A stretch of DNA of 64,000 bases from Siphonodentalium dalli (lineage: Eukaryota > Mollusca > Scaphopoda > Gadilida > Siphonodentaliidae), in assembly GCA_032622095.1 (NCBI GenBank), contig CP136062.1, positions 152,142,875 to 152,206,874 of the forward strand, written 5' to 3'. A program made the position numbers and the translations under genes. Shown here one piece after another: positions 1-64,000 of this stretch; positions within the stretch are counted from its first letter, which is position 1, and each line of letters starts with the position of its first letter. Under the pieces are notes generated by a model. The model ran no database searches. It saw nothing but the letters and a program-made list of their open reading frames with translations, and was not told where the DNA came from.

Positions 1-519
1 ACCAGTGATCAAACTTTCTCTAGAAGTTAATCCAGCATTAGCACCACCTTTGGTGCTCTCTTCAAATTGTTCTGCTGTATCGCCATACCACATTTCTAAA
101 TTTGCTAATTGATTATCTTTATATTCTTGAGAGTATCCCAACAGATTTTCGAAATATGCTCGGTATGGGTAAGTGTCAGAATTCGAAGTTATCAATTTGT
201 TGTTCAAGTAAACATCGATACTGCTGAACATGCTATGAAAGAAATTGTTAACAGGTGCTAATTCCGTAGCAGCTACCAAATTAGTTCCATCTTTTTTTGT
301 AATTTTGAATTTCACATAAAGATAAGATTGATTAATATCTGTCCACTTTTCGGTTTGAGATGGTATGACAAACTCTATCGGAGCAGAATTATTCAGCGGT
401 GCAATAGGATGATTTTCGATCCACTGCGATTCTGACATTGTAGCCACCGTTGGTGGAACATGTGTTATATCAAGTTCCGATTTATTGCATTCGCATGATC
501 CATTTACCATTTGTGCCAT
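1..519 (-). CDS. Capsid protein of Polinton/adintovirus type, N-terminal part (runs off window)
   Basis: The reading frame opens with ATG at 517-519 and runs 173 codons without a stop to the window edge. The N-terminus has a CEC pair (residues 9-11). Around residues 95-115 it reads FFHSMFSSIDVYLNNK, then DTYPYRAYFENLLGYS. This is the signature of the 'F54H12.2-like' proteins common in invertebrate genomes, which belong to Polinton/adintovirus elements and which I take to be the double jelly-roll major capsid (hexon-like) protein. It lies 2 bp downstream of the 124-residue basic gene, as in a compact late operon-like block. The visible part carries no break. Family membership is well supported; the exact capsid role is from memory of the family, and a different virion role cannot be excluded because the C-terminal part is not in the window. 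Confidence 0.75.
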   Translation of the reverse strand, partial: MAQMVNGSCECNKSELDITHVPPTVATMSESQWIENHPIAPLNNSAPIEFVIPSQTEKWTDINQSYLYVKFKITKKDGTNLVAATELAPVNNFFHSMFSSIDVYLNNKLITSNSDTYPYRAYFENLLGYSQEYKDNQLANLEMWYGDTAEQFEESTKGGANAGLTSRESLITG

Positions 520-521
520 GA

Positions 522-896
522 TTAATCAAAAATATCAAGAGCTCGACTGCTAGGATGATTTTTCGACTGACTTTTTCGGCGTTTGACAGCTGAATGATTC
601 ATTTTTGAAGTCGCTACTCTTTTTCTAGGTTTTTTTCTCGAGTTCAAAATTTGATTTTTAGCTTGTGTGCCAAAAGATTTTAAAGCTTTTTTACCTTCAG
701 ACATCAACGCTTCTTTCGGACTTTTACCTTGATTAATAATTTCATCTGCAACACCAAAAGTGTGTTTTTTCGCAAGTTGTAAAGCTGTCCGACCAAGCGG
801 TTTTAGAAATGGTATAGCAGATCTCATAACTGATTTGAAAATTGAACCAATACCATTACCATATTGCCGTGGTACGCCTCTATACACGGGGAACAT
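522..896 (-). CDS. Small basic virion-type protein (adenovirus pX/pVI-like), 124 aa
   Basis: ATG at 894-896, stop just before the capsid gene. Residues 14-36 (GNGIGSIFKSVMRSAIPFLK) form an amphipathic, Gly-rich, membrane-active-looking helix. The C-terminal half is strongly basic, with KKPRKR and KRRK patches that could be nuclear-localisation or DNA-condensing segments. Proteins of this layout sit beside the capsid genes in many Polinton/adintovirus elements and are compared with adenovirus minor core or membrane-lytic proteins. Tight packing between the minor capsid gene (6 bp away) and the capsid gene (2 bp away) supports a structural role. The function is inference from position and composition; no catalytic motif is present. 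Confidence 0.65.
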   Translation of the reverse strand: MFPVYRGVPRQYGNGIGSIFKSVMRSAIPFLKPLGRTALQLAKKHTFGVADEIINQGKSPKEALMSEGKKALKSFGTQAKNQILNSRKKPRKRVATSKMNHSAVKRRKSQSKNHPSSRALDIFD

Positions 897-901
897 TGTT
901 T

Positions 902-1735
902 TTAGAACTCCTCTCGTTTTCTGAAATGTAGCTTCACCAAAGACTTACCACCGATAAACTGAATTGATTTTCCTGTGTCGCCACTTATATTTACACTAAT
1001 TTTGTCAAAGTATGACTTTGAAACTGGAACATAATGTAAATTTAAAAATTCATGTTTTACATGTAATCCGTCGATATCTCTTTTACTTCTGAAAGAAACA
1101 ACTCGTAAAATTTGTACTTCAACATTTCCAACAAATGTGTAATCGGCAATATCAGAATAAACAAACATTAGATTATGACCAACATTCAAATCTACACCAA
1201 ACGGAAATCTATTATTTGAATAAAAATCTTCAGAAGCGTTTTCAGTTTTGTAACCCAACTTGTGCAAAAGACATTGTGGTAATTCAATTCCTAGTTTTGT
1301 GTTACTTAAACTCTTGCGAATAATTTTCACACGTTTTGTACCTTTTGAGTACCCGATGTGAAATCCGTATTCGTTTTGCATTGCTTCTCCAAGTGTTTTA
1401 TCAATTACATCTTGCATTGTATCAACTAAATCTGTCGCAGAGGTATACGAACCATTTTGTATCTGTATTTCAAGTGCATGAACGCCATCAGGTCTCCTAA
1501 ATATCTTTTCTTCAAAAGTAATATTGCATCAGTTGTAATCAAATTGAATTTACACGAATCCCCTGTAACATTGTATGTTTCTGAAGGTGTTATCAGTTCG
1601 GCTAATGCAACTTCCCATTTTTTCTTTATCAATTTGAACTGGTTTTGGTAATTGTACAGTAAAACAACATTGAGTATTGTTTGGATACATTACCATCGAA
1701 CTGTCGCTCGGAATTGTAATGTAGAAAGGATTCAT
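902..1735 (-). pseudogene. Minor capsid/penton-like protein, broken by two frameshifts
   Basis: Three pieces in different frames make up one gene. 1735 down to about 1620 starts MNPFYITIPSDSSMVMYP. About 1625-1430 contains KWEVALAEL. About 1470-902 ends in RVVSFRSKR, LNLHYVPVSKSYFD and VKLHFRKR. This motif order (FYITIPS... WEVALAE... HYVPVS... LHFRR) is that of the single jelly-roll minor capsid protein of Polintons, usually about 270-300 residues. The first shift lies in a run of six A (minus strand, about 1618-1623) and looks like one extra base. The second lies near 1445-1470, where the middle frame reaches TAG while the third frame stays open. The start codon overlaps the upstream 87-aa gene's stop as ATGA. 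Mutation is more likely than programmed shifting because there are two independent breaks. Confidence 0.7.
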
Positions 1736-1995
1736 ACTTTCAAAATTTCTGCCGACTGATTTTTCAAATATTTCAAACGCGGTGTTGGTAAAATGTACCC
1801 CAAAGAACTACTGAGTAAAATTAACCACAGTTCGTTATTTTCACTTTGTAAACTTAAATGAACAATTGCTGTAGCGATTATACCAACAATTATAATAATT
1901 TGTGTAAAATATGTTACTTGATTTTTTGCAATTTTTTCTCCACAGATTTGAAATTGTGATGGAGCATCGAGACCAACTGAACCATTTTGAGACAT
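1732..1995 (-). CDS. Small two-helix membrane protein of the Polinton, 87 aa
   Basis: I chose the ATG at 1993-1995 (MSQNGSVGLDAPSQF) rather than an upstream one inside the integrase. This leaves a 10-bp gap after the integrase stop and gives the product usually seen in these elements. Two hydrophobic stretches are clear: residues 31-48 (TQIIIIVGIIATAIVHL) and 57-70, which ends in the conserved-looking LLSSSLGYILPTPRLK. Similar short proteins ending LLSS-LGYLLP-P are common between integrase and minor capsid genes of metazoan Polintons. The role is unknown; a virion inner-membrane or membrane-remodelling protein is plausible. The stop (TGA, 1732-1734) overlaps the next gene's ATG by 2 bp. The frame is intact. 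Confidence 0.65.
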   Translation of the reverse strand: MSQNGSVGLDAPSQFQICGEKIAKNQVTYFTQIIIIVGIIATAIVHLSLQSENNELWLILLSSSLGYILPTPRLKYLKNQSAEILKV

Positions 1996-2005
1996 GTTAA
2001 AAGTT

Positions 2006-3100
2006 TTATACCAAATTTGTGGCAGGTATCCAACTGTCAAATTTTTTAGGATAACCAGCCCAATGAACTTTAATTTCTCTAACTGATTTACCAGCAACTT
2101 TTCTTGAACGTTTACCAACAACTGATTCAATTTCGTAAACTTTATTATCTTTTATATGTTGAATTTCTTTACCATAAAATGATCCTGCGATGTTTTCACC
2201 ATCTAAATCTACTAATTTGTAAGTTAATGGTGTACTTTTACAAACTCTACTAATTTTGAAAATTTCTTTTGTCCAATTTGGAAGATATCCTTTATCAAAA
2301 GTTCTTTTTGTTTTATTTATTCTAACAAAATCTCCAACTTTCAACATCTTATCTTTTTTCGTTTTTAACTTTCCATAAAGATTTCTGGAAACTTCAATTT
2401 CATTTTCTCGAGTTACTAAAACTGGTGCCATCTTAATACTTCTATGAAAACTTTTGTTGTAAGAATTCACAAAATCGTGCAAAACATCAACGTATTTCAA
2501 AGTTTGATTATGTGTAAAATATTTCCACATCTTTGTTTTCAATGTCCGTTGTAAACGTTCAACTATACTTGCTTTTGTCTCTGGATTCTCTGTTGTGAAA
2601 AAATGAATTTTCTTAGATTTCAAAAATTGTAAAAATAATTTATTTTAGAATTCTGAACCTTTGTCAGATTGAAATGAAGCTGGTTTTCGTTTTGATGATT
2701 TTAGAATTTTCTGAAATGTTTTAACTAAAGTTTTACCAGTTTTATCTTTAATTTTTTCAACCCATGCAAATTTTGAGAACACATCAATAACACAAAGTAA
2801 ATATCTGTAATTGTCATTGTGCTTTTGCAAAGTTTGCAAATCTGCCAGATCAGCTTGCCACTGAATATCAATTCCTGCAACAATAGTTTTACGTCTGCGA
2901 AATTTCCGAACAATTGGTTTGTGCAAAGTATATGTTTTTTGCCATTGTAACCATTTTTTAACATCTGAAAGTTTAATTTTGTTATTTGTTTCTTTTGCAT
3001 TTTTAAAAAGTTGATTTGCTCCACTGAAACCACCAACTTCTTTTGGATTGTAGTAAATTTCAGTTAGAAGTTTGTCAAATTTTATGTAAGTGAGGACCAT
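2006..3100 (-). pseudogene. Retroviral-type (Polinton) integrase with chromodomain, one in-frame stop
   Basis: DDE integrase that would join the element to host DNA. From the ATG at 3098-3100, the catalytic core shows WQADLADLQ (Asp84), FQSDKGSEF (Asp146) and KASIVER (Glu181). The last two are separated by 34 residues, typical of Polinton c-integrases. The C-terminus (about residues 318-364) ends in a chromodomain-like block with YEIESVV, IKVHWAGYP and FDSWIPA. A single TAA at codon 152 (2645-2647) falls between the second Asp and the Glu. The frame is otherwise open on both sides, so this one change separates the catalytic residues. The 5' end overlaps the preceding 235-aa gene by 19 bp. It is probably inactive unless the stop is read through or is a sequencing error. 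Confidence 0.9.
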
Positions 3101-3789
3101 CCTTTCAAAATAGTTTTTCTGGTTTCTGGTGTTAAAATATCAACTGAACGTTTTCTTGACTTGCCACTGATAGGAGTTGCATGAGGTGTATGAAACTCAT
3201 CACCAGTGTGACCTTTTAAATGTCTTTGCATCCACAGCCATCGATCCCTGTTACCTACATAATCTTGTGGTATATTAAGTTCCCCCAATCCACGTAGGAA
3301 TGTTTCATAACCAACTGGGTTAAAACCTTTTCGGTGACGAACAACATCGTTTATCAAATCAATTATATTTGATCCAGTAACTGTTTCTGTTCCATAAATT
3401 AATTGTCCACGATCATCCCATCTAAGTTTAGGATTAGTTGACAACAATGATAAAATTTGTTGTGCTTTACCACGAAATTTAGATGGCACACTTTCCAATA
3501 TATGGTCACTCATTTTCCCAAAGTTTTCAGATAACTTTTGTTCAGGTAATCTGAATTTTGAATTTAAAGATTTTTGTGAAGTTTTCAATTTGTACAAATT
3601 TTCTCCAAATAACTGTGACTTTTCTGATTCAGAAATATTTTTATCATAAACTGATTTCAATTCTTTGTAAGAATCTGAAACATTTGAAATTGCAGGATCA
3701 GGAGGTAATTGAGGTTTATTCATTTCTGACATTTCCCATTGTTTGAAATCTTCCAACATTCTGAATGGTACAATAACCATTTTCTTCAT
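3082..3789 (-). CDS. Conserved Polinton protein of unknown function, 235 aa
   Basis: An intact frame from ATG 3787-3789. After an N-terminal VPFRMLEDFK and a charged middle, residues 118-170 read PSKFRGKAQQILSLL, then NPKLRWDDRGQLIYG, then a DLINDVVRHRKGFNP-type segment. This block, with WDDRG and RRKGFNP-like motifs, recurs in invertebrate Polinton elements next to the integrase, but I know no assigned activity. There is no transmembrane segment, signal peptide or nucleotide-binding motif. The C-terminus is basic (SGKSRKRS). It overlaps the integrase start by 19 bp, which suggests co-expression. A virion-assembly role is only a guess from position. Confidence 0.6.
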   Translation of the reverse strand: MKKMVIVPFRMLEDFKQWEMSEMNKPQLPPDPAISNVSDSYKELKSVYDKNISESEKSQLFGENLYKLKTSQKSLNSKFRLPEQKLSENFGKMSDHILESVPSKFRGKAQQILSLLSTNPKLRWDDRGQLIYGTETVTGSNIIDLINDVVRHRKGFNPVGYETFLRGLGELNIPQDYVGNRDRWLWMQRHLKGHTGDEFHTPHATPISGKSRKRSVDILTPETRKTILKGWSSLT

Positions 3790-3809
3790 ATTTATTTGAG
3801 ATTTAGTTT

Positions 3810-4178
3810 TTACAAAATATTTTTAACAACTGCACCTAATGTTTTGCTAATCAATGGAGCAAGAAATAATAATGGTAAAAAGCCACCTTTTTGATTCAAA
3901 ATTTTCTTCTTTTGTTGCAAAGGTTTGTTCTTGTCTGCAAGATATCTGATATGTTTACGCTTCGAATGTAACTTGCGGTTCTGAGCTTCATTCAGTTTTA
4001 CATTACCTTTTAAAAGATTTTGACAACATTCTGAAATGCAATCCATCACTTGTTTCGGAGCATCGTTGATCATTTTCTTTTTATATGCAGATGGAACTTT
4101 ACTCATTGCAACAATCAACTCACCATATTTTTTTATCAGCGGTGCTTTCCGGCTCTTAGTTTTTGAAGGCATCTTCAC
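3810..4178 (-). CDS. Basic protein with Gly-Gly hydrophobic tail, 122 aa
   Basis: Lys/Arg-rich throughout, with MPSKTKSRK at the N-terminus, KRKHIRY and QKKKILN. At residues 98-122 it switches to a hydrophobic tail that begins with a Gly-Gly pair (NQKGGFLPLLFLAPLIS). This architecture (basic body, then GG and a membrane-active segment) resembles pVI-like minor virion proteins of adenovirus-related viruses, where a viral protease cuts at a Gly-Gly site. The P4 residue expected by the adenoviral site (Met, Ile or Leu) is not present, so cleavage is uncertain. The neighbouring 195-aa protein has the same arrangement (QRGGSGFLGG), suggesting related roles. No database family is claimed. Confidence 0.5.
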   Translation of the reverse strand: MKMPSKTKSRKAPLIKKYGELIVAMSKVPSAYKKKMINDAPKQVMDCISECCQNLLKGNVKLNEAQNRKLHSKRKHIRYLADKNKPLQQKKKILNQKGGFLPLLFLAPLISKTLGAVVKNIL

Positions 4179-4228
4179 AGTCTAAGTAGTTGTCTCAAAA
4201 TGAGCAGAAAAATTATATGTTTCATCTT

Positions 4229-4816
4229 TTATCTTTTCGGATTGAACCATTCTAAAGCTTCGAATGCAGATTTCGATGCATCAGACAACGGCATAAATTT
4301 TGAAAATTCAAGATCAATAACTGGTTTTTTTTGTAACGGTTGATGTTGAGGGTTCTGCTGAGAAGGTATAGGTGTAAATTTAGAATGTTGATTTTGTTGA
4401 GTTTGCATCGGTGTAAACTTTGAATGATTTAGAGAAAGCTTTGTTTTACGTTTAGATTCTTTTTGATTACCTCTTTGTTGTGTTTGCTTCCGAGTAATCT
4501 TTGAACGTTTTGGAGAAACCTTTGATTTACTTTTAGATTGTCTACCAGTTTGTTCAAATGAATTTTTCAAAAGACTTCTAATTAAAACTCCTCCAAGAAA
4601 CCCACTACCACCTCGTTGTAAAATTAATTTGCGTTTTGTTTCCATATCAGTTGATCGATCAGAGATTTTTTTAAGAACATTTTTATTTCTCTGAAAAAAC
4701 TTTTTTGTCTGTGATGGTAATTTCCAATCATTTTCAAGAAATAATTCAGCTGCAAAAGTGAAGAAATTTATAATTTGTGACAGTTCATCACGACTAAACA
4801 TCTCGGTGGACGACAT
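4229..4816 (-). CDS. Basic, Gln-rich protein with internal Gly-Gly patch, 195 aa
   Basis: I used ATG 4814-4816 (MSSTEMFSRDELSQ). An upstream in-frame ATG exists but overlaps the ATPase gene and adds an unlikely leader. Residues 1-60 look helical. Around residue 68-85 comes LILQRGGSGFLGGVLIRS, a Gly-Gly hydrophobic patch like that of the next gene. The rest is a low-complexity basic/Gln-rich tail in which SKFTPMQTQQ-like phrases repeat twice. It sits 34 bp after the ATPase and 50 bp before the 122-aa protein. A role as minor virion or DNA-associated protein is inferred from composition only. Confidence 0.5.
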   Translation of the reverse strand: MSSTEMFSRDELSQIINFFTFAAELFLENDWKLPSQTKKFFQRNKNVLKKISDRSTDMETKRKLILQRGGSGFLGGVLIRSLLKNSFEQTGRQSKSKSKVSPKRSKITRKQTQQRGNQKESKRKTKLSLNHSKFTPMQTQQNQHSKFTPIPSQQNPQHQPLQKKPVIDLEFSKFMPLSDASKSAFEALEWFNPKR

Positions 4817-4850
4817 GGTTCTAAAATGAAAAAAATAACAACAACTGAAT

Positions 4851-5501
4851 TTATACTTTTGAATATATGACAGGACCTCGGTCATTAGCTGTCAACCATT
4901 TATGGAAAATATCAGTTCTAATTCGCAAATAATTTTCTGTTCTAGGATGAAAATCTACTAAAATATATCCATGATTTATTGAAGTTGCATCTTCGTATGC
5001 TTGTTTCAAATGATTGGTTTGCATTTGATGAGCCAAAACTTTTATTTGATTTTTATCTCGAACGCTTTGAAATAAAACCATGTAGTGTGCATTCAAACTT
5101 ATAGTTCTGCTACTTTTTGATTTTTGGAACATGTTTTGAGTAATGTAAATTATTGAAGCATTTCGATGGTGTCCTTTTCTAGTAAACCAAAGCATTATTT
5201 TGTCTTCATCTTGTTCCCCCATCATGTCATCGAAAACAACAAGATGAGGAAATGATTTATCTGATACAATTTCCTCATCATCGTCTGGAATACCATCGAT
5301 AAACTCAACGTTATCAATTTCTTTTATACGATTGTATGTGTCTTGCCATTCTTTGTAACACCAAACTATTTTCTTTGGTGGTGTTTGGAATAAATCGTGT
5401 TTAAATTCAATAACTTTTTTAACAAATTCTGTTTTACCTGATCCACTAGGTCCGCTGATAAAGAAATTACACGGATGTTGGAAAAGTAAAGATTCTTCCA
5501 T
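4851..5501 (-). CDS. Genome-packaging ATPase (A32/FtsK-HerA type), 216 aa
   Basis: P-loop ATPase that would pump viral DNA into capsids. Walker A is GPSGSGKT at residues 17-24; Walker B is HLVVFDD with Asp91 and Asp92; a sensor-like IIYITQN follows at 117-123. Length and motif spacing fit the small A32-type packaging ATPases of Polintons and large DNA viruses. The start is the ATG at 5499-5501, and the open frame is undamaged. Upstream, only 34 bp separate the start codon from a MITE, so its original promoter region may have been displaced. Together with the capsid genes it shows that this is a virus-like element and not a simple transposon. Confidence 0.88.
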   Translation of the reverse strand: MEESLLFQHPCNFFISGPSGSGKTEFVKKVIEFKHDLFQTPPKKIVWCYKEWQDTYNRIKEIDNVEFIDGIPDDDEEIVSDKSFPHLVVFDDMMGEQDEDKIMLWFTRKGHHRNASIIYITQNMFQKSKSSRTISLNAHYMVLFQSVRDKNQIKVLAHQMQTNHLKQAYEDATSINHGYILVDFHPRTENYLRIRTDIFHKWLTANDRGPVIYSKV

Positions 5502-5534
5502 GTTGTCACTTTGATGTCTAATCAGAGAGTGAAC

Positions 5535-6036
5535 TTAAAGGCACGTGAGGCCTTAGTTGTCGAAAATATTCATATTTGTTCCAATCACCGTAAACAGAAA
5601 AACATTAAAACGCATACAGTTTCGTTCATATATACCATGACCATCGCGTAAACAGCATGTTATCATAAAGATTTACTATATTTTACCTAAGCAAGAGCAA
5701 GATTGTGTTACAGAAGACAGCACAGTGCTGCTGGCTAATCACACACAAATGGCATAAACGCTCCTTATTCGTTCCATATCAGGAATTCACCAACAAAGAA
5801 CGCTCTTTATTTTTAACATCATAATATAAACAAACACCAGAAAAGTAACTTTTTATGCCTTTGTTTACATAACAATGGTCAAAGATATGACAATAACATA
5901 CTGTTTATGCGATATTTCTTATTTGTATACGGACAAAGTCTGTCTACAGTTTGTTGTTCTTTCTGTTTGTGGCGTTATTTGACCGGTGGAAATATTTTCA
6001 CAGGATACCCACCGCCAAGGCCAACCGTGTCTTTAA
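5535..6036. mobile_element. TTAA-flanked MITE inserted in the viral element
   Basis: The segment starts TTAAAGGCACG and its other end, read inward, starts TTAAAGACACGG. This gives imperfect terminal inverted repeats and a TTAA at each edge, as expected for piggyBac-type target duplication. A diverged copy of the same sequence lies at about 14850-15291 in the same orientation (shared TTTGTTTACATAACA and TGACAATAACATACTG phrases). No coding capacity is seen. The right edge coincides with the stop codon of the 234-codon ORF. Family assignment to piggyBac is inference from the TTAA alone. Confidence 0.65.
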
Positions 6037-6737
6037 CGACGTGTGAATTTAGTTCTTAAAGAGAAATCTCCAAAGCTGTAAACATTTCCATACATTTCAA
6101 TAATCCAATTATCATAGTCTTCTATTCTTCTGTACTTTGTTCTGTAAATAAAAAAATCATCCCCCAAAATGTTTTGAATTTTTGCATATGTTGACATTGT
6201 TTTTGTTAACAAATACCCATAGATCTTAGGATCTGATTCAAAAGTTCCCCCAGCAAGAGGAAAATGATCTTCATACTTTGTATAATGAATATAGTCATGT
6301 TCATCAAAAGTTCCTAAATCTATATCTAAATGGTGTTGATCACCACCAAATGTCCAAAAATCAGATATTTTTTCAATGAGAAAAAATGTTTTGAATTTAA
6401 TAAATGATTCAATATATTTTTGAGAGAAATGAGAAGATATACTTGACTCAAGATAGGCCAATCTCTGTAAACATTCGCCGACATCACAGCATCGTAGTAT
6501 TGCTTTCTTTTCTCTTTCAAACCAGACTTCTTGTAATTCCTTCTTTATCTCTGGAATAAGCGTTGACTGTGCCACCAAATATCCATAAATCTTCTCAGCA
6601 ATTTCTGGAGGTACTACTCCTGCCAACATCTTGACATGAAATGACTCAACATCTCCATCCGTATGGGTATGTATGAATACCATTGACGAGTTTTCGTTTT
6701 GTGTACACCGATCTGAAAGTTTTGGTTTGACACTCAC
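6033..6737 (-). CDS. Polinton ORF of unknown function, possibly truncated by the MITE
   Basis: An open frame downstream of the polymerase. The longest version starts at 6737 inside the polymerase 3' end (out of frame). A better start is ATG 6681-6683 (MVFIHTHTDGD), leaving a 38-bp overlap. It encodes charged and aromatic-rich segments such as VPPEIAEKIYGYLVAQ and FFIYRTKYRRIEDYDNW, with no recognised motif. The TAA stop (6033-6035) is made of the terminal TTAA of the adjacent MITE, so the natural C-terminus is probably missing. Alternatively the MITE landed just at the end. I do not recognise the family. Confidence 0.5.
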   Translation of the reverse strand: MSVKPKLSDRCTQNENSSMVFIHTHTDGDVESFHVKMLAGVVPPEIAEKIYGYLVAQSTLIPEIKKELQEVWFEREKKAILRCCDVGECLQRLAYLESSISSHFSQKYIESFIKFKTFFLIEKISDFWTFGGDQHHLDIDLGTFDEHDYIHYTKYEDHFPLAGGTFESDPKIYGYLLTKTMSTYAKIQNILGDDFFIYRTKYRRIEDYDNWIIEMYGNVYSFGDFSLRTKFTRR

Positions 6738-9700
6738 TAATCAATTGATGGTTCTTTTGTCTTTTAATTCTGGAAGGATACTCAACAACAGTTTTGAAAT
6801 TTTCACGATCATTAACACATTGTACCATTGTTTCAAAATTAACTTTTTGACTTGTGCTGTAATCAAGAGTGATACCTTTTACCTTACATTTGGTGTATCT
6901 TCTCCCATCTTTGATGTATTCATATCCGTAGTTCTTTGGCCCAAGTCCAACAAATTTGACAATCTTTGCATCTGGATGTTCGTCGCTCCATTTCCCCAAT
7001 CTTCCTTCGATAGTTTTGATGTTCTTCTTTGATGGATCACTGACATACATACAGCTGTCTGTATCAAAATACAGCACTCTATCTCCAAGTTTTTCTAAAA
7101 CTTTATACAATTGTAATCTTGCATACGCTGTAACAAAAGAAGCAACAACAACATTTGCTGAATGATGAGGTTCAATATTATCTAAGATGTCAACATAATT
7201 TACCAGAATGAATTTGTCACCATCAAGAAGTGTAACATTTTGAACAATTATATTGTTACTAGTAAGCAATTCAAAATAACGTGATGGTTTATCCACATAC
7301 TCTGTTTTTGACATAAGATTTCTTTGTGCATTCTTACCCCATATACAATTAATCATAATTTTAGATATTTGACGTTTTCCTGGATTCTTCTCGATGTTCT
7401 CCAAATTTATACCCTCAGCTGCATAATAATCCTGTACAAACTTTTGTTTCTGTTCTTCTGTCTCAACACCAAATGGATAACCACTACATTCCTGTTTGAT
7501 CTTTAGATGTTTATCGATATAGGATTTGTATATTTCATCTGTCCAATCTGTCCAATGCCAAATTTGGTACACATCAAGTATTTTGTAGCCAACATCCATT
7601 GCTTTGAATAATTCTGGCGTGGTCCACACTCCGGTTATAGCTCGATCTTCTTCTGAATGGTTACATGTCTCGTCCTCATTGATGGCACAAGTGTTACACA
7701 AAGTAAAAACCATTTTCTTGTTACAATGAATCGGTAGAACTGGAATATACAATTTCGATGGTGGTAAAATTGTACATTTAATAAGTCCCGCATAGTCTCT
7801 AATGTGTTCTTGATCGATCTGCTCTTGGCTCAAAATTTCTGGATGTCCAACAGGGTAGAATTTATATTTGTTGCAATATGGATACAACGAACACACATCG
7901 ATAAACTTGATTTCTTTTGTGGAATCTTGATCAATTTCCTCGTACAATTTGATGGCATTTGTACGTCCACCAAACAACGCTTCTCTTGGCAAAATAGGGT
8001 CTCGATGTTTGTAGAAAGATTCCATTTGTTGTTTGAATTTCACATCCGATTTCATTCTTTCGTCGATCTGATGCTCCCAAATTGATTCAACTCTGTAACC
8101 AAGACTTTCCAGTTCATCTTTCTTCTGTTGAGTTCTTGTATATAATTCTTCCATGGTGAGCATCGTATAAGGATTCTTGTAATGTCTGGTGTTGTAACAT
8201 TTTGGACATCCATGAAACAGACATCCATTCATCTCAAAAACTGTTCTTGTGGCTTCCTCATATCCATCGACGTAGTGTCCACCAATCTTGATTTCTCCTC
8301 CATTCAAAGCATGTTTGATTGTTATCAAACGTGACAATGATAGGTGTTGAAGCCAACGTATCGCTTTCATGGAATAGTTTTTAGCACATGGATATCCACC
8401 ATCTGGAATGATTCCAATTATTTTTTCTGGCATTGAATTCTTCCTCCATGCCAAATTGCAAACTTGTGCCAATGTTATTGACTCAATGAACGGGTCAATC
8501 TGTTCTGTTTCCAATATGTATTTCCTGAATTTTCCACATCCACGGCGAAGAATATCCACGTCTGATTTGCAGTACTTCTCTATCTCTTCTTGGAAGTTGA
8601 ATATCGCATAATTTTCTATTTTCTCATTGTACCATTCAAAGAATTTCTCTCGATTTTCCACGCTCATCATATCTGGTTTGTAGTAATCACAAGCCAAGTA
8701 AGGTCCAATGTAATTTTGAAACTTTGGTGAATTCGCCCAATGTGGAAAGTGTCCTTTTGCCATCTCATTCAGCTGAAAAGTTTGTGGAAATTTTGAAAGC
8801 GGCATCATCAGAAAACTCAGAGAATCAATAACTTTCACGCTGTTGCATTTTAAACTGAGAATTTTGTTTCCATTCATGATCAGTTCTGGTTTATGAATTC
8901 CACTTTGTATGAGTGCTTGAAGTAGAAACTGTGCATCGTATCCCTGAGCATTATGTGCTATTGCAACACATCCTTTGTGATCTTGATGGAATAACCAGTT
9001 TGTGAAGTCTGTTAAAACGTTGTCACCCTTGAATACAAATTCTCTGGAATCCGGTCCGCATGTTTCACATTTTTCTTCGATTGGTTTGCACATGCAATCT
9101 CCACAAGCGGTATGTGCAACACAGAAGTTTGGAATATGAACACCTGTGTCTTGTCTGCATTCAAAGTCAAAGAATACATATGGAATCTTTGCAGGTTTCT
9201 TTTCCGGTGATTCATATTTTGGAATGTAGCACCTGTGATCTGCTTCAACGATTTCTTTGCAATGTTTTCATTTCTTCAACCCCGCACATATATGTCTGTT
9301 TGATTTATTGATGAGAAATTCTTCATCACAAATGTTGCATAGTTGAACCAAATCACATATTTTTCTTTTCTGTTTTCCTTCCGTCTTCAAATGGTTGTCG
9401 AAACAAGATTTACTTCTGAATGATCGTCGACACGTTCTACACTTCACCAAATTTGTGAAATTACACTGTGTCAATGACCAGCATGCACAAACAAATCTGC
9501 ATCGATGATCGCCACGACTTTTGAATCCAATGTCACAGAATTCGCAGTAGTAGCTGGTGCCTAGAAATCCTTTGATTGATGTTATGGTGTCGAAGTGATT
9601 GTTGTTGTAGTAGATGTGTACACATTTGCTCTCCGAACACATTTCTGCAGGTTCAAATAGAAATCCAGCGCCAGCAAATTCATTGTGAATTTTCACAACA

Positions 9701-10719
9701 TATTCTGGATACAATATTTCTTGAATCTTGTGGAACTCATTGATACTGCAAACTGTATCGTGTGGAATACCAGCACGGTTGAGTAGATTTTTTGCTGCAT
9801 CTGTTTGTGCTGTGTATATTGATTGTCTTATTCTTTTCCATTTCTTTGACCAGCACGCAGATCCATCACTATCTGCCTTACACATTCCGACGACAATAGA
9901 TCTTGCCATACACATAACATCATCAGCATTTTCAATCCGGACAATACTTCTTTTCACTTTTGTAAGCTTGTTCTTGTCTGCAAATGGTCCATAATGTAGT
10001 GAGTGTCGTGTACCACCTTCCGGAATATCTGTAACGAAGATTTCGAAATTGAGTGCACTGTCATGAATTGTAAAGTCTGCATTTGATTGAACCACATTTT
10101 GAATATTATCCATGAGTGTCTCACCATTCAATTCACTGGCTTTTGTGAATGGAATGAAAATGTTCATATCAAGTCCTGGATGATTTATCGTAACTCTGAT
10201 TCTTGTCTTCTCATTTGCTGAACATTTCTGTTTCAATTCTTCTGTCAACTTCTCAAATATCTCTGGAATGTTTTCGATTGGATCTGTAAATTTCTCGAAT
10301 TTCACACCAAATTGTCGTGATGCTGATTTAAATTTTCTGGAAAATTTCTCCGAGTTCAGCTCCAATTTGAAATATTTTGTTGGATTGAACACAACACGCT
10401 CTCTAGCCAGACTTCTCTTTCTCTTCCCACCAATTTCTCTATTCTGTCTTCGACCGCGTCCAATCTGACCATCACTAGAACTTTCTTCACTTTCGCCTCC
10501 ATCAGTTTCCATATCGCTCTCTTCACTTTCTGCCTCATCAGTTTCCATATCGCTCTCTTCACTTTCTGCCTCATCAGTTTCCATATCGCTCTCTTCACTT
10601 TCTGCCTCATCAGTTTCCATTTCGCTCTCTTCAATAACTGCAGGCCTTGGTCTTTTTCTAACAATATCTTCTTCGCTGGCGGAGTCGTCTGAAACAGGTC
10701 TTTTGATTCTCTTAAACAT
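6646..10719 (-). pseudogene. Protein-primed family-B DNA polymerase (Polinton PolB), one in-frame stop
   Basis: Replicative polymerase of the element, 1,358 codons in one frame. Residues 33-80 are four 12-residue acidic repeats (ESDMETDEAE). Residues 392-478 hold three Cys/His zinc-binding clusters. The exonuclease motifs are FFDFEC (Asp518, Glu520), AHNAQGYD (Asp595) and YCKSDVD (Asp720). Polymerase motif A is DVCSLYPYC (Asp941), motif B has KIMINCIWGK (Lys1120), and motif C is YFDTDS (Asp1219, Asp1221). A GCLFHGCPKC Cys cluster lies near residue 835. A single TGA at codon 484 (9268-9270) falls between the zinc region and the exonuclease domain. All later catalytic residues are intact and the frame stays open. 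It is therefore probably a recent nonsense mutation; CGA to TGA by CpG decay is one possible route. Confidence 0.9.
10496..10632 (-). repeat. 36-bp in-frame repeat coding acidic stretch of PolB
   Basis: Nearly four copies of a 36-bp unit encode the 12-residue repeat with core DMETDEAE. The copies are almost identical, which points to recent expansion. The array begins exactly where the sequence shared with the divergent CCHC gene ends (codon 32). Confidence 0.85.
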
Positions 10720-10810
10720 TTTTGTCTTGAGTTTTTGTCAGCAAAAAATATTGCGACTGGCTTCTTCGGAGTTGAAGTGTAAAGTGTATAATTACACAAT
10801 TTTACACTTG

Positions 10811-10818
10811 CTTTTATA
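10811..10818 (-). promoter_or_regulatory. TATA box of the polymerase gene
   Basis: Reads TATAAAAG on the minus strand, about 92 bp before the polymerase ATG at 10717-10719. It mirrors the TATA box of the divergent gene within the palindrome. An imperfect smaller palindrome (AAGTGTAAAG ... TTTACACTT, 10777-10809) lies just downstream and could be an operator; that role is speculation. Confidence 0.6.
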
Positions 10819-10838
10819 GCATTTTTCATCGTGACTGC

Positions 10839-10846
10839 TATAAAAG
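10839..10846 (+). promoter_or_regulatory. TATA box of the CCHC gene
   Basis: TATAAAAG, 92 bp upstream of the ATG at 10939 and only 20 bp from the oppositely oriented TATA box. The two start sites lie back to back inside one palindrome, so both genes should respond to the same factors. Confidence 0.6.
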
Positions 10847-10938
10847 CAGGTGTTAAAATTGTGTAATTATACACTTTACACTTCAACTCCGAAGAAGCCA
10901 GTCGCAATATTTTTTGCTGACAAAAACTCAAGACAAAA

Positions 10939-11514
10939 ATGTTTAAGAGAATCAAAAGACCTGTTTCAGACGACTCCGCCAGCGAAGAAGATATTGTTAG
11001 AAAAAGACCAAGGCCTGCAGTTATTGAAGAGAGCTATATTGAGCTGCATAAAGAAGAATCTACACTACTACAGACTAGAAAAATTCAAGATAATCTTGTC
11101 GAATTGAGACAGATCTCTACTGATTTGTTTAAATTTTGTAACAAAATGCAATGGCAAGAGAAAAAAGAGAAAAACAAAGCTGATAAAAATTGGAAACCAC
11201 CATATGGTTACTGTTACAAATGCGGACAAGACTCCCATTGGTCCTTCCAATGTAAAACAGATTTCGACAACAAAAAAAATGTGAAAACTATACAAAAAAG
11301 TCTACAAGCAGTAACAATACAAGAACAAAATGCAGTTATCAAAACTGAAGAGATGTCTACAACATCAGATGTTTTCAAACAACCCCGACCTGTTGATCCT
11401 ACGAATGATTCACAGAACAAATCTGAAGATAAGCATCCAGATTTTGAAAATTCCAAGAAAACTTCCAAGAAAAAGAAGCTGAGACAATTCTACATTCCAA
11501 AAACAGATAAATGA
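10939..11514 (+). CDS. CCHC zinc-knuckle protein sharing its N-terminus with PolB, 191 aa
   Basis: Residues 1-32 are identical to the polymerase N-terminus because the sequence lies in the inverted repeat. Residues 34-70 are rich in charged and Leu residues and could form a coiled coil. Residues 92-105 form a classical zinc knuckle, C-x2-C-x4-H-x4-C (CYKCGQDSHWSFQC), of the kind that binds single-stranded nucleic acid. The C-terminus is basic (KKTSKKKKLRQF). The function is not known. A nucleic-acid-binding replication or packaging accessory is plausible, and the shared basic N-terminus may target both proteins to the same place (for example the nucleus). An AATAAA follows 31 bp after the stop. 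Confidence 0.75.
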   Translation: MFKRIKRPVSDDSASEEDIVRKRPRPAVIEESYIELHKEESTLLQTRKIQDNLVELRQISTDLFKFCNKMQWQEKKEKNKADKNWKPPYGYCYKCGQDSHWSFQCKTDFDNKKNVKTIQKSLQAVTIQEQNAVIKTEEMSTTSDVFKQPRPVDPTNDSQNKSEDKHPDFENSKKTSKKKKLRQFYIPKTDK

Positions 11515-11545
11515 ATCGATACAAACATTTGAAAATTATATTGTG

Positions 11546-11551
11546 AATAAA
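11546..11551 (+). terminator. Poly(A) signal of the CCHC gene
   Basis: AATAAA followed by an AT-rich stretch and, 14 bp on, a T/G-rich tract (GTTTTGTTTTG), as in ordinary polyadenylation sites. The surrounding phrase (GAATAAA ... AATTGAACAATCGTG) recurs at 13025-13050. This gene therefore uses a normal 3' end, unlike its three neighbours. Confidence 0.6.
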
Positions 11552-11625
11552 TTATGAATTGAACAATCGTGTTTTGTTTTGTTTTTTTCAGCTATGAAAG
11601 AGTAACCTTTTAGGGGAATGTGGGT

Positions 11626-11641
11626 GGCCCTGAAAAGGGCC
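11626..11641 (-). terminator. Histone-type mRNA 3' stem-loop (gene of 121 aa)
   Basis: On the minus strand it reads GGCCCTTTTCAGGGCC followed by ACCCACA, a full match to the metazoan histone mRNA stem-loop (GGCYCTTTTCAGRGCC then ACCCA). It starts 18 nt after the stop of the 121-aa gene. The asymmetric TTTC loop fixes the strand: it serves the minus gene, not the plus-strand CCHC gene that converges on it. Confidence 0.9.
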
Positions 11642-11659
11642 GTTTTTCTTTTCCAGAAT

Positions 11660-12025
11660 TCATAAAAATTCTGCCAAATCAGGATATATCCCATTGGGAT
11701 TAATTGTCACAGACCAAGTAGGATTTGATCTGTGCGCCGTAGCAGCCTGAGCGAAGCTGTCAATTGCTGCATTGCACAGATCTTTCTTCGAGATCTGTGA
11801 CAAGATCTCCACGAGATCAAGATTGCTTGATTCTTGATTCTTGATTGCTTGATCGCATACTTCAGGCGATGGTCGTCGCCGAGCCAGAAAATCTCTTAGC
11901 ATCTGTTTCTGTACCACCTTTTGTTCAGGAGAATCCTGCCATTTCCTATAGGTTCTGATTTTCGTCTCCTCTGACGAATCTCTCTTCCTCCATAACTTCT
12001 TGATAAATTTCTTTAACGACGGCAT
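11660..12025 (-). CDS. Small accessory protein with histone-type 3' end, 121 aa
   Basis: Start ATG 12023-12025, stop TGA 11660-11662. The N-terminal third is highly basic (MPSLKKFIKKLWRKR). The middle is helical and charged (KVVQKQMLRDFLARRR), and the C-terminus is acidic and hydrophobic. I see no known domain, signal peptide or LxCxE motif. It has a short leader (TATAAAAA 33 nt before the ATG), a shared upstream core with TGACG elements, and a histone stem-loop 18 nt after the stop. Regulation together with the two plus-strand genes to its right is strongly suggested. It is probably nuclear, judging by charge; the function is unknown. Confidence 0.65.
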   Translation of the reverse strand: MPSLKKFIKKLWRKRDSSEETKIRTYRKWQDSPEQKVVQKQMLRDFLARRRPSPEVCDQAIKNQESSNLDLVEILSQISKKDLCNAAIDSFAQAATAHRSNPTWSVTINPNGIYPDLAEFL

Positions 12026-12057
12026 AATGAATGAAGTTCACTGAAAAAGTGAAAATA

Positions 12058-12065
12058 TTTTTATA
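12058..12065 (-). promoter_or_regulatory. TATA box of the 121-aa gene
   Basis: TATAAAAA on the minus strand, 33 nt upstream of the start codon, implying a very short leader of the kind usual in histone-like genes. Confidence 0.5.
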
Positions 12066-12100
12066 CATTTGACACGGGCGTCAATGAAATCACATGTCGC

Positions 12101-12137
12101 ATTGACGTTAAAATTGACAAATGTTTCCTGACGTTGT
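12101..12137 (-). promoter_or_regulatory. Shared promoter core, copy 1 (minus)
   Basis: On the minus strand it contains, in order, ACAACGTCAGG, CATTTGTCA and TTTTAACGTCAA. These also stand in the same order upstream of both plus-strand genes (12522-12557, 13327-13362). The ACGTCA half sites resemble CRE/ATF-type elements. It lies 75-110 bp before the ATG. Confidence 0.7.
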
Positions 12138-12245
12138 GTTTTTTCAGAACCGGATCAACATGCATATTTTTCTTGATCATTATTGCATAGCGATCAAACA
12201 AATGTTTTTAATTTCGTTAGATCATTATCTATTATTTGGTACACA

Positions 12246-12646
12246 TGATTGATATATTTATTACCTCGTTAGGCAAATATGGAATGTTTTTCTAGTTTTT
12301 GGTTTTGGAAATGTACATATTTTATACATAAAACTGAACACAAGAAAACATACTGAACATTTTTCTTCATCATTACAATTGATAACTTTACTTGGTCATC
12401 GTTTATGAACGAAGATGAATTCATATGTTAAAATATCTTAATTAATTGCATATACTATCATGAATTTAATCTATATCATATCGAAATGGTGAAACTAACA
12501 GATAATGCACTGAAAAGAAACACAACGTCAGGGAGCATTTGTCATTTTTAACGTCAAAGTATTATGTGCTTTCTCTACCGCCCGCGCAATCGTGATATAT
12601 GTTCAAACACGGCCGTGAACAATTTTTATTCTGCATTCAAAGATGT
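12246..12646 (+). repeat. 400-bp promoter duplication, copy 1
   Basis: This block and 13051-13447 are about 95% identical direct repeats that run up to and include the start codons of the 62-aa and 155-aa genes (both ...CATTCAAAGATG). The coding sequences after the ATG are unrelated. A promoter was duplicated and now drives two different products. Confidence 0.92.
12522..12557 (+). promoter_or_regulatory. Shared promoter core, copy 2
   Basis: ACAACGTCAGG, CATTTGTCA and TTTTAACGTCAA in the same order as in the other two copies. A TATA-like GATATATG follows at about 12593-12600, 43 bp before the ATG of the 62-aa gene. Confidence 0.7.
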
Positions 12647-12831
12647 CTGAAATCCCCGAACCGTTGATGTCTATACTAAGAGGAACGATAGGGCTATCAC
12701 CCCAGATAATGCGGGCCGGACACGCAAAAGAAGTAACCGCCAGTGCAAAACTGGTTATGCAAATATGCAAAAAACAACAGCGTTGGAACAAAAGCAAAAG
12801 TCTCAAAAGAAAATCGTGGCGTGAACTTTGA
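12643..12831 (+). CDS. Small accessory protein with two histone-type stem-loops, 62 aa
   Basis: The ATG is placed exactly where the duplicated promoter block ends, matching the start of the 155-aa gene. The product begins MSEIPEPLMSILRG and ends in a strongly basic tail (KSKSLKRKSWREL). It has no recognisable domain and could be an intact micro-gene or the remnant of a larger one. Support for coding comes from context: promoter core upstream, and two histone-type stem-loops 13 and 41 nt after the stop. The function is unknown. Confidence 0.55.
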   Translation: MSEIPEPLMSILRGTIGLSPQIMRAGHAKEVTASAKLVMQICKKQQRWNKSKSLKRKSWREL

Positions 12832-12844
12832 TGCCATACAAAAC

Positions 12845-12860
12845 GGCCCTTTTCAGGGCC
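12845..12860 (+). terminator. Histone-type 3' stem-loop, first of two
   Basis: GGCCCTTTTCAGGGCC, a perfect 6-bp stem with a TTTC loop, 13 nt after the 62-aa gene's stop, preceded by AAAAC as in histone mRNAs. The 3' flank is AAAAAC rather than ACCCA. Confidence 0.85.
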
Positions 12861-12872
12861 AAAAACAAAAAC

Positions 12873-12888
12873 GGTCCTTTTCAGGACC
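12873..12888 (+). terminator. Histone-type 3' stem-loop, second of two (compensated stem)
   Basis: GGTCCTTTTCAGGACC. It differs from the first copy at two positions that pair with each other (C to T and G to A), so the stem is kept. It is followed by AACCA and, 13 nt on, by a purine-rich block (12902-12912). Confidence 0.85.
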
Positions 12889-12901
12889 AACCAATTTTTT
12901 C

Positions 12902-12912
12902 AAAAAGAAAAA
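12902..12912 (+). promoter_or_regulatory. Candidate histone downstream element
   Basis: CAAAAAGAAAAAC begins 12-13 nt after the stem-loop. The same block (GAAAAGAAAAAC) stands 11 nt after the stem-loop at 13931-13946. Histone pre-mRNAs carry a purine-rich U7-binding element at this distance. Pairing with the host U7 RNA cannot be tested here. Confidence 0.5.
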
Positions 12913-13050
12913 CTTTTAGCATTGCTTAAGAACTAATAATGTTCTTTGTACCCTATGTTTTGTTTTGAAAAAATCATGCCACGAATAATTTAAAACAAAA
13001 TATACTTGCAAATATTTGTTGTTGAATAAAATATAAATTGAACAATCGTG

Positions 13051-13447
13051 TTGATTGATATATTTGTTACCTCGTTAGGAAAATATGGAATGTTTTTCTA
13101 GTTTTGTTTTTGGAGATGTACATATTTTATACATAAAACTGAACACAAGAAAACATACTGAACATTTTTCTTCATCATTACAATCGATAACTTTACTTGG
13201 TCATCGTTTATGAACGAAGATGAATTCATATGTTAAAACATCTTAATTAATTGCATATACTATCATGAATTTAATCTATAACATATCGAAATAGTGAAAA
13301 CTACAGATAATGCACTGTAAAGAAACACAACGTCAGGAAGCATTTGTCATTTTTAACGTCAAAGTATTATGTGCTTTCTCTACCGCCCGCACAATCGTAA
13401 TATATGTTCAAGACGGATCTTCAGACTTATTCTACATTCAAAGATGA
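13051..13447 (+). repeat. 400-bp promoter duplication, copy 2
   Basis: Direct repeat of 12246-12646, ending in the start codon of the 155-aa gene. Just before it (13025-13050) lies a copy of the poly(A)-region phrase found after the CCHC gene (AATTGAACAATCGTG), which suggests that several blocks have been shuffled here. Confidence 0.92.
13327..13362 (+). promoter_or_regulatory. Shared promoter core, copy 3
   Basis: Same ordered elements as copies 1 and 2 (ACAACGTCAGG, CATTTGTCA, TTTTAACGTCAA), followed by TATA-like AATATATG at about 13399-13406. Confidence 0.7.
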
Positions 13448-13911
13448 CTGCTGTAAACATAACAGATCTTGACGAGATAATGGTACAGGGGGTATACTGT
13501 AAAGCAGTGTGCGGCGGCGAAGAAATATCTCTGTTTTGGAGGGCACTCAGCGTTGCGGTTTACGGGACGACCGATGGATGGATGGTTCTGAGAGATGCGG
13601 CAGTTGACCTGTACTACGCAGAGAGTGACGAACTTGGTGCGTCGGCACAAGATTTACGGCGCACACCACTTTTGGCTGAATCAAGATTGATGGTTGAATT
13701 AGCGGCGACTGTTATACAGCGACCTATCGTCATGTTTGATGCTACCAAAGGCGGCTACAAATCAACACCAAGATTCAAGTCATCAATAACTCTAGTGTGG
13801 ATCCCACACGTTTGCCACGAGCATTATTGTGAATGCGAAATATGGATGAGGCGAGGAGACAAATCAATTGAAGTTTTGGCGAACAAAGAAGTTCAATGTG
13901 GCGGATTCTAA
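13444..13911 (+). CDS. OTU-like fold protein, catalytic Cys apparently absent, 155 aa
   Basis: The start is ATG 13444-13446 at the end of the promoter repeat (an upstream in-frame ATG at 13369 lies inside the repeat and is not used here). Residues 27-45 (ISLFWRALSVAVYG) resemble the first helix of OTU cysteine proteases (xCLFRALS-). ESRLMVELAATVIQRPIVMFD (78-98) resembles the OTU segment E(I/L)xxxAxxxxRPIxV. A His-Tyr pair in HEHYCECEI could match the catalytic His. Ser stands where the nucleophilic Cys is expected and the preceding Asp-Gly is missing, so it would be a non-catalytic relative if the assignment is right. The histone-type stem-loop starts 19 nt after the stop. The assignment is tentative. 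Confidence 0.5.
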   Translation: MTAVNITDLDEIMVQGVYCKAVCGGEEISLFWRALSVAVYGTTDGWMVLRDAAVDLYYAESDELGASAQDLRRTPLLAESRLMVELAATVIQRPIVMFDATKGGYKSTPRFKSSITLVWIPHVCHEHYCECEIWMRRGDKSIEVLANKEVQCGGF

Positions 13912-13930
13912 ACTATAACAAAAATAAAAC

Positions 13931-13946
13931 GGCCCTTTTCAGGGCC
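13931..13946 (+). terminator. Histone-type 3' stem-loop (gene of 155 aa)
   Basis: AAAAC then GGCCCTTTTCAGGGCC then ACCAAA, closely matching the metazoan histone 3' element. It starts 19 nt after the stop codon. The purine block GAAAAGAAAAAC (13958-13969) follows at the spacing of a histone downstream element. Confidence 0.9.
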
Positions 13947-14090
13947 ACCAAATATTCGAAAAGAAAAACTCTTGATTGCTAATTGATATTTTCCAAAGTG
14001 AGATTTTCCTTTTGAAAAAAATAATTCTAAGTCCATTTTCATTTTTTCCGATCAGAAATATCACATCAATGACAGGAATATCTATCCTCA

Positions 14091-14311
14091 GGGGGAACTA
14101 TGGCCCAGTACCCATCAGTGGGGGGCACTATAGCCCAGTACCCATCAGTGGGGGGCACTATAGCCCAGTACCCATCAGTGGGGGGCACTATAGCCCAGTA
14201 GTGGGCTATAGTGCCCCCCCCACTGATGGGTACTGGGCTATAGTGCCCCCCACTGATGGGTACTGGGCTATAGTGCCCCCCACTGATGGGTACTGGGCCA
14301 TAGTGCCCCCC
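14091..14311. repeat. Palindrome built of 30-bp minisatellite units
   Basis: About three and a half units (core CACTATAGCCCAGTACCC) on the left are followed by the same units in reverse orientation on the right, with the centre near 14200. The outermost unit on each side carries the same variant (GGCCC instead of AGCCC), so the arms arose by one inverted duplication of an existing array. Open frames through it are incidental. Confidence 0.9.
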
Positions 14312-14313
14312 AT

Positions 14314-14845
14314 TACTACTCACGTTCGATCGTCCGCGGCAAGAGAGATCTTCACTCGACTACGTGTTAGCAATCATATGTTAGCTATAGAAAAGGGTCG
14401 ACACACGCAACCGAAGACGCCATTAAAAGACAGAATTTGTCACATGTGTGATGAACTTAAAGTTGAAACAGAAAAACATTTATTATGGAATGCAATGCGT
14501 ACGCTGACTTTAGAAAAGACTTGTTTAATATTGCTCAAAATTATAGCATAGATTTCATAAACATGAGTGATGATGATATGTTCATCTTTATAATGAAAAA
14601 CAAGGACAAACAAATAATCAATTCCGTGTGAAACCTGGTCCGGTTATTCTTTCTAAAAAGACAGAATGTCAATATGGGGAAATAAACGTTGAAATAATAA
14701 TTTATAATACTATTGATTATTTATCGTAGATATGCCTATTACATGTATTTTATTTTAATGTGTAACTTTTCATGTATTAACTGTTATTTACAACTGCCTC
14801 CATTGGTGTATTGCAATAAATCATCTTATCTTATCTTATCTTATG
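14314..14845 (+). mobile_element. 3' fragment of a non-LTR retrotransposon
   Basis: A truncated frame contains RLRVSNHMLAIEKGR and, downstream, CHMC...EKHLLWN, the Cys/His block typical of the region after the reverse transcriptase in animal LINEs. It ends with a (TCTTA)n tail at about 14822-14843. The element is 5'-truncated and abuts the palindromic minisatellite. Confidence 0.6.
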
Positions 14846-14849
14846 CCAA

Positions 14850-15291
14850 ACATAATCAGCGCGTAAATAGTATATTGTCGTCAAGACGTACGTTGGTGTA
14901 CGTAAAGAAGAGCCTGCTCGTGTTACAGAAGTTTTGCTTCTGTTTACATAACACAGCGCAATTCTATTGGTTGATCACACAAAAATGATATAAACGCTCT
15001 TTATTATTTCCATATCAAGAAACAGTAACAAATAACGCTCTTTATGTTACCATATCCTGATCTAAACAAAAGCCAGATTCCGTAACGTTTTTTGCTTTTG
15101 TTTACATAACAAAAGGAAAAACATTTGACAATAACATACTGTTTATGCCATATTTCTGATTGGTATAAGAACAAGGTATGTCTATATTTTACTATTCTTT
15201 CTGTTTATGGCGGTTTTTGACGGAGATGAATATTTTAACAGCATACCCACCACCAACGCCGCCCGTATCTTTAAACCTTTCAAAACTAAAG
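14850..15291. mobile_element. Second copy of the TTAA MITE
   Basis: A diverged copy of 5535-6036 in the same orientation, ending in a related CCCACCACCAACGCC ... ATCTTTAAA terminus. Its left end is missing, replaced by the LINE tail. Confidence 0.6.
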
Positions 15292-15299
15292 CATCATTG

Positions 15300-15745
15300 A
15301 TCAGTTGTTATCCAGTAGGAAATGTTCAGATAATAAGTTAAACATGTAGGTCGTTTGTTGAACTTATTATCTAAACATTTCTCTCAATAGATATGGCTCC
15401 TTTTGCAGTTTTATTTGTCTGTTGTCTGCTTTTATCACATTAAAGGGGTATTGTACACTAGATCCAGCCATTTATGTGACCATCTCCTTTTATACTCAAC
15501 AGAATATATGCAACAAATGAATGAATTTGAGCATTGGATTAGAGCAAATTACACTCTAATCCGTGGCTCAAATTCATTCATTTGTTGCATATATTCTGTT
15601 GAGTATAAAAGGAGATGGTCCCACAATTGGCCGGATTTAGTGTACAATACCCCTTTAACATTCACCCAAATCATTAATAGACCATTCAGATGTACACTTT
15701 TTAACTTACGGGGAGAATCCATTTGGTATAGAAGTGGTTAAAGCA
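15300..15745. repeat. Dispersed repeat, interrupted by a MITE
   Basis: Shares GGAAATGTTCAGATAATAAG, GGTCGTTTGTTGAACTTAT and GGGAGAATCCATTTGGTATA with 50295-51090. The copy here is split by the MITE at 15440-15658. Confidence 0.55.
15440..15658. mobile_element. Palindromic MITE with TTAA ends
   Basis: TTAAAGGGG ... CCCCTTTAA with arms of about 100 bp and a loop of about 15 bp. The related repeat at 51.0 kb lacks it and has a single TTAA at the corresponding place, consistent with TTAA-specific insertion. Confidence 0.8.
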
Positions 15746-17095
15746 AAAAAGCACCGGATCCTGGAACCATGATTACATATTTAAATTTAACGATTCTATG
15801 CTCTCGCAATGCTGTATCATTCTGTCAAGTAATACGCAGACAACCGTTTAGTATCAATGTCACGAACGGTGCCGGTAGCGGGTTTAAACCCATAATGGAT
15901 GTTGATTTGCTTGTGTTACATACAGTATGGATGCCACATGGTTTGACACGTAACAATGTCAGACCAACTGGCACCAATACTCCATAGAACGCAACAAAAT
16001 TAACATCCATTACTTATATTTACACTCAACAGAGTCAACTGGTAGATTCGAAGAGTATCAAGCGCCCATTTCAACGTTATTCTCATAGCTCGTTGCAACT
16101 AGACAAAAAATGGAAACAAGTATGGGTCAGCGTGCGACGTCACTCGACGTAATTTCGACAAACCAATGCCCTGCATTCATATTCCACATGACCGAATGCA
16201 TGTATGAGTGAAAATTCAAAATAAGATTGTATTTTAATCTCGGACGACTACTAAAACGATATAAATTATACACTAGCATCTACCTCACCAATAAGAGCAG
16301 ACATGGTTCGGCGCATGGTTTTTGGACACTTTGGACTATTCGAGACCCGTTTATTTACCAACTAACATGGCAAGGTTGGTGGCTAGGATGCACATACTTG
16401 TATATATACTTGTGTAAATCGAATCTGTTCGAAAGTCTGTCTGAAACAACAATACCATAGTATACTCCTCCGGCGAAACTAAATGTGACAATAACAGTGA
16501 CATCCAACTGGATTTCTCTGAAAAACACCCTTTGGACCTGTGAAAATGCATAGTATAATTACAACGGGCGAAAAAAGATACCAAGTGCCGAAATGTCTTA
16601 GATAAAGTGCCAAAATGTTGACGGGCGTATGCCGAACAGTTGCCGAAAAGCCAGCGTCGAGATGTATGAAGGTTAGGTATTATACTCACTCATGTATCCA
16701 CGTCATATACTCAAGCAATGCACACGGGAAGTATTGATTGTTTATCCACGGTTTCCCACTGTCAGTTGCGGTGCGATTGTTTCACAGGGTCATAATTTTG
16801 GTTGTTAGATTGACATTGCGATTAACGGTTTCTTTGAACCGAGTCGATGTTGGTTTTGGGTCACATTTCATGAAGATTTGTCATTAATGCCGAATGACAG
16901 AAATAAAAACTCTTTTCATTTCGGATTTTCAGCGTTATTGTTTAGCTTTGGGCATTTTGATTTCTGATATAGTAACAAATATCCTAAACACAGTCAATGA
17001 AAACGCCCTAATCAAGTCAGTTCTTGTTGGCATTATTTAACCCCAACATACATGTATGCTCTACACATGGAGATAAACGCGTAGAGTTACTGTTC
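15746..17095. other. No gene seen
   Basis: AT-rich sequence with frames of at most 112 codons and no recognisable motif, splice pattern or repeat shared with the rest of the window. Confidence 0.5.
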
Positions 17096-17097
17096 TT

Positions 17098-18361
17098 CGG
17101 TTACGTAGCGTTTTTCCGAAGACCCATAACTCCGAAGGTCCGATTCTCCGAAGGTCAGATTCTCCGACGCCCCGATTCTCCGAAAGCCCATAACTCCGAA
17201 GTCCCGATTCTCCGAAATCCCATAACTCCGAAGACCCATAACTCCGAAATCCCATAACTCCGAAGGCCTATAACTCCGAACGCCCATAACTCCGAAGGTC
17301 TATAACTCCGAAGGGCCGATTCTCCGAAGGTCCGATTCTCCGAAGGTCCGATTCTCCGAAGGTCCGATTCTCCGAAGATCATGTTTTATCGCTTATTAAA
17401 TAGTGTACAGTCCAGTAATGGGGCCCTAGGGAAGACCGCCCCCAAAAAACATGTCAAATGTCATGTAAACGTCAGGAAATCCCTCCTAGGCATTCAAATA
17501 TTCACAGTGTTCCTGCCCAGGGGAGCCCCCGGACCAACGATTGGGGGCGACCCCTCCCATGTATGCGCTCCCCAAATCAGGCCTTCGTGATATGCTTTCG
17601 GCATATCATATGCATGATATATCCCCCACATATGCTAATTAATGTGCACCCCTAAATGGGAACCCTGGCTCCGCCACTGGTGTGCACCGGGTATATTATA
17701 ACGAAACGCTGCAAGAATGTCAGAGTAGCCTAACGTGCACAGGGGCGACAAGTTCTTCCCCGTTCACCCCTGTACATTTTACTCTGGCATCTCATGGGCC
17801 AACGTAACGTTATAGTATCTGGTGTATAGTCAGTGGCGGGCCAGGATTCCCATTTAGGTGGGGGCAGTAGGAAAAGTTTGAATATTTTGATGCCCCATGA
17901 ACGATTTCCGGGCGTTTACATGACATTGGACATGTTTTGGTAGGGGCCCATATTGTCTGAAATAGCAAGTAGAGGTTTAATGGGGGCAGTGGGAATTTTG
18001 GGACCCCTTGGCTTCGCCACTGGACTGTACACTATTTAGTAAACGATAATACCCCGATAAAACAAAATCTTCGGAGAATCGGACCTTCGGAGAATCGGAC
18101 CTTCGGAGTTATGGGCCGTCGGAGAATCGGGCCTTCGGAGTTATAGGTCTTCGGAGAATCGGCCCTTCGGAGTTATAGGTCTTCAGAGTTATAGGTCTTC
18201 GGAGAATCGGTCCTTCGGAGTTATGGGCTTTCGGAGAATCGGATCTTCGGAGTTATGGGCCGTCGGAGAATCGGGTCTTCGGAATTGTGGGCCGTCGGAG
18301 AATCGGGTCTTCGGAGTTGTGGGCCTTCGTAGTAATAGGTCTTCGGAAAACCGGTCTGACA
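17098..18361. mobile_element. Foldback-like element, copy A
   Basis: The arms (17106-17380 and 18065-18350) are tandem arrays of short units alternating CCCATAACTCCGAAG and CCGATTCTCCGAAG, in opposite orientation. The 0.7-kb centre contains TGTACAGTCCAGT near both inner edges. Tandem-repeat arms around a short core are the architecture of foldback (FB/Galileo-like) transposons. No transposase is encoded. The outer limits (GGTTACGTAGCG and CCGGTCTGACA) are set by comparison with copy B. Confidence 0.75.
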
Positions 18362-18364
18362 GCC

Positions 18365-19150
18365 TGTTCTTCTGTGACGAACGATATATAATTCGCGAGT
18401 CAAAACTATCCTAAAATGCATTCGTGCCATAATTAATAACAGATAATTGCGTCGACAGTATGTATTACGTATATATACTACGTTATGTTTACCGCGAAAA
18501 CAAATATTGTATTATATGTTCGCGTATATCTAAGTTTAATTTCGAACAAATCTGTACTGGGTAGTTGTATATGCCTGGACAACTGTTACCGCGAAAAAAT
18601 CCACGTTCAATGTCCACTCACAAGAGCCGTGTCAATGGGCTTGGTTTTGATGTCTGACAACGATTATTTCCCCCAGAAAAACGTTCGTAAATGTCTTTGT
18701 TATCGATATTTATCGGAATTTTTCATATGCATCAATGTAATTTCTCCTATTATATTATAAAACTGTGTTTTAAATCGGTTAATGGACTCGCAACTGGACA
18801 TTCGTAAACTAAATGGTCTCTACCTGCGCCCTCGACCATCCAGTTTATGAATGTCCAATAGCTCGTCCATTAATCCTGACATAAAATCCGCCTATATGAA
18901 CCTATATGTGAATATTTACGTCCCTATTTGTATGACGATAAGTTTTCTAATCACATGGACATGGCGTCCAGGCCTATATGAATATGAGTGTGATATCCAC
19001 TGATACGGACGACGGATCGCATAAGAACGCCACACGAGGATACACAGGCGAGTTTTTCTGGTGCATATCAACTGGATACACGTGTGTAAATACACAAACT
19101 TCGTACATATCGCCGCAAGCCGACAAAAAGTACATTGTAATATATACTGT
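18365..19150. other. No gene seen
   Basis: AT-rich, no convincing coding, RNA or repeat feature. Confidence 0.45.
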
Positions 19151-19154
19151 AATA

Positions 19155-19612
19155 TGTGACCCGCCATATCAAATCCAGTCGTAAGTCGGGATTTTTTTTT
19201 ACCCTGTGCCAATGCATTCTCTTATATATGCCTCGATATAGGTCGTCTCGCATATATAAGAGAATGCATTGGCCTAACAATTTTTTATCATTTTTTTAAA
19301 ATAAATGTTTCTTACAATTTTTAGGACATAAAATAAAAAACATCCATTACCCTGCAGGGAGCCCCACACATATATAGAAGCATATAGAAGAGTGTCGTCT
19401 GCTCATGTTTGTCTGGGGCTCTGTATGGGTGAAACTATAAAATTGTTAAAGAATACAAGAAAAAATTATTAAAATTGTAAAAAATTGTCATGCCAATGAA
19501 TTCTCTTATATATGCGAGGCGACCTATGGTCGACTCGCATATATAAGAGAATGCATTGGCACAGGGTAAAAAAAATCCCGACTTACGACTGGATTTGTTA
19601 TGGCGGGTCACA
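19155..19612. mobile_element. Double-hairpin MITE, copy 1
   Basis: TIRs start TGTGACCCGCCATA(T). Inside are two hairpins of the GCCAATGCATTCTC cassette (19208-19274, 19490-19563), in opposite orientation to each other. ATATACTGTAAT on both sides looks like a target duplication. The same element recurs at 35512-35936. Confidence 0.8.
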
Positions 19613-20013
19613 CATATACTGTAATGTGTTATGTTTTGTCAACAGTCCTTCCTAGTCATCTTTGTCCAATTGATTTTCGGATTATATCAGTTTAGAATAT
19701 CAAATTTGCGTAAGTAAGTAAGTAATGCTTTATTCCCAGCCAATTGGTAATTTGGTACATGAGAAAACATATAATACACTATGTAAGCGATGTCACAAAG
19801 AACCTGTTCCGTGACTGCGTTTATTGTGCACTGGGCTCCCCAAATATGTGAAAGTGTTCGCTGGGCGAAGTAAACAATGACGAATATTGAATGTTCTTTA
19901 TATTAAAGATGAAGGTGAGTAAACGACCAAACAACAAAGGGATAGCAAAACATCAAATAGAGCAACAACAAGAGATAACGCCACGAACAGGTACGTGGTT
20001 AGGCGGTGTCTGC

Positions 20014-20039
20014 TGGGGGGGGGGGGGGGGGGGGGGGGG
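20014..20039 (+). repeat. Poly(G) tract
   Basis: A G run of about 23-26 bases, flanked on the right by the dispersed repeat containing GCACCCCCTTGAGTTAGAA (also at 22520). Confidence 0.8.
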
Positions 20040-20436
20040 TGACCACCTTATGATTCACAAAGACCAATTGTCCAACTCTATGAATTTAATTTGCACCCCC
20101 TTGAGTTAGAATGTGACAACTGATACGTTGTCTCTAACAGCCCATGTCCGATTTCCAACTGATGGCATTTTCAGTCTAATATTTTGACTGAATCTTGGTC
20201 TAAAAAGACATAGTTTACACAAAACGTTGGTTGAAAAATTAGACTATCAAAATAGGATAATCTCAGCTTATTGTCGGTATGAAATTCCCCACTGCCGTAG
20301 ATTCAGGTACATGTATATGAACTCTCCAACAGTTGAAACAAACGAACAACGTCGTGGTTGGATGGTAAAACATCCTGTCTCTGCGTCTCTGGTGCGTGAA
20401 ACATCAACGAAACACGTTGCTGAAGATATGCCGACA

Positions 20437-20615
20437 TCAGGAATATACGAATTCTCGAAGTCCATTTCTCACGATATCTTTTCGTATCCGTTCTGATGTG
20501 TCCACCTGTATTTGCATCGCTTCAATAAGTGCGTCATCAGACTCGGCGTACGCCGCTTGATTTATAAACTTTCCCAACGTTATTAGGCTCCTGATGTTGA
20601 AATTTACGTCTAACC
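20437..20615 (-). CDS. Candidate terminal host exon
   Basis: On the minus strand a polypyrimidine tract and AG (TGTTTCTTCCAG) precede a 179-bp open frame ending in TGA at 20437. It encodes segments such as LDVNFNIRSLITLGKF and IQVDTSERIRKDIV. Amino-acid composition and the splice acceptor look genuine; the protein family is not recognised. A possible upstream exon at about 21190-21330 (minus, ending AACTCAG/GTACT) does not match it in phase. Confidence 0.4.
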
Positions 20616-20699
20616 CTGGAAGAAACACAAGCACGAGTTATAACAAGTAAAAAACAAATCCCATGACTTCTCAATCTATACGTTCGCCGTAGAGTGTGT

Positions 20700-21090
20700 A
20701 CATGCACAGAACGACAAGAGTGTGTGAATAGATGTGTCGATACGACACGAGTGTGTGGATAGGTTTGTCGATACGACACGAGTGTGTGGATATATTTGTC
20801 GATACGACACGAGTGTGTGGATAGGTTTGTCGATACGACACGAGTGTGTGGATAGGTTTGTCGATACGACACGAGTGTGTGGATATATTTGTCGATAAGA
20901 CACGAGTGTATGGATAGATTTGTCGAGAGGACACGAGTGTGTGGATATGTTTGTCGATACGACACGAGTGTGTGGATATGTTTGTCGATACGACACGAGT
21001 GTGTGGATATGTTTGTCGATACGACACGAGTGTGTGGATATATTTGTCGATACACGAGTGTGTGGATAGGTTTGTCGACACGACAAGAGT
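20700..21090. repeat. 31-bp tandem repeat
   Basis: About 12 units with core TTTGTCGATACGACACGAGT and variants (GGATAGG, GGATATA, GGATATG). The long frames across it on both strands are products of the repeat. Confidence 0.9.
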
Positions 21091-21751
21091 GCCAGCGCGG
21101 AAGGATATAACTCGAGGCTGATAACACAAGTGCCGGATCAACAAACACATCCACATACGTGTCGTTCTGTGTTTATTTCACAGCAATGCTTGCCCGCGTA
21201 TAGTACCTGAGTTACATTTTTTACCACATCTCTGCCTGGCCACAGCAAACGATCTACTGCTTTCTCTCTCGCGAGAGAAAGGAATCGAGCAATCATATAA
21301 TCAATTAATTGAAAAAAGAGACTTACAATGTTCCATACATGTACGTGCTTCAAAAAGTTGACAAGGTCGTTTTATTTTTATTTTCCAGGAACATTCGTGT
21401 AATAAGGTTCAAAATTGTATGGACGACAAACTTGTTGTAAGTTGAATCTAAACTAGATCATGTCAATGCATCTCTACTCTGGCTGAACGTCCGTATAGAT
21501 CATATTCCACCAGTACCAATCCTGGAATTTTGTTTATGTTCTGACCCGTTCTGACATGGAACTTTAGTAGTGATTCATGGCATGATCTACATCTAAACAA
21601 GTCTAATACAGCTGTTTCCTACATGCTCAAAGAAATAACAGTAACTCTATAAGTTATTCTACATCGGATAAGTTTGTTTTACAGCTAAAACCATCCGCAT
21701 GTAATTATATGTTATACGGAGAGAGCGGCCGAATGCCAATTGATGTGTTAA

Positions 21752-23806
21752 ACCCCTGTCACACTCAGGCCGGCGCTCTCACTGCGCTGCAAAAGTACCA
21801 ACATATGACTAACACGCAAGAGGAGCGCCGAAAACTGTCGAAAATTGTCAAACTTTTAAAACAAAGTATGCTCCTATTGCGTTCCTACTTTGTCAAGTCT
21901 CACGCTCTTAGTGCGTTCAAGTCGCTGTCATTGTGATGCTAGTACGTTCTCAATAAGTTCACAAAATGCTCTCTGCGCGGGCGCGGAGAGTATATATAGC
22001 GCCTACTGCGTTCTCCAGTCATAGTGAGTTTTTAGGTTGTGGGGAAAATACCCAACACTCCGCAATAAATTAGCTGTCCGATTAAACTACTGTCACACTC
22101 CGCTGCGACCAGGCCGGCGCTTGCATTGCGCTGAAAAATAATCAAAGCGCCAAGGAAAGCGCAGTAAGGTATCCAAGAACGTATTGATGACCCATTGGAC
22201 ACTGGATAGGACGGGAGAGGGTCTCTGTGATCGTTCCAGAGCGCCAGAGCGCCGCGCTTGTTTTGTGCATGCACAAAACAAGCGCAGAGGTTCGGCGTTC
22301 TGACCAGGCGTATTACCGTCGTCATGACAGCGCAAAGCGTACTAACAACGCAATGAGAACGACTTGAACGCATTAAGAGCGTTTACGGCGTGGAGGAAAC
22401 GCAGTGAGAGCGTGTGAGAGCGTGAGACCTGACAAGGCAGGAACGAAATGGGTCGTACACACAGGGACGTGGCTAGAGGGTTTCCGTTGGGGGTGTCAAC
22501 CTTGGGATTTTTCCAACTGCACCCCCTTGAGTTAGAATCAGACCGAACACAAGTTTTGCATAATTCCATTTGCACCCCCCCCTTTCACCTTAGTGTTTAT
22601 GCCTAATATCCTATATCTTCATAAACCATGGTTCTATATTCCCGGTATGAGAACATTCAGATATTTTAACCTGAAACATTGCATAAATCCTAATATCTAG
22701 TGGTCTAACTCCATACAATTGCACACGGCTACGGGCAAGAGACCACGACATCACTGAGCTGACCATCGTTGTTCGGCCGGTGTGAGAAAATTTTGAAATT
22801 CGATCAAGAAAATCGCAAATCCTAGCATCCAGACTGGCCTCAACTAAAGCTTTTCTATAGTGTTGGACATTTCAAACCTCATACCCCCCTCAGGTTGTAA
22901 AATTCTCCAACTGATGACCACAAGTTTGACCAAATGTAGTAAAATATTGTTAAACTTATGAGCATTTTTGTATTGGCCACAAGGGAGAGGCAATGACACA
23001 CCAGGCCGATCATGGTTCGGCCCGGTGTGCGAAAATTTTGTAATCTGAACAAGAAAATCTTGAGCGCGTTACCATTTCTGACATTGGTTCTCTTGTTTTA
23101 ACAGATTGAAAATTTCTGACAATTTTCAGCGCTTCCACTGTGCGTTACTCGTATTTTGATACTTTTTCAACTCAAAGCAAAAGCCAGCCTGATCGCAGCG
23201 GAGTGTGACAGTGGTATGAGCAGACCGGATTTCAAAGTGGAATTGTACTGTAAACCTGCTGTAAACGCCGGAAGAACGCCATGTATAACGCTTGGGCGTA
23301 AAGCGAGCGCCAGAGTCGCAGTGGCAGCACAATGTGGACGTTCTATGAGCGGGAACCAGTCCATAACACCCCATGACAGCGCAATAAGTTTTGGACAGAG
23401 CCTCATTGAGCGTATTAAAGACGGGAAAGGCACGTAGTGAGAATTTGATTAAGCTTACTGCAGTCACTAAAGACAAGATTAATTTCTTGCTGCGATCACG
23501 AGAAGCTAATATGCACTCTTGCTACGTCCACATAACGCTCACGTCGCTCGCTTGGCGCTTTGCTTTGTGCTGTCACGGCGACAGTACTACGTCCTGGTCA
23601 GAACGCCGAGCCTGTGCGCTTGTTTTGTGCATGCATAAAACAAGCGCGGCGCTCTGGCACCTATGGGCGACCATGGAGATCCTCGCCCGTTGTAGCCAGT
23701 GTCCACTGCGTCACCAATCGGTTCTTGGAGACCTTAGTGCGTTTAGGTGGCCGCTTTGGTACTTTTGCAGCGCAATGAGAGCGCCGACCTGAGTGTGACA
23801 GGGGCT
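21752..23806. mobile_element. 2-kb GC-rich element with inverted termini
   Basis: The left end CCCCTGTCACACTCAGG then CGGCGCTCTCA and its reverse complement at the right end (about 23758-23806) match over about 50 bp. A second partial terminus lies at 22089-22130. The interior holds duplicated GC-rich segments (TTGTTTTGTGCATGCA at 22258 and 23622). No transposase is seen, so it is non-autonomous. Confidence 0.65.
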
Positions 23807-24039
23807 GTAATAACCATGCGTGTGATAATGTATTGGTTGAAAGTGGTAAATATGAAGTGTAATAGATATTGTAAATTATTATCACTTTATAGGGCGTTCT
23901 CTAGGCCATTAGTACTGTTATACCGGGCGTTCGAAATGACGAACACTCGGCATTTTTGCGGGCCGCGGGCCGATATTGGATCGTGCTTTTCAATAACGGC
24001 CCGCGGCCCGCAGAAAATATGTGCAGCAGAATTACCTGC

Positions 24040-24880
24040 AATTTTACGTTTCTTCCCTCGCTAAGATCCCCCGAAGATTGCCGAACGTCACTCGGTGCTA
24101 AGATCCCCCGAAGATTCCCGAACATCACTACCGAACCTGCGACGGAGATTCCCTTACACATTGTGTATATAATACGTTTATCTACCATTCGTGTGACAGA
24201 ATCCACTACACCAATTTCATTTTAAGAGGTTTTTTTAAATGCCAAAATCGTTGGATTTGTGTCCGACGATTAGTTTTCTTGAGTAATTTCTCCCAACCTG
24301 CAAGTTTATCTGTGTCACACGATTAACTCGATTTGCTAAATTCTCCTAACCTGCAATGGCACGCGCTTTTGTCTAACGGAAATTGAATTCAATGGACAAA
24401 ATCTCCCACACCTGCGTTTTTTTGTTTATATAATATTACAAATATATATTAGTTACTTTCTGATATGTTTTACCATATTACCTACGATGGGAGGCAATCA
24501 AATAATGATTAAAATAAAACAAAATTATAGTGCACATAAATATACGTTGGAATGTTTGCACGCGATTCCATGTGACGTCAGAGTTCATTCATAAATGTTG
24601 TTTTGAAGCGCGCACATTGCGAATTTCAATTTCAGTCACTATCACTATCAGTCTCTATTACTGCAATTCGTCTCCGTTTTCTCTGTGTTGGTTGATCGGA
24701 TTGAGGATTATAGTTATTTTTAATGTATTGTACTGTGCAATCTCCTTTGATGTCGAGGAAATGTTAAAACAATTTCAAAACAACATACGGCCATTTTGTT
24801 ATTCTTGTATTTCCGAAACATACCGAACGACTTCGGGAATAATCGGGGGATCTTAGCGAGGGAAGAAACGAAACCTTGCA
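24040..24880. mobile_element. MITE with CGTTTCTTCCCTCGCTAAGA termini
   Basis: The motif at 24047-24076 returns in reverse orientation at 24842-24873, each followed inward by CCCCCGA. The interior is AT-rich and non-coding. Confidence 0.6.
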
Positions 24881-25430
24881 AATTACCTCCCTTCTCAATT
24901 TGCGCTTCCGTTTTAGGCTAATCGCTAACGAAAAATGGGAACAGATTATCACTAATTTACTCATGTTTTCCACTAATTTACAGTCGGATAATTCCTGTTT
25001 TTCGAAGGATTATTACCCCAAAGGTTAGTAAACATAGTTATTTTGATATGCCAATGTCTCAATTTTCGCAAACCGTCCTCAATACTTGGTTGATTTATCA
25101 CCTATATTCGATGCAATCAAATGTCACGTGATTAGGAACCAGCGATGATAACCGGTTGTACATTCAATAACTGCACAATCCAGTATTTATCGAAATAAAG
25201 ACATGTTAAAGTGAACGTTGAAGTGACAATCTTATTATTCTGTTGTGATTTGAAAATCAAAGTTGAAAGATTTATTGAATTGAAGAAAAAAAGTTTGTAT
25301 TATTACCCCCCTCTTCCCCCAACAAAAAGGCCCATATATTGGACTTTAATTGAAATAAATAATGTCATGAAGTCATTAACGGTCCAGTGAAATGTTATGA
25401 AGTCATTAACGGCCCTGTGATAATAATAGT

Positions 25431-25606
25431 AATAACATGATTTTCAAGGGCGTTATGGTTCAGTACCGGTCCTCCCAATGATTAACAGCCCTCGGGCTAT
25501 TAGCGGCCCTCGACTTTGTCTCGGGCCGCTAATAGGCACTCGGACTGTTAATCATTCCTGTCGGGCCGTTACTGAACCATAACGCCCTTGACAAAATCAT
25601 GTTATT
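25431..25606. mobile_element. Palindromic MITE
   Basis: Arms AATAACATGATTTTCAAGGG ... CCCTTGACAAAATCATGTTATT, about 80 bp each. Preceded by a short tandem of GAAGTCATTAACGG. Confidence 0.75.
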
Positions 25607-25639
25607 GCTTCAATATTATATATGTTAGCGCTTAAACTC

Positions 25640-26160
25640 AGTAAATTTCGCATCCTCTAATTTCACATGGATAAACAAAGTTAAGCAAATTTTAACAGAA
25701 TATGGTCAGATTCACTTAATGAATATAGATAAAATTCAATTTACTGAACGATTACTCTCGTACATTGAGTGCAACCTTATTGGTAGATTCCATGATAAAT
25801 TTTGAAGATTACTTGAATGTTCTTGACACCAGAAACCGGTTAACGTTAACATTATGTAGATTTCGTACATGTAATCATCAGCTACCCATGGAGACAGGCC
25901 GATGGAATAATATTGATCTAGCTGACAGAATATGCACAAAGTGTCACAAAAGCAGTCTTGGTGATGAATTTCACTATTTATTGGAATGTGAATTCTCTAT
26001 GGATGTAAAAAACGCATTTTACAACCAAAATACATTAGAAGAAAAGATGCTACTGCGATGAATGAAATTCTTAACATGAAGAATCACACACTACTCCGCA
26101 GACTATGTTCTTTCATTAGGATAATCACGAACGTTTTCTCAGTTCACAATTAATGCATGT
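25640..26160 (+). mobile_element. Non-LTR retrotransposon fragment
   Basis: Open segment with LTLCRFRTCNHQLPMETGRW and a Cys/His block CTKC...FHYLLEC, as found after reverse transcriptase domains in animal LINEs. It is truncated on both sides; the small frame ends at 26061. Confidence 0.65.
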
Positions 26161-26185
26161 AAATCTCTAGGCGAGAAACACTATA

Positions 26186-26299
26186 TGGATTCCCATTCAT
26201 TCATCTATGCGGATGGTCAGATGCGTGGTTCGACAGAAAGTCTTGGGCTTTCTGTTGAACTTAGCTAGCTGTTCATCCGCATGGATGAATGGGAACCAA
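26186..26299. repeat. Inverted repeat
   Basis: TTCCCATTCATTCAT...GCGGATG pairs with CATCCGCATGGATGAATGGGAA at a distance of about 60 bp. Confidence 0.6.
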
Positions 26300-27074
26300 G
26301 TAACTAAATATCTGCCAATAAGCACAGTGAGTATCCATGTATATTCAGTTATAATTGATTATTTATATAGTCATGCTATGATATTCACACTTGGCTTCTA
26401 TGTTAGTGTATTAAATTATATATGTATGGTTCCCGGAATCAATTATACAATATAGTCACAACGGGTGAACGAAATGGCAGTCAACGACTCGACTCAACTG
26501 AGATGTTAAATTAAGTCTGGCATGCATAGTTGTTTAGTATAAATACTAAAATTGACGATATATGAACCTATCATTTGTAGCTAAAACTAAACACACGGGT
26601 GTGAAGAAATCAACTGTTAGTTCGGTTTGCGATCGATTAGTTTACTCCATCCAACAATATTTCACATGATACATGTAGTACGACATGTTCACTTCGGACG
26701 ACAATTAAGCTAGTAGCGGTGTCAGAATTAAACTGCGATTATACTCATCGAATTTAAACAAGCCATCGACCCGGAACCATATGTACATATCTATTATATA
26801 TATTGCTATATTATGTCTATTGTATATATACTTCTAGTTAATATCTCAATATCCTTTATGTAATATGTAATGTATTTACTTGGATGAGAGAATAAAGCAT
26901 ATATATATAAATTGCTCGAAATTAGGTTTGGCACAACTCATTTGGAAACTAATTAGTGGTACGTGATATCTCAAATACCATATCCAACTATCGAAGGCAC
27001 GAAATATTTGCCTTTCACAGTTTCAAGCAATTCATCACACGGTGCTAACGTTCGGATATTTGAGCTATACACTC

Positions 27075-27595
27075 ACGGTGGGGAATCACGTGGTTTCGAG
27101 TTGATGAATATCACGCATTCAAAATGGCCGAGGCGACTGAAAACCCAACCAGAAACTAGGAAAAGGGTAATAAACAAGGATAGTGATATATTATATACTG
27201 TTTTCGTAGCTACGAGCATATGCTATACTATTTTTTAAACAACCCGATACCTCATTGGTGTCCAAACTCACAGCTGTATGCCCTAAGATTCTGACCAAAG
27301 TTGTCAGTCGAAGGATTATTCTAGATGTATAGACTTGCGTGTCCACGAACCTCCGACTGGCATCTTTGGTCAGAATGTTATAAAAACTACTGAGTATTTC
27401 CGAACGAATAAGGTATCAAAGTGTTTTAAAAATACACTATATATATGATATGCTCGTAACAGTCAAAATGCCATGTCTTGTGCCAGGTCCTCATATATTA
27501 ATGTATTTGTGCGTTTGCACTCGCCTCGGCCATTTTGAATGCGTGGTACTCACCAACCTCATAACCACGTGATTCCCCATCGTGAACTATGAAAT
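27075..27595. mobile_element. MITE with about 60-bp inverted ends
   Basis: GGGGAATCACGTGGTT and GCATTCAAAATGGCCGAGGC at 27079-27135 return in reverse at 27526-27583. A weaker inner pair (TGACCAAAG, 27293/27370) is present. No coding capacity. Confidence 0.65.
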
Positions 27596-27929
27596 TACAG
27601 AGTATGTGCATTCAATTATATTTTAAACGTAACTAATCATTTGTACGTGACTAATATTGTGGGTTAAGCGAAGTGTAAATATTGAATGTAGGATTGAATC
27701 GTGACAGATATTTGATGGTTAAATTCTGGTAAATGCCAATTGTGAAATTACATTAGGAATATAACAGAGATTATGTTGCTCGCCACAGGGGAGCTGATGT
27801 GATAAGAAGTTCTAAATAAAATTGATATTATTTGATAGAAACTTTTGCGGACAGGTGTCCTCGCTTCCTATACTATCATTTTATACCTCGAATCTGTATA
27901 AAACTTCTAGAAAGAGATAGACCATCTTT

Positions 27930-28372
27930 AAAGGTACTCAATCCGAATTAACGCTCGCAAATTATTATTTCCTTGGCTTCGGGTGTAAAAAAATATTTGA
28001 TTCGAGTCGCGGAACCCACCCACCAAAGATATAGGAGTGATCAGATATCGATGATTGAAATCTATTATTTTAATTTTAGGTGGCCCAGTAAACTGTCGAC
28101 GAGAAAAACTTATCTGACCAGATAGCGGATGAAGATCGACAACTCTAAAATCCAGTGGCTTTTTTGTGTCAGATATTTGACAACTGGCAAAATTTCGTTG
28201 AACAAAACGTTGATAAATAACAGGTTTTGGGCAATTTTATACTATAGTTGACTGCGATTAGCATTATTTTTGGGCAATTATTCGATTCTGATAAATGAAG
28301 CGGCATTTCAAAAATGTTTGTTGTTGTTGGAATTTGATGATATGGGGACCGTCGAATCGGATTGAGTAGCTT
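27930..28372. mobile_element. MITE of the AAAGGTACTCAATCCG family, copy 1
   Basis: Begins TTTAAAGGTACTCAATCCGA and ends near TCGGATTGAGTAGCTTTAA. The inner part (TTGATTCGAGTCG, AGTGATCAGATATCG) matches 48210-48640. Confidence 0.6.
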
Positions 28373-28741
28373 TAATTTTAGGATCGACATGAGGATTTTC
28401 ACCATTGATAAAAGAATTTTTTGTCGGTACTTGGAGAAAATACTTTCAAATTGAAGCAGACGGCAATTATATCCCACAAAATTTCAATTTCGCCCCGGCC
28501 GAGAAACTGTGTGCATTCACATATACATAATACCTTCGACATTGGCCTAATCAGACTCAGTAGACTTCTATATATTATGGCATTTCCCTGGTGAATCTCT
28601 GTGTATTAGTGCTCGTTCATATAGTCCGACGTTGCACGCCATGAATCGGTGCGGGTATTCCCATATCAAATTAGCGGCACACTTACTAATCTCGTTGATA
28701 CACATTGGTGATTAATTTTGTGCTGAGATTGGGCACACGGG

Positions 28742-29143
28742 TTAACCCTTTACCCAACAAACCGGCCAAAACCGGCCAAATAAAGCTTCAACAGCCTAAA
28801 ATATCTTCGGTCTGTCTCAATAGAACCATACAAATATGGATATCATTGGAACCGGCTCCTTGACCACATTGTGATAGTTACAGTTATGCCCTGTGCCAAT
28901 GCATTCTCTTATATATGCGAGTCGACCATAGGTCGCCTCGCATATATAAGAGAATGCATTGGCCTAAAAAAAAACTTTTTTTAATACTTTTTACCATTTT
29001 TTCTTACATTCTTTGACAATTTGATCATTTTTAATATGTGTTAAGCCAATGCATTCTCTTATATATGCGAGGCGACCTATGGTCGACTCGCATATATAAG
29101 AGAATGCATTGGCACAGGGCCGTTCTGCTGGGTAAAGGGTTAA
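28742..29143. mobile_element. Double-hairpin MITE with TTAACCCTTT ends, copy 1
   Basis: TIRs TTAACCCTTTACCC / GGGTAAAGGGTTAA. Two GCCAATGCATTCTC hairpins at 28895-28963 and 29045-29113 are mutually inverted. The same hairpins occur in the TGTGACCCGCC family although the TIRs differ. Confidence 0.8.
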
Positions 29144-30479
29144 TGAGTTTGATGATGAGTTTTATACAGAAATGCACACATAATATTAATTTTTTTCAAG
29201 TTCATCCCTGTCTGCTAGTTGGTCAATACAACCACGAATTATTTCAGCCGCCGTTTTGATTTTAAGACCAATATCAGGCCAATGACCAAAGAGCATTTCA
29301 CCATTTTGATAAACGGATTTTTGTCAGTATGCGCCTTGTTACTGAGTCGCGGCCATATTGGATCCATCCAGCCCCGTTCCGTTTTTTTTAGTGCTACAGG
29401 TCATTGTTCTGTAGTAGCCTTCCATGTGGATCCAGTATGGCCGCGACTAAGTAATATTGCGTATTGGAAGAAAATACTTTCAAATTAAATTAAGCAGACG
29501 ACAATTATTTCCGGCACCATATCAATCCAGAGACTGGTGCGTATTTATGAGCCCGACATTGCACGGAATGGACCTGAGCTGGTATTCCCAGGTCAAATTA
29601 TCGGCACACTGACTGACGTCCTTGATACACGTTGGTGATGAATTTTATGCTGAGACTGGCCGCACGGTGTAATGAGTTTGCTAATGAGCTTTACGTGTCA
29701 CAATGGTCAAACTGACCGCCGAAAGAACATTGGAATCGAATTCATATCGGGACCTATTGGGAGGCGCTGATCCGGCGATCGAGTTATCTGAACAAAGATT
29801 AACATTTTCCGAGTCCCAGGAGTTCGAATTCTACTAATCGTGCATGGTGCCCTGCAGCGTCAATATATATATATAGGTTGCTCGTTCTATATTTAGACTT
29901 ATTAGCGCGCACCGCGTGTATACAGTTCTGCAATTTCCTGATAGATGTGGTCCTATGGGCATTTTATTTATAGATAATTGTTTTTTTTCCGGATTAAAAG
30001 TCGAACTGCGCGACCAGGAGGCCGAGTCCGGTAAAAGTTGTAGTTGGGAATTTCAATTTCGTTTATTGTCTTTACATTATTAAGTCAATAATGTTGATTT
30101 TTGGTTTGTGACAAGCTATGTCAATTACCAATAAATGAAATTTAAAAGATAATTTGTAAGTCTTATATGTCAACTTTTATAGATATGTTTCATTCTGCAG
30201 CCCACTGATGGTTGTGTCGGAGACGGCCGAGTCGGCCGCCGGTTCGTTAATTATATGATGGTTGTTATTGGTATTTTAACGGAATTCTGAGTTGGTCATT
30301 CGCGAAACCAATATATTTTATATTCTATAATTAGAAGCATGGGTATATAATATATGATCTTGAGCGCGTTACCATTTCTGACTATGGCTTTCTTGTATAT
30401 GCTATGTGGTAGATGCTTCCTTACCTCGTGAGACATAAAGATAAATAAAATCCTCCCCAAAATATCCGGTACAGCACCA

Positions 30480-30870
30480 ATCTTAACAAGTGGTACATTG
30501 AGGCGCAAAGTGCATCGTTATCGCTATATTGAGGGCATCTTTATCGCGATATTGAGGGCATCTTTATCGCGATATTGAGCGCGCCTTTATCGAGGAACAC
30601 ATCTCGAGACGATCTCCCCAGTGATTAATATGCTGTAAAAATATTGCGGAACGGAGCCTATGATCCGTCGTCCAAACAAAATGTCACCAGAAGCCAATTT
30701 TACTATTTTTATTAAAATCAATATTAAGCACGAGATGTCGTAATTTTAAGCTCATGTTATCGCAACAATGTCGCAAGCGGTTCGGTTATAATCGACACAC
30801 TTGTGATATAAGTGCGATATTGGGCGAGAAAATAGCGCGCGTAATATAACAAATTCTTCTGATTTAAAAG
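30480..30870. repeat. Dispersed repeat (copy at 62500-62975)
   Basis: Shared phrases ATTGAGGCGC, TTTATCGCGATATT, TTATCGCAACAATGTCGCAAGC and AAATAGCGCG in the same order in both copies. The copy here has a 26-bp tandem of TTTATCGCGATATTGAG. Confidence 0.7.
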
Positions 30871-31408
30871 TCGACGTTCACATACAAATAATTTTCCTGG
30901 ATAGTTTTCAGGCGATTCGTCGGAGATGACTATGGATGCTATGAAATGAACGGCATAATCTTTATAACAGGTATTTGCACCACCACCACCACTTTATGAA
31001 TACTATCTATTTTACGATATGTGTTATTCTACATTGACATGTGGCCAAAATTGACCTTGATATGCATGGCAAGAATAAATCGTGCAATCCTGCGGCGCCA
31101 AAATATCACCCGAGCCATACAATGTTATGCGCTACCAGTGTAACCCCGACTTTACTCCGTTTAAACGTTAGATCCTCGCAGCGCAAATATAGGATATGAT
31201 CTTTATGGTTTCAGATTCGATATCCGCCTGCTGATATCGCTATTTATTATATACTTGCCCATGAATTATAAGGTTTTAGCAGTGAGATATAAGTGATATC
31301 CCACTCTAGAGTGATATCCCACTAGTGAGTGATATCTGCTTGAAATTTCTGATGTATTGACATTCATTGGGGGCCATAGGCAAGTAACTAAAGTATATAA
31401 TAAACAGA

Positions 31409-31565
31409 ATATCCACACTTTTTCAGTGGATATGGGTTAAATCTCATTCGTGATGACAAAACATTTGAATTTCCACTCGTGGCTAAAGCCATGCACTCGT
31501 GGAAATTCAATGTTTTGTCATCACTCATAAGATATAACCCATATCCACTGAAAAAGTGTGGATAT
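31409..31565. mobile_element. Palindromic MITE
   Basis: ATATCCACACTTTTTCAGTG ... reversed at the other end, arms about 75 bp, almost perfect. Confidence 0.8.
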
Positions 31566-31908
31566 CCTCGAGCTCTATATATACAACATTGTTAACATTT
31601 TAAAAGAGTTTGTTTTAAATCGCGTGTATTCCAAAGAAGTGATTCTAAAAAGCGTTTACTACTGTGACACGAACAAGTGACAAAGCCCATTATTCATTTT
31701 GTTTACTGAAAGTATTATATCCACATGTTATGTTTTACATTGCGAATGTCTATGGTTCAATAACTATAATCATAAGATAGATTCTCTAAGAATTCACTGC
31801 TATAGATGTTGAGCTTATAAGATCACCAATCAGTCCACTGCAGTTTGATGAACTTACCAGCTGAACATCCAAATGGACATACAAAATAAATACATACATT
31901 ATCATCAC

Positions 31909-31922
31909 CCCCCCCCCCCCCT
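31909..31922 (+). repeat. Poly(C) tract
   Basis: Run of about 14 C. Surrounding sequence (31570-32470) shows no other feature. Confidence 0.7.
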
Positions 31923-32471
31923 CGAGATTACGGCCGCCTCAGATTTATTTAGTTTTGTTATGTACTTATTATCCTCTGACACCCATCAATCATAGTTCCG
32001 CCTCTGCAGAAATTAAGTGAGCAAATGACAGAGATGCTAATGGGAATATACTATCAAATCAAACATAGCACTTTTGTTATTTTTGCACGAACCTGGTTTC
32101 ATCTTTGTAACTTGTGTAGTGTGTATATAACTTTATTACAAGATCATACCATTATTCCATTTAATAACCCCATTCTATAAATTGTGATCTGCAATGTTCG
32201 TTGCGAAACGGATAATATTGTCAGGTGTACCAAAATGTATTATTGTCGCGCAAACGTGACCTTTGACTTCCGCCTGGTTTATCGTTTGTTTTTTGTTTGT
32301 TTGAAAAGTTATTTCATTAAATTTACGCCATTAAATACGTCAACGATTCTTTATTTACGCATAGTTATGTGAATCGCAGGCCTAATATAAGCCGGTGTTG
32401 TTTTCACGTCCCACTTGTTGATTTAAGAATGTTTTATCGAGATGTTGGATCGTGTAATAAATAGAATATAC

Positions 32472-32585
32472 AACTCATCCCCGGTTTATTGAGAACAAAA
32501 CTCGCCCAGTAAATTAGGTCTGAACCGAGCCAGACCTAATTAACTGGACTAGTTTGTAAATTCCGCTATAAACTGGGGACGAGTT
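32472..32585. repeat. Short hairpin element
   Basis: CTCATCCCCGGTTTA ... TAAACTGGGGACGAG, with an inner AATTAGGTCTG / CAGACCTAATT pair. Confidence 0.7.
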
Positions 32586-32659
32586 GCAGATCCTTTATTT
32601 CTTCATGTTAAACTACAAGATAATAAAAATAGAATTTAATAATGTTTATTTGCATGCAG

Positions 32660-32814
32660 CTATTCAGGCTATGGTCTTACAATCTCGTCCAAATACGGAT
32701 ACGATAGGCGAGAATCGCATGCGTTTTGATATGTCGATGCCGTCTGGAGAGTTTGGCGGGACCAGCATCCCGTCTCGATTTGCTCAGTCTACCCTTGATG
32801 CTATAAAGTGGTAG
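32660..32814 (+). CDS. Candidate terminal host exon (plus strand)
   Basis: Acceptor-like TTTGCATGCAG followed by an open frame with MVLQSRPNTDTIGENRMRF and SIPSRFAQSTLDAIKW before TAG. Composition looks protein-like and GC content rises locally. The family is not recognised; the intron side cannot be verified here. Confidence 0.35.
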
Positions 32815-33367
32815 CCGCGGGCGCTTATATATAGAGTTGTTTTTATGAGCCATCAGGCCCCCGCGGCAGCGGTCGCTGGCGCGACCTGACTGCCTCGATA
32901 TCAATTTGAAAACGGGGTGACGTTGCTTAACAGGTCCGCCTCCCCCAAACCCACCCACCCTAAAAGTGATTTTTCCTATAGTGTTTTTGAAACGTGTCTC
33001 TTTGTGGTGTCATTCTTTTGGTATGATTTTTTACTAAATAACGGGTATGTTAGAGTTACATTTCTTTGAATTTTACAATCGAAACATATTCGCATGCGAT
33101 GCTGAGTCACGCGGGACACGGCAAACTAAATCGCGCGCAAATTGGCTTGCGATTTTTCAGCATCCCACCCCATTTGGCATGCGATAGCGTTTGTACTAGG
33201 TGAGCTATTAGCCTATTACATTTTACTGACACATGTGATTTTTTATTATTAAAATGTATGCATGCATATAATAATTTACACACTGCGACTGCATTGGGTC
33301 TCTTTAATGTTGGACTATAAAAACGACAATAAACTAAAATTACATACCTGTGTATATATTAAAACAC

Positions 33368-33564
33368 CTTGCCGCAGCCCCCTCCACCACGACAAATGTG
33401 TCAGTGTCTTCAAAATATGTAACGGTTTGAAGTCGCTCCATGTATTTAACTTCAAATAACCTTGGACTGAATTTCATGGTGCGAAGTGAAACATTGTCTG
33501 TCAGATGTGGCTCATCCTCGCCTTTGAAGCAGTTGAAACATTTTACGAATATATTTCTGATGAT
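33368..33564 (-). CDS. Candidate internal host exon, 197 bp
   Basis: On the minus strand a strong acceptor (TTCTATTCTCTTTCAG) and donor (GGCAAG/GTGTTT) bound an uninterrupted frame. It encodes VKCFNCFKGEDEPHL, SLRTMKFSPRLFEVKYMERL and TVTYFEDTDTFVVVEG. It is the most convincing host exon of the window: both splice sites fit and the peptide is complex. I cannot name the protein. Confidence 0.55.
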
Positions 33565-33710
33565 CTGAAAGAGAATAGAAATGAGGATATCAGCCAACGG
33601 TCAAATGCAGTTAGTTGTATGTCAGACCTGGGCGCATGTTGCACTTAGTGAACATTGAGAATGTCAGTTCACAACACAAAATATTAAATAGGTAACAATT
33701 ACATAAATAA

Positions 33711-33849
33711 TACCTACATTTTTTATTTAGTACCGAAATATCTCATGATTGTCTGGAAAGAAATATCGAATTTTTCGGTTTTATCGAAAATTCGATATTT
33801 CTTTCCAAACACGTATGAGATGTTTCAGGTATTAAAAAAAACTGTAGGC
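33711..33849. mobile_element. Palindromic MITE
   Basis: CCTACATTTTTT ... AAAAAACTGTAGG with an inner GAAAGAAATATCGAATTTT palindrome. Arms about 65 bp. Confidence 0.75.
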
Positions 33850-34164
33850 GTTCTGTTGTTGCTAAATTAACTGTAACTTAATTAAATTATTAACCCTACT
33901 TAATTAAAGAGCGCGCCCGTCGGTGTTATACACAGGTGAGAGTCAGGTGTGTACTATATAGGCGTACTGATTCGCGCTGGTGTAAATCGTCGACAAGCTA
34001 TATACAGTGAAATAACGAAATTACAATGTGCTGTTACCTCTAAGAGAAACATACGATTTATGTTTCGGTAATTTTCCAATATTTTATAGGCAAGAATATA
34101 ATAAAACGATTATCCACACTACATTTACATCTTGTATAACCAAAATGGCCTAACATCACTTATA

Positions 34165-35035
34165 ATGGTATGCGCTACCAGCGCAAACCTGTTTAAAATG
34201 TTAGGCACGGTCAGCGCTAACGAATCCGCTACCAGCGTAACCTGTTTAAAATGTTAGGCACGGTCAGCGCTAACGAATCCGCTACCAGCGTAACCTGTTT
34301 AAAATGTTAGGCACGGTCAGCGCTAACGAATCCGCTATCAGCGTAACCTGTTTAAAATGTTAGGCACGGTCAGCGCTAACGAATCCGCTACTAGCGTCAA
34401 CCTGTTTAAAATGTAAGGCACGGTCAGCGCTAACAAATCCGCTACCAGCGTAAACCTGTTTAAAATGTAAGGCACGGTAAGCGCTAACGAATCCGCTACT
34501 AGCGTAAACCTGTTTAAAATGTAAGGCACGGTCAACGCTAACGAATCCGCTACTATCGTAAACCTGTTTAAAATGTAAGGCACGGTCAGCGCTAACGAAT
34601 CCGCTACTAGCATAAACCTGTTTAAAATGTTAGGCACGGTCAGCGCTAACGAATCCGCTACTAACGTAAACCTGTTTAAAATGTTAGGCACGGTCAGCGC
34701 TAACGAATCCGCTACTAGCGTCAACCTGTTTAAAATGTAAGGCACGGTCACCGCTAACAAATCCGCTACCAGCGTAAACCTGTTTAAAATGTAAGGCACG
34801 GTAAGCGCTAACGAATCCGCTACTAGCGTAAACCTGTTTAAAATGTTAGGCACGGTCAGCGCTAACGAATCCGCTACTAGCGTAAACCTGTTTAAAATGT
34901 GAGGCACGGTCAGCTCTAACGAATCCGCTACTAACGTAAACCTGTTTAAAATGTTAGGCACGATCAGCGCTAACGAAACCGCTACCAGCGTAAACCTGTT
35001 TAAAATGTTAGGCACGGTCAGCACTAACGAAATCT
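34165..35035. repeat. 54-bp tandem repeat, about 16 units
   Basis: Core CCTGTTTAAAATGTTAGGCA then CGGTCAGCGCTAACGAATCC. The first units are 53 bp, later ones 54 bp. A diverged single unit precedes it at 31115-31170 (TATGCGCTACCAGTGTAACC). The 251-codon minus-strand frame is a by-product of the 54-bp period. Confidence 0.92.
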
Positions 35036-35239
35036 GAACTTTATAGCTTGAGATCGGATCTCCGTCTGCAGGCGACGCTAACATTGTTAACATTTAAAAA
35101 AAAGTTTTTTAAAGAGCGCTTTTTCCGTAGCAGTGATTTTAAAGAACGTTTTAAAGAAGCGATTTTAAAGAGCGTTTTTTAAACGAACAAGTGATTTTAA
35201 CCTGTTGTCGATCACATAAGATACCATGTATAAATAATT

Positions 35240-35512
35240 AAACATAGTACATAAAGAGTGTGCGATAACCAAAACATTCAACACCGTGTAGGAACCCCAC
35301 TAAGCCCACGGTGTTGGTGTTTGCATGCTTATCGCACACTCATTACATACTGTATATGTGTAATCATCGAGGTCGATCTCATAAATTATAATGTATAAAC
35401 CAATACATACAGTGCATAAAGAGTGTGGGGTAAGCAAAACACTGAACACCGTGGGTACCCAACTAAGCACAAGGTGTTGAATGTTATCGCACACGCTTTA
35501 CATACTCTATAT
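35240..35512. repeat. Two related hairpin units in tandem
   Basis: CATAAAGAGTGTG ... CGCACAC with inner AACACCGTG / CACGGTGTT at 35244-35345. A diverged second unit follows at 35410-35500. Confidence 0.65.
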
Positions 35513-35936
35513 GTGACCCGCCATATCAAATCCAGTCGTAAGTCGGGATTGTTTTACCCTGTGCCAATGCATTCTCTTATATATGCGAGTCGACCATATG
35601 TCGCCTCGCATATATTAGAGAATGCATTGGCCTAACAATTTTTTATCATTTTTTTTTAAATAAACGTTTCTTACAATTTTTAGGACATAAAATAAAAAAC
35701 CCATTACCATGCAGGGAGCCCCACACCTATATAGAAGCATATAGAAGAGTGTCGTCTGCTCATGTTTGTCTGGGGCTCTGTATGGGTGAAATTATAAAAT
35801 TGTTAAAGAATACAAGAAAAAAATATTAAAATTGTAAAAAATTGTTAGGCCAATGCATTCTTTTATATAAGAGAATGCATTGGCACAGGGTAAAAAAAAT
35901 CCCGACTTACGACTGGATTTGATATGGCGGGTCACA
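35512..35936. mobile_element. Double-hairpin MITE, copy 2
   Basis: Same TGTGACCCGCC termini and interior as 19155-19612. The second hairpin is shortened to a simple stem (35850-35885). Confidence 0.8.
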
Positions 35937-35974
35937 TATGTGTAAACATCGATCGAGATCTAACCCATAAGATA

Positions 35975-36190
35975 ATTATAAGGTCTTCTCGAACTTTATC
36001 GATAACGGTAGAGGCGTATAGCCTCTCGAACTTTATCTGATCATCATTTGTTAGAGCCCTCGCTCCGTTTTATCATCTACTTCACATCACACACAATTTA
36101 TCCGATCGAATTGATTTTTATTAGATTCCGGGACTCTTGACGGAAATGATTAGCTCGCAATATGGACAATCTTCTCAGAGGTGATGAGAA
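35975..36190 (+). repeat. Dispersed family 'TTCTCGAAC...TTTCCGGGACTC', copy 1
   Basis: Ordered phrases ACTTCTCGAA, ATTATCGATA, TTGTTAGAGC, CACACAATTTATCCGA, CCGGGACTCTTGACGG, ATGGACAATCTTCTCAGA. Other copies lie at about 37620-37985, 39745-39935, 41995-42235, 43980-44230 and (3' part) 45290-45430, all in the same orientation. Confidence 0.7.
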
Positions 36191-36354
36191 GATCAATTCA
36201 ACAACGGTCATAAAGTAGAACAGGTGATCATAATATATTCCGGAATTCGAGGAAATTGTTCATCGTATATATCTATATCCTAATGCAACAATATATTGCA
36301 GAATGCTCGATCTACTGACGCATGGACGGATGTAAGATGGTCTGATATTTCAAG

Positions 36355-36550
36355 TGTAACAATAAGCAATTATTTCATGTGTCTTTTGGGAACAGACAAA
36401 ATTGTTGTCCCGAGGTATCAGGAATGACTATCGAACTGTTGCCCAAGGCCGAAGGCCGAGGGAAACAGTTCGATAGTCATTCCTGATACCGAGGGACAAC
36501 AATTTTGCCTGTTCCCAAAAGACACATGCAATAATTGCTTTGTTACCCAA
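36355..36550. mobile_element. Palindromic MITE
   Basis: AAGCAATTATTTCATGTGTC ... GACACATGCAATAATTGCTT, arms about 85 bp. Followed at 36640-36790 by six short CAACAGTTCGYTCGG repeats. Confidence 0.8.
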
Positions 36551-37619
36551 TACATTTACAATTAAAATTATAATTAAAAAACGAAATCGGAAATTTCCGG
36601 AAATAGCCGAAACGTCACGGAAATTGCAAACCATGTAACAGTTCGTTCGGGCCAGTCAACAGTTCGCTCGGAGCCAGTCAACAGTTCGCTCGGGTCGGGC
36701 AACAGTTCACTCGTGACGTCACGAAAGCTGACCGTGATTGCAAACCGGGCAACAGTTCATTCAGGGCGGGCAACAGTTCGTTGTGGCGTTACGAACGCAA
36801 ATTTGGGGTTAACCAGTTAATTCTAAATCCCAATGATTTACGAAGTAAAACTCTACTATTGGGTAACAAATACAAATATCAGACCAACTTGCATCCATAA
36901 TCCACGCAACGCAACAGAATCAAGTTGAAATCATGTGTACCACGTGAAAACACGTTGGTGCTCGCGTACGATGTCTCATAACGCCAATTCAACCAAACAT
37001 ACAACGTCCTGCAGAGCGAATGCAAGTAGGAGTGTACATGGTTATGCAGTTAATTGAATACTACATGATATTGAATTATCAAAGATATAAATCCTGCACC
37101 CCTTTTATTAAGAGTGAAAGCATACGAGAGAATCTGGATTTGAATAACCATTGCGACTTCACACAGGAATTCTGCCCCACATTGGAGTGAGTTCAAACTG
37201 TATATAAAGTTGAATATTGTGCATGTATATTGACGAGTCCGCGTCCAAGCATGCATGAGCCCGACCACTTAAGTATATGCATATACATGTCTATAATACG
37301 CATACGTCATTATATATATACATGTAGGCGAAAAAAACCGACATTATCATGCATACAATATTATGGCTTCTCAAACTTTGTCGTCAAGAAAAGCAGATCG
37401 AAATACTCGATTGTTAAATGATCTCGCGTCTATGTTTCTGATGAAGATCTATGACATTAGATGTCTGAACATCAAATGTCATTCCTACAGGATATTATGA
37501 CTTCTCAAACATTATCCAAAAAAGCAAATCGAAATCCGATGATCTATTTTTATATGTCCTCTCGTCGGTGTTTCGTGTGCAGATCCACATAATTACGTGC
37601 TTGAGCATCAAAGTCAATT

Positions 37620-37985
37620 ATATAAGGCATCGTGATTTCTCGAACTTTATCGATGAAAATAGATCGAAACGCGATCATCGATTGTTAGCTATTATGGCGT
37701 CGTTGTTTTAGATGCAGATACATGACATTACGTGTCCGGGCATCAAAGGCAATGCTACAAGTTGTCGCGAATTCTCGACAATTTATTGAGAAAAGCAGAT
37801 CGAAATCCAATCATCCAGTGTTAGAGTTCTCACTCGGGGTGATCATCTACTGCATATACAACAATCTACTCCATACCACACACAATTTGTGCGATCGGAT
37901 TGATTTTGTGCCAGTTTCCGGGACTCTCGACGGCGCTTATAAGCCAACAATATGGACAATCTTTTCAGACCCCGCGACGGGGACT
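37620..37985 (+). repeat. Dispersed family, copy 2
   Basis: Same ordered phrases as 35975-36190, including CCGGGACTCTCGACGG and ATGGACAATCTTTTCAGACC. A shorter similar segment lies at 37430-37560. Confidence 0.7.
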
Positions 37986-38130
37986 AAATCATTGCGCAGA
38001 GGAAGTCTTCACTCATATATTCTTAAGTAAATTGAAGGGAGTTATGCCGTTATATTTAGTTGATAAATATTAGTTGTTTCTATAAAACCCGAGTAGTCTT
38101 CGATCTTGAACACGGCCACTCACTGCAGAG

Positions 38131-38289
38131 AAGTCATCGGCCTTCTATATTTACACCGCGACCGTTACACTACTCCCCCGTTCTGTTTGAGATTCACCGA
38201 ATCTCACCCGAGTCTTCCCTCAGAGAGGTCGCATCATGACACAGTTTTTGAGGGCCGGACGAGCCCCCAGTGTATATAACAGAGAGAGA

Positions 38290-38341
<52 letters not shown>

Positions 38342-38452
38342 CAGCGAAAGTTGGCAGCGCCCGGAATCATCAGGCGGTCACCCACCCAAGGACTAGTCGA
38401 GCTCGACGTTGCTTACATTTGGTGATCACACAAAGCGTCTAACGATTGTGAA
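38131..38452 (-). mobile_element. 5S rRNA-derived SINE, copy 1
   Basis: On the minus strand 38440-38350 resembles the 3' two thirds of 5S rRNA: GTAAGCAACGTCGAGCTCG, then CTTGGGTGGGTGACCGCCTG, then TTCCGGG. This is the internal-promoter end of a 5S-headed (SINE3-like) element, with a body running down to AAGTCATCGGCC at 38131. A diverged dimer partner follows directly. Confidence 0.7.
38281..38338 (+). repeat. (AG)n microsatellite
   Basis: About 28 AG units inside the SINE body. The partner copy has only a short GAGAGAGAGAAG at the corresponding place. Confidence 0.95.
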
Positions 38453-38479
38453 AAAGATATCTAGACCTATCGTATAGAT

Positions 38480-38765
38480 AAGTCATCGGCCTTCTATATT
38501 TACACCGTGACCGCTACACTACTACCCCATTCTTTCTGAGATTCCCATAATCTCACTCGAGTCATTCCCCAGAGCGGTAGCATCATTACGAAGACTCCGA
38601 GGAGCGGACGAGCCTACCGGTGTAACAGACCGAGAGAGAGAAGTGAGGGAGTCGCACCGAAATTTGGCAGCAACCGGAATTCCCAGTCGGTCACCCCATA
38701 CAAGGACTAACCGAGCTCGACGTTCCTTAATTCTGGTGATAACACAAAGCATCTAACGACTGTGA
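38480..38765 (-). mobile_element. 5S rRNA-derived SINE, copy 2
   Basis: Same order as copy 1. The 5S-like part at 38750-38665 reads GGAACGTCGAGCTCGGTTAG then GGTGACCGACTGGGAATTCC, closer to real 5S rRNA than copy 1. A body fragment recurs at 39718-39748. Confidence 0.7.
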
Positions 38766-39717
38766 CCAGAGAAGTCATCACAATTCAAATTAAAATGTTT
38801 GTTCTCAATATAAATAATATTTATAATGATATGATATATACATATAGTTAAATACATTTACTGCCAGAGGAGTTGTGCAGGACCACAACAACATTCACGA
38901 CATCCGACCACCGAGGAAGCTGCACCGAGCAGCAGAGACGCACCGCCGGGGCGATCAACTCAAGGGCACCAGCGATAGAACCCCGAATACACTGCGCGTG
39001 GCACCTCACACAACCCCCGGAATGTGATAACTAGTATGCAAGTTTGAGTTGTGTGCAACAGTTGGGATATTCGAAGCTTTCGATAGTGGTCAGTCGAATG
39101 TACAATGTACTAGTTTGTATTGACTATCGTTTACTCTAGTCGACCTTATAAAATTCGTTTATTTACCCAAGATACATGTAGTTTTATTGTTGGAGTTGAG
39201 TAATTTGGCGAAGTTCTCAACGCTAGGATAGTTTCGGAAACATCTAAGAATATATCGCGTTCTTATATCATCAAATGATTGGCAGTGCATAATGCACTGA
39301 TATTCATCACCAAATTGTGCCAGAATCGCACCTTAAATTGTGCATAGTCTGTCTTCTGTATTTATTCCATACCAACTCCCAGTTTCGATAATCGGAAATT
39401 AGTTAGCATTCATGAACCTATTCTGCCTAAAATCGTAAGATATTTTTCAAGGCCAAATTCTGCTTAAAATTTGCACACATTGACCATGTAGAGATTTCTT
39501 AACAATATTATTGACGGATGTAAACATTAATTGGAAAATCCGTTTGCATATTCCACATATGAGGAATTCCCGTTTCATACAGTATATCGTGTATTTTTGA
39601 TAGCCATGCATGGATGTTTAAATATGTCTGTATTATACAAGTTCAATAATACGGTATACGTAAGTTTATTCATTCTATGATCACGACAGTTTACCAATTT
39701 AGCCCAGTAGGATATTA
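38766..39717. other. No gene seen
   Basis: AT-rich with a short GC-rich stretch at 38880-39010. No motif recognised. Confidence 0.45.
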
Positions 39718-39744
39718 TTCTACATTTACACCGCGACCACTACA

Positions 39745-39935
39745 CATGCGTGAGCATCGAAGTCAATAGACTGTTAGCGGCCTCAGCCCCGTTTGTCGTC
39801 TACTCCATAACACACACAATGCATGTGTCCAACCGGATTTATTTTATGCCAGTTTCCGGGTCTCTTGACGGCGATAATAAGCTAGTAATATGGTCAATCT
39901 TCTGGGACCCGATGGCGACTAGAAAACTCCAAGCA
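39745..39935 (+). repeat. Dispersed family, copy 3
   Basis: GCGTGAGCATCGAAGTCAAT, CAGTTTCCGGGTCTCTTGAC and ATGGTCAATCTTCTGGGACC match the family order. Confidence 0.65.
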
Positions 39936-40258
39936 GAGATATCTCCCATCGCTCCACTGAGATGCCGCTGCCACAAGGACATTGGTAAGGATTTCTGACA
40001 TGATCTTCGTTCTTATGTTTTAGGATTAAAATTGTCTTTGTCTGGCTCAGTTCATATTGTTCTTATCAATACCGAATAATTACCATAATTGCAAACTGTT
40101 GGTGGTCAAAAAAAGAAAATAGGTGACTAAATATAGTTGCGACGATACATTACTTATAGATGTATCGGTCCGCAAAGTACCATCCTTCCGGTAGTGATCT
40201 ATCGCATGCAGTGATAACGGAGAGGGCGCTACATGGAGTTTTGTGGACTATAACATGG

Positions 40259-41513
40259 TGTCAGACCGGTTTTCCGAAGACCTATTACTACGAAGGCCCA
40301 CAACTCCGAAGACCCGATTCTCCGACGGCCCACAACTCCGAAGACCCGATTCTCCGACGGCCCATAACTCCGAAGACCCGATTCTCCGACGGCCCATAAC
40401 TCCGAAGATCCGATTCTCCGAAAGCCCATAACTCCGAAGGGCCGATTCTCCGAAGACCTATAACTCCGAAGACCTATAACTCCGAAGGGCCGATTCTCCG
40501 AAGACCTATAACTCCGAAGGCCCGATTCTCCGACGGCCCATAACTCCGAAGGTCCGATTCTCCGAAGGTCCGATTCTCCGAAGATTTTGTTTTATCGGGG
40601 TATTATCGTTTACTAAATAGTGTACAGTCCAGTGGCGAAGCCAAGGGGTCCCAAAATTCCCACTGCCCCCATTAAACCTCTACTTGCTATTTCAGACAAT
40701 ATGGGCCCCTACCAAAACATGTCCAATGTCATGTAAACGCCCGGAAATCGTTCATGGGGCATCAAAATATTCAAACTTTTCCTACTGCCCCCACCTAAAT
40801 GTGAATCCTGGTCCGCCACTGACTATACACCAGATACTATAACGTTACGTTGGCCCATGAGATGCCAGAGTAAAATGTACAGGGGTGAACGGGGGAGAAC
40901 TTGTCGCCCCTGTGCATGTTAGGCTACTCTGACATTCTTGCAGCGTTTCGTTATAATATACCTGGTGCACACCAGTGGCGGAGCCAGGGTTCCCATTTAG
41001 GGGTGCACATTAATTAGCATATGTGGGGGATATATCATGCATATGATATGCCGAAAGCATATCACGAAGGCCTGATTTGGGGAGCGCATACATGGGAGGG
41101 GTCGCCCCCAATCGTTGGTCCGGGGGCTCCCCTGGGCAGGAACACTGTGAATATTTGAATTCCTAGGAGGGATTTCCTGACGTTTACATGACATTTGACA
41201 TGTTTTTGGGGGCGGTCTTCCCTAGGGCCCCATTGACCCCGCCACTGGACTGTACACTATTTAATAAGCGATAAAACATGATCTTCGGAGAATCGGACCT
41301 TCGGAGAATCGGACCTTCGGAGAATCGACCCTTCGGGGTTATAGACCTTCGGAGTTATGGGCGTTCGGAGTTATATGCCTTCGGAGTTATGGGCTTTCGG
41401 AGTTATGGGTCTTCGGAGTTATGGGCTTTCGGAGAATCGGGGCGTCGGAGAATCGGACCTTCGGAGAATCGGACCTTCGGAGTTATGGGTCTTCGGAAAA
41501 ACGCTACGTAACC
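40259..41513. mobile_element. Foldback-like element, copy B (inverted relative to copy A)
   Basis: The reverse complement of 17098-18361 over its whole length, arms and centre included. Arms at 40270-40590 and 41280-41500. Both copies share the outer GGTTACGTAGCG and CCGGTCTGACA limits, so these define the element ends. Confidence 0.8.
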
Positions 41514-41994
41514 CTATAACATTGCGACAGATGAAGTCAATTAAATTGTTGCCTCCGTCCGAGGACATGTAACTACGTACATGTATAGTGAAAAACTACA
41601 CTACAAACTGTTGTATACATGCCGATTCCGTTATATATAGCACAAGTAAGAAGAATTGGTATAACAAGCGCGACATTTTCGCGCTTACTATCCCGCTTAT
41701 ATCGCAAGTTGAGTAATTATAAGAGCGCCACTTGCGAAATCTTTGCGATAGTTCGAGCTTAACATTGCGATATATCGTGCTTAGTATTGCTCTTACTAAA
41801 AATAATATAAATTTGTTTAATAAATATTGTTTCTAAACATCGACTATTGTCTTCGATCTTGAAGAGATATATATATTTGCGCCATTTAACAGGTCGATTC
41901 ATGAGCACTCACACTTTATCAGGAAAAGTGGATAGAAATTCGGTCATTGATTACCATGCAGAAGCTCTCGTGTCGGTATATCAGGCGCATATCT

Positions 41995-42235
41995 CTAGCA
42001 TTACATGCGTGGGCATCGATGTCCATCCCATAAGATATCATGACTTCTCGAAGATTATCGATAAAAATCCGATCATCAGTAGTTATAGCTCTCACTCTAT
42101 AGGTTGTCATATACCTCATATGACAAACAATTTATCCGAGAAGATTGATTTTATGCCAGTTTCCGGGATTCCTGACGGTGTTGATAAGCTAGCAATATGA
42201 ACAATCTTCTCAGACCCCGGCGGCGGGGAAGTCAA
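41995..42235 (+). repeat. Dispersed family, copy 4
   Basis: TTACATGCGTGGGCATCGAT, ATATCATGACTTCTCGAAGA and GAACAATCTTCTCAGACCCC in family order, leading into the tandem array at 42240. Confidence 0.7.
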
Positions 42236-42239
42236 TTGA

Positions 42240-43090
42240 TGCCTCCGTCCGTCGCGGAACTAATGTTCGATTTCTCGACACGACTTGACCCTAGCCAAGT
42301 ATGTTATCAACGTCAGGAAGAGGGTTTCCCCGGTGTGCTCACTATAGGAGACTGTCATAGTAGCCAGGTTCAGATACAATCCTCTGCCACTAATGGTGTA
42401 TATGAATTACTATACTATTAAGTGTTGTATATGTCCGCAGTGCCGTTCGATATGAACCGCCATAATAGCGAGTGTCAGATACACCCCACCTTTCTCCTGT
42501 GTTCTCATTTTAGGCGACTGCCATTATAGCCAGGTTCAGATTCCATCCTCTGTCACTAATGGTGTATCTTTCGAATGAAATACTGTACTATTAAGTGAAC
42601 CGCAATAACAGCGAGTGTCAGATACACTCGCGTTTTCCGCGGTGTTCTTATTCTACATGTAGGAGACTGGCATATTAGCCAAGTTCAAATTCCATCCCCT
42701 GTCACTAATGGTGTATAGCATGAAAACCTATACTATTAAGTGTTGTATATGTCCGTGGGGCCGTTCGATATGAACCGACATAACAACGAGTGTCAGATAC
42801 ACTCCTCTTTTCTCCCCTGATCTCATTCTAGGCGACCTCCATATTAGCTAGGTTCAAATTCCATCCCCTGTCACTCATGGTGTATGTAATTAACTACTAT
42901 ATACTATTAATTGTTGTATGCCCGTATTGTGCCGTTCGATTGGGAACCGCATAGACAGCGAGTGTCAGATTACTTCCCTGTAATGACCTTGCGGAAATAA
43001 TGTTAGATTTCCCGACACGATGTGAGCCTTGCCAAGTAAATTATCAACGTCGCACAGCCAGGAAGAAAGTTGCCCCGGTGTTCCCAATCG
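42240..43090. repeat. Degenerate tandem array, about 170-bp unit
   Basis: Four to five units with CAGGTTCAGAT, CCATCCYCTGTCACTAATGG, ACTATTAAGTGTTGTATATG and GCGAGTGTCAGATACACTC. A further copy lies at 45420-45690 behind the 45290 family copy, so the array and the family form one larger repeat. Confidence 0.65.
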
Positions 43091-43523
43091 GGAGTCGCCA
43101 GTGACGGACGTGTTCAGGTTACTTCCCTTGGAACTCCTTACGTCCGGAACGAAAGACTACACTGTACGCTCTGTTCTATTTTTGCCAATTAATTTATAAT
43201 GCATTGAGTCCCGCAATTAAACTCGTGGGAATCCTGACTTTATTTCTATTTGATAAATATAGTTTCTATAAACATCGACAAGTCTTCTGTCTGCCCAACC
43301 ACTCACTTTCGTGCATAGCTATGTATGCGCAATTAATCACGTCGAGATGGCGGTAAATCTTATTGTTTCATCCCAGATTTCTTCTTCTAAATTTTGTATC
43401 TCTTGTAATTATATATTTGAATGTCCATAGAGGGGAAATAAATACTGTTCAAACTAAACAGCTCGATCATGAGCACTCAAACTTAATTTATAAAGCAAAG
43501 TAGTGTCTGTATTTCATGCATGC

Positions 43524-43980
43524 GCACGCTGTAAATAACCCACCGTGATTTTTACGGTAGAGCCGGCAGATCAGTTGCCAGTTGTCTACCGTATAATTAA
43601 CGGTATACCGTAAATTCTACTACCGTATAATTATACAAACATGCTCAATGGTTGATTGTAATTTGGCCGTAAATGGTGTAATGAATAACATTTTAATAAT
43701 ATCATAGAAGCTACCATGATTTCGAATAATGAGCAATAAATTATTCAATGCAAAACCTTGACAAACACACTAAGAACAACACAACAATTGTTTTTTCCCA
43801 ACGATTGCCTAACACACGACTTCACAATCCGAGAAAATGGCGTCGGCGATCAGACCCTTCCCAAAATACATAGCGCGTGCACGCGCCATTAACAGTACTA
43901 CCGTAAATATAGATATTACCGTACATACCGTAAAATTAACGGTATTCTACCGTTGAAAATACGGCTATTTAATACAGTGC
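43524..43980. mobile_element. MITE with TTTACGGTA-rich inverted ends
   Basis: Left CGCTGTAAATAACCC and right TATTTAATACAGTG pair as TIRs. Subterminal TTACGGTA / TACCGTAA motifs recur near both ends. Confidence 0.6.
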
Positions 43981-44230
43981 ATATCGATAGAATTACACGC
44001 ATGAACGTCGAAGTAATAAGATATCATGACTTCTCGAAGATTATCGATCAATATCCGATCATCAATTGTTAGAGCTCTCACATATACCTCGTACCACATA
44101 CAACTTATCCGAGCAGATTGATTGTGTGCCAGTCTCCGGGACTTCATACCACACACAACTTATCCGATCAGATTTATTGTGTGCCAGTCTCCGGGACTCT
44201 TGACGGAGTTGATAAGCTACCAATAGAGAG
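43980..44230 (+). repeat. Dispersed family, copy 5
   Basis: Contains CCAGTCTCCGGGACT twice because of a short internal duplication (44080-44145 and 44146-44215). Confidence 0.65.
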
Positions 44231-44819
44231 GTTTAGCATGTGACGCGGATAGAGTAACGGATACTTCTAGCTACTCGTATCCGTAAAATTTACGTGGGGC
44301 AAAAAAATTCGTTTCGCAAAACGTAACGACTACAATTAGGATTATTGAACAGTTTTGTAATTTATAATTAATATACCCATCGAGATTGTACGGAACGCCA
44401 AATGTAATAGCATTTATATTGCACTGCAGACAGGAACGTGGCGACTGTATCAATTACCCATCCCCGACCCAACTTGGTCAGAATGTTGGAAATCTCATAC
44501 CTGGCAAACTCACAACGTTAACTGTTTTTAGACCAACATTTGCATATTTTCATACATTCCGTAAAAATTTTAATCCGAAATAATTATCCGTTGGAAATTT
44601 TCCAACCTTATAATTGAGATATCGGGTTGGAAATTTTGAACACTTGAAAGGTTTGAGGCCAGTTGGTAGGATTTTGCAATTTTAATGTTCAGATTAAAAA
44701 TGTTACATTCTCACACCGGGTCGATCCATGCAATTTTCGGGTTTTCATCTCAAAATGTTCTCATGCATGGCTACACGACTACTGATCCATTCGGAATATA
44801 TAGGCTACCATCTAGGCTT

Positions 44820-44975
44820 TGAGGGAACAGTTAGGGAAAATCAAAGCCCAATGGGGTGGGTGTGCAAATGGAATTACGCAAACCTGTGAGTTTGGTATGG
44901 AAATTCCAAAGTGGACACTCCTCCTGCCAAGCCCAACGGAAACTCTCTAGCCACGTCCCTGCCTGCAGACGGAGA
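44820..44975 (-). repeat. Dispersed 'AGGGACGTGGCTAGAG' repeat
   Basis: Minus-strand copy of a family also at 22460-22580, 51455-51730, 54408-54520 and, diverged, 60680-60790. It has phrases GGGACGTGGC and CCAACTGCACCC. 3' tail not determined. Confidence 0.5.
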
Positions 44976-46055
44976 TTGTGCTGGATGGGTGCATGGTTCG
45001 AATATATCCCGATAATCTCGCCCATGTTCAGTCGATCAACGGAACGGATTTATCAAATAAAATGTAAAGCAAGGAATGGTTGTCCATGCAGTGAATTTCC
45101 GCTTCGCAGGGTATGTGCAGCGCGAACGATAATCTATATGATACAACAAAACAAAATGACCGAGTATCAGTATTATTAAATTGATTTTTGGGAAAACAAT
45201 ATATATTCTATATATCCGTCCACGCGGTTCGGAAATTACTGCTACGGTTAGAAGGTGCGCATAATTTGATTACGTATTACCCTAACAGTCACCCTAAACT
45301 TATCCGTTGTTCTATCCGTGACATTCGAAACCTCTCTAATCTGGAGAATCTTCTCAGACCCCGACGGGGATTAGAAAATTGCGCGGGTGAAGTCAATTGT
45401 TGCCTCCGTCTGTTGCCGAACTAATGTTCGATTTCCCGACACGACATGACCCTAGCCAAGTATATTAGTAACATCGCACAAACAGGAAGAGGTTTTCCCC
45501 GGTTTGCTCATTACGGGAGACTGCCGTAATAACCAGGTTCAGATTCCATCATCTGTCACTCATGGTGTGTAGATTGAAATACTATACTATTAAGTGTTGT
45601 CTGCTCGTACAGTGCCCCTCGATGTGAACGCCATAACAGCTAGTGTCAGATTAACTACCCTGTTACTAATGACTTACATACCAAACTGCTATATGATTCT
45701 AATTGTTGTCTGTCGCGTAAAATGATACATTTTTATTCTAACATGAAATGTCCTGTGAATATACTGCCTGTTCTGACTATGACTATACTGCGTGTGATAA
45801 GACACGTGTACTCTGAGGTTGAATCTCTATATAACAATGATTAGACGAGTATGCTTTCACAATAGTTGATGTTGACCATATCCTTAGAGCTAGAGACCCA
45901 AATATTCCACAACGTCGAAACCATCTATTATTTTACATTTAAAAAATACTTTATAGATACCAAACGTTTCACTTAAAAGATAATCATTATAAAAATGGTG
46001 ACCTGGCTCGAACGCAACATTGCAGATTGTCTCCCCGAGGAACCAATGTCTCCCG

Positions 46056-47262
46056 ATGCGTTATGGGGTTATAATAGGATTTGTTTTAGGTTTATAATCA
46101 GCACGTTATGGGGTTATAATAGGATTTGTTTTAGGTTTATAATCAGCACGTTATGTGGTTATAATAGGGTTTGTTTTAGGTTTATAATCAGCACGTTATG
46201 GGGTTATAATAGGGTTTGTTTTAGGTTTATAATCAGCACATTATGGGGTTATAATAGGGTTTGTTTTAGGTTTATAATCAGCACGTTATGAGGTTATTAT
46301 AGGATTTGTTTTATGTTTATAATCAGCACGTTATGGGGTTATAATAGGGTTTGTTTTAGGTTTATAATCAGCACGTTATGGGGTTATAATAGGATTTGTT
46401 TTAGGTTTATAATCAGCACGTTATGGGGTTATAATAGGGTTTGTTTTAGGTTTATAATCAGCACGTTATGGGGTTATAATAGGGTTTGTTTTAGGTTTAT
46501 ACTCATCACGTTATGGGGTTATAATAGGATTTGTTTTAGGTTTATAATCAGCACGTTATGGGGTTATAATAGGATTTGTTTTAGGTTTATAATCAGCACG
46601 TTATGGGGTTATAATAGGATTTGTTTTAGGTTTATAATCAGCACGTTATGGGGTTATAATAGGGTTTGTTTTAGGTTTATAATCAGCACGTTATGGGGTT
46701 ATAATAGGGTTTGTTTTAGGTTTATAATCAGCACGTTATGGGGTTATAATATGGTTTGTTTTAGGTTTATAATCAGCACGTTATGGGGTTATAATAGGAT
46801 TTGTTTTAGGTTTATAATCAGCACGTTATGGGGTTATAATAGGGTTTGTTTTAGGTTTATAATCATCACGTTATGGGGTTATAATAGGATTTGTTTTAGG
46901 TTTATAATCAGTACGTTATGGGGTTATAATAGGATTTGTTTTAGGTTTATAATCAGCACGTTATGGGGTTATAATATGATTTGTTATAGGTTTATAATCA
47001 GCACGGTATGGGGTTATAATAGGGTTTGTTTTAGGTTTATAATCAGCACGTTATGGGGTTATAATAGGGTTTGTTTTAGGTTTATAATCAGCACGTTATG
47101 GGGTTATAATAGGGTTTGTTTTAGGTTTATAATCAGCACGTTATGGGGTTATAATAGGGTTTGTTTTAGGTTTATAATCAGCACGTTATGGGGTTATAAT
47201 AGGATTTGTTTTAGGCTTATAATCAGCACGTTATGGGGTTATAATAGGGTTTGTTTTAGGTT
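46056..47262 (+). repeat. 45-bp tandem repeat, about 27 units
   Basis: Core TTATGGGGTTATAATAGG then TTTGTTTTAGG and TTTATAATCAGCACG. Units are 45 bp and highly uniform; variation is mainly G/A at one position (AGGGT or AGGAT). The period is a multiple of three, which keeps a 331-codon frame open. Confidence 0.95.
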
Positions 47263-47599
47263 CTTACTCGGCGCAGAATCGCCTCATTTTGAGTCCATAA
47301 CGAACTGAACATGAAAGTTTTCAGTGCCATTATTGATTCATTTTGGGCCGAACATTATACGAATAAACCGACTTACGGCTTACAATGTGTATATGCTCCT
47401 TAAGATGTGTTTTTACTGTGGTCCGCGCCATAAAACGGAATAAAGACAGAATCAAATTATCCAACATGGACATATGTGAATATTTTAGGTCTATTATGAA
47501 CCTATTTGCGCGAGGATATGTTGGCTCTATATATCGTACCAGCCAGCCACAATAAAAAAAAATCATTATCACCATGAATACATAGACCGTTGTTCCTTA

Positions 47600-48200
47600 G
47601 TATCCGGAACGCGATTCAGATTAAAGATTCACATCGTGTCGTCTGGGATTCAATCGTCGCAACACTCTTACCATGCAGCCAGCCACAATATAAACTACTT
47701 CACATACAAAATTTCCTTGATAAACTTCCAACTACTGGTATCCCCTCTGTAAGCATCATTATTAAGTATGACGACACCATAAGTGTGCAAACGAATAAAA
47801 ATATAAAAAAAATCGAAGAATTTCAAAAATTCGTAATTCATACAAATATATTTCAAAGATCCAAACTAACTTGTATTTTAAACAAAATATGCCGGTCAGT
47901 TTCAGTATTCTCAAAGTAATGTATAAAAAACGAAGAATCCGTTCTGCATACATAAATTATGTGTAGCATTATATGGAACCTTTACCCACTACCCTCTTTT
48001 ATTTCCCTCTGTCAACCACACCTTCTTACCCACAATACACAAATGACACCGATCTATCTATCTACTGCCAAGCCCTGAATCTAAACGATAAGACACACAT
48101 GAAAATTCGAATCATTTTACAGGGCCCAAAAGACACAACGAGCGAACGACTTCCATAAAAGGCACGTGCTTACTGTTGTTCCCCCCTCTCATCAGATACA
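47600..48200. repeat. Dispersed repeat start and unique AT-rich DNA
   Basis: CCGGAACGCGATTC...TTAAAGATTCACA at 47607-47670 recurs at 48681-48740. No gene seen in the rest. Confidence 0.45.
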
Positions 48201-48209
48201 TATCATTCC

Positions 48210-48640
48210 ATGTTAAAAGGTACTCCATCCGATCAGATGCTCCTAAATTACTAATTCTTTGGCTTCGGGGATAAAAATTATTTGATTCGAGTCGAGGAAC
48301 CTACCCATCAAAGCTAAGAGTGATCAGATATCGGTTTTTGAAGTTTGTAATTTCCATTGTTTGTGGCCCACAAACTGATTGACGCACGAGGGTCAAACGA
48401 ACGGTCTTGCTGATAAAGATGGATAACTCTAAAGTTATCCATCTTTATCTGTAAGACCGTCTGTTTGACCTCGTGTTTCTGGTAATCAAATATGTAGAAA
48501 TCATATACTCAAAAATCTATATCTGATCAATTAGAGCTTTGATGGGTGGGTTCCTCGACTCGAATCAAATATGTTTTACCCACGAATGCAAAGAAATAGT
48601 CATTTAGGAGCGTCTGATCGGATTGAGTACCTTTAAACCA
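48210..48640. mobile_element. MITE of the AAAGGTACTCAATCCG family, copy 2
   Basis: TTAAAAGGTACTCCATCCGA ... TCGGATTGAGTACCTTTAAA. Near-palindromic over about 430 bp with centre at 48425 (ATAACTCTAAAGTTAT). Confidence 0.8.
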
Positions 48641-49565
48641 ATATAAAACTAAATACCAGCAGATACAGACTTGGTGGTATCCGGAACGCGATTCCCGATT
48701 AAAGATTCACACCTTGCCGTCCGGGATTCAATCGTCGCACTCAGCGTCAGACATTCAATTCGTGGCGTAAATTTGCCGATCGAAAAACCAGTATCCTTTC
48801 ATCTGTCATTGATCTGGTCAATAGCTTATATCATGTGGTGTTCGTGATTGCATTCCAGTGATGTTCGGACCGATATTGTCTTGACGAAATTGTTCAGGAT
48901 TAACCGGAAATATACTATTTTTCGATGAAAAACTGTCTGGAGTCGTCCATTAATGTTCATGTATTCAGTCTGTGAATAGATTGACTTGGCAAGTGGTGAT
49001 TTAGTACCTGGACTCTTGAAGTTGTATCTTACAGCAAATATGACGCTGGACGTAAACGTTTCATGCATTTTTGATTGCCATTTTATTTCAGATCACGACG
49101 GCTACCTGCGCCATGCAACAGGAGATATACAAATTCGTCACACTAACATATTCCGTATATATATCTTGCCGTGTTCCTGATTGCATTCCAGTGATGAAGG
49201 AATCGATTTAATTCAAGTAGCTTATTCTCTTTAAACTCATATTGTACAATTGCATGAGTATTAAGACAAAACATATTTACAAATGATAATAGGAGAAGTT
49301 TGTTATATACAATAACTATACAATAGCCATTATATAAATAGATCGGATATAATTTAAATAAGAAATGAATGTAAGATAGATCGGGCCATTGGCTTTGGCC
49401 GCCAGGGCATGTAATTAAACAAACTTCGTGTGAGTGAATCCCGAAACGCAATTTGTTTAACTACTCTGCCGACCAAACCAAATTACCCCCATCGATCTTC
49501 CAGTCATTTCTTATTTAAATTATATCCACAGGCAAGTATCACATCGGTCATTACGTATTTGGTTT

Positions 49566-50033
49566 TTAACCCTTTCAGTGCCAGGGGCCGATCTCATCGG
49601 CCCTAATTTACGGTCTGTAAAATCGGCCCTAAAAAGAAGAAAAAAATTTAAAGATTGTTTTGGGTTGAATATTTTTGGGGTATGCTTAAGCATGGTATAG
49701 CGAATTTAAAAACAAACTGGATAAAACCTTAGGGGCATGTTATAACTCAAAACTATCACCAAGTATTCATAGTAATAATTTTTATGCCCATGAAAAACGT
49801 AAGATTCCCTGGCACTAAACCTACAAAATAAGTCTGTTAAAGAATATAAGAAAAAAATTATTAAAATTGTAAAAAATTGTAAAAAATAATAACAAATGAT
49901 GAAAAATTGTTAGGCCAATTCATTCTATTATATATGCGAGACGACCTATGGTCGACTCGCATATATAAGAGAATGCATTGGCACAGGGTATATGGGTTGA
50001 TACAAAAAACGGACCTGGTACTGAAAGGGTTAA
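49566..50033. mobile_element. Double-hairpin MITE with TTAACCCTTTC ends, copy 2
   Basis: TTAACCCTTTCAGT / ACTGAAAGGGTTAA. One GCCAATGCATTCTC-type hairpin remains at 49914-49982. It splits a repeat shared by 48750-48870 and 50045-50180. Confidence 0.75.
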
Positions 50034-50294
50034 TACAATTTTCTTATACTCAGCATCATACATTCAATTCGAGGCGCAAATTTACCGATCGAAAAACATT
50101 TATCTGCCATTGATCTGGTCAATAGCTTATTACGAGAAGATATCATGTGGTGTTCGTGATTGAATTCAGGTGATGATCTAGATGTCTATATGAAATTGTT
50201 CCCGACTCACTACTTTGGAGTGAAATGCCCTCTAGTCATCATACTTTAACCATTTCTATTATAAATACTCCTTGATGAGTAGTTCCCTTAGGAA

Positions 50295-51110
50295 ATGTTC
50301 AGATAATAAGTTCACCAAATATGTTTAGTGATGTTCGCCAACGTGTGCAGGGCCAGTAAAGAGTTAACGAAGTTGACAGTTTGTTTTGGTCATTCAAACT
50401 TGGTCACTACTGCGCCGTCTGGACGATGTTCAAGGCAATCGTAACGATAAGCTCGTGTGAGCTTATCCACACGACTGATTTTACATTGGTTTAACTCGCT
50501 TGACACGGCGGTCAAGCCTCGCTCTCCTATTGAAGTTCCGCGTTGTATCCCCCCACCCAACCCATGATTGGAAGATGCTTATAATAATTGTAACACTATA
50601 ATATTCGTAATTTCATAATGTCTTCTTATTTGTTATATATAACTGATCGTCTGCGAACGATATTTATCGCTACACTTCAGGTTTGTCCATTAAGAGGGAG
50701 GTCAAGTGACCAATTTTGAATGGGGATTTCCATGCAAATCTGCGGAGCAAAAGTTACCGCCAGATAAATACCTGTTGTTTCCAATACCACATCAAGTCAC
50801 ACTCAGAAGTATGTGCAACTCTGTAACTTTTGCTCCGCAGATTTGCATGGAAATCCCCATTCAAAATTGTTCACTTGACCTCCCCCTTTATGTTCGGTCG
50901 AGCAGCAGGTCGTTTGTTGAACTTATATTATCTGAACAATTCCCACCAGTAAATAGTAAACTTTTCGCACTTCTAGTATTTTTTATCTCACTGTCTGTCG
51001 TCTGCTCATTTTCCATGAATACCTTAAAACGAATAACGTACCATTCCAATACATAATTTTATAATTGAGTGGGAGAATCCATTTAGTATAATAGAAAGGG
51101 TCAATAGATT
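50295..51110. repeat. Dispersed repeat related to 15300-15745
   Basis: Shares the phrases listed for 15300. Contains its own hairpin MITE at 50690-50890. Confidence 0.5.
50690..50890. mobile_element. Palindromic MITE
   Basis: TTAAGAGGGAGGTCAAGTGA ... TCACTTGACCTCCCCCTTTA, arms about 75 bp. Confidence 0.8.
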
Positions 51111-52980
51111 TTTGATAGATCACATATATACGTGTACACTCTGGTCGATGAGGAGTTTCGCACTATATAACCATGTGCACATGGATTATACACTAGTCTG
51201 ATTTAATGCATGGGGCTGCTTAAACTATTTATCAAAGCCAACATCACATCAGACGCAGATAATGCATGTTTGGTCTCGGATGGCATTTTATTAATAAAAA
51301 TGTATTCTCTTTCCCGACCATGACGAAATAGGATATGTGCAAAACTCCTTACATTGTCATGACAAACTGGAAACGAAGCTGTGTGCAAATAAACTTAACC
51401 CCATCACAGTGTGGCTTCCGGGATTACGGTTGAGTCCAGACTGTTGTATACACAGGGAAGTGGCTAGATGGTACCAAAACGTCTCCTGAAATTTCTAAAT
51501 TTCCAACTGCACCCTCCCGTTGAACCAGACAAAATCACAGGTTCGAAGAATTCCATTTTCACACACCCATTGGGTTGGAACTTTTCCAACTGTAACCTCA
51601 AGCTTTCTGTTACTGTCGGAAATTTAAAACCTTACACCACGCTAAGGCTGGACAATTTCCAACTGATGGACATTTCAGAACAACATTTTGACCAAAAAAA
51701 AGTAGAAACGTATGGTACTCTAAAAACAACAATTCCGCATTAATGGTTGGTAAATTAAACTATGAGAACAATTTAAACCTATATGTGGTGTAAAATTTCT
51801 AACTCATGTCGTGTCAGGCTTGACATTTTCAACTTTTGAATTTTTTTACCAAAGTTGTGGGGTAGATAATCCTCATCCCCTTCCCAATGTCGCCACTTAC
51901 ATGTATATACTCAGACTGATAGCAGCCAATTGGGCTTCTCAATCTTGCTTCGCTCTCAGTAAACGCAAGACAAATAACCCAGTCTAGGTGATACGGGAGA
52001 TTTCATACCGACGACGCAATCAGACAACCGCGAGAGTATGCTGACAGAGAAGCAAGCCGCATTGTGTGCCGTAATTGAATTCGAAGGTCTTTCACAGTGA
52101 GCGTTTATTTGGTGATTTTCGTGTGATTGGCATACATTGACAAACACAGCCCGATAACTGCGCTTCGCTCAGTAACAATCAATGGTTAGACTTTATTGAA
52201 TTGGATGTATACTATACAGCCTGGATTCCACTGGATTATGTGGGGCAACAAAGAAGAGGATTCAGCCAATATGTTTTTATTGGAATCGGATCTCAGCCCA
52301 GAAGCTTTATCGTATGTTGAGATATTGGTTCTGGTGGTATCCTAATGTAAGGCATTACGCCATAATCCACTGAAGATGAACTATTTGTTGTTCAGTTGTT
52401 ACGCTACATCTACATTATGGACTTTCCTAACCAATTTTCAACCCATAATTGATGGAGTCAAAATCAAGGATTTATGCTCAATTGTATTAGTAATCAAAGC
52501 ATTGATGCAACATTTTAAGAGTATAATTCATGGTGGAATATATAAATAGAAATATAAAATGTGAAATTAATAGGAAGTAATTTTTATCAAAGAACGCTTG
52601 ATAAATATGAATATTATTGTTCATCATTCTTCACAGTGTTCAGTACACATTGCCATATATTTTCTTAGATATCGACTTTGTTTGTTGAATTTGGGTTCGA
52701 AAGAATAGATTTTAAAAACCTCTATAAATTTTACATTTAGTATTTGTAACATAATTCACCACATGAATTATACTCCTAAAATTCTGCCTCAATGGGTTTG
52801 GTTACTGTGATTACTAATAAAAGTGGAGATAATCCTTTATTTTGACCCCATCAAATGTGGTGGTAATGGGGTTAGCAAAGTCCTTAATATTCGGCCTCCA
52901 TAAGCCACACAGCAATGTCGAAGCTGGTTCGATTCACGATAAGATTATATTTGTTATTCGTTCAAAGGGACGGTGACCTA
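51111..52980. other. No gene seen
   Basis: AT-rich. Holds one diverged GTGGCTAGA-type repeat (51455-51730) and no other supported feature. Confidence 0.45.
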
Positions 52981-52981
52981 A

Positions 52982-53129
52982 TTAGTATATATCTAGATCA
53001 ATTTGTCGGTAATTATCGATGAATTCTGCGTAAGATGAATTGATTCCCATTGAATTTAACCGTCTGCGAATATTCCAGATTCGATTTGATATCGACATCG
53101 GCTTTCTGGTTCTATAGCGGATTTTGAAA
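52982..53129 (-). CDS. Candidate terminal host exon (minus strand)
   Basis: Acceptor-like GCAGTCTTCTGCAG precedes an open frame of 148 bp with RTRKPMSISNRIWNIRRRL and SSYAEFIDNYRQIDLDIY before the stop. Peptide complexity is protein-like. The family is not recognised. Confidence 0.4.
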
Positions 53130-53314
53130 CTGCAGAAGACTGCCGATTTGCAGGGCCCTAGTCCGTGCACCTGGGACACTATCGACCTCTGGCATTTGAA
53201 ATACAGAGAACAAAATGTGTATAATGTCAACCAGTTTTTTTTATCCCTGTGGCGTCATGAACAAACTGCCTAAAAGTAAAAATTGCGTCCAGAATATACG
53301 CCTTATCGGTGCAC

Positions 53315-53630
53315 TTCTTTAGCCTAACTGTTATCCGTACACACCTTTAACCTAATCGCAACTTCTCGGATTATCGTTCTTGGGAAAATAGTCCGATTGA
53401 CCTTTAACCTAACCGTTATTGGTACACATCTTTAACCTAACCGTTATTGGTACACATCTTTAACCTAACCGTTATTGGTACACATCTTTAGCCTAACCGT
53501 TATTGGTACACATCTTTAGCCTAACCGTTATTGGTACACATCTTTAGCCTAACCGTTATCCGTACACTTCTTTAGCCTAACCGTTATTGATACACATCTT
53601 TAGCCTAACCGTTATTGGTACACAACTTCG
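53315..53630. repeat. 28-bp tandem repeat
   Basis: About nine units of CCTAACCGTTATTGGTACAC then ATCTTTAG, with one diverged unit at each end. Confidence 0.9.
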
Positions 53631-55504
53631 GCCTTCGAAGTGCGGATGTTCCCACATTGTGGATACTTTAATTTGCAACCATTTTATTTATAAGTGGATG
53701 CTGGCCAGACTTCTTACGAATATTGTAACCGAGCCCACAGTTGGTGCTATACATGCATACTGACAGAGGGGCGTCACAATGCGGTGTGTTTAAACGCCCC
53801 TGTGGTGTATACGGGTGATTTTAATGACAATAACTGTGCGGGCCGTCATAGAAACCCACCCACCCACGCACGGACGGGGGTTGCGGCCAAACAGAAGTGC
53901 CGCTATTAACCCTCAAAATGCCGCCCTCGCCGAATATGTTTGCAGCGAATGAAGCTAAGTGGCTGGACCGCCCATGTGGTGTCTAGGGGTGATTTTAGTG
54001 GCTGGTCCGGGCAGTGTTTAGTCACACCCTCGCAATGGGATTGCACCAGCTGGCCGTTATGTGCTTTGCAACAATCACATTAAGTTTAGCAGAACGAGAA
54101 ACGTAAAACTAACTCGCCGTATATTTACCCGCTTATTGATTGCAGTACGTAATATGTGGGTGACAAGATGAAAGGGAAGTATAATTATTGCTATTACCAT
54201 GTTAAAGGAGAAGCTAATGTATTTGTTAGGTACCAATTTATACGCACTCTATGGGCACAATTACAGTCACACAAACTCTGATTTTCTCATTTGAGGGAGC
54301 TCAGTATAGTAATTTTTGAAAGGTTTATTACGACCAGATTGAAACGTATAATTTCGGAAGATTGAGTCATCAAACAGCAAACAATATATCGATACATATG
54401 CACGCGACCACAGGGACGTGGCGACAGGGGGATTTGGGGTGTGGTGAAAATTTTCAAAAGTTGAAAATTTCATGCCTCACACAACATTAGTAGGAAATTT
54501 GACACCACGGGTTGAAATTGTTCTCATTGTTTCAATTTGTTTATTTGTTTTTTCTCTTAACTCAAAAGTACATGGGTATTGAGACATTTAACATATTTAC
54601 ATGGTATATAATTATATACATTATATACATGGGGGCAAGCGGGATTTTTGCAATATGTACCATGCACACATGCCGTATATAATTATACAACAACGATAAA
54701 TTTCTTTCTCTGTCTAACTAATACTGTTATATAATATTCTACGCTAAATACGGTAGCTTAAATGTTCTCTCGGTTTTAGTACTGTCTGTCCGGGGTAGAT
54801 TCAGTTGTCTCCATCGGAGTTGCTCCGTTTTGGGCATTCGAATACAATCATGGATTCGTGAAAATATCTAAAATTCGAGGTATGTGTTTTCTCCCAGATA
54901 ATCGCATTAAATCATTTTACCTGTTCTCGTGGTAATCTCAACAATTATGAATTGGTGGGTTGTAAGTTACATTGATTTATGCGAAGTTCGGCGGGGGGGG
55001 GGGGGGCGGAAAAAAACTGCGGGACACAACGTACCACTGTCTTGGTTTACATGTGATATTGACCCATTAACCCTCTTAATAATGCCGACTATGTCAGTGT
55101 CTACCAGTCGAATGCAGAATTCTACCCTGCGATCGCTTATCTGGCAAAGTTTTACTGCAGAACTATCCCATGTATTAAACAATTTCTCCTCCAATGGTAT
55201 CAGAAAACAGTTATATGCTGGTATCTCACTCATCTCATTTGCATCTTTTTCAAAGTCGAGGTAATTACTAGTTGTCATTTTTTAAAGTGCATACAAAGCG
55301 TTGCGATCACCAATATACATGTTTGTACATGTCATGACATCACGAGGTACAAATCTGCATTCTACTGGTAGACAATGACCATTTTAGTCATAATAATCTA
55401 AACTAAGTTACCAAGAACCTTCTCGTGAATTGTATGCTCCGGTGTTTTTTTCGGTTTCCGGTCAAACCGAGTTGTTGTCCGGGAGGGGTAGATTTGATTT
55501 TTCT

Positions 55505-55645
55505 GGGGGGGGGGGGGGGGGGGCAAATGGTCAGTGGAAAAAACTGCAGTTTTTGCTGTTGGGGGGGGGGGGGGAGGGTACCCAAACCGAAGAAAACAGT
55601 TTTTTCCACCCTGTGTCTGCAGTTTTTTTTCCGCCCCCCCCCCCC
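55505..55645. repeat. Poly(G)/poly(C) cluster
   Basis: G runs at 55505-55522 and 55561-55574 and a C run at 55633-55648 (another G run at 54990-55005). Hairpin formation between the G and C runs is possible. Confidence 0.8.
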
Positions 55646-56329
55646 CCCGTGAGTTCGGCTTGATTTTCCAACAAGTACTTAGGAAAAGAGGTTATTCCCG
55701 AGTGAAGCGAAATTGGCCGAGTCATTGGGGATGTGTGACACTGCTGCCACTTAGTGTACTGAGGATGCATAGCGACATTGTGGATCAATCATTGGAATTA
55801 ATGAGACCATCAGCACATCTATGACTTCCACTGCACAAAAAGGAGCAGAGTCGGTATGAAGAGGAAATTATTGTCGAGTCGTTAAGAATGTAGTGTCACA
55901 TTCATCCTGAGCCTACCGTTGTTTTTGGTACCGTCTACGGTATTCGTGCTAAGTGCTAATGTTCCATTTATTTTAATGAATGATACAAACAACGCATTCA
56001 CAGTTTCAAATTGGCAGTAGTGTCACCAGTTCTGGTTAAAACACAGACTCGACAGCTATGCAGTACTGAGTCTGGAGTATTTGGGGGGATTTCCATTACC
56101 ACCAGCATACTTACCTCAGTGTTCCCCAATCACAACATCTATCAGCAAATCAATGTGTCCTATCAGGCGATGGTCGGAATGCCATTACAGGGGTAGATTC
56201 GTTACAACGCGCTATAAACATTGTCACATTGTTATACTACATGCATTCAATGCAGCAATTAAAGTTGAAGTGCACTATTGCACTAGGAATAGCTTTTTAC
56301 GAGAAAGATAATGGTCGGGGTTAGAATTT

Positions 56330-57960
56330 TCTAAAGTGACGCCGTTATTGTCAGGGGCAGAAAAGGGGGAGGGGCAGAAAAAAAAATTGTCGCCGATTGC
56401 CACAAAACTTATATATAATCATCCCCATAATATGAGGAATCTAATGGCGTGGTTTTAATATGGCAAAAGTCGCGCCGTTCGCGTCAGGGGTGACAGGAAG
56501 GGGGGCGGGCATATTTTTTTTCTGTCGCCGATTGCCACGAAGCTTACATATAATCATCCCCATGATATGAAGAATCCAACGGTGTGGTTTAAATATGTCA
56601 AAAGTTGCGTCGTTTGAGTCAGGGATGAACGGAAGGGGAGAGGGGCACCAAAATTGATAACATTTTAGCGCCGATTTCCACCAAATTGATATATATTCTT
56701 CTTCATGATACAAGGAATCTAATTGTGCGATTTAACAACGCCAAATTGTTGTTTTTGGATGCGAGATTGGGAGGGGTGGGCACTCAATTTGATAATACAA
56801 CTAAGTCGCCAATTGCCACCACACTTATACAAAATCATCCCCATGGTATGAGGAGTCTAATGGTGTGGCTTTTATCTGTCAAATGTGGCCTTGTTCGAGT
56901 CAGGGTTGCATTGAAAGGGACAGGGGCACCAAAATTGATGCACAATTTGTTTTTAGCGCCAATTTCCGCCAAATTGATACACGTTCTTATCCATGATACG
57001 AGGAATCTAATCGTGATTTAAAGACGCCATAGTGGTGCTGTTTGGGTGAGAGATGGAGAGGGGAGGTATTGGCACCAAATTTGATAAAAAAATTGTTTAG
57101 TCGCCGATTATCACCAAACTTATAAACAATCATCTCCATGATATCAGGAGTGTAATCGTGTGGTTTAAGGATGTCACAAGTGGGGCCATTCGAGTCAGTG
57201 GTGTATAGAGATGAGAGGGACACAAAAAATTATATCTATATTTTTAGTGCCGATTTCCACCAGATTGATACATATTCCTCTCCGTGATACGAGGAATCTT
57301 ATCGTGTGGTTTAGATACACCAAATTGGTGCCCTATGGGCGAGAGATATGGGCACCTTAAATTTTATACGAATGTGTATACTCGCCAATTTTCACCAATT
57401 TCATATATATGCATCTCTAATCTCTAATGAGTCTTAGTGTGTGCAGCTTGAGTCCGAACTAGGGACGGGATTGTCACCAAAACTGATACAAAATATTTTT
57501 AGTACCAATTACCATCAAATTCAGACACGTTCTTCTCAAATGATACAAGAAATAAAATCGTGCTGTCTGTCTGTCTTTTTGTCTGTCTGTGTGCGTTCTA
57601 TATATAACTTCACGCGGTACAATCGAAATGGCACCAAGGCGTTCTAAGAGGGGTAACTTTTTACAAGGAAGATAATGGTGCGGGTAAAATTTTTCTAAAA
57701 TGACGCTGTTGGTGGGAGGGGAAATTAAAAAAAATATGGTGAAATAGTTTTGTCGCTGATTTCCACCAAACGAATACATAATCACCTTCGCAATATGGCG
57801 TTGTTCGAGTCAGCGTTACATCAACAATTGATTTAATAAACCAAATTCCACCAAATTCATACACTTTTTTCTCTAATGATATACCATGAATTAAATCACA
57901 TTTGGTGTCCTTTGCGTCACGGATGGCGAGCGGATATGCACTATCATTGATAAGATTGCT
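56330..57960. repeat. Degenerate tandem array, unit about 150 bp
   Basis: About ten diverged units with CGCCGATT-CCACCAAA, ATAATCATCCCCATGATATG and GAGTCAGGG in order. Similarity is lower than in the other arrays, suggesting age. Confidence 0.7.
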
Positions 57961-58964
57961 ATTCGCCGATATCCACATATTAGTTATATACAGTCACCAG
58001 GCCATCTCCATATCATTTTAAGTAGTTGGGCGTTCACATTTCACAATCCCGACATATTGTGACCCATATAAGTCACTTGAACAATTATATCTTCTTAACA
58101 GTCATATTTATATGGGAATGGCAATCAAGGCATTCACACAATGAGCTAGCAAAAAGAGCTGATAACTAGAAGAAGCATTAAACGTATATTTATCATTCTA
58201 TTGAAGAGATACATATATTCGTGCAAACTGAGAGACCTCGAACCATCAGAGGATTGCATATATATAATACATTTTTTTAGTCTGTTCCATTCAATACAGT
58301 TTCCACAAAAAGTTACAATTTGTCAAGAGATATGGAAGGCCTGTTCAAAAATAGTGGTCACAGTGTGCAGTCAAGTATAGTTTCTTCGTAAAAATGCAGT
58401 TAGTAGCACAAGACTTTTCAGGATCCTACCAATACTGACATCTGACAAGGGTTTTACAACAGACTCATCGACTCACACAAACAACTCAAAATCTCGCTCT
58501 GTGCCTGGCACATGTAGCTGATATATGTGCGCGGCAACATTTCGTTTAAACTAAGAATATTTAGCCAATATATAGCACCATGAACAGAGGAGCACCTGGA
58601 AATTTCTTTGAAACATCTGTATCTTCATGGAGATATGATAGCCAGGTCTTAGTCCAACCCACTATATTGATTGATACATCTCAATATGTAAAACCCAATT
58701 CTCATCTTTTATCGAACTAATGTGTTTATGATGTTCATGTATCATATTATAACGTCTAATGTATACGCAGTTGTAAATAAATAAATACTTCATTATTGGT
58801 GGAACGGATTAATCGCGATAAACAGAATGGTTAGCCCCTACTTATATTCCATGACTGTAATAATCATGTTTTGTGATGCTATTTGAATATACAATTTATG
58901 AGAAAATGTATAACACTTTAAGCAAGAGCATTCTCTATTCCCAACACATATCCACATAATACAT

Positions 58965-58996
58965 TAACCTGGGCAACGCCGGGTAACCCTGCTAGT
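58965..58996 (+). mobile_element. Possible Helitron 3' terminus
   Basis: A short hairpin ACCTGG-GCAACG-CCGGGT is followed 7 nt later by CTAG and then T, the pattern of animal Helitron 3' ends. The 5' TC end was not located and no Rep/helicase is seen. Confidence 0.45.
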
Positions 58997-59269
58997 CTTC
59001 AATATGTGCAGTGTCAGCTAAGAAGAAACTAAGTTAATAGAATTACGTCCCTTTTGATTTACATGGTATCTCGAATACGAGTTTAAACAAAATCCTCATG
59101 CGCGATTGGCGTATATATATACTATATCAAATTAATTTACAAGTTCAAGATATATAATACACATGGCATGCATATATGTGGGTGTTTCATAGTCTGAAAT
59201 GCGTTCGTGTGCAGACAATGGCGGGACGTTGTGGCGGCTATTTGCCACAGCAGAATGAGGTTCCTCAGA

Positions 59270-59650
59270 GGGTGAATTTAGTTTTTACTAGCCCGCTATG
59301 CGGGATAGTGTCACTAAATTCACCTTCTGATGACCCCTTTCTGCAAATGACAGGCACCTTATTCTCAGGCCTGACGAAGATAGCTGGAGTACAGTTATAT
59401 AACTCTTTATAGAGTTTCCCGTCTGGAATGAAGCGACCGCATGAATGAATTGTGAGAGTATGAAAGCAAAATTGGAAGTCAACAAAACATATGCAAGGCA
59501 AAGTTTTCGTTTCGAAAAGATCAAGAGTACTTCCACTAAGTCCATGCTATACTATGTGTTGGTACGTTCGCGGTTATTGATCAGGAACCAGTCTATTCAA
59601 CTAGCGACATTGAAAGAGGGACAACAAAAAAATGCAATACAATATTGACA
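59270..59650. repeat. Dispersed repeat, three copies in 59.3-62.5 kb
   Basis: Copies at 59400-59550, 60440-60630 and 62120-62480 share GTTTTCGTTTCGAAAAG, AGAGTACTTCC and (two of them) AGAAGAGTT. A related 190-bp block (TTGATGAATGATTCTCGGA ... GAGAACCAACGT) stands at 60226-60410 and 61870-62060. Confidence 0.6.
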
Positions 59651-62208
59651 TGCAGACGACAGTTTAGATGAGAAATATTCATTAACTCACTTGTATCTAC
59701 TTGTTCGTCCATTATGTACAATGAATATAACCCGCTCTTTTGGTTAATTTTGGTTTAAAAACAAAATCGTATATAGTACAGTATCATTTATCACGACCCT
59801 ACCTTTTTTGTTGAGTTCTATAACCAAAAAGTAGTGCATTTACCCTAGCTAACCCTGTTCTTATTGGCTGCTACTATAACAATCTTATTAGTGCCACGTT
59901 TATCACGCCCCCACTCTATTGTGTGTGTGTGGCATCCTTATAACGTTTAGAATCATTAGAATGTCTGACATTTGCGGAATGAGGTCCCAATAAGTTGAAT
60001 TTAGTGACGCTTTACTGCATGTACATATCGGGCTAGTCATAACCAAAACCACCCATTGTGAAACTTTTTCTTCTGCAAAATAGCGGATAGAAACTGAATA
60101 GAAGAGAACAAGTAACTAAACATTGTTAATTTGAGAGTTCATCGAAGATGGGGCTCAATTAAGCAGATTGAGGTCTCCATGGGGTGAATTTGGTGACAGT
60201 GTATACTGCATGTATACTGCTGATTTTCTCGTTTGATGAATGATTCTCGGAAGCTCACCCGATCAATGCGATCAATCAGATCGAAATGACTTTCTCTAAA
60301 ACGTAAACAACAAAAACCAAACACCACGCGATTCTATTCGAGAACCAACGTAGCGATATAAAGTGTGATGTAGTGCCTACACCATCTGTCGGAAGTGTCC
60401 GTGATATGCCAATTTTTTGTATTCTCCTCTCTGATAAAAGTATTGAAAGTACAGCTAGATAAATCATCTCCTTGTCAGAACTATAATAGAGTTATCATCC
60501 TTGTCAGAAGCGGCCACATGAATTTCGTTTGCTCATATGTGATAACTGATGCAAGAAGAGTTCAGACAACAAGATGCAAGGCAAAACTTTCGTTTAGAAA
60601 ATTCAAGGAGTACTTCCATGTTACTATATACGTTTCTGTACTTTCGCAGTTACTGACCAAGAACAAGTATACCCAACTCAAGAAAGCTGCGACAGGGGGT
60701 GTGGGAGTTTGGGGTTGCCACCTGACCACGCCCAGCTTTAGTTTTCAACAGTTAACAATTTCATGCTTGACAAAACATTAGTGGAAATTTCATACCAAAA
60801 GGTGGTTGTATTTGTTCTAATCGTTTGTCATTTGTGGTATTGTTACGCCTGAATCCAATAGTGGACAATTATTTCATTGTTTATCTACATTGGTTTGACA
60901 ATATCAGATGTGTGGTTCTTTTCTATATTATTCGCGTTAGGTTCGTTTCTTTGTTAGATTAGGCTTTCTCGCAATTCCAACCTTTTCTTTGTATTAATCA
61001 GCTGGCTTTTCATTTACAACTTGTCAATTCTTGCCCAAGCGGTGCTCATTAATTACCATTCATCGCACGTATTCTAAGCTTTACTTTTAATAATTACTTA
61101 TTTGTCAAACTGTTAATGCCACTGTGGTGATCGGATATTTTATAATGCAAATATGTTAATAGAATCCACCGTCGTTAATTCACACCTGTGCATGCTTTGT
61201 ATATAAGAATTTGTAAAACTGTGTTATGTCACTTTGTTCCGGAACTCCACCGTTCAGTCACTTCCACGTATTATAACCGGAGTTCCGATTGTTGTGTGGA
61301 CCGCTTCCAACTATACCGGAATGTCCGCATGTTTCTATTGTAAAAATAAACGCTTTTTCTCCAGAACGACTCCACATTCTTACAATACCAAAATCAGCTC
61401 TACCAATCATTCCAACCAGCTTTAGTGAAGACTTTGTTGTTTTGGATTAAAGTCTAATATTTTCCTATTTTCGGTCAAAGTATTTAAAGACATATTATGT
61501 TCTTGTTCGGGTGCGTGAAACTTATAAGTTAGAATTCGGTTGCTATGCCAACTTGAGATAGACCGTACCACTCCATAGAAAACATCGTCCGAACTACGCT
61601 AAATTGTAAATATTTACTACTTGAATCGGGACGCATCTATCGGCGATAAACTAACGAAAACATTTCTCGATCTTCAGTCACTGCATTTAATTAATATATA
61701 AGATTGACGATGTGTGTTGTCAATTTAGATATAATATTTGTAAAAATATCAACTTTGAACAATATTATTCTCCATTTCTATTTGATATACCGGAGTGTTT
61801 CACAACCATTTAACTGAAATGATCCTGACCCTCCTTCTTATAGTGCAGTGTAGAAGTGCTCGTGTTCTCGTTTGATGAATGATTCTCGGATGCACTAACG
61901 ACATGTCAGGTCAATGCGATCGATCAGAACAAAGTGACTTTCTCTAAAACGTCTACAACAACAAAGAATTAAACCACGCAATACCATTCGAGAACCAACG
62001 TGGCGAGATAAAGTCTGATGTACTGCTGCCATCTGTCAAAAGACTCCGTGATATATGATATATCGCATGCTCCATTTTGCGCTCCGTCTGAATAACATAC
62101 AGTGATAGTACTCATATAGAGTTCTTCCCCTGCAGAAGCGACCGTGTGAATGCAATTTGTTCATAACGGATATGCATGTCAAAGAAGAGTTCCGAAAACA
62201 AGATACTG

Positions 62209-62417
62209 TAATGCCCTAAATAATCGACTCTTTAACTACAGCAGAATTATGGGTAATTTTTCAGGATTTTGTCGGAAATATGGCTTGTTGCCATTCATCG
62301 GAAAGCTCTCGGTCAGAGCTTTCCGATGAATGGCAACAAGCCATATTTCCGACTAAATCCTGAAAAATTACCCATAATGCTGCTGTGGTTAAAGAGTCGA
62401 TTATTTAGGGCATTAAT
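62209..62417. mobile_element. Palindromic MITE
   Basis: TAATGCCCTAAATAATCGAC ... its reverse complement. Arms about 100 bp, inserted into a copy of the 59.4/60.5-kb repeat. Confidence 0.85.
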
Positions 62418-62499
62418 GTATAATGCATTTTGTTTTCGCTTCGAAAAGCCCAAGAGTACTACCGGGAGTTTTTCATGGATACAGTACCAAACAGAACAA

Positions 62500-62975
62500 A
62501 TGGTATATTGAGGCGCGTCTTTATCGCGATATTTTCGAAGAACACATATATCTATATAGACGATCTCGCTCGTGAAGAACACATATATCTATATAGACGA
62601 TCTCGCTCGTGAAGAACACATATATCTATATAGACGATCTCGCTCGTGAAGAACACATATCTATATAGACGATCTCGCTCGTGAAGCTTAGAGCACATAT
62701 ATAGACGATCCCACTCGTCAAGAACACCACACATATATCTACATTGATCATCTCGCTCGTGATTGATATGCTGTATAAACATTGCGAACGGAGCGTTTTA
62801 ACCGTCGTTCAAGCAACATGTTGCCACAAGCCGATTTTACGATTTTTATTAAGAGCAATATTAAGTTCGAATTATCGCAACAATGTCGCAAGCGGCGCGC
62901 TTATAATCGTCCCACTTGCAAAAAAAGCTGGATATTGGGCGGGAAAATAGCGCGATTAATATACAAATTCTTCTG
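62500..62975. repeat. Dispersed repeat, second copy of 30480-30870
   Basis: Same order of phrases as the first copy, with an expanded 37-bp tandem (GAAGAACACATATATCTATA then TAGACGATCTCGCTCGT) of about six units at 62540-62760. Confidence 0.7.
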
Positions 62976-63334
62976 ACTTGTACTGTACGTTGATGTACAT
63001 TATAATATACACGTGGAATTTACTACCATTGTATTTTTACAATTACAGATGTTTTGGGAACAAATCTATAAACCTGACCACCACAAAAGTGGTAACTGGG
63101 CTGCCATACTTAATCGTCCCGCTGCGCCATATGACCATATATCGACTGAAAGCGACATTTGATGGGCAAAACTGATGACAGTCAGAAATCTCAACACCAA
63201 CCTTTAGCTGAAACATTATGTGGGTGGTACCAGAATCTGATGTTAAGCCTCTGTGGTATAACGAAACAAATAGCTATGATGAATAACTCAATATTGCAAT
63301 ATTACCTCGGGATTCTAGAAAGGGCCAATAGAGT

Positions 63335-64000
63335 ACCCATGCAGGATCCATGAAACGTTTATTAGGATACCCATGATCCACGAAACGTGTATTAGGCTAC
63401 CCAGGATCTATGAACCGTTGATAAGAGTACCCATGATATATGATCCGTTTTGATTGGTGTAGCCAGGATCCATGAAACGTTGATTAGAGTACCCATGATA
63501 TATGAAACGTTGATTAAGGTACCCATGAACTGTGAAACATTGATTAGGGTACCCATGATCTACGAAATGTTGATTAGGGTACCCATGATCTATGAAACAT
63601 TGATTAGGGTACCCAGGATCTCTGAAACATTGATTAGCGTAGACAGGATCTCTGAAACATTGATTAGCGTAGCCAGGATCTCTGAAACATTGATTAGGGT
63701 ACACATGCTCTAAGAAACGTTGATTTTGGTGCCACATGAATGACAGGATCTCGAAACGTTGATTAGAGTACACAGGATCCATGAAACGTTAATTATGGTA
63801 ACCATGATATATGAAACGTTGATTATGGTAACCATGATATACGAAACGTTGATTAGGGTAACCATGCTATATGAAACGTTGATTAGGGTACCCAGGATCT
63901 CTGAAAGATTGATTAGGGTACCCATGATCTATGAAACATTGATTAGGGTACCCAGGATCTCTGAAACATTGATTAGCGTATCCACGATCTCTGAAACATT
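63335..64000. repeat. 30-bp tandem repeat running off the window
   Basis: About 21 units with core GAAACATTGATTAGGGTACC and a variable CATGATCTAT / CAGGATCTCT part. It continues past the end. Frames across it are by-products of the 30-bp period. Confidence 0.9.

Follow-up and report, generated by a model that had tools for sequence, protein, structure and literature searches.

Histone-type 3′ stem-loops behind accessory genes of a Polinton integrated in a scaphopod genome

Animals finish histone messages with a stem-loop instead of a poly(A) tail. To our knowledge, the replication-dependent histone genes are the sole well-established source of animal mRNAs that bear this structure in place of poly(A). 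Histone genes themselves are also carried by animal DNA viruses, the H4 gene of bracoviruses being one case. The matches listed in our literature search describe neither histone-type 3′ ends nor an H4 gene for Polintons or adintoviruses. Here, we describe a stretch of 64,000 nucleotides from Siphonodentalium dalli (the window), in which small genes of a Polinton end in stem-loops of the histone type.

The element and its relatives

Judged by its genes, the element that bears the stem-loops is an integrated Polinton/Maverick of the adintovirus-like kind, present in many copies in the host genome. With Polintons/Mavericks and adintoviruses it shares PolB, an rve–chromo integrase, a Pox_A32-type ATPase, a candidate adenain-like protease that scores just below the cut-off (PF00770, E 5e-4, 20.2 bits vs 21.3), terminal inverted repeats and a length of ~16.7 kb—its ends are minisatellite arrays with approximate termini. 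The core features are as follows:

2006..3100, minus strand: integrase, rve and chromodomain, in two neighbouring, interrupted frames (PF00665, E 1.1e-8; PF00385, E 9.2e-6)
4851..5501, minus strand: packaging-type ATPase, Pox_A32 (PF04665, E 8.3e-9)
6646..9093, minus strand: C-terminal part of PolB (PF03175, E 1.4e-38); the frame is broken between here and 9268
9268..10719, minus strand: N-terminal part of PolB; in Pfam, weak zinc-finger matches only
14019..14325, no strand: right terminal inverted repeat, minisatellite type; its left partner (inverted, 98%) lies outside the window at C2:152140486-152140791, which is L146:7087-7392

PolB has 973 relatives at E 0.001, the best 120 of the 973 being listed. 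The left-hand locus L146 holds a 338-aa frame, a candidate for the double jelly-roll major capsid protein, which is 31% identical to a frame in the distant Polinton contig L142 and matches nothing in Pfam or PHROG; the name "hexon" for it is a label given in this analysis.

Stem-loops in the window

An earlier note on this DNA had placed histone-type stem-loops on the coding strand behind three small genes, shortly past their stops, and this is borne out by a pattern search allowing up to two mismatches: four sites, all on the coding strand, lie 13–41 nt 3′ of the stops, while 100 shuffled windows yield a mean of 0.02 matches and never reach four. By coordinates, the gap from stop to stem-loop is 18 nt for the 121-aa gene, 13 and 41 nt for the 62-aa gene and 19 nt for the 155-aa gene. 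The accessory region reads as follows:

10939..11514, plus strand: gene with a weak zinc-knuckle match, without stem-loop
11626..11641, minus strand: stem-loop of the 121-aa gene; the Rfam match, 11601-11646, takes in the downstream element
11660..12025, minus strand: accessory gene of 121 aa (MPSLKKF...), of which the host genome has a diverged homolog, B_MFSK
12075..12144, minus strand: repeat 5′ of the 121-aa gene, an inverted copy of the repeats preceding the other two stem-loop genes
12297..12596, plus strand: 300-nt direct repeat; second copy at 13102-13401, 96% identical
12515..12584, plus strand: the repeat of 12075..12144 again, 5′ of the 62-aa gene
12643..12831, plus strand: accessory gene of 62 aa (MSEIPEPLM...)
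12845..12860, plus strand: the first of two stem-loops behind the 62-aa gene; it stays under Rfam's gathering score
12873..12888, plus strand: second stem-loop of the 62-aa gene, GGTCC...GGACC, with a compensatory change of C-G to T-A; Rfam match 12868-12914 with downstream element
13320..13389, plus strand: the same upstream repeat, 5′ of the OTU-like gene
13444..13911, plus strand: accessory gene of 155 aa with a putative OTU-like fold, without cysteine at the expected catalytic place
13931..13946, plus strand: stem-loop behind the OTU-like gene, matched by Rfam over 13926-13972

The covariance search of the window that the earlier note had proposed, with the Rfam family Histone3, agrees for three of the four stem-loops (42.2, 41.8 and 37.1 bits; gathering score 34). 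The remaining one, at 12845-12860, stays below it with 22.2 (match 12840-12865), probably because the second stem-loop adjoins it without an intervening downstream element. Besides Histone3, no Rfam family reaches its gathering score anywhere in the window, and the pattern scan finds no stem-loop at positions 1-11000 or in the 9.9-kb locus L146.

For the 121-aa protein, neither a Pfam match nor a relative in protein database look-ups was found. The 155-aa protein may adopt an OTU-like fold (model pLDDT 64), and its top ten Foldseek matches are all OTU domains (best E 0.0097); it has no relatives by protein look-ups or by tblastn in phages. In five aligned copies, no cysteine stands ahead of the invariant tryptophan (SLFW, QMLW, IAVW)—a stretch that we take to be the place of the catalytic cysteine. 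A fourth gene with a stem-loop end, MDPLTEF, lies between the 62-aa and 155-aa genes in other copies and is missing from the window copy. The gene at 10939..11514 shares its first 32 residues with the N-terminal part of PolB, by way of a 189-nt inverted repeat.

The repeat upstream of the three stem-loop genes is taken to be their common promoter. It contains ACGTCA, whereas two host H3 promoters carry CCAAT boxes and no ACGTCA; hence, transcription itself may not be driven by S phase. An AATAAA or ATTAAA within 300 nt of the stop is found for two of the three stem-loop genes vs seven of nine other genes, so that this poly(A)-type signal does not discriminate the stem-loop genes.

Copies in the host genome

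The 2.23-Gb host genome contains 2,670 exact copies of GGCYCTTTTCAGRGCC, host histone genes included, and none of the reversed control. As host histone arrays are present on contigs C5, C8 and C9, this total mixes viral and host stem-loops. Quartets of stem-loops were considered as host histone clusters, a reading that was rejected when the loci proved to be Polinton cassettes. By flanks and frames, 58 of the 63 stem-loops read on contig C1 lie inside such cassettes. The earlier claim that the stem-loops belong to Polinton accessory genes holds at the level of sequence: 57 of the 63 have, no more than 60 nt 5′ of them, the end of an open frame that is 55 codons or longer, against 657 of 4,000 random places in the same loci. 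The gap is exactly 19 nt in 23 of these 57. A reverse-transcriptase repeat array likewise contains stem-loops.

When accessory gene ends on C1 are located by protein similarity instead, 56 of 61 carry the exact 16 nt, four differ by one base and one by two; four of the initial 65 matches, from the internal repeat of the MFSK protein, are left out of this count, and at least one end is counted twice because loci L115 and L139 overlap. The loci of this genome were located via the exact pattern, so the constancy of the 16 nt is partly a selection effect; damaged variants exist. The covariance search covered 14 such loci with 30 stem-loops: 18 of the 30 score at or above the gathering score, and matches fall in 11 of the 14 loci, with none in L118, L121 and L135; in lineage B, only ends of the MFSK and C-type OTU genes reach it, and not all of these.

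The host's own H3 loci carry the same 16 nt in an H3-type context in 30 of 30 cases fetched. In sequence, the viral region downstream of the stem-loop resembles that of host histone H3: all ten element classes of this genome align to it better than shuffles do (at most 28 of 1000 as good), and AAAG stands 14–16 nt 3′ of the stem-loop in most classes. A search for U7 snRNA gave no match in the host, and its controls were equally silent. In one cassette read, the frame behind the putative Polinton promoter region codes for a variant histone H4. With ~90% identity to canonical H4, this viral H4 ends in a histone stem-loop as the neighbouring non-histone genes do; its unusual length of 312 nt is found in seven open copies in the host genome.

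Probable function of the stem-loops and alternatives

We consider it likely that the stem-loops are working histone-type mRNA 3′ ends, captured from the host, processed by SLBP and U7, non-polyadenylated and coupled to replication. A Polinton would have taken this 3′ end from a histone gene of the host, probably along with a histone H4 gene, and cassette duplication would have spread it across the accessory locus—each cassette consisting of the putative viral promoter, a coding frame open to exchange and the stem-loop with its downstream element. Cleavage 3′ of the stem-loop by the host's histone-processing machinery, SLBP and U7 snRNP, would give capped mRNAs without poly(A), which would be stable and translated chiefly when SLBP is abundant, i.e., in replicating cells. 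Accessory, possibly host-manipulating, proteins and the viral H4 would then be made while host and viral DNA replicate, and the stem-loop would be kept by selection.

An unlikely alternative is that the stem-loops arrived with captured histone genes or duplicated cassettes and are functionless now, poly(A) signals further on making the true 3′ ends. The H4 cassette puts a source for such hitchhiking at hand, an AATAAA lies 194 nt 3′ of the stop of the 62-aa gene, and the search by exact pattern favours unchanged copies. What this leaves to be explained is the retention of the stem-loop among accessory proteins that have diverged to 25–33% identity (ten sequences compared, E 6e-19 to 7e-5, at loci found via the stem-loop), where it still stands 13–22 nt 3′ of the stop. 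In the ten aligned ends, the sole changed stem pair is compensated, and the downstream element is likewise kept.

One distant relative also speaks against this alternative. Four further PolB relatives among the genome contigs (L142–L145) were found without recourse to the stem-loop, and the search of related elements envisaged by the earlier note turned out positive in one of them and empty in the others. L142, whose PolB is 36% identical, bears a stem-loop that differs in its loop (Histone3, 35.8 bits) 28 nt 3′ of a C2H2 zinc-finger frame; its downstream region does not resemble that of host H3, 723 of 1000 shuffles being equally good. Rfam Histone3 at E 1 finds nothing in the partial contigs L143–L145 or in L001, L002 and L181. 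L003 and L004 were scanned by the pattern script alone, which reported TTT- or TTC-type loops only and for this reason missed the L142 stem-loop that Rfam detected.

In the viral collection IMG/VR, the window PolB has no match, and the alignments A1 and A4 find four weak loci and one locus, respectively. No contig there has the stem-loop followed by ACC; the bare stem-loop occurs in 101 stretches, none followed by ACC and six with AAAG downstream, which we judge, as a set rather than one by one, to be phage background, coding or terminator-like. Hence, this collection neither supports nor refutes viral histone stem-loops.

It is very improbable that the short identical ends merely drive recombination and the exchange of accessory frames among copies, SLBP being irrelevant. 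Cassettes are indeed shuffled, H4 sits behind the same promoter region as other frames, upstream repeats are common to the cassettes and the break at the gene missing from the window copy falls at a repeat start; yet this would not account for the histone type of the shared stem-loop, for its place on the coding strand, for the AAAG ~14–16 nt downstream in most classes or for the stem-loop in L142. That abundant stem-loop RNAs act as decoys, titrating SLBP or U7 and thereby lowering the host histone supply during viral replication without serving viral mRNAs, would fit the many copies per genome and the tandem pair on the 62-aa gene but is hardly credible, as the stem-loops mostly stand 13–28 nt past open coding frames, as in histone mRNAs, and the loci read include no unit consisting of a stem-loop only, with the exception of L118 and L138, where the upstream gene was not recognised.

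If the stem-loops are working 3′ ends, the same end on unrelated genes of integrated viruses would show that the histone 3′-end pathway can be hijacked, would hint at the way in which Polintons match their expression to S phase and would offer natural non-histone substrates for the study of SLBP; these genes are predicted to be missed by poly(A)-selected RNA-seq. The chances seem about even that a broad group of animal Polintons and adintoviruses makes its accessory genes as histone-type, SLBP-dependent mRNAs without poly(A)—an old trait from histone capture, still tied to a viral H4. If true, this would amount to a viral programme that starts up along with the replication of host DNA.

Comparison with known systems

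The "Histoid" of adomaviruses is likewise a histone-fold gene in an animal DNA virus (PMC11071296); the element described here differs in that its gene encodes an H4 ~90% identical to the canonical one and has a histone stem-loop, a term absent from that source. From other Polintons/Mavericks and adintoviruses, as described in the matches listed, the element is set apart by its histone-type 3′ ends and its histone H4 gene. The metazoan histone mRNA 3′ end (RF00032, Histone3) is matched in its 6-bp stem, UUUC loop, A-rich 5′ flank and mostly ACC-type 3′ flank, in a purine-rich downstream element ~14 nt on, in a position mostly 13–28 nt after the stop and in the very 16 nt found at the host H3 loci. 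The difference lies in what precedes it: viral accessory frames instead of histones, with the exception of one H4 cassette.

Histone stem-loops in the window and the Polinton that bears them

The earlier note had reported four copies of the 16-nt histone 3′ stem-loop behind three small genes. A pattern check returned all four at the reported places and strands, the shuffled window giving a mean of 0.02 matches (100 shuffles), and the Rfam covariance model Histone3 (RF00032) puts three of them above its gathering score of 34 (42.2, 41.8, and 37.1 bits). The remaining one, at 12840-12865, reaches 22.2 bits and is directly followed by its tandem partner. Histone3 is the sole Rfam family above gathering score in the window. 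The stem-loop-ended genes—of 121, 62, and 155 codons, the last OTU-like—have no Pfam match at E 5.

Left of these genes lies a Polinton gene set with PolB (PF03175), an rve-chromo integrase, and a Pox_A32-type ATPase, along with an adenain-like protease scoring just below the Pfam cut-off and a frame that we label hexon-like. In the window copy, the PolB and integrase frames are both broken. Among the PolB matches listed, the named relatives include the bivalves Mercenaria (54% over 64% of the query) and Saccostrea (42–45%). The element spans ~16.7 kb, since an inverted minisatellite repeat closes both sides, and the stem-loop genes are positioned just inside its right end.

Features of the window element
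L146 (left neighbour of the window):7087-7392 and window 14019-14325; terminal inverted minisatellite repeat, both element ends
Window 11660-12025, minus strand; 121-codon gene
Window 12643-12831, plus strand; 62-codon gene
Window 13444-13911, plus strand; 155-codon OTU-like gene

The terminal repeats at 14019-14325 are a ~30-nt minisatellite in an inverted array. A further inverted repeat, of 189 nt, lies at 10616-11042, where the N-part of PolB and a divergent zinc-knuckle gene share their upstream region and first 32 residues.

Stem-loops across the host genome

In the 2.23-Gb host genome, GGCYCTTTTCAGRGCC occurs 1,314 + 1,356 times, host histone genes included, and its backward control 0 times. 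The loci read, taken from the first 100 places listed, hold 63 distinct stem-loops, all on contig C1. For 57 of these 63, the 60 nt upstream contain the end of an open frame of 55 codons or more; of 4,000 random places drawn from those loci, 657 do so. The gap from stop to stem-loop is mostly 19 nt (n = 23), 22 nt (10), 20 nt (9), or 13 nt (5), more rarely 18 or 25 nt (3 each), and once each 2, 17, 27, and 28 nt. The six stem-loops lacking such a frame lie in L118, L119, L135, L136, L138, and L140; in L119, L135, L136, and L140, the named accessory genes are there as damaged copies. From the 3′ flank and the adjacent frames, Polinton cassettes account for 58 of the 63, and 2 (L118, L138) fit no recognised element, the others being as follows.

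L114 and L121; stem-loops in a reverse-transcriptase array, 3 of 63

This tandem array (C1:64.26-64.34 Mb) has a unit of ~5.6 kb with a reverse-transcriptase frame (RVT_1), and in L121 the stem-loop stands 25 nt past the end of a 203-aa frame. Lone stem-loops at L118:2038 and L138:1406, the latter attaining the Histone3 gathering score, have no recognised upstream gene or element.

Full copies of the cassette (e.g., L123, L125, L134) carry the accessory genes as two divergent pairs—stem-loop/121-aa gene and 62-aa gene/two stem-loops, then stem-loop/MDPLTEF gene and OTU-like gene/stem-loop. The window copy is without the MDPLTEF gene, and its break at ~13052 is the start of a direct repeat. Lineage B bears an extra OTU-like stem-loop gene adjoining the integrase (L115:1242).

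Conservation of the gene ends

The second lineage in this genome shows identities of 48% for the PolB N-part, 72% for the ATPase, and 65% for the integrase C-part, and its accessory proteins have diverged far more. In a ten-sequence comparison, the 121-aa protein and its lineage-B homolog MFSK share 29% identity (E 4e-8), MDPL and MDPV 33% over 51 residues (E 4e-5), and the OTU-like proteins 31% between A and B (E 6e-19), 27% between A and C (E 7e-5), and 25% between B and C (E 2e-5). Every one of these diverged homologous genes has the stem-loop.

Across ten aligned 3′ regions, AAACGGCCCTTTTCAGGGCC is invariant save one compensated pair (second loop of the 62-aa gene) and the remainder is mostly variable; the identity of the 16 nt is partly a matter of how loci were selected, because the exact pattern was used to find them. 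Selection by the pattern does not extend to the homologous genes ahead of the stem-loop, to its AAAC flank, or to the region downstream. At 61 gene ends placed by protein similarity (65 minus 4 internal-repeat matches), 56 have the exact 16 nt, 4 one mismatch, and 1 two, every locus holding at least one exact copy. AAAG begins 14–16 nt past the loop in most classes; at that distance an exact copy of it is absent in the C-type OTU gene and L118. At gathering score, Histone3 recovers 18 stem-loops, spread over 11 of the 14 own-genome loci scanned, of 30 by our own count; the threshold is not reached by L118, by the reverse-transcriptase array, or by the majority of lineage-B ends.

Comparison with host histone genes

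C5, C8, and C9 carry the host's histone arrays (150 candidates scored in each search). In the fetched array loci, the same 16 nt stand in one H3-type context (30 of 30), and an H3 frame was read in two (L151, L173). All ten own-genome element classes—nine Polinton and the reverse-transcriptase array—resemble the 46 nt downstream of H3 better than single-letter shuffles do, with 28, 13, 2, 2, 2, 2, 1, 1, 0, and 0 of 1000 shuffles as good. Likeness to a second histone-array class is weaker (C_OTU 444, A_121 145, A_MDPL 114, A_OTU 42, the other six 0–11 of 1000). The viral repeat upstream of the stem-loop genes is unlike the promoters of two host H3 genes. A U7 snRNA search gave no match in either the host or the controls.

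One cassette also holds a core histone.

L117:1353-1667 (C1:61128352-61128663), plus strand; divergent histone H4 carrying one extra residue, located in an accessory cassette of a Polinton

Its 104 residues match H4 of PDB 2hio_D at 93 of 103 positions, plus one inserted arginine. Upstream, the cassette shares 93% identity with window 12075-12633, and nearby stretches can be matched to the OTU-like gene and to the start of PolB. Of the 150 H4 matches scored, seven are 312 nt long, all stop-free and 88–100% identical, on C1, C3, C4, C5 (three), and C7—the surroundings being read for the C1 copy—and the copies in the arrays are no longer than 309 nt, mostly at ~90% identity. Their length suggests that all seven share the insertion.

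A distant Polinton

Of four relatives found through PolB, one, L142, has a Histone3 match, the three others—partial contigs—being negative. This 8.9-kb contig, located without use of the stem-loop, is filed under a Bacteroidia MAG and is evidently a eukaryotic Polinton contaminant, with frames resembling those of our element (PolB 36%, integrase 33–40%, hexon-like 31%, protease-like 26%). The match (35.8 bits) follows a C2H2 zinc-finger frame of 89 aa (PF00096, E 3.5e-11) at a distance of 28 nt. Its loop is UAUC; hence, this end was not copied from that of the window element family. Its downstream region resembles neither histone-array class (723 and 724 of 1000 shuffles as good). L142 also bears a TATA-binding-protein-like gene (7189-7695, minus strand; PF00352, E 1.2e-27).

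Proposed origin and relation to known systems

The simplest account would be that a Polinton captured a host histone 3′ end, plausibly along with H4, after which cassettes might have been duplicated and frames exchanged, the end being retained by selection. From established knowledge of histone mRNAs, we infer that SLBP and U7 would process the element transcripts without poly(A), and that transcript level would track DNA replication.

Among the open-access papers listed, none was seen to connect Polintons or adintoviruses with histone stem-loops, SLBP, or histone H4, and the claim of novelty is limited to that literature. PMC11071296, from which the term "stem-loop" is absent, describes adintoviruses, a PolB whose N-terminus bears an OTU-like domain, and adomaviruses that carry histone-like genes.
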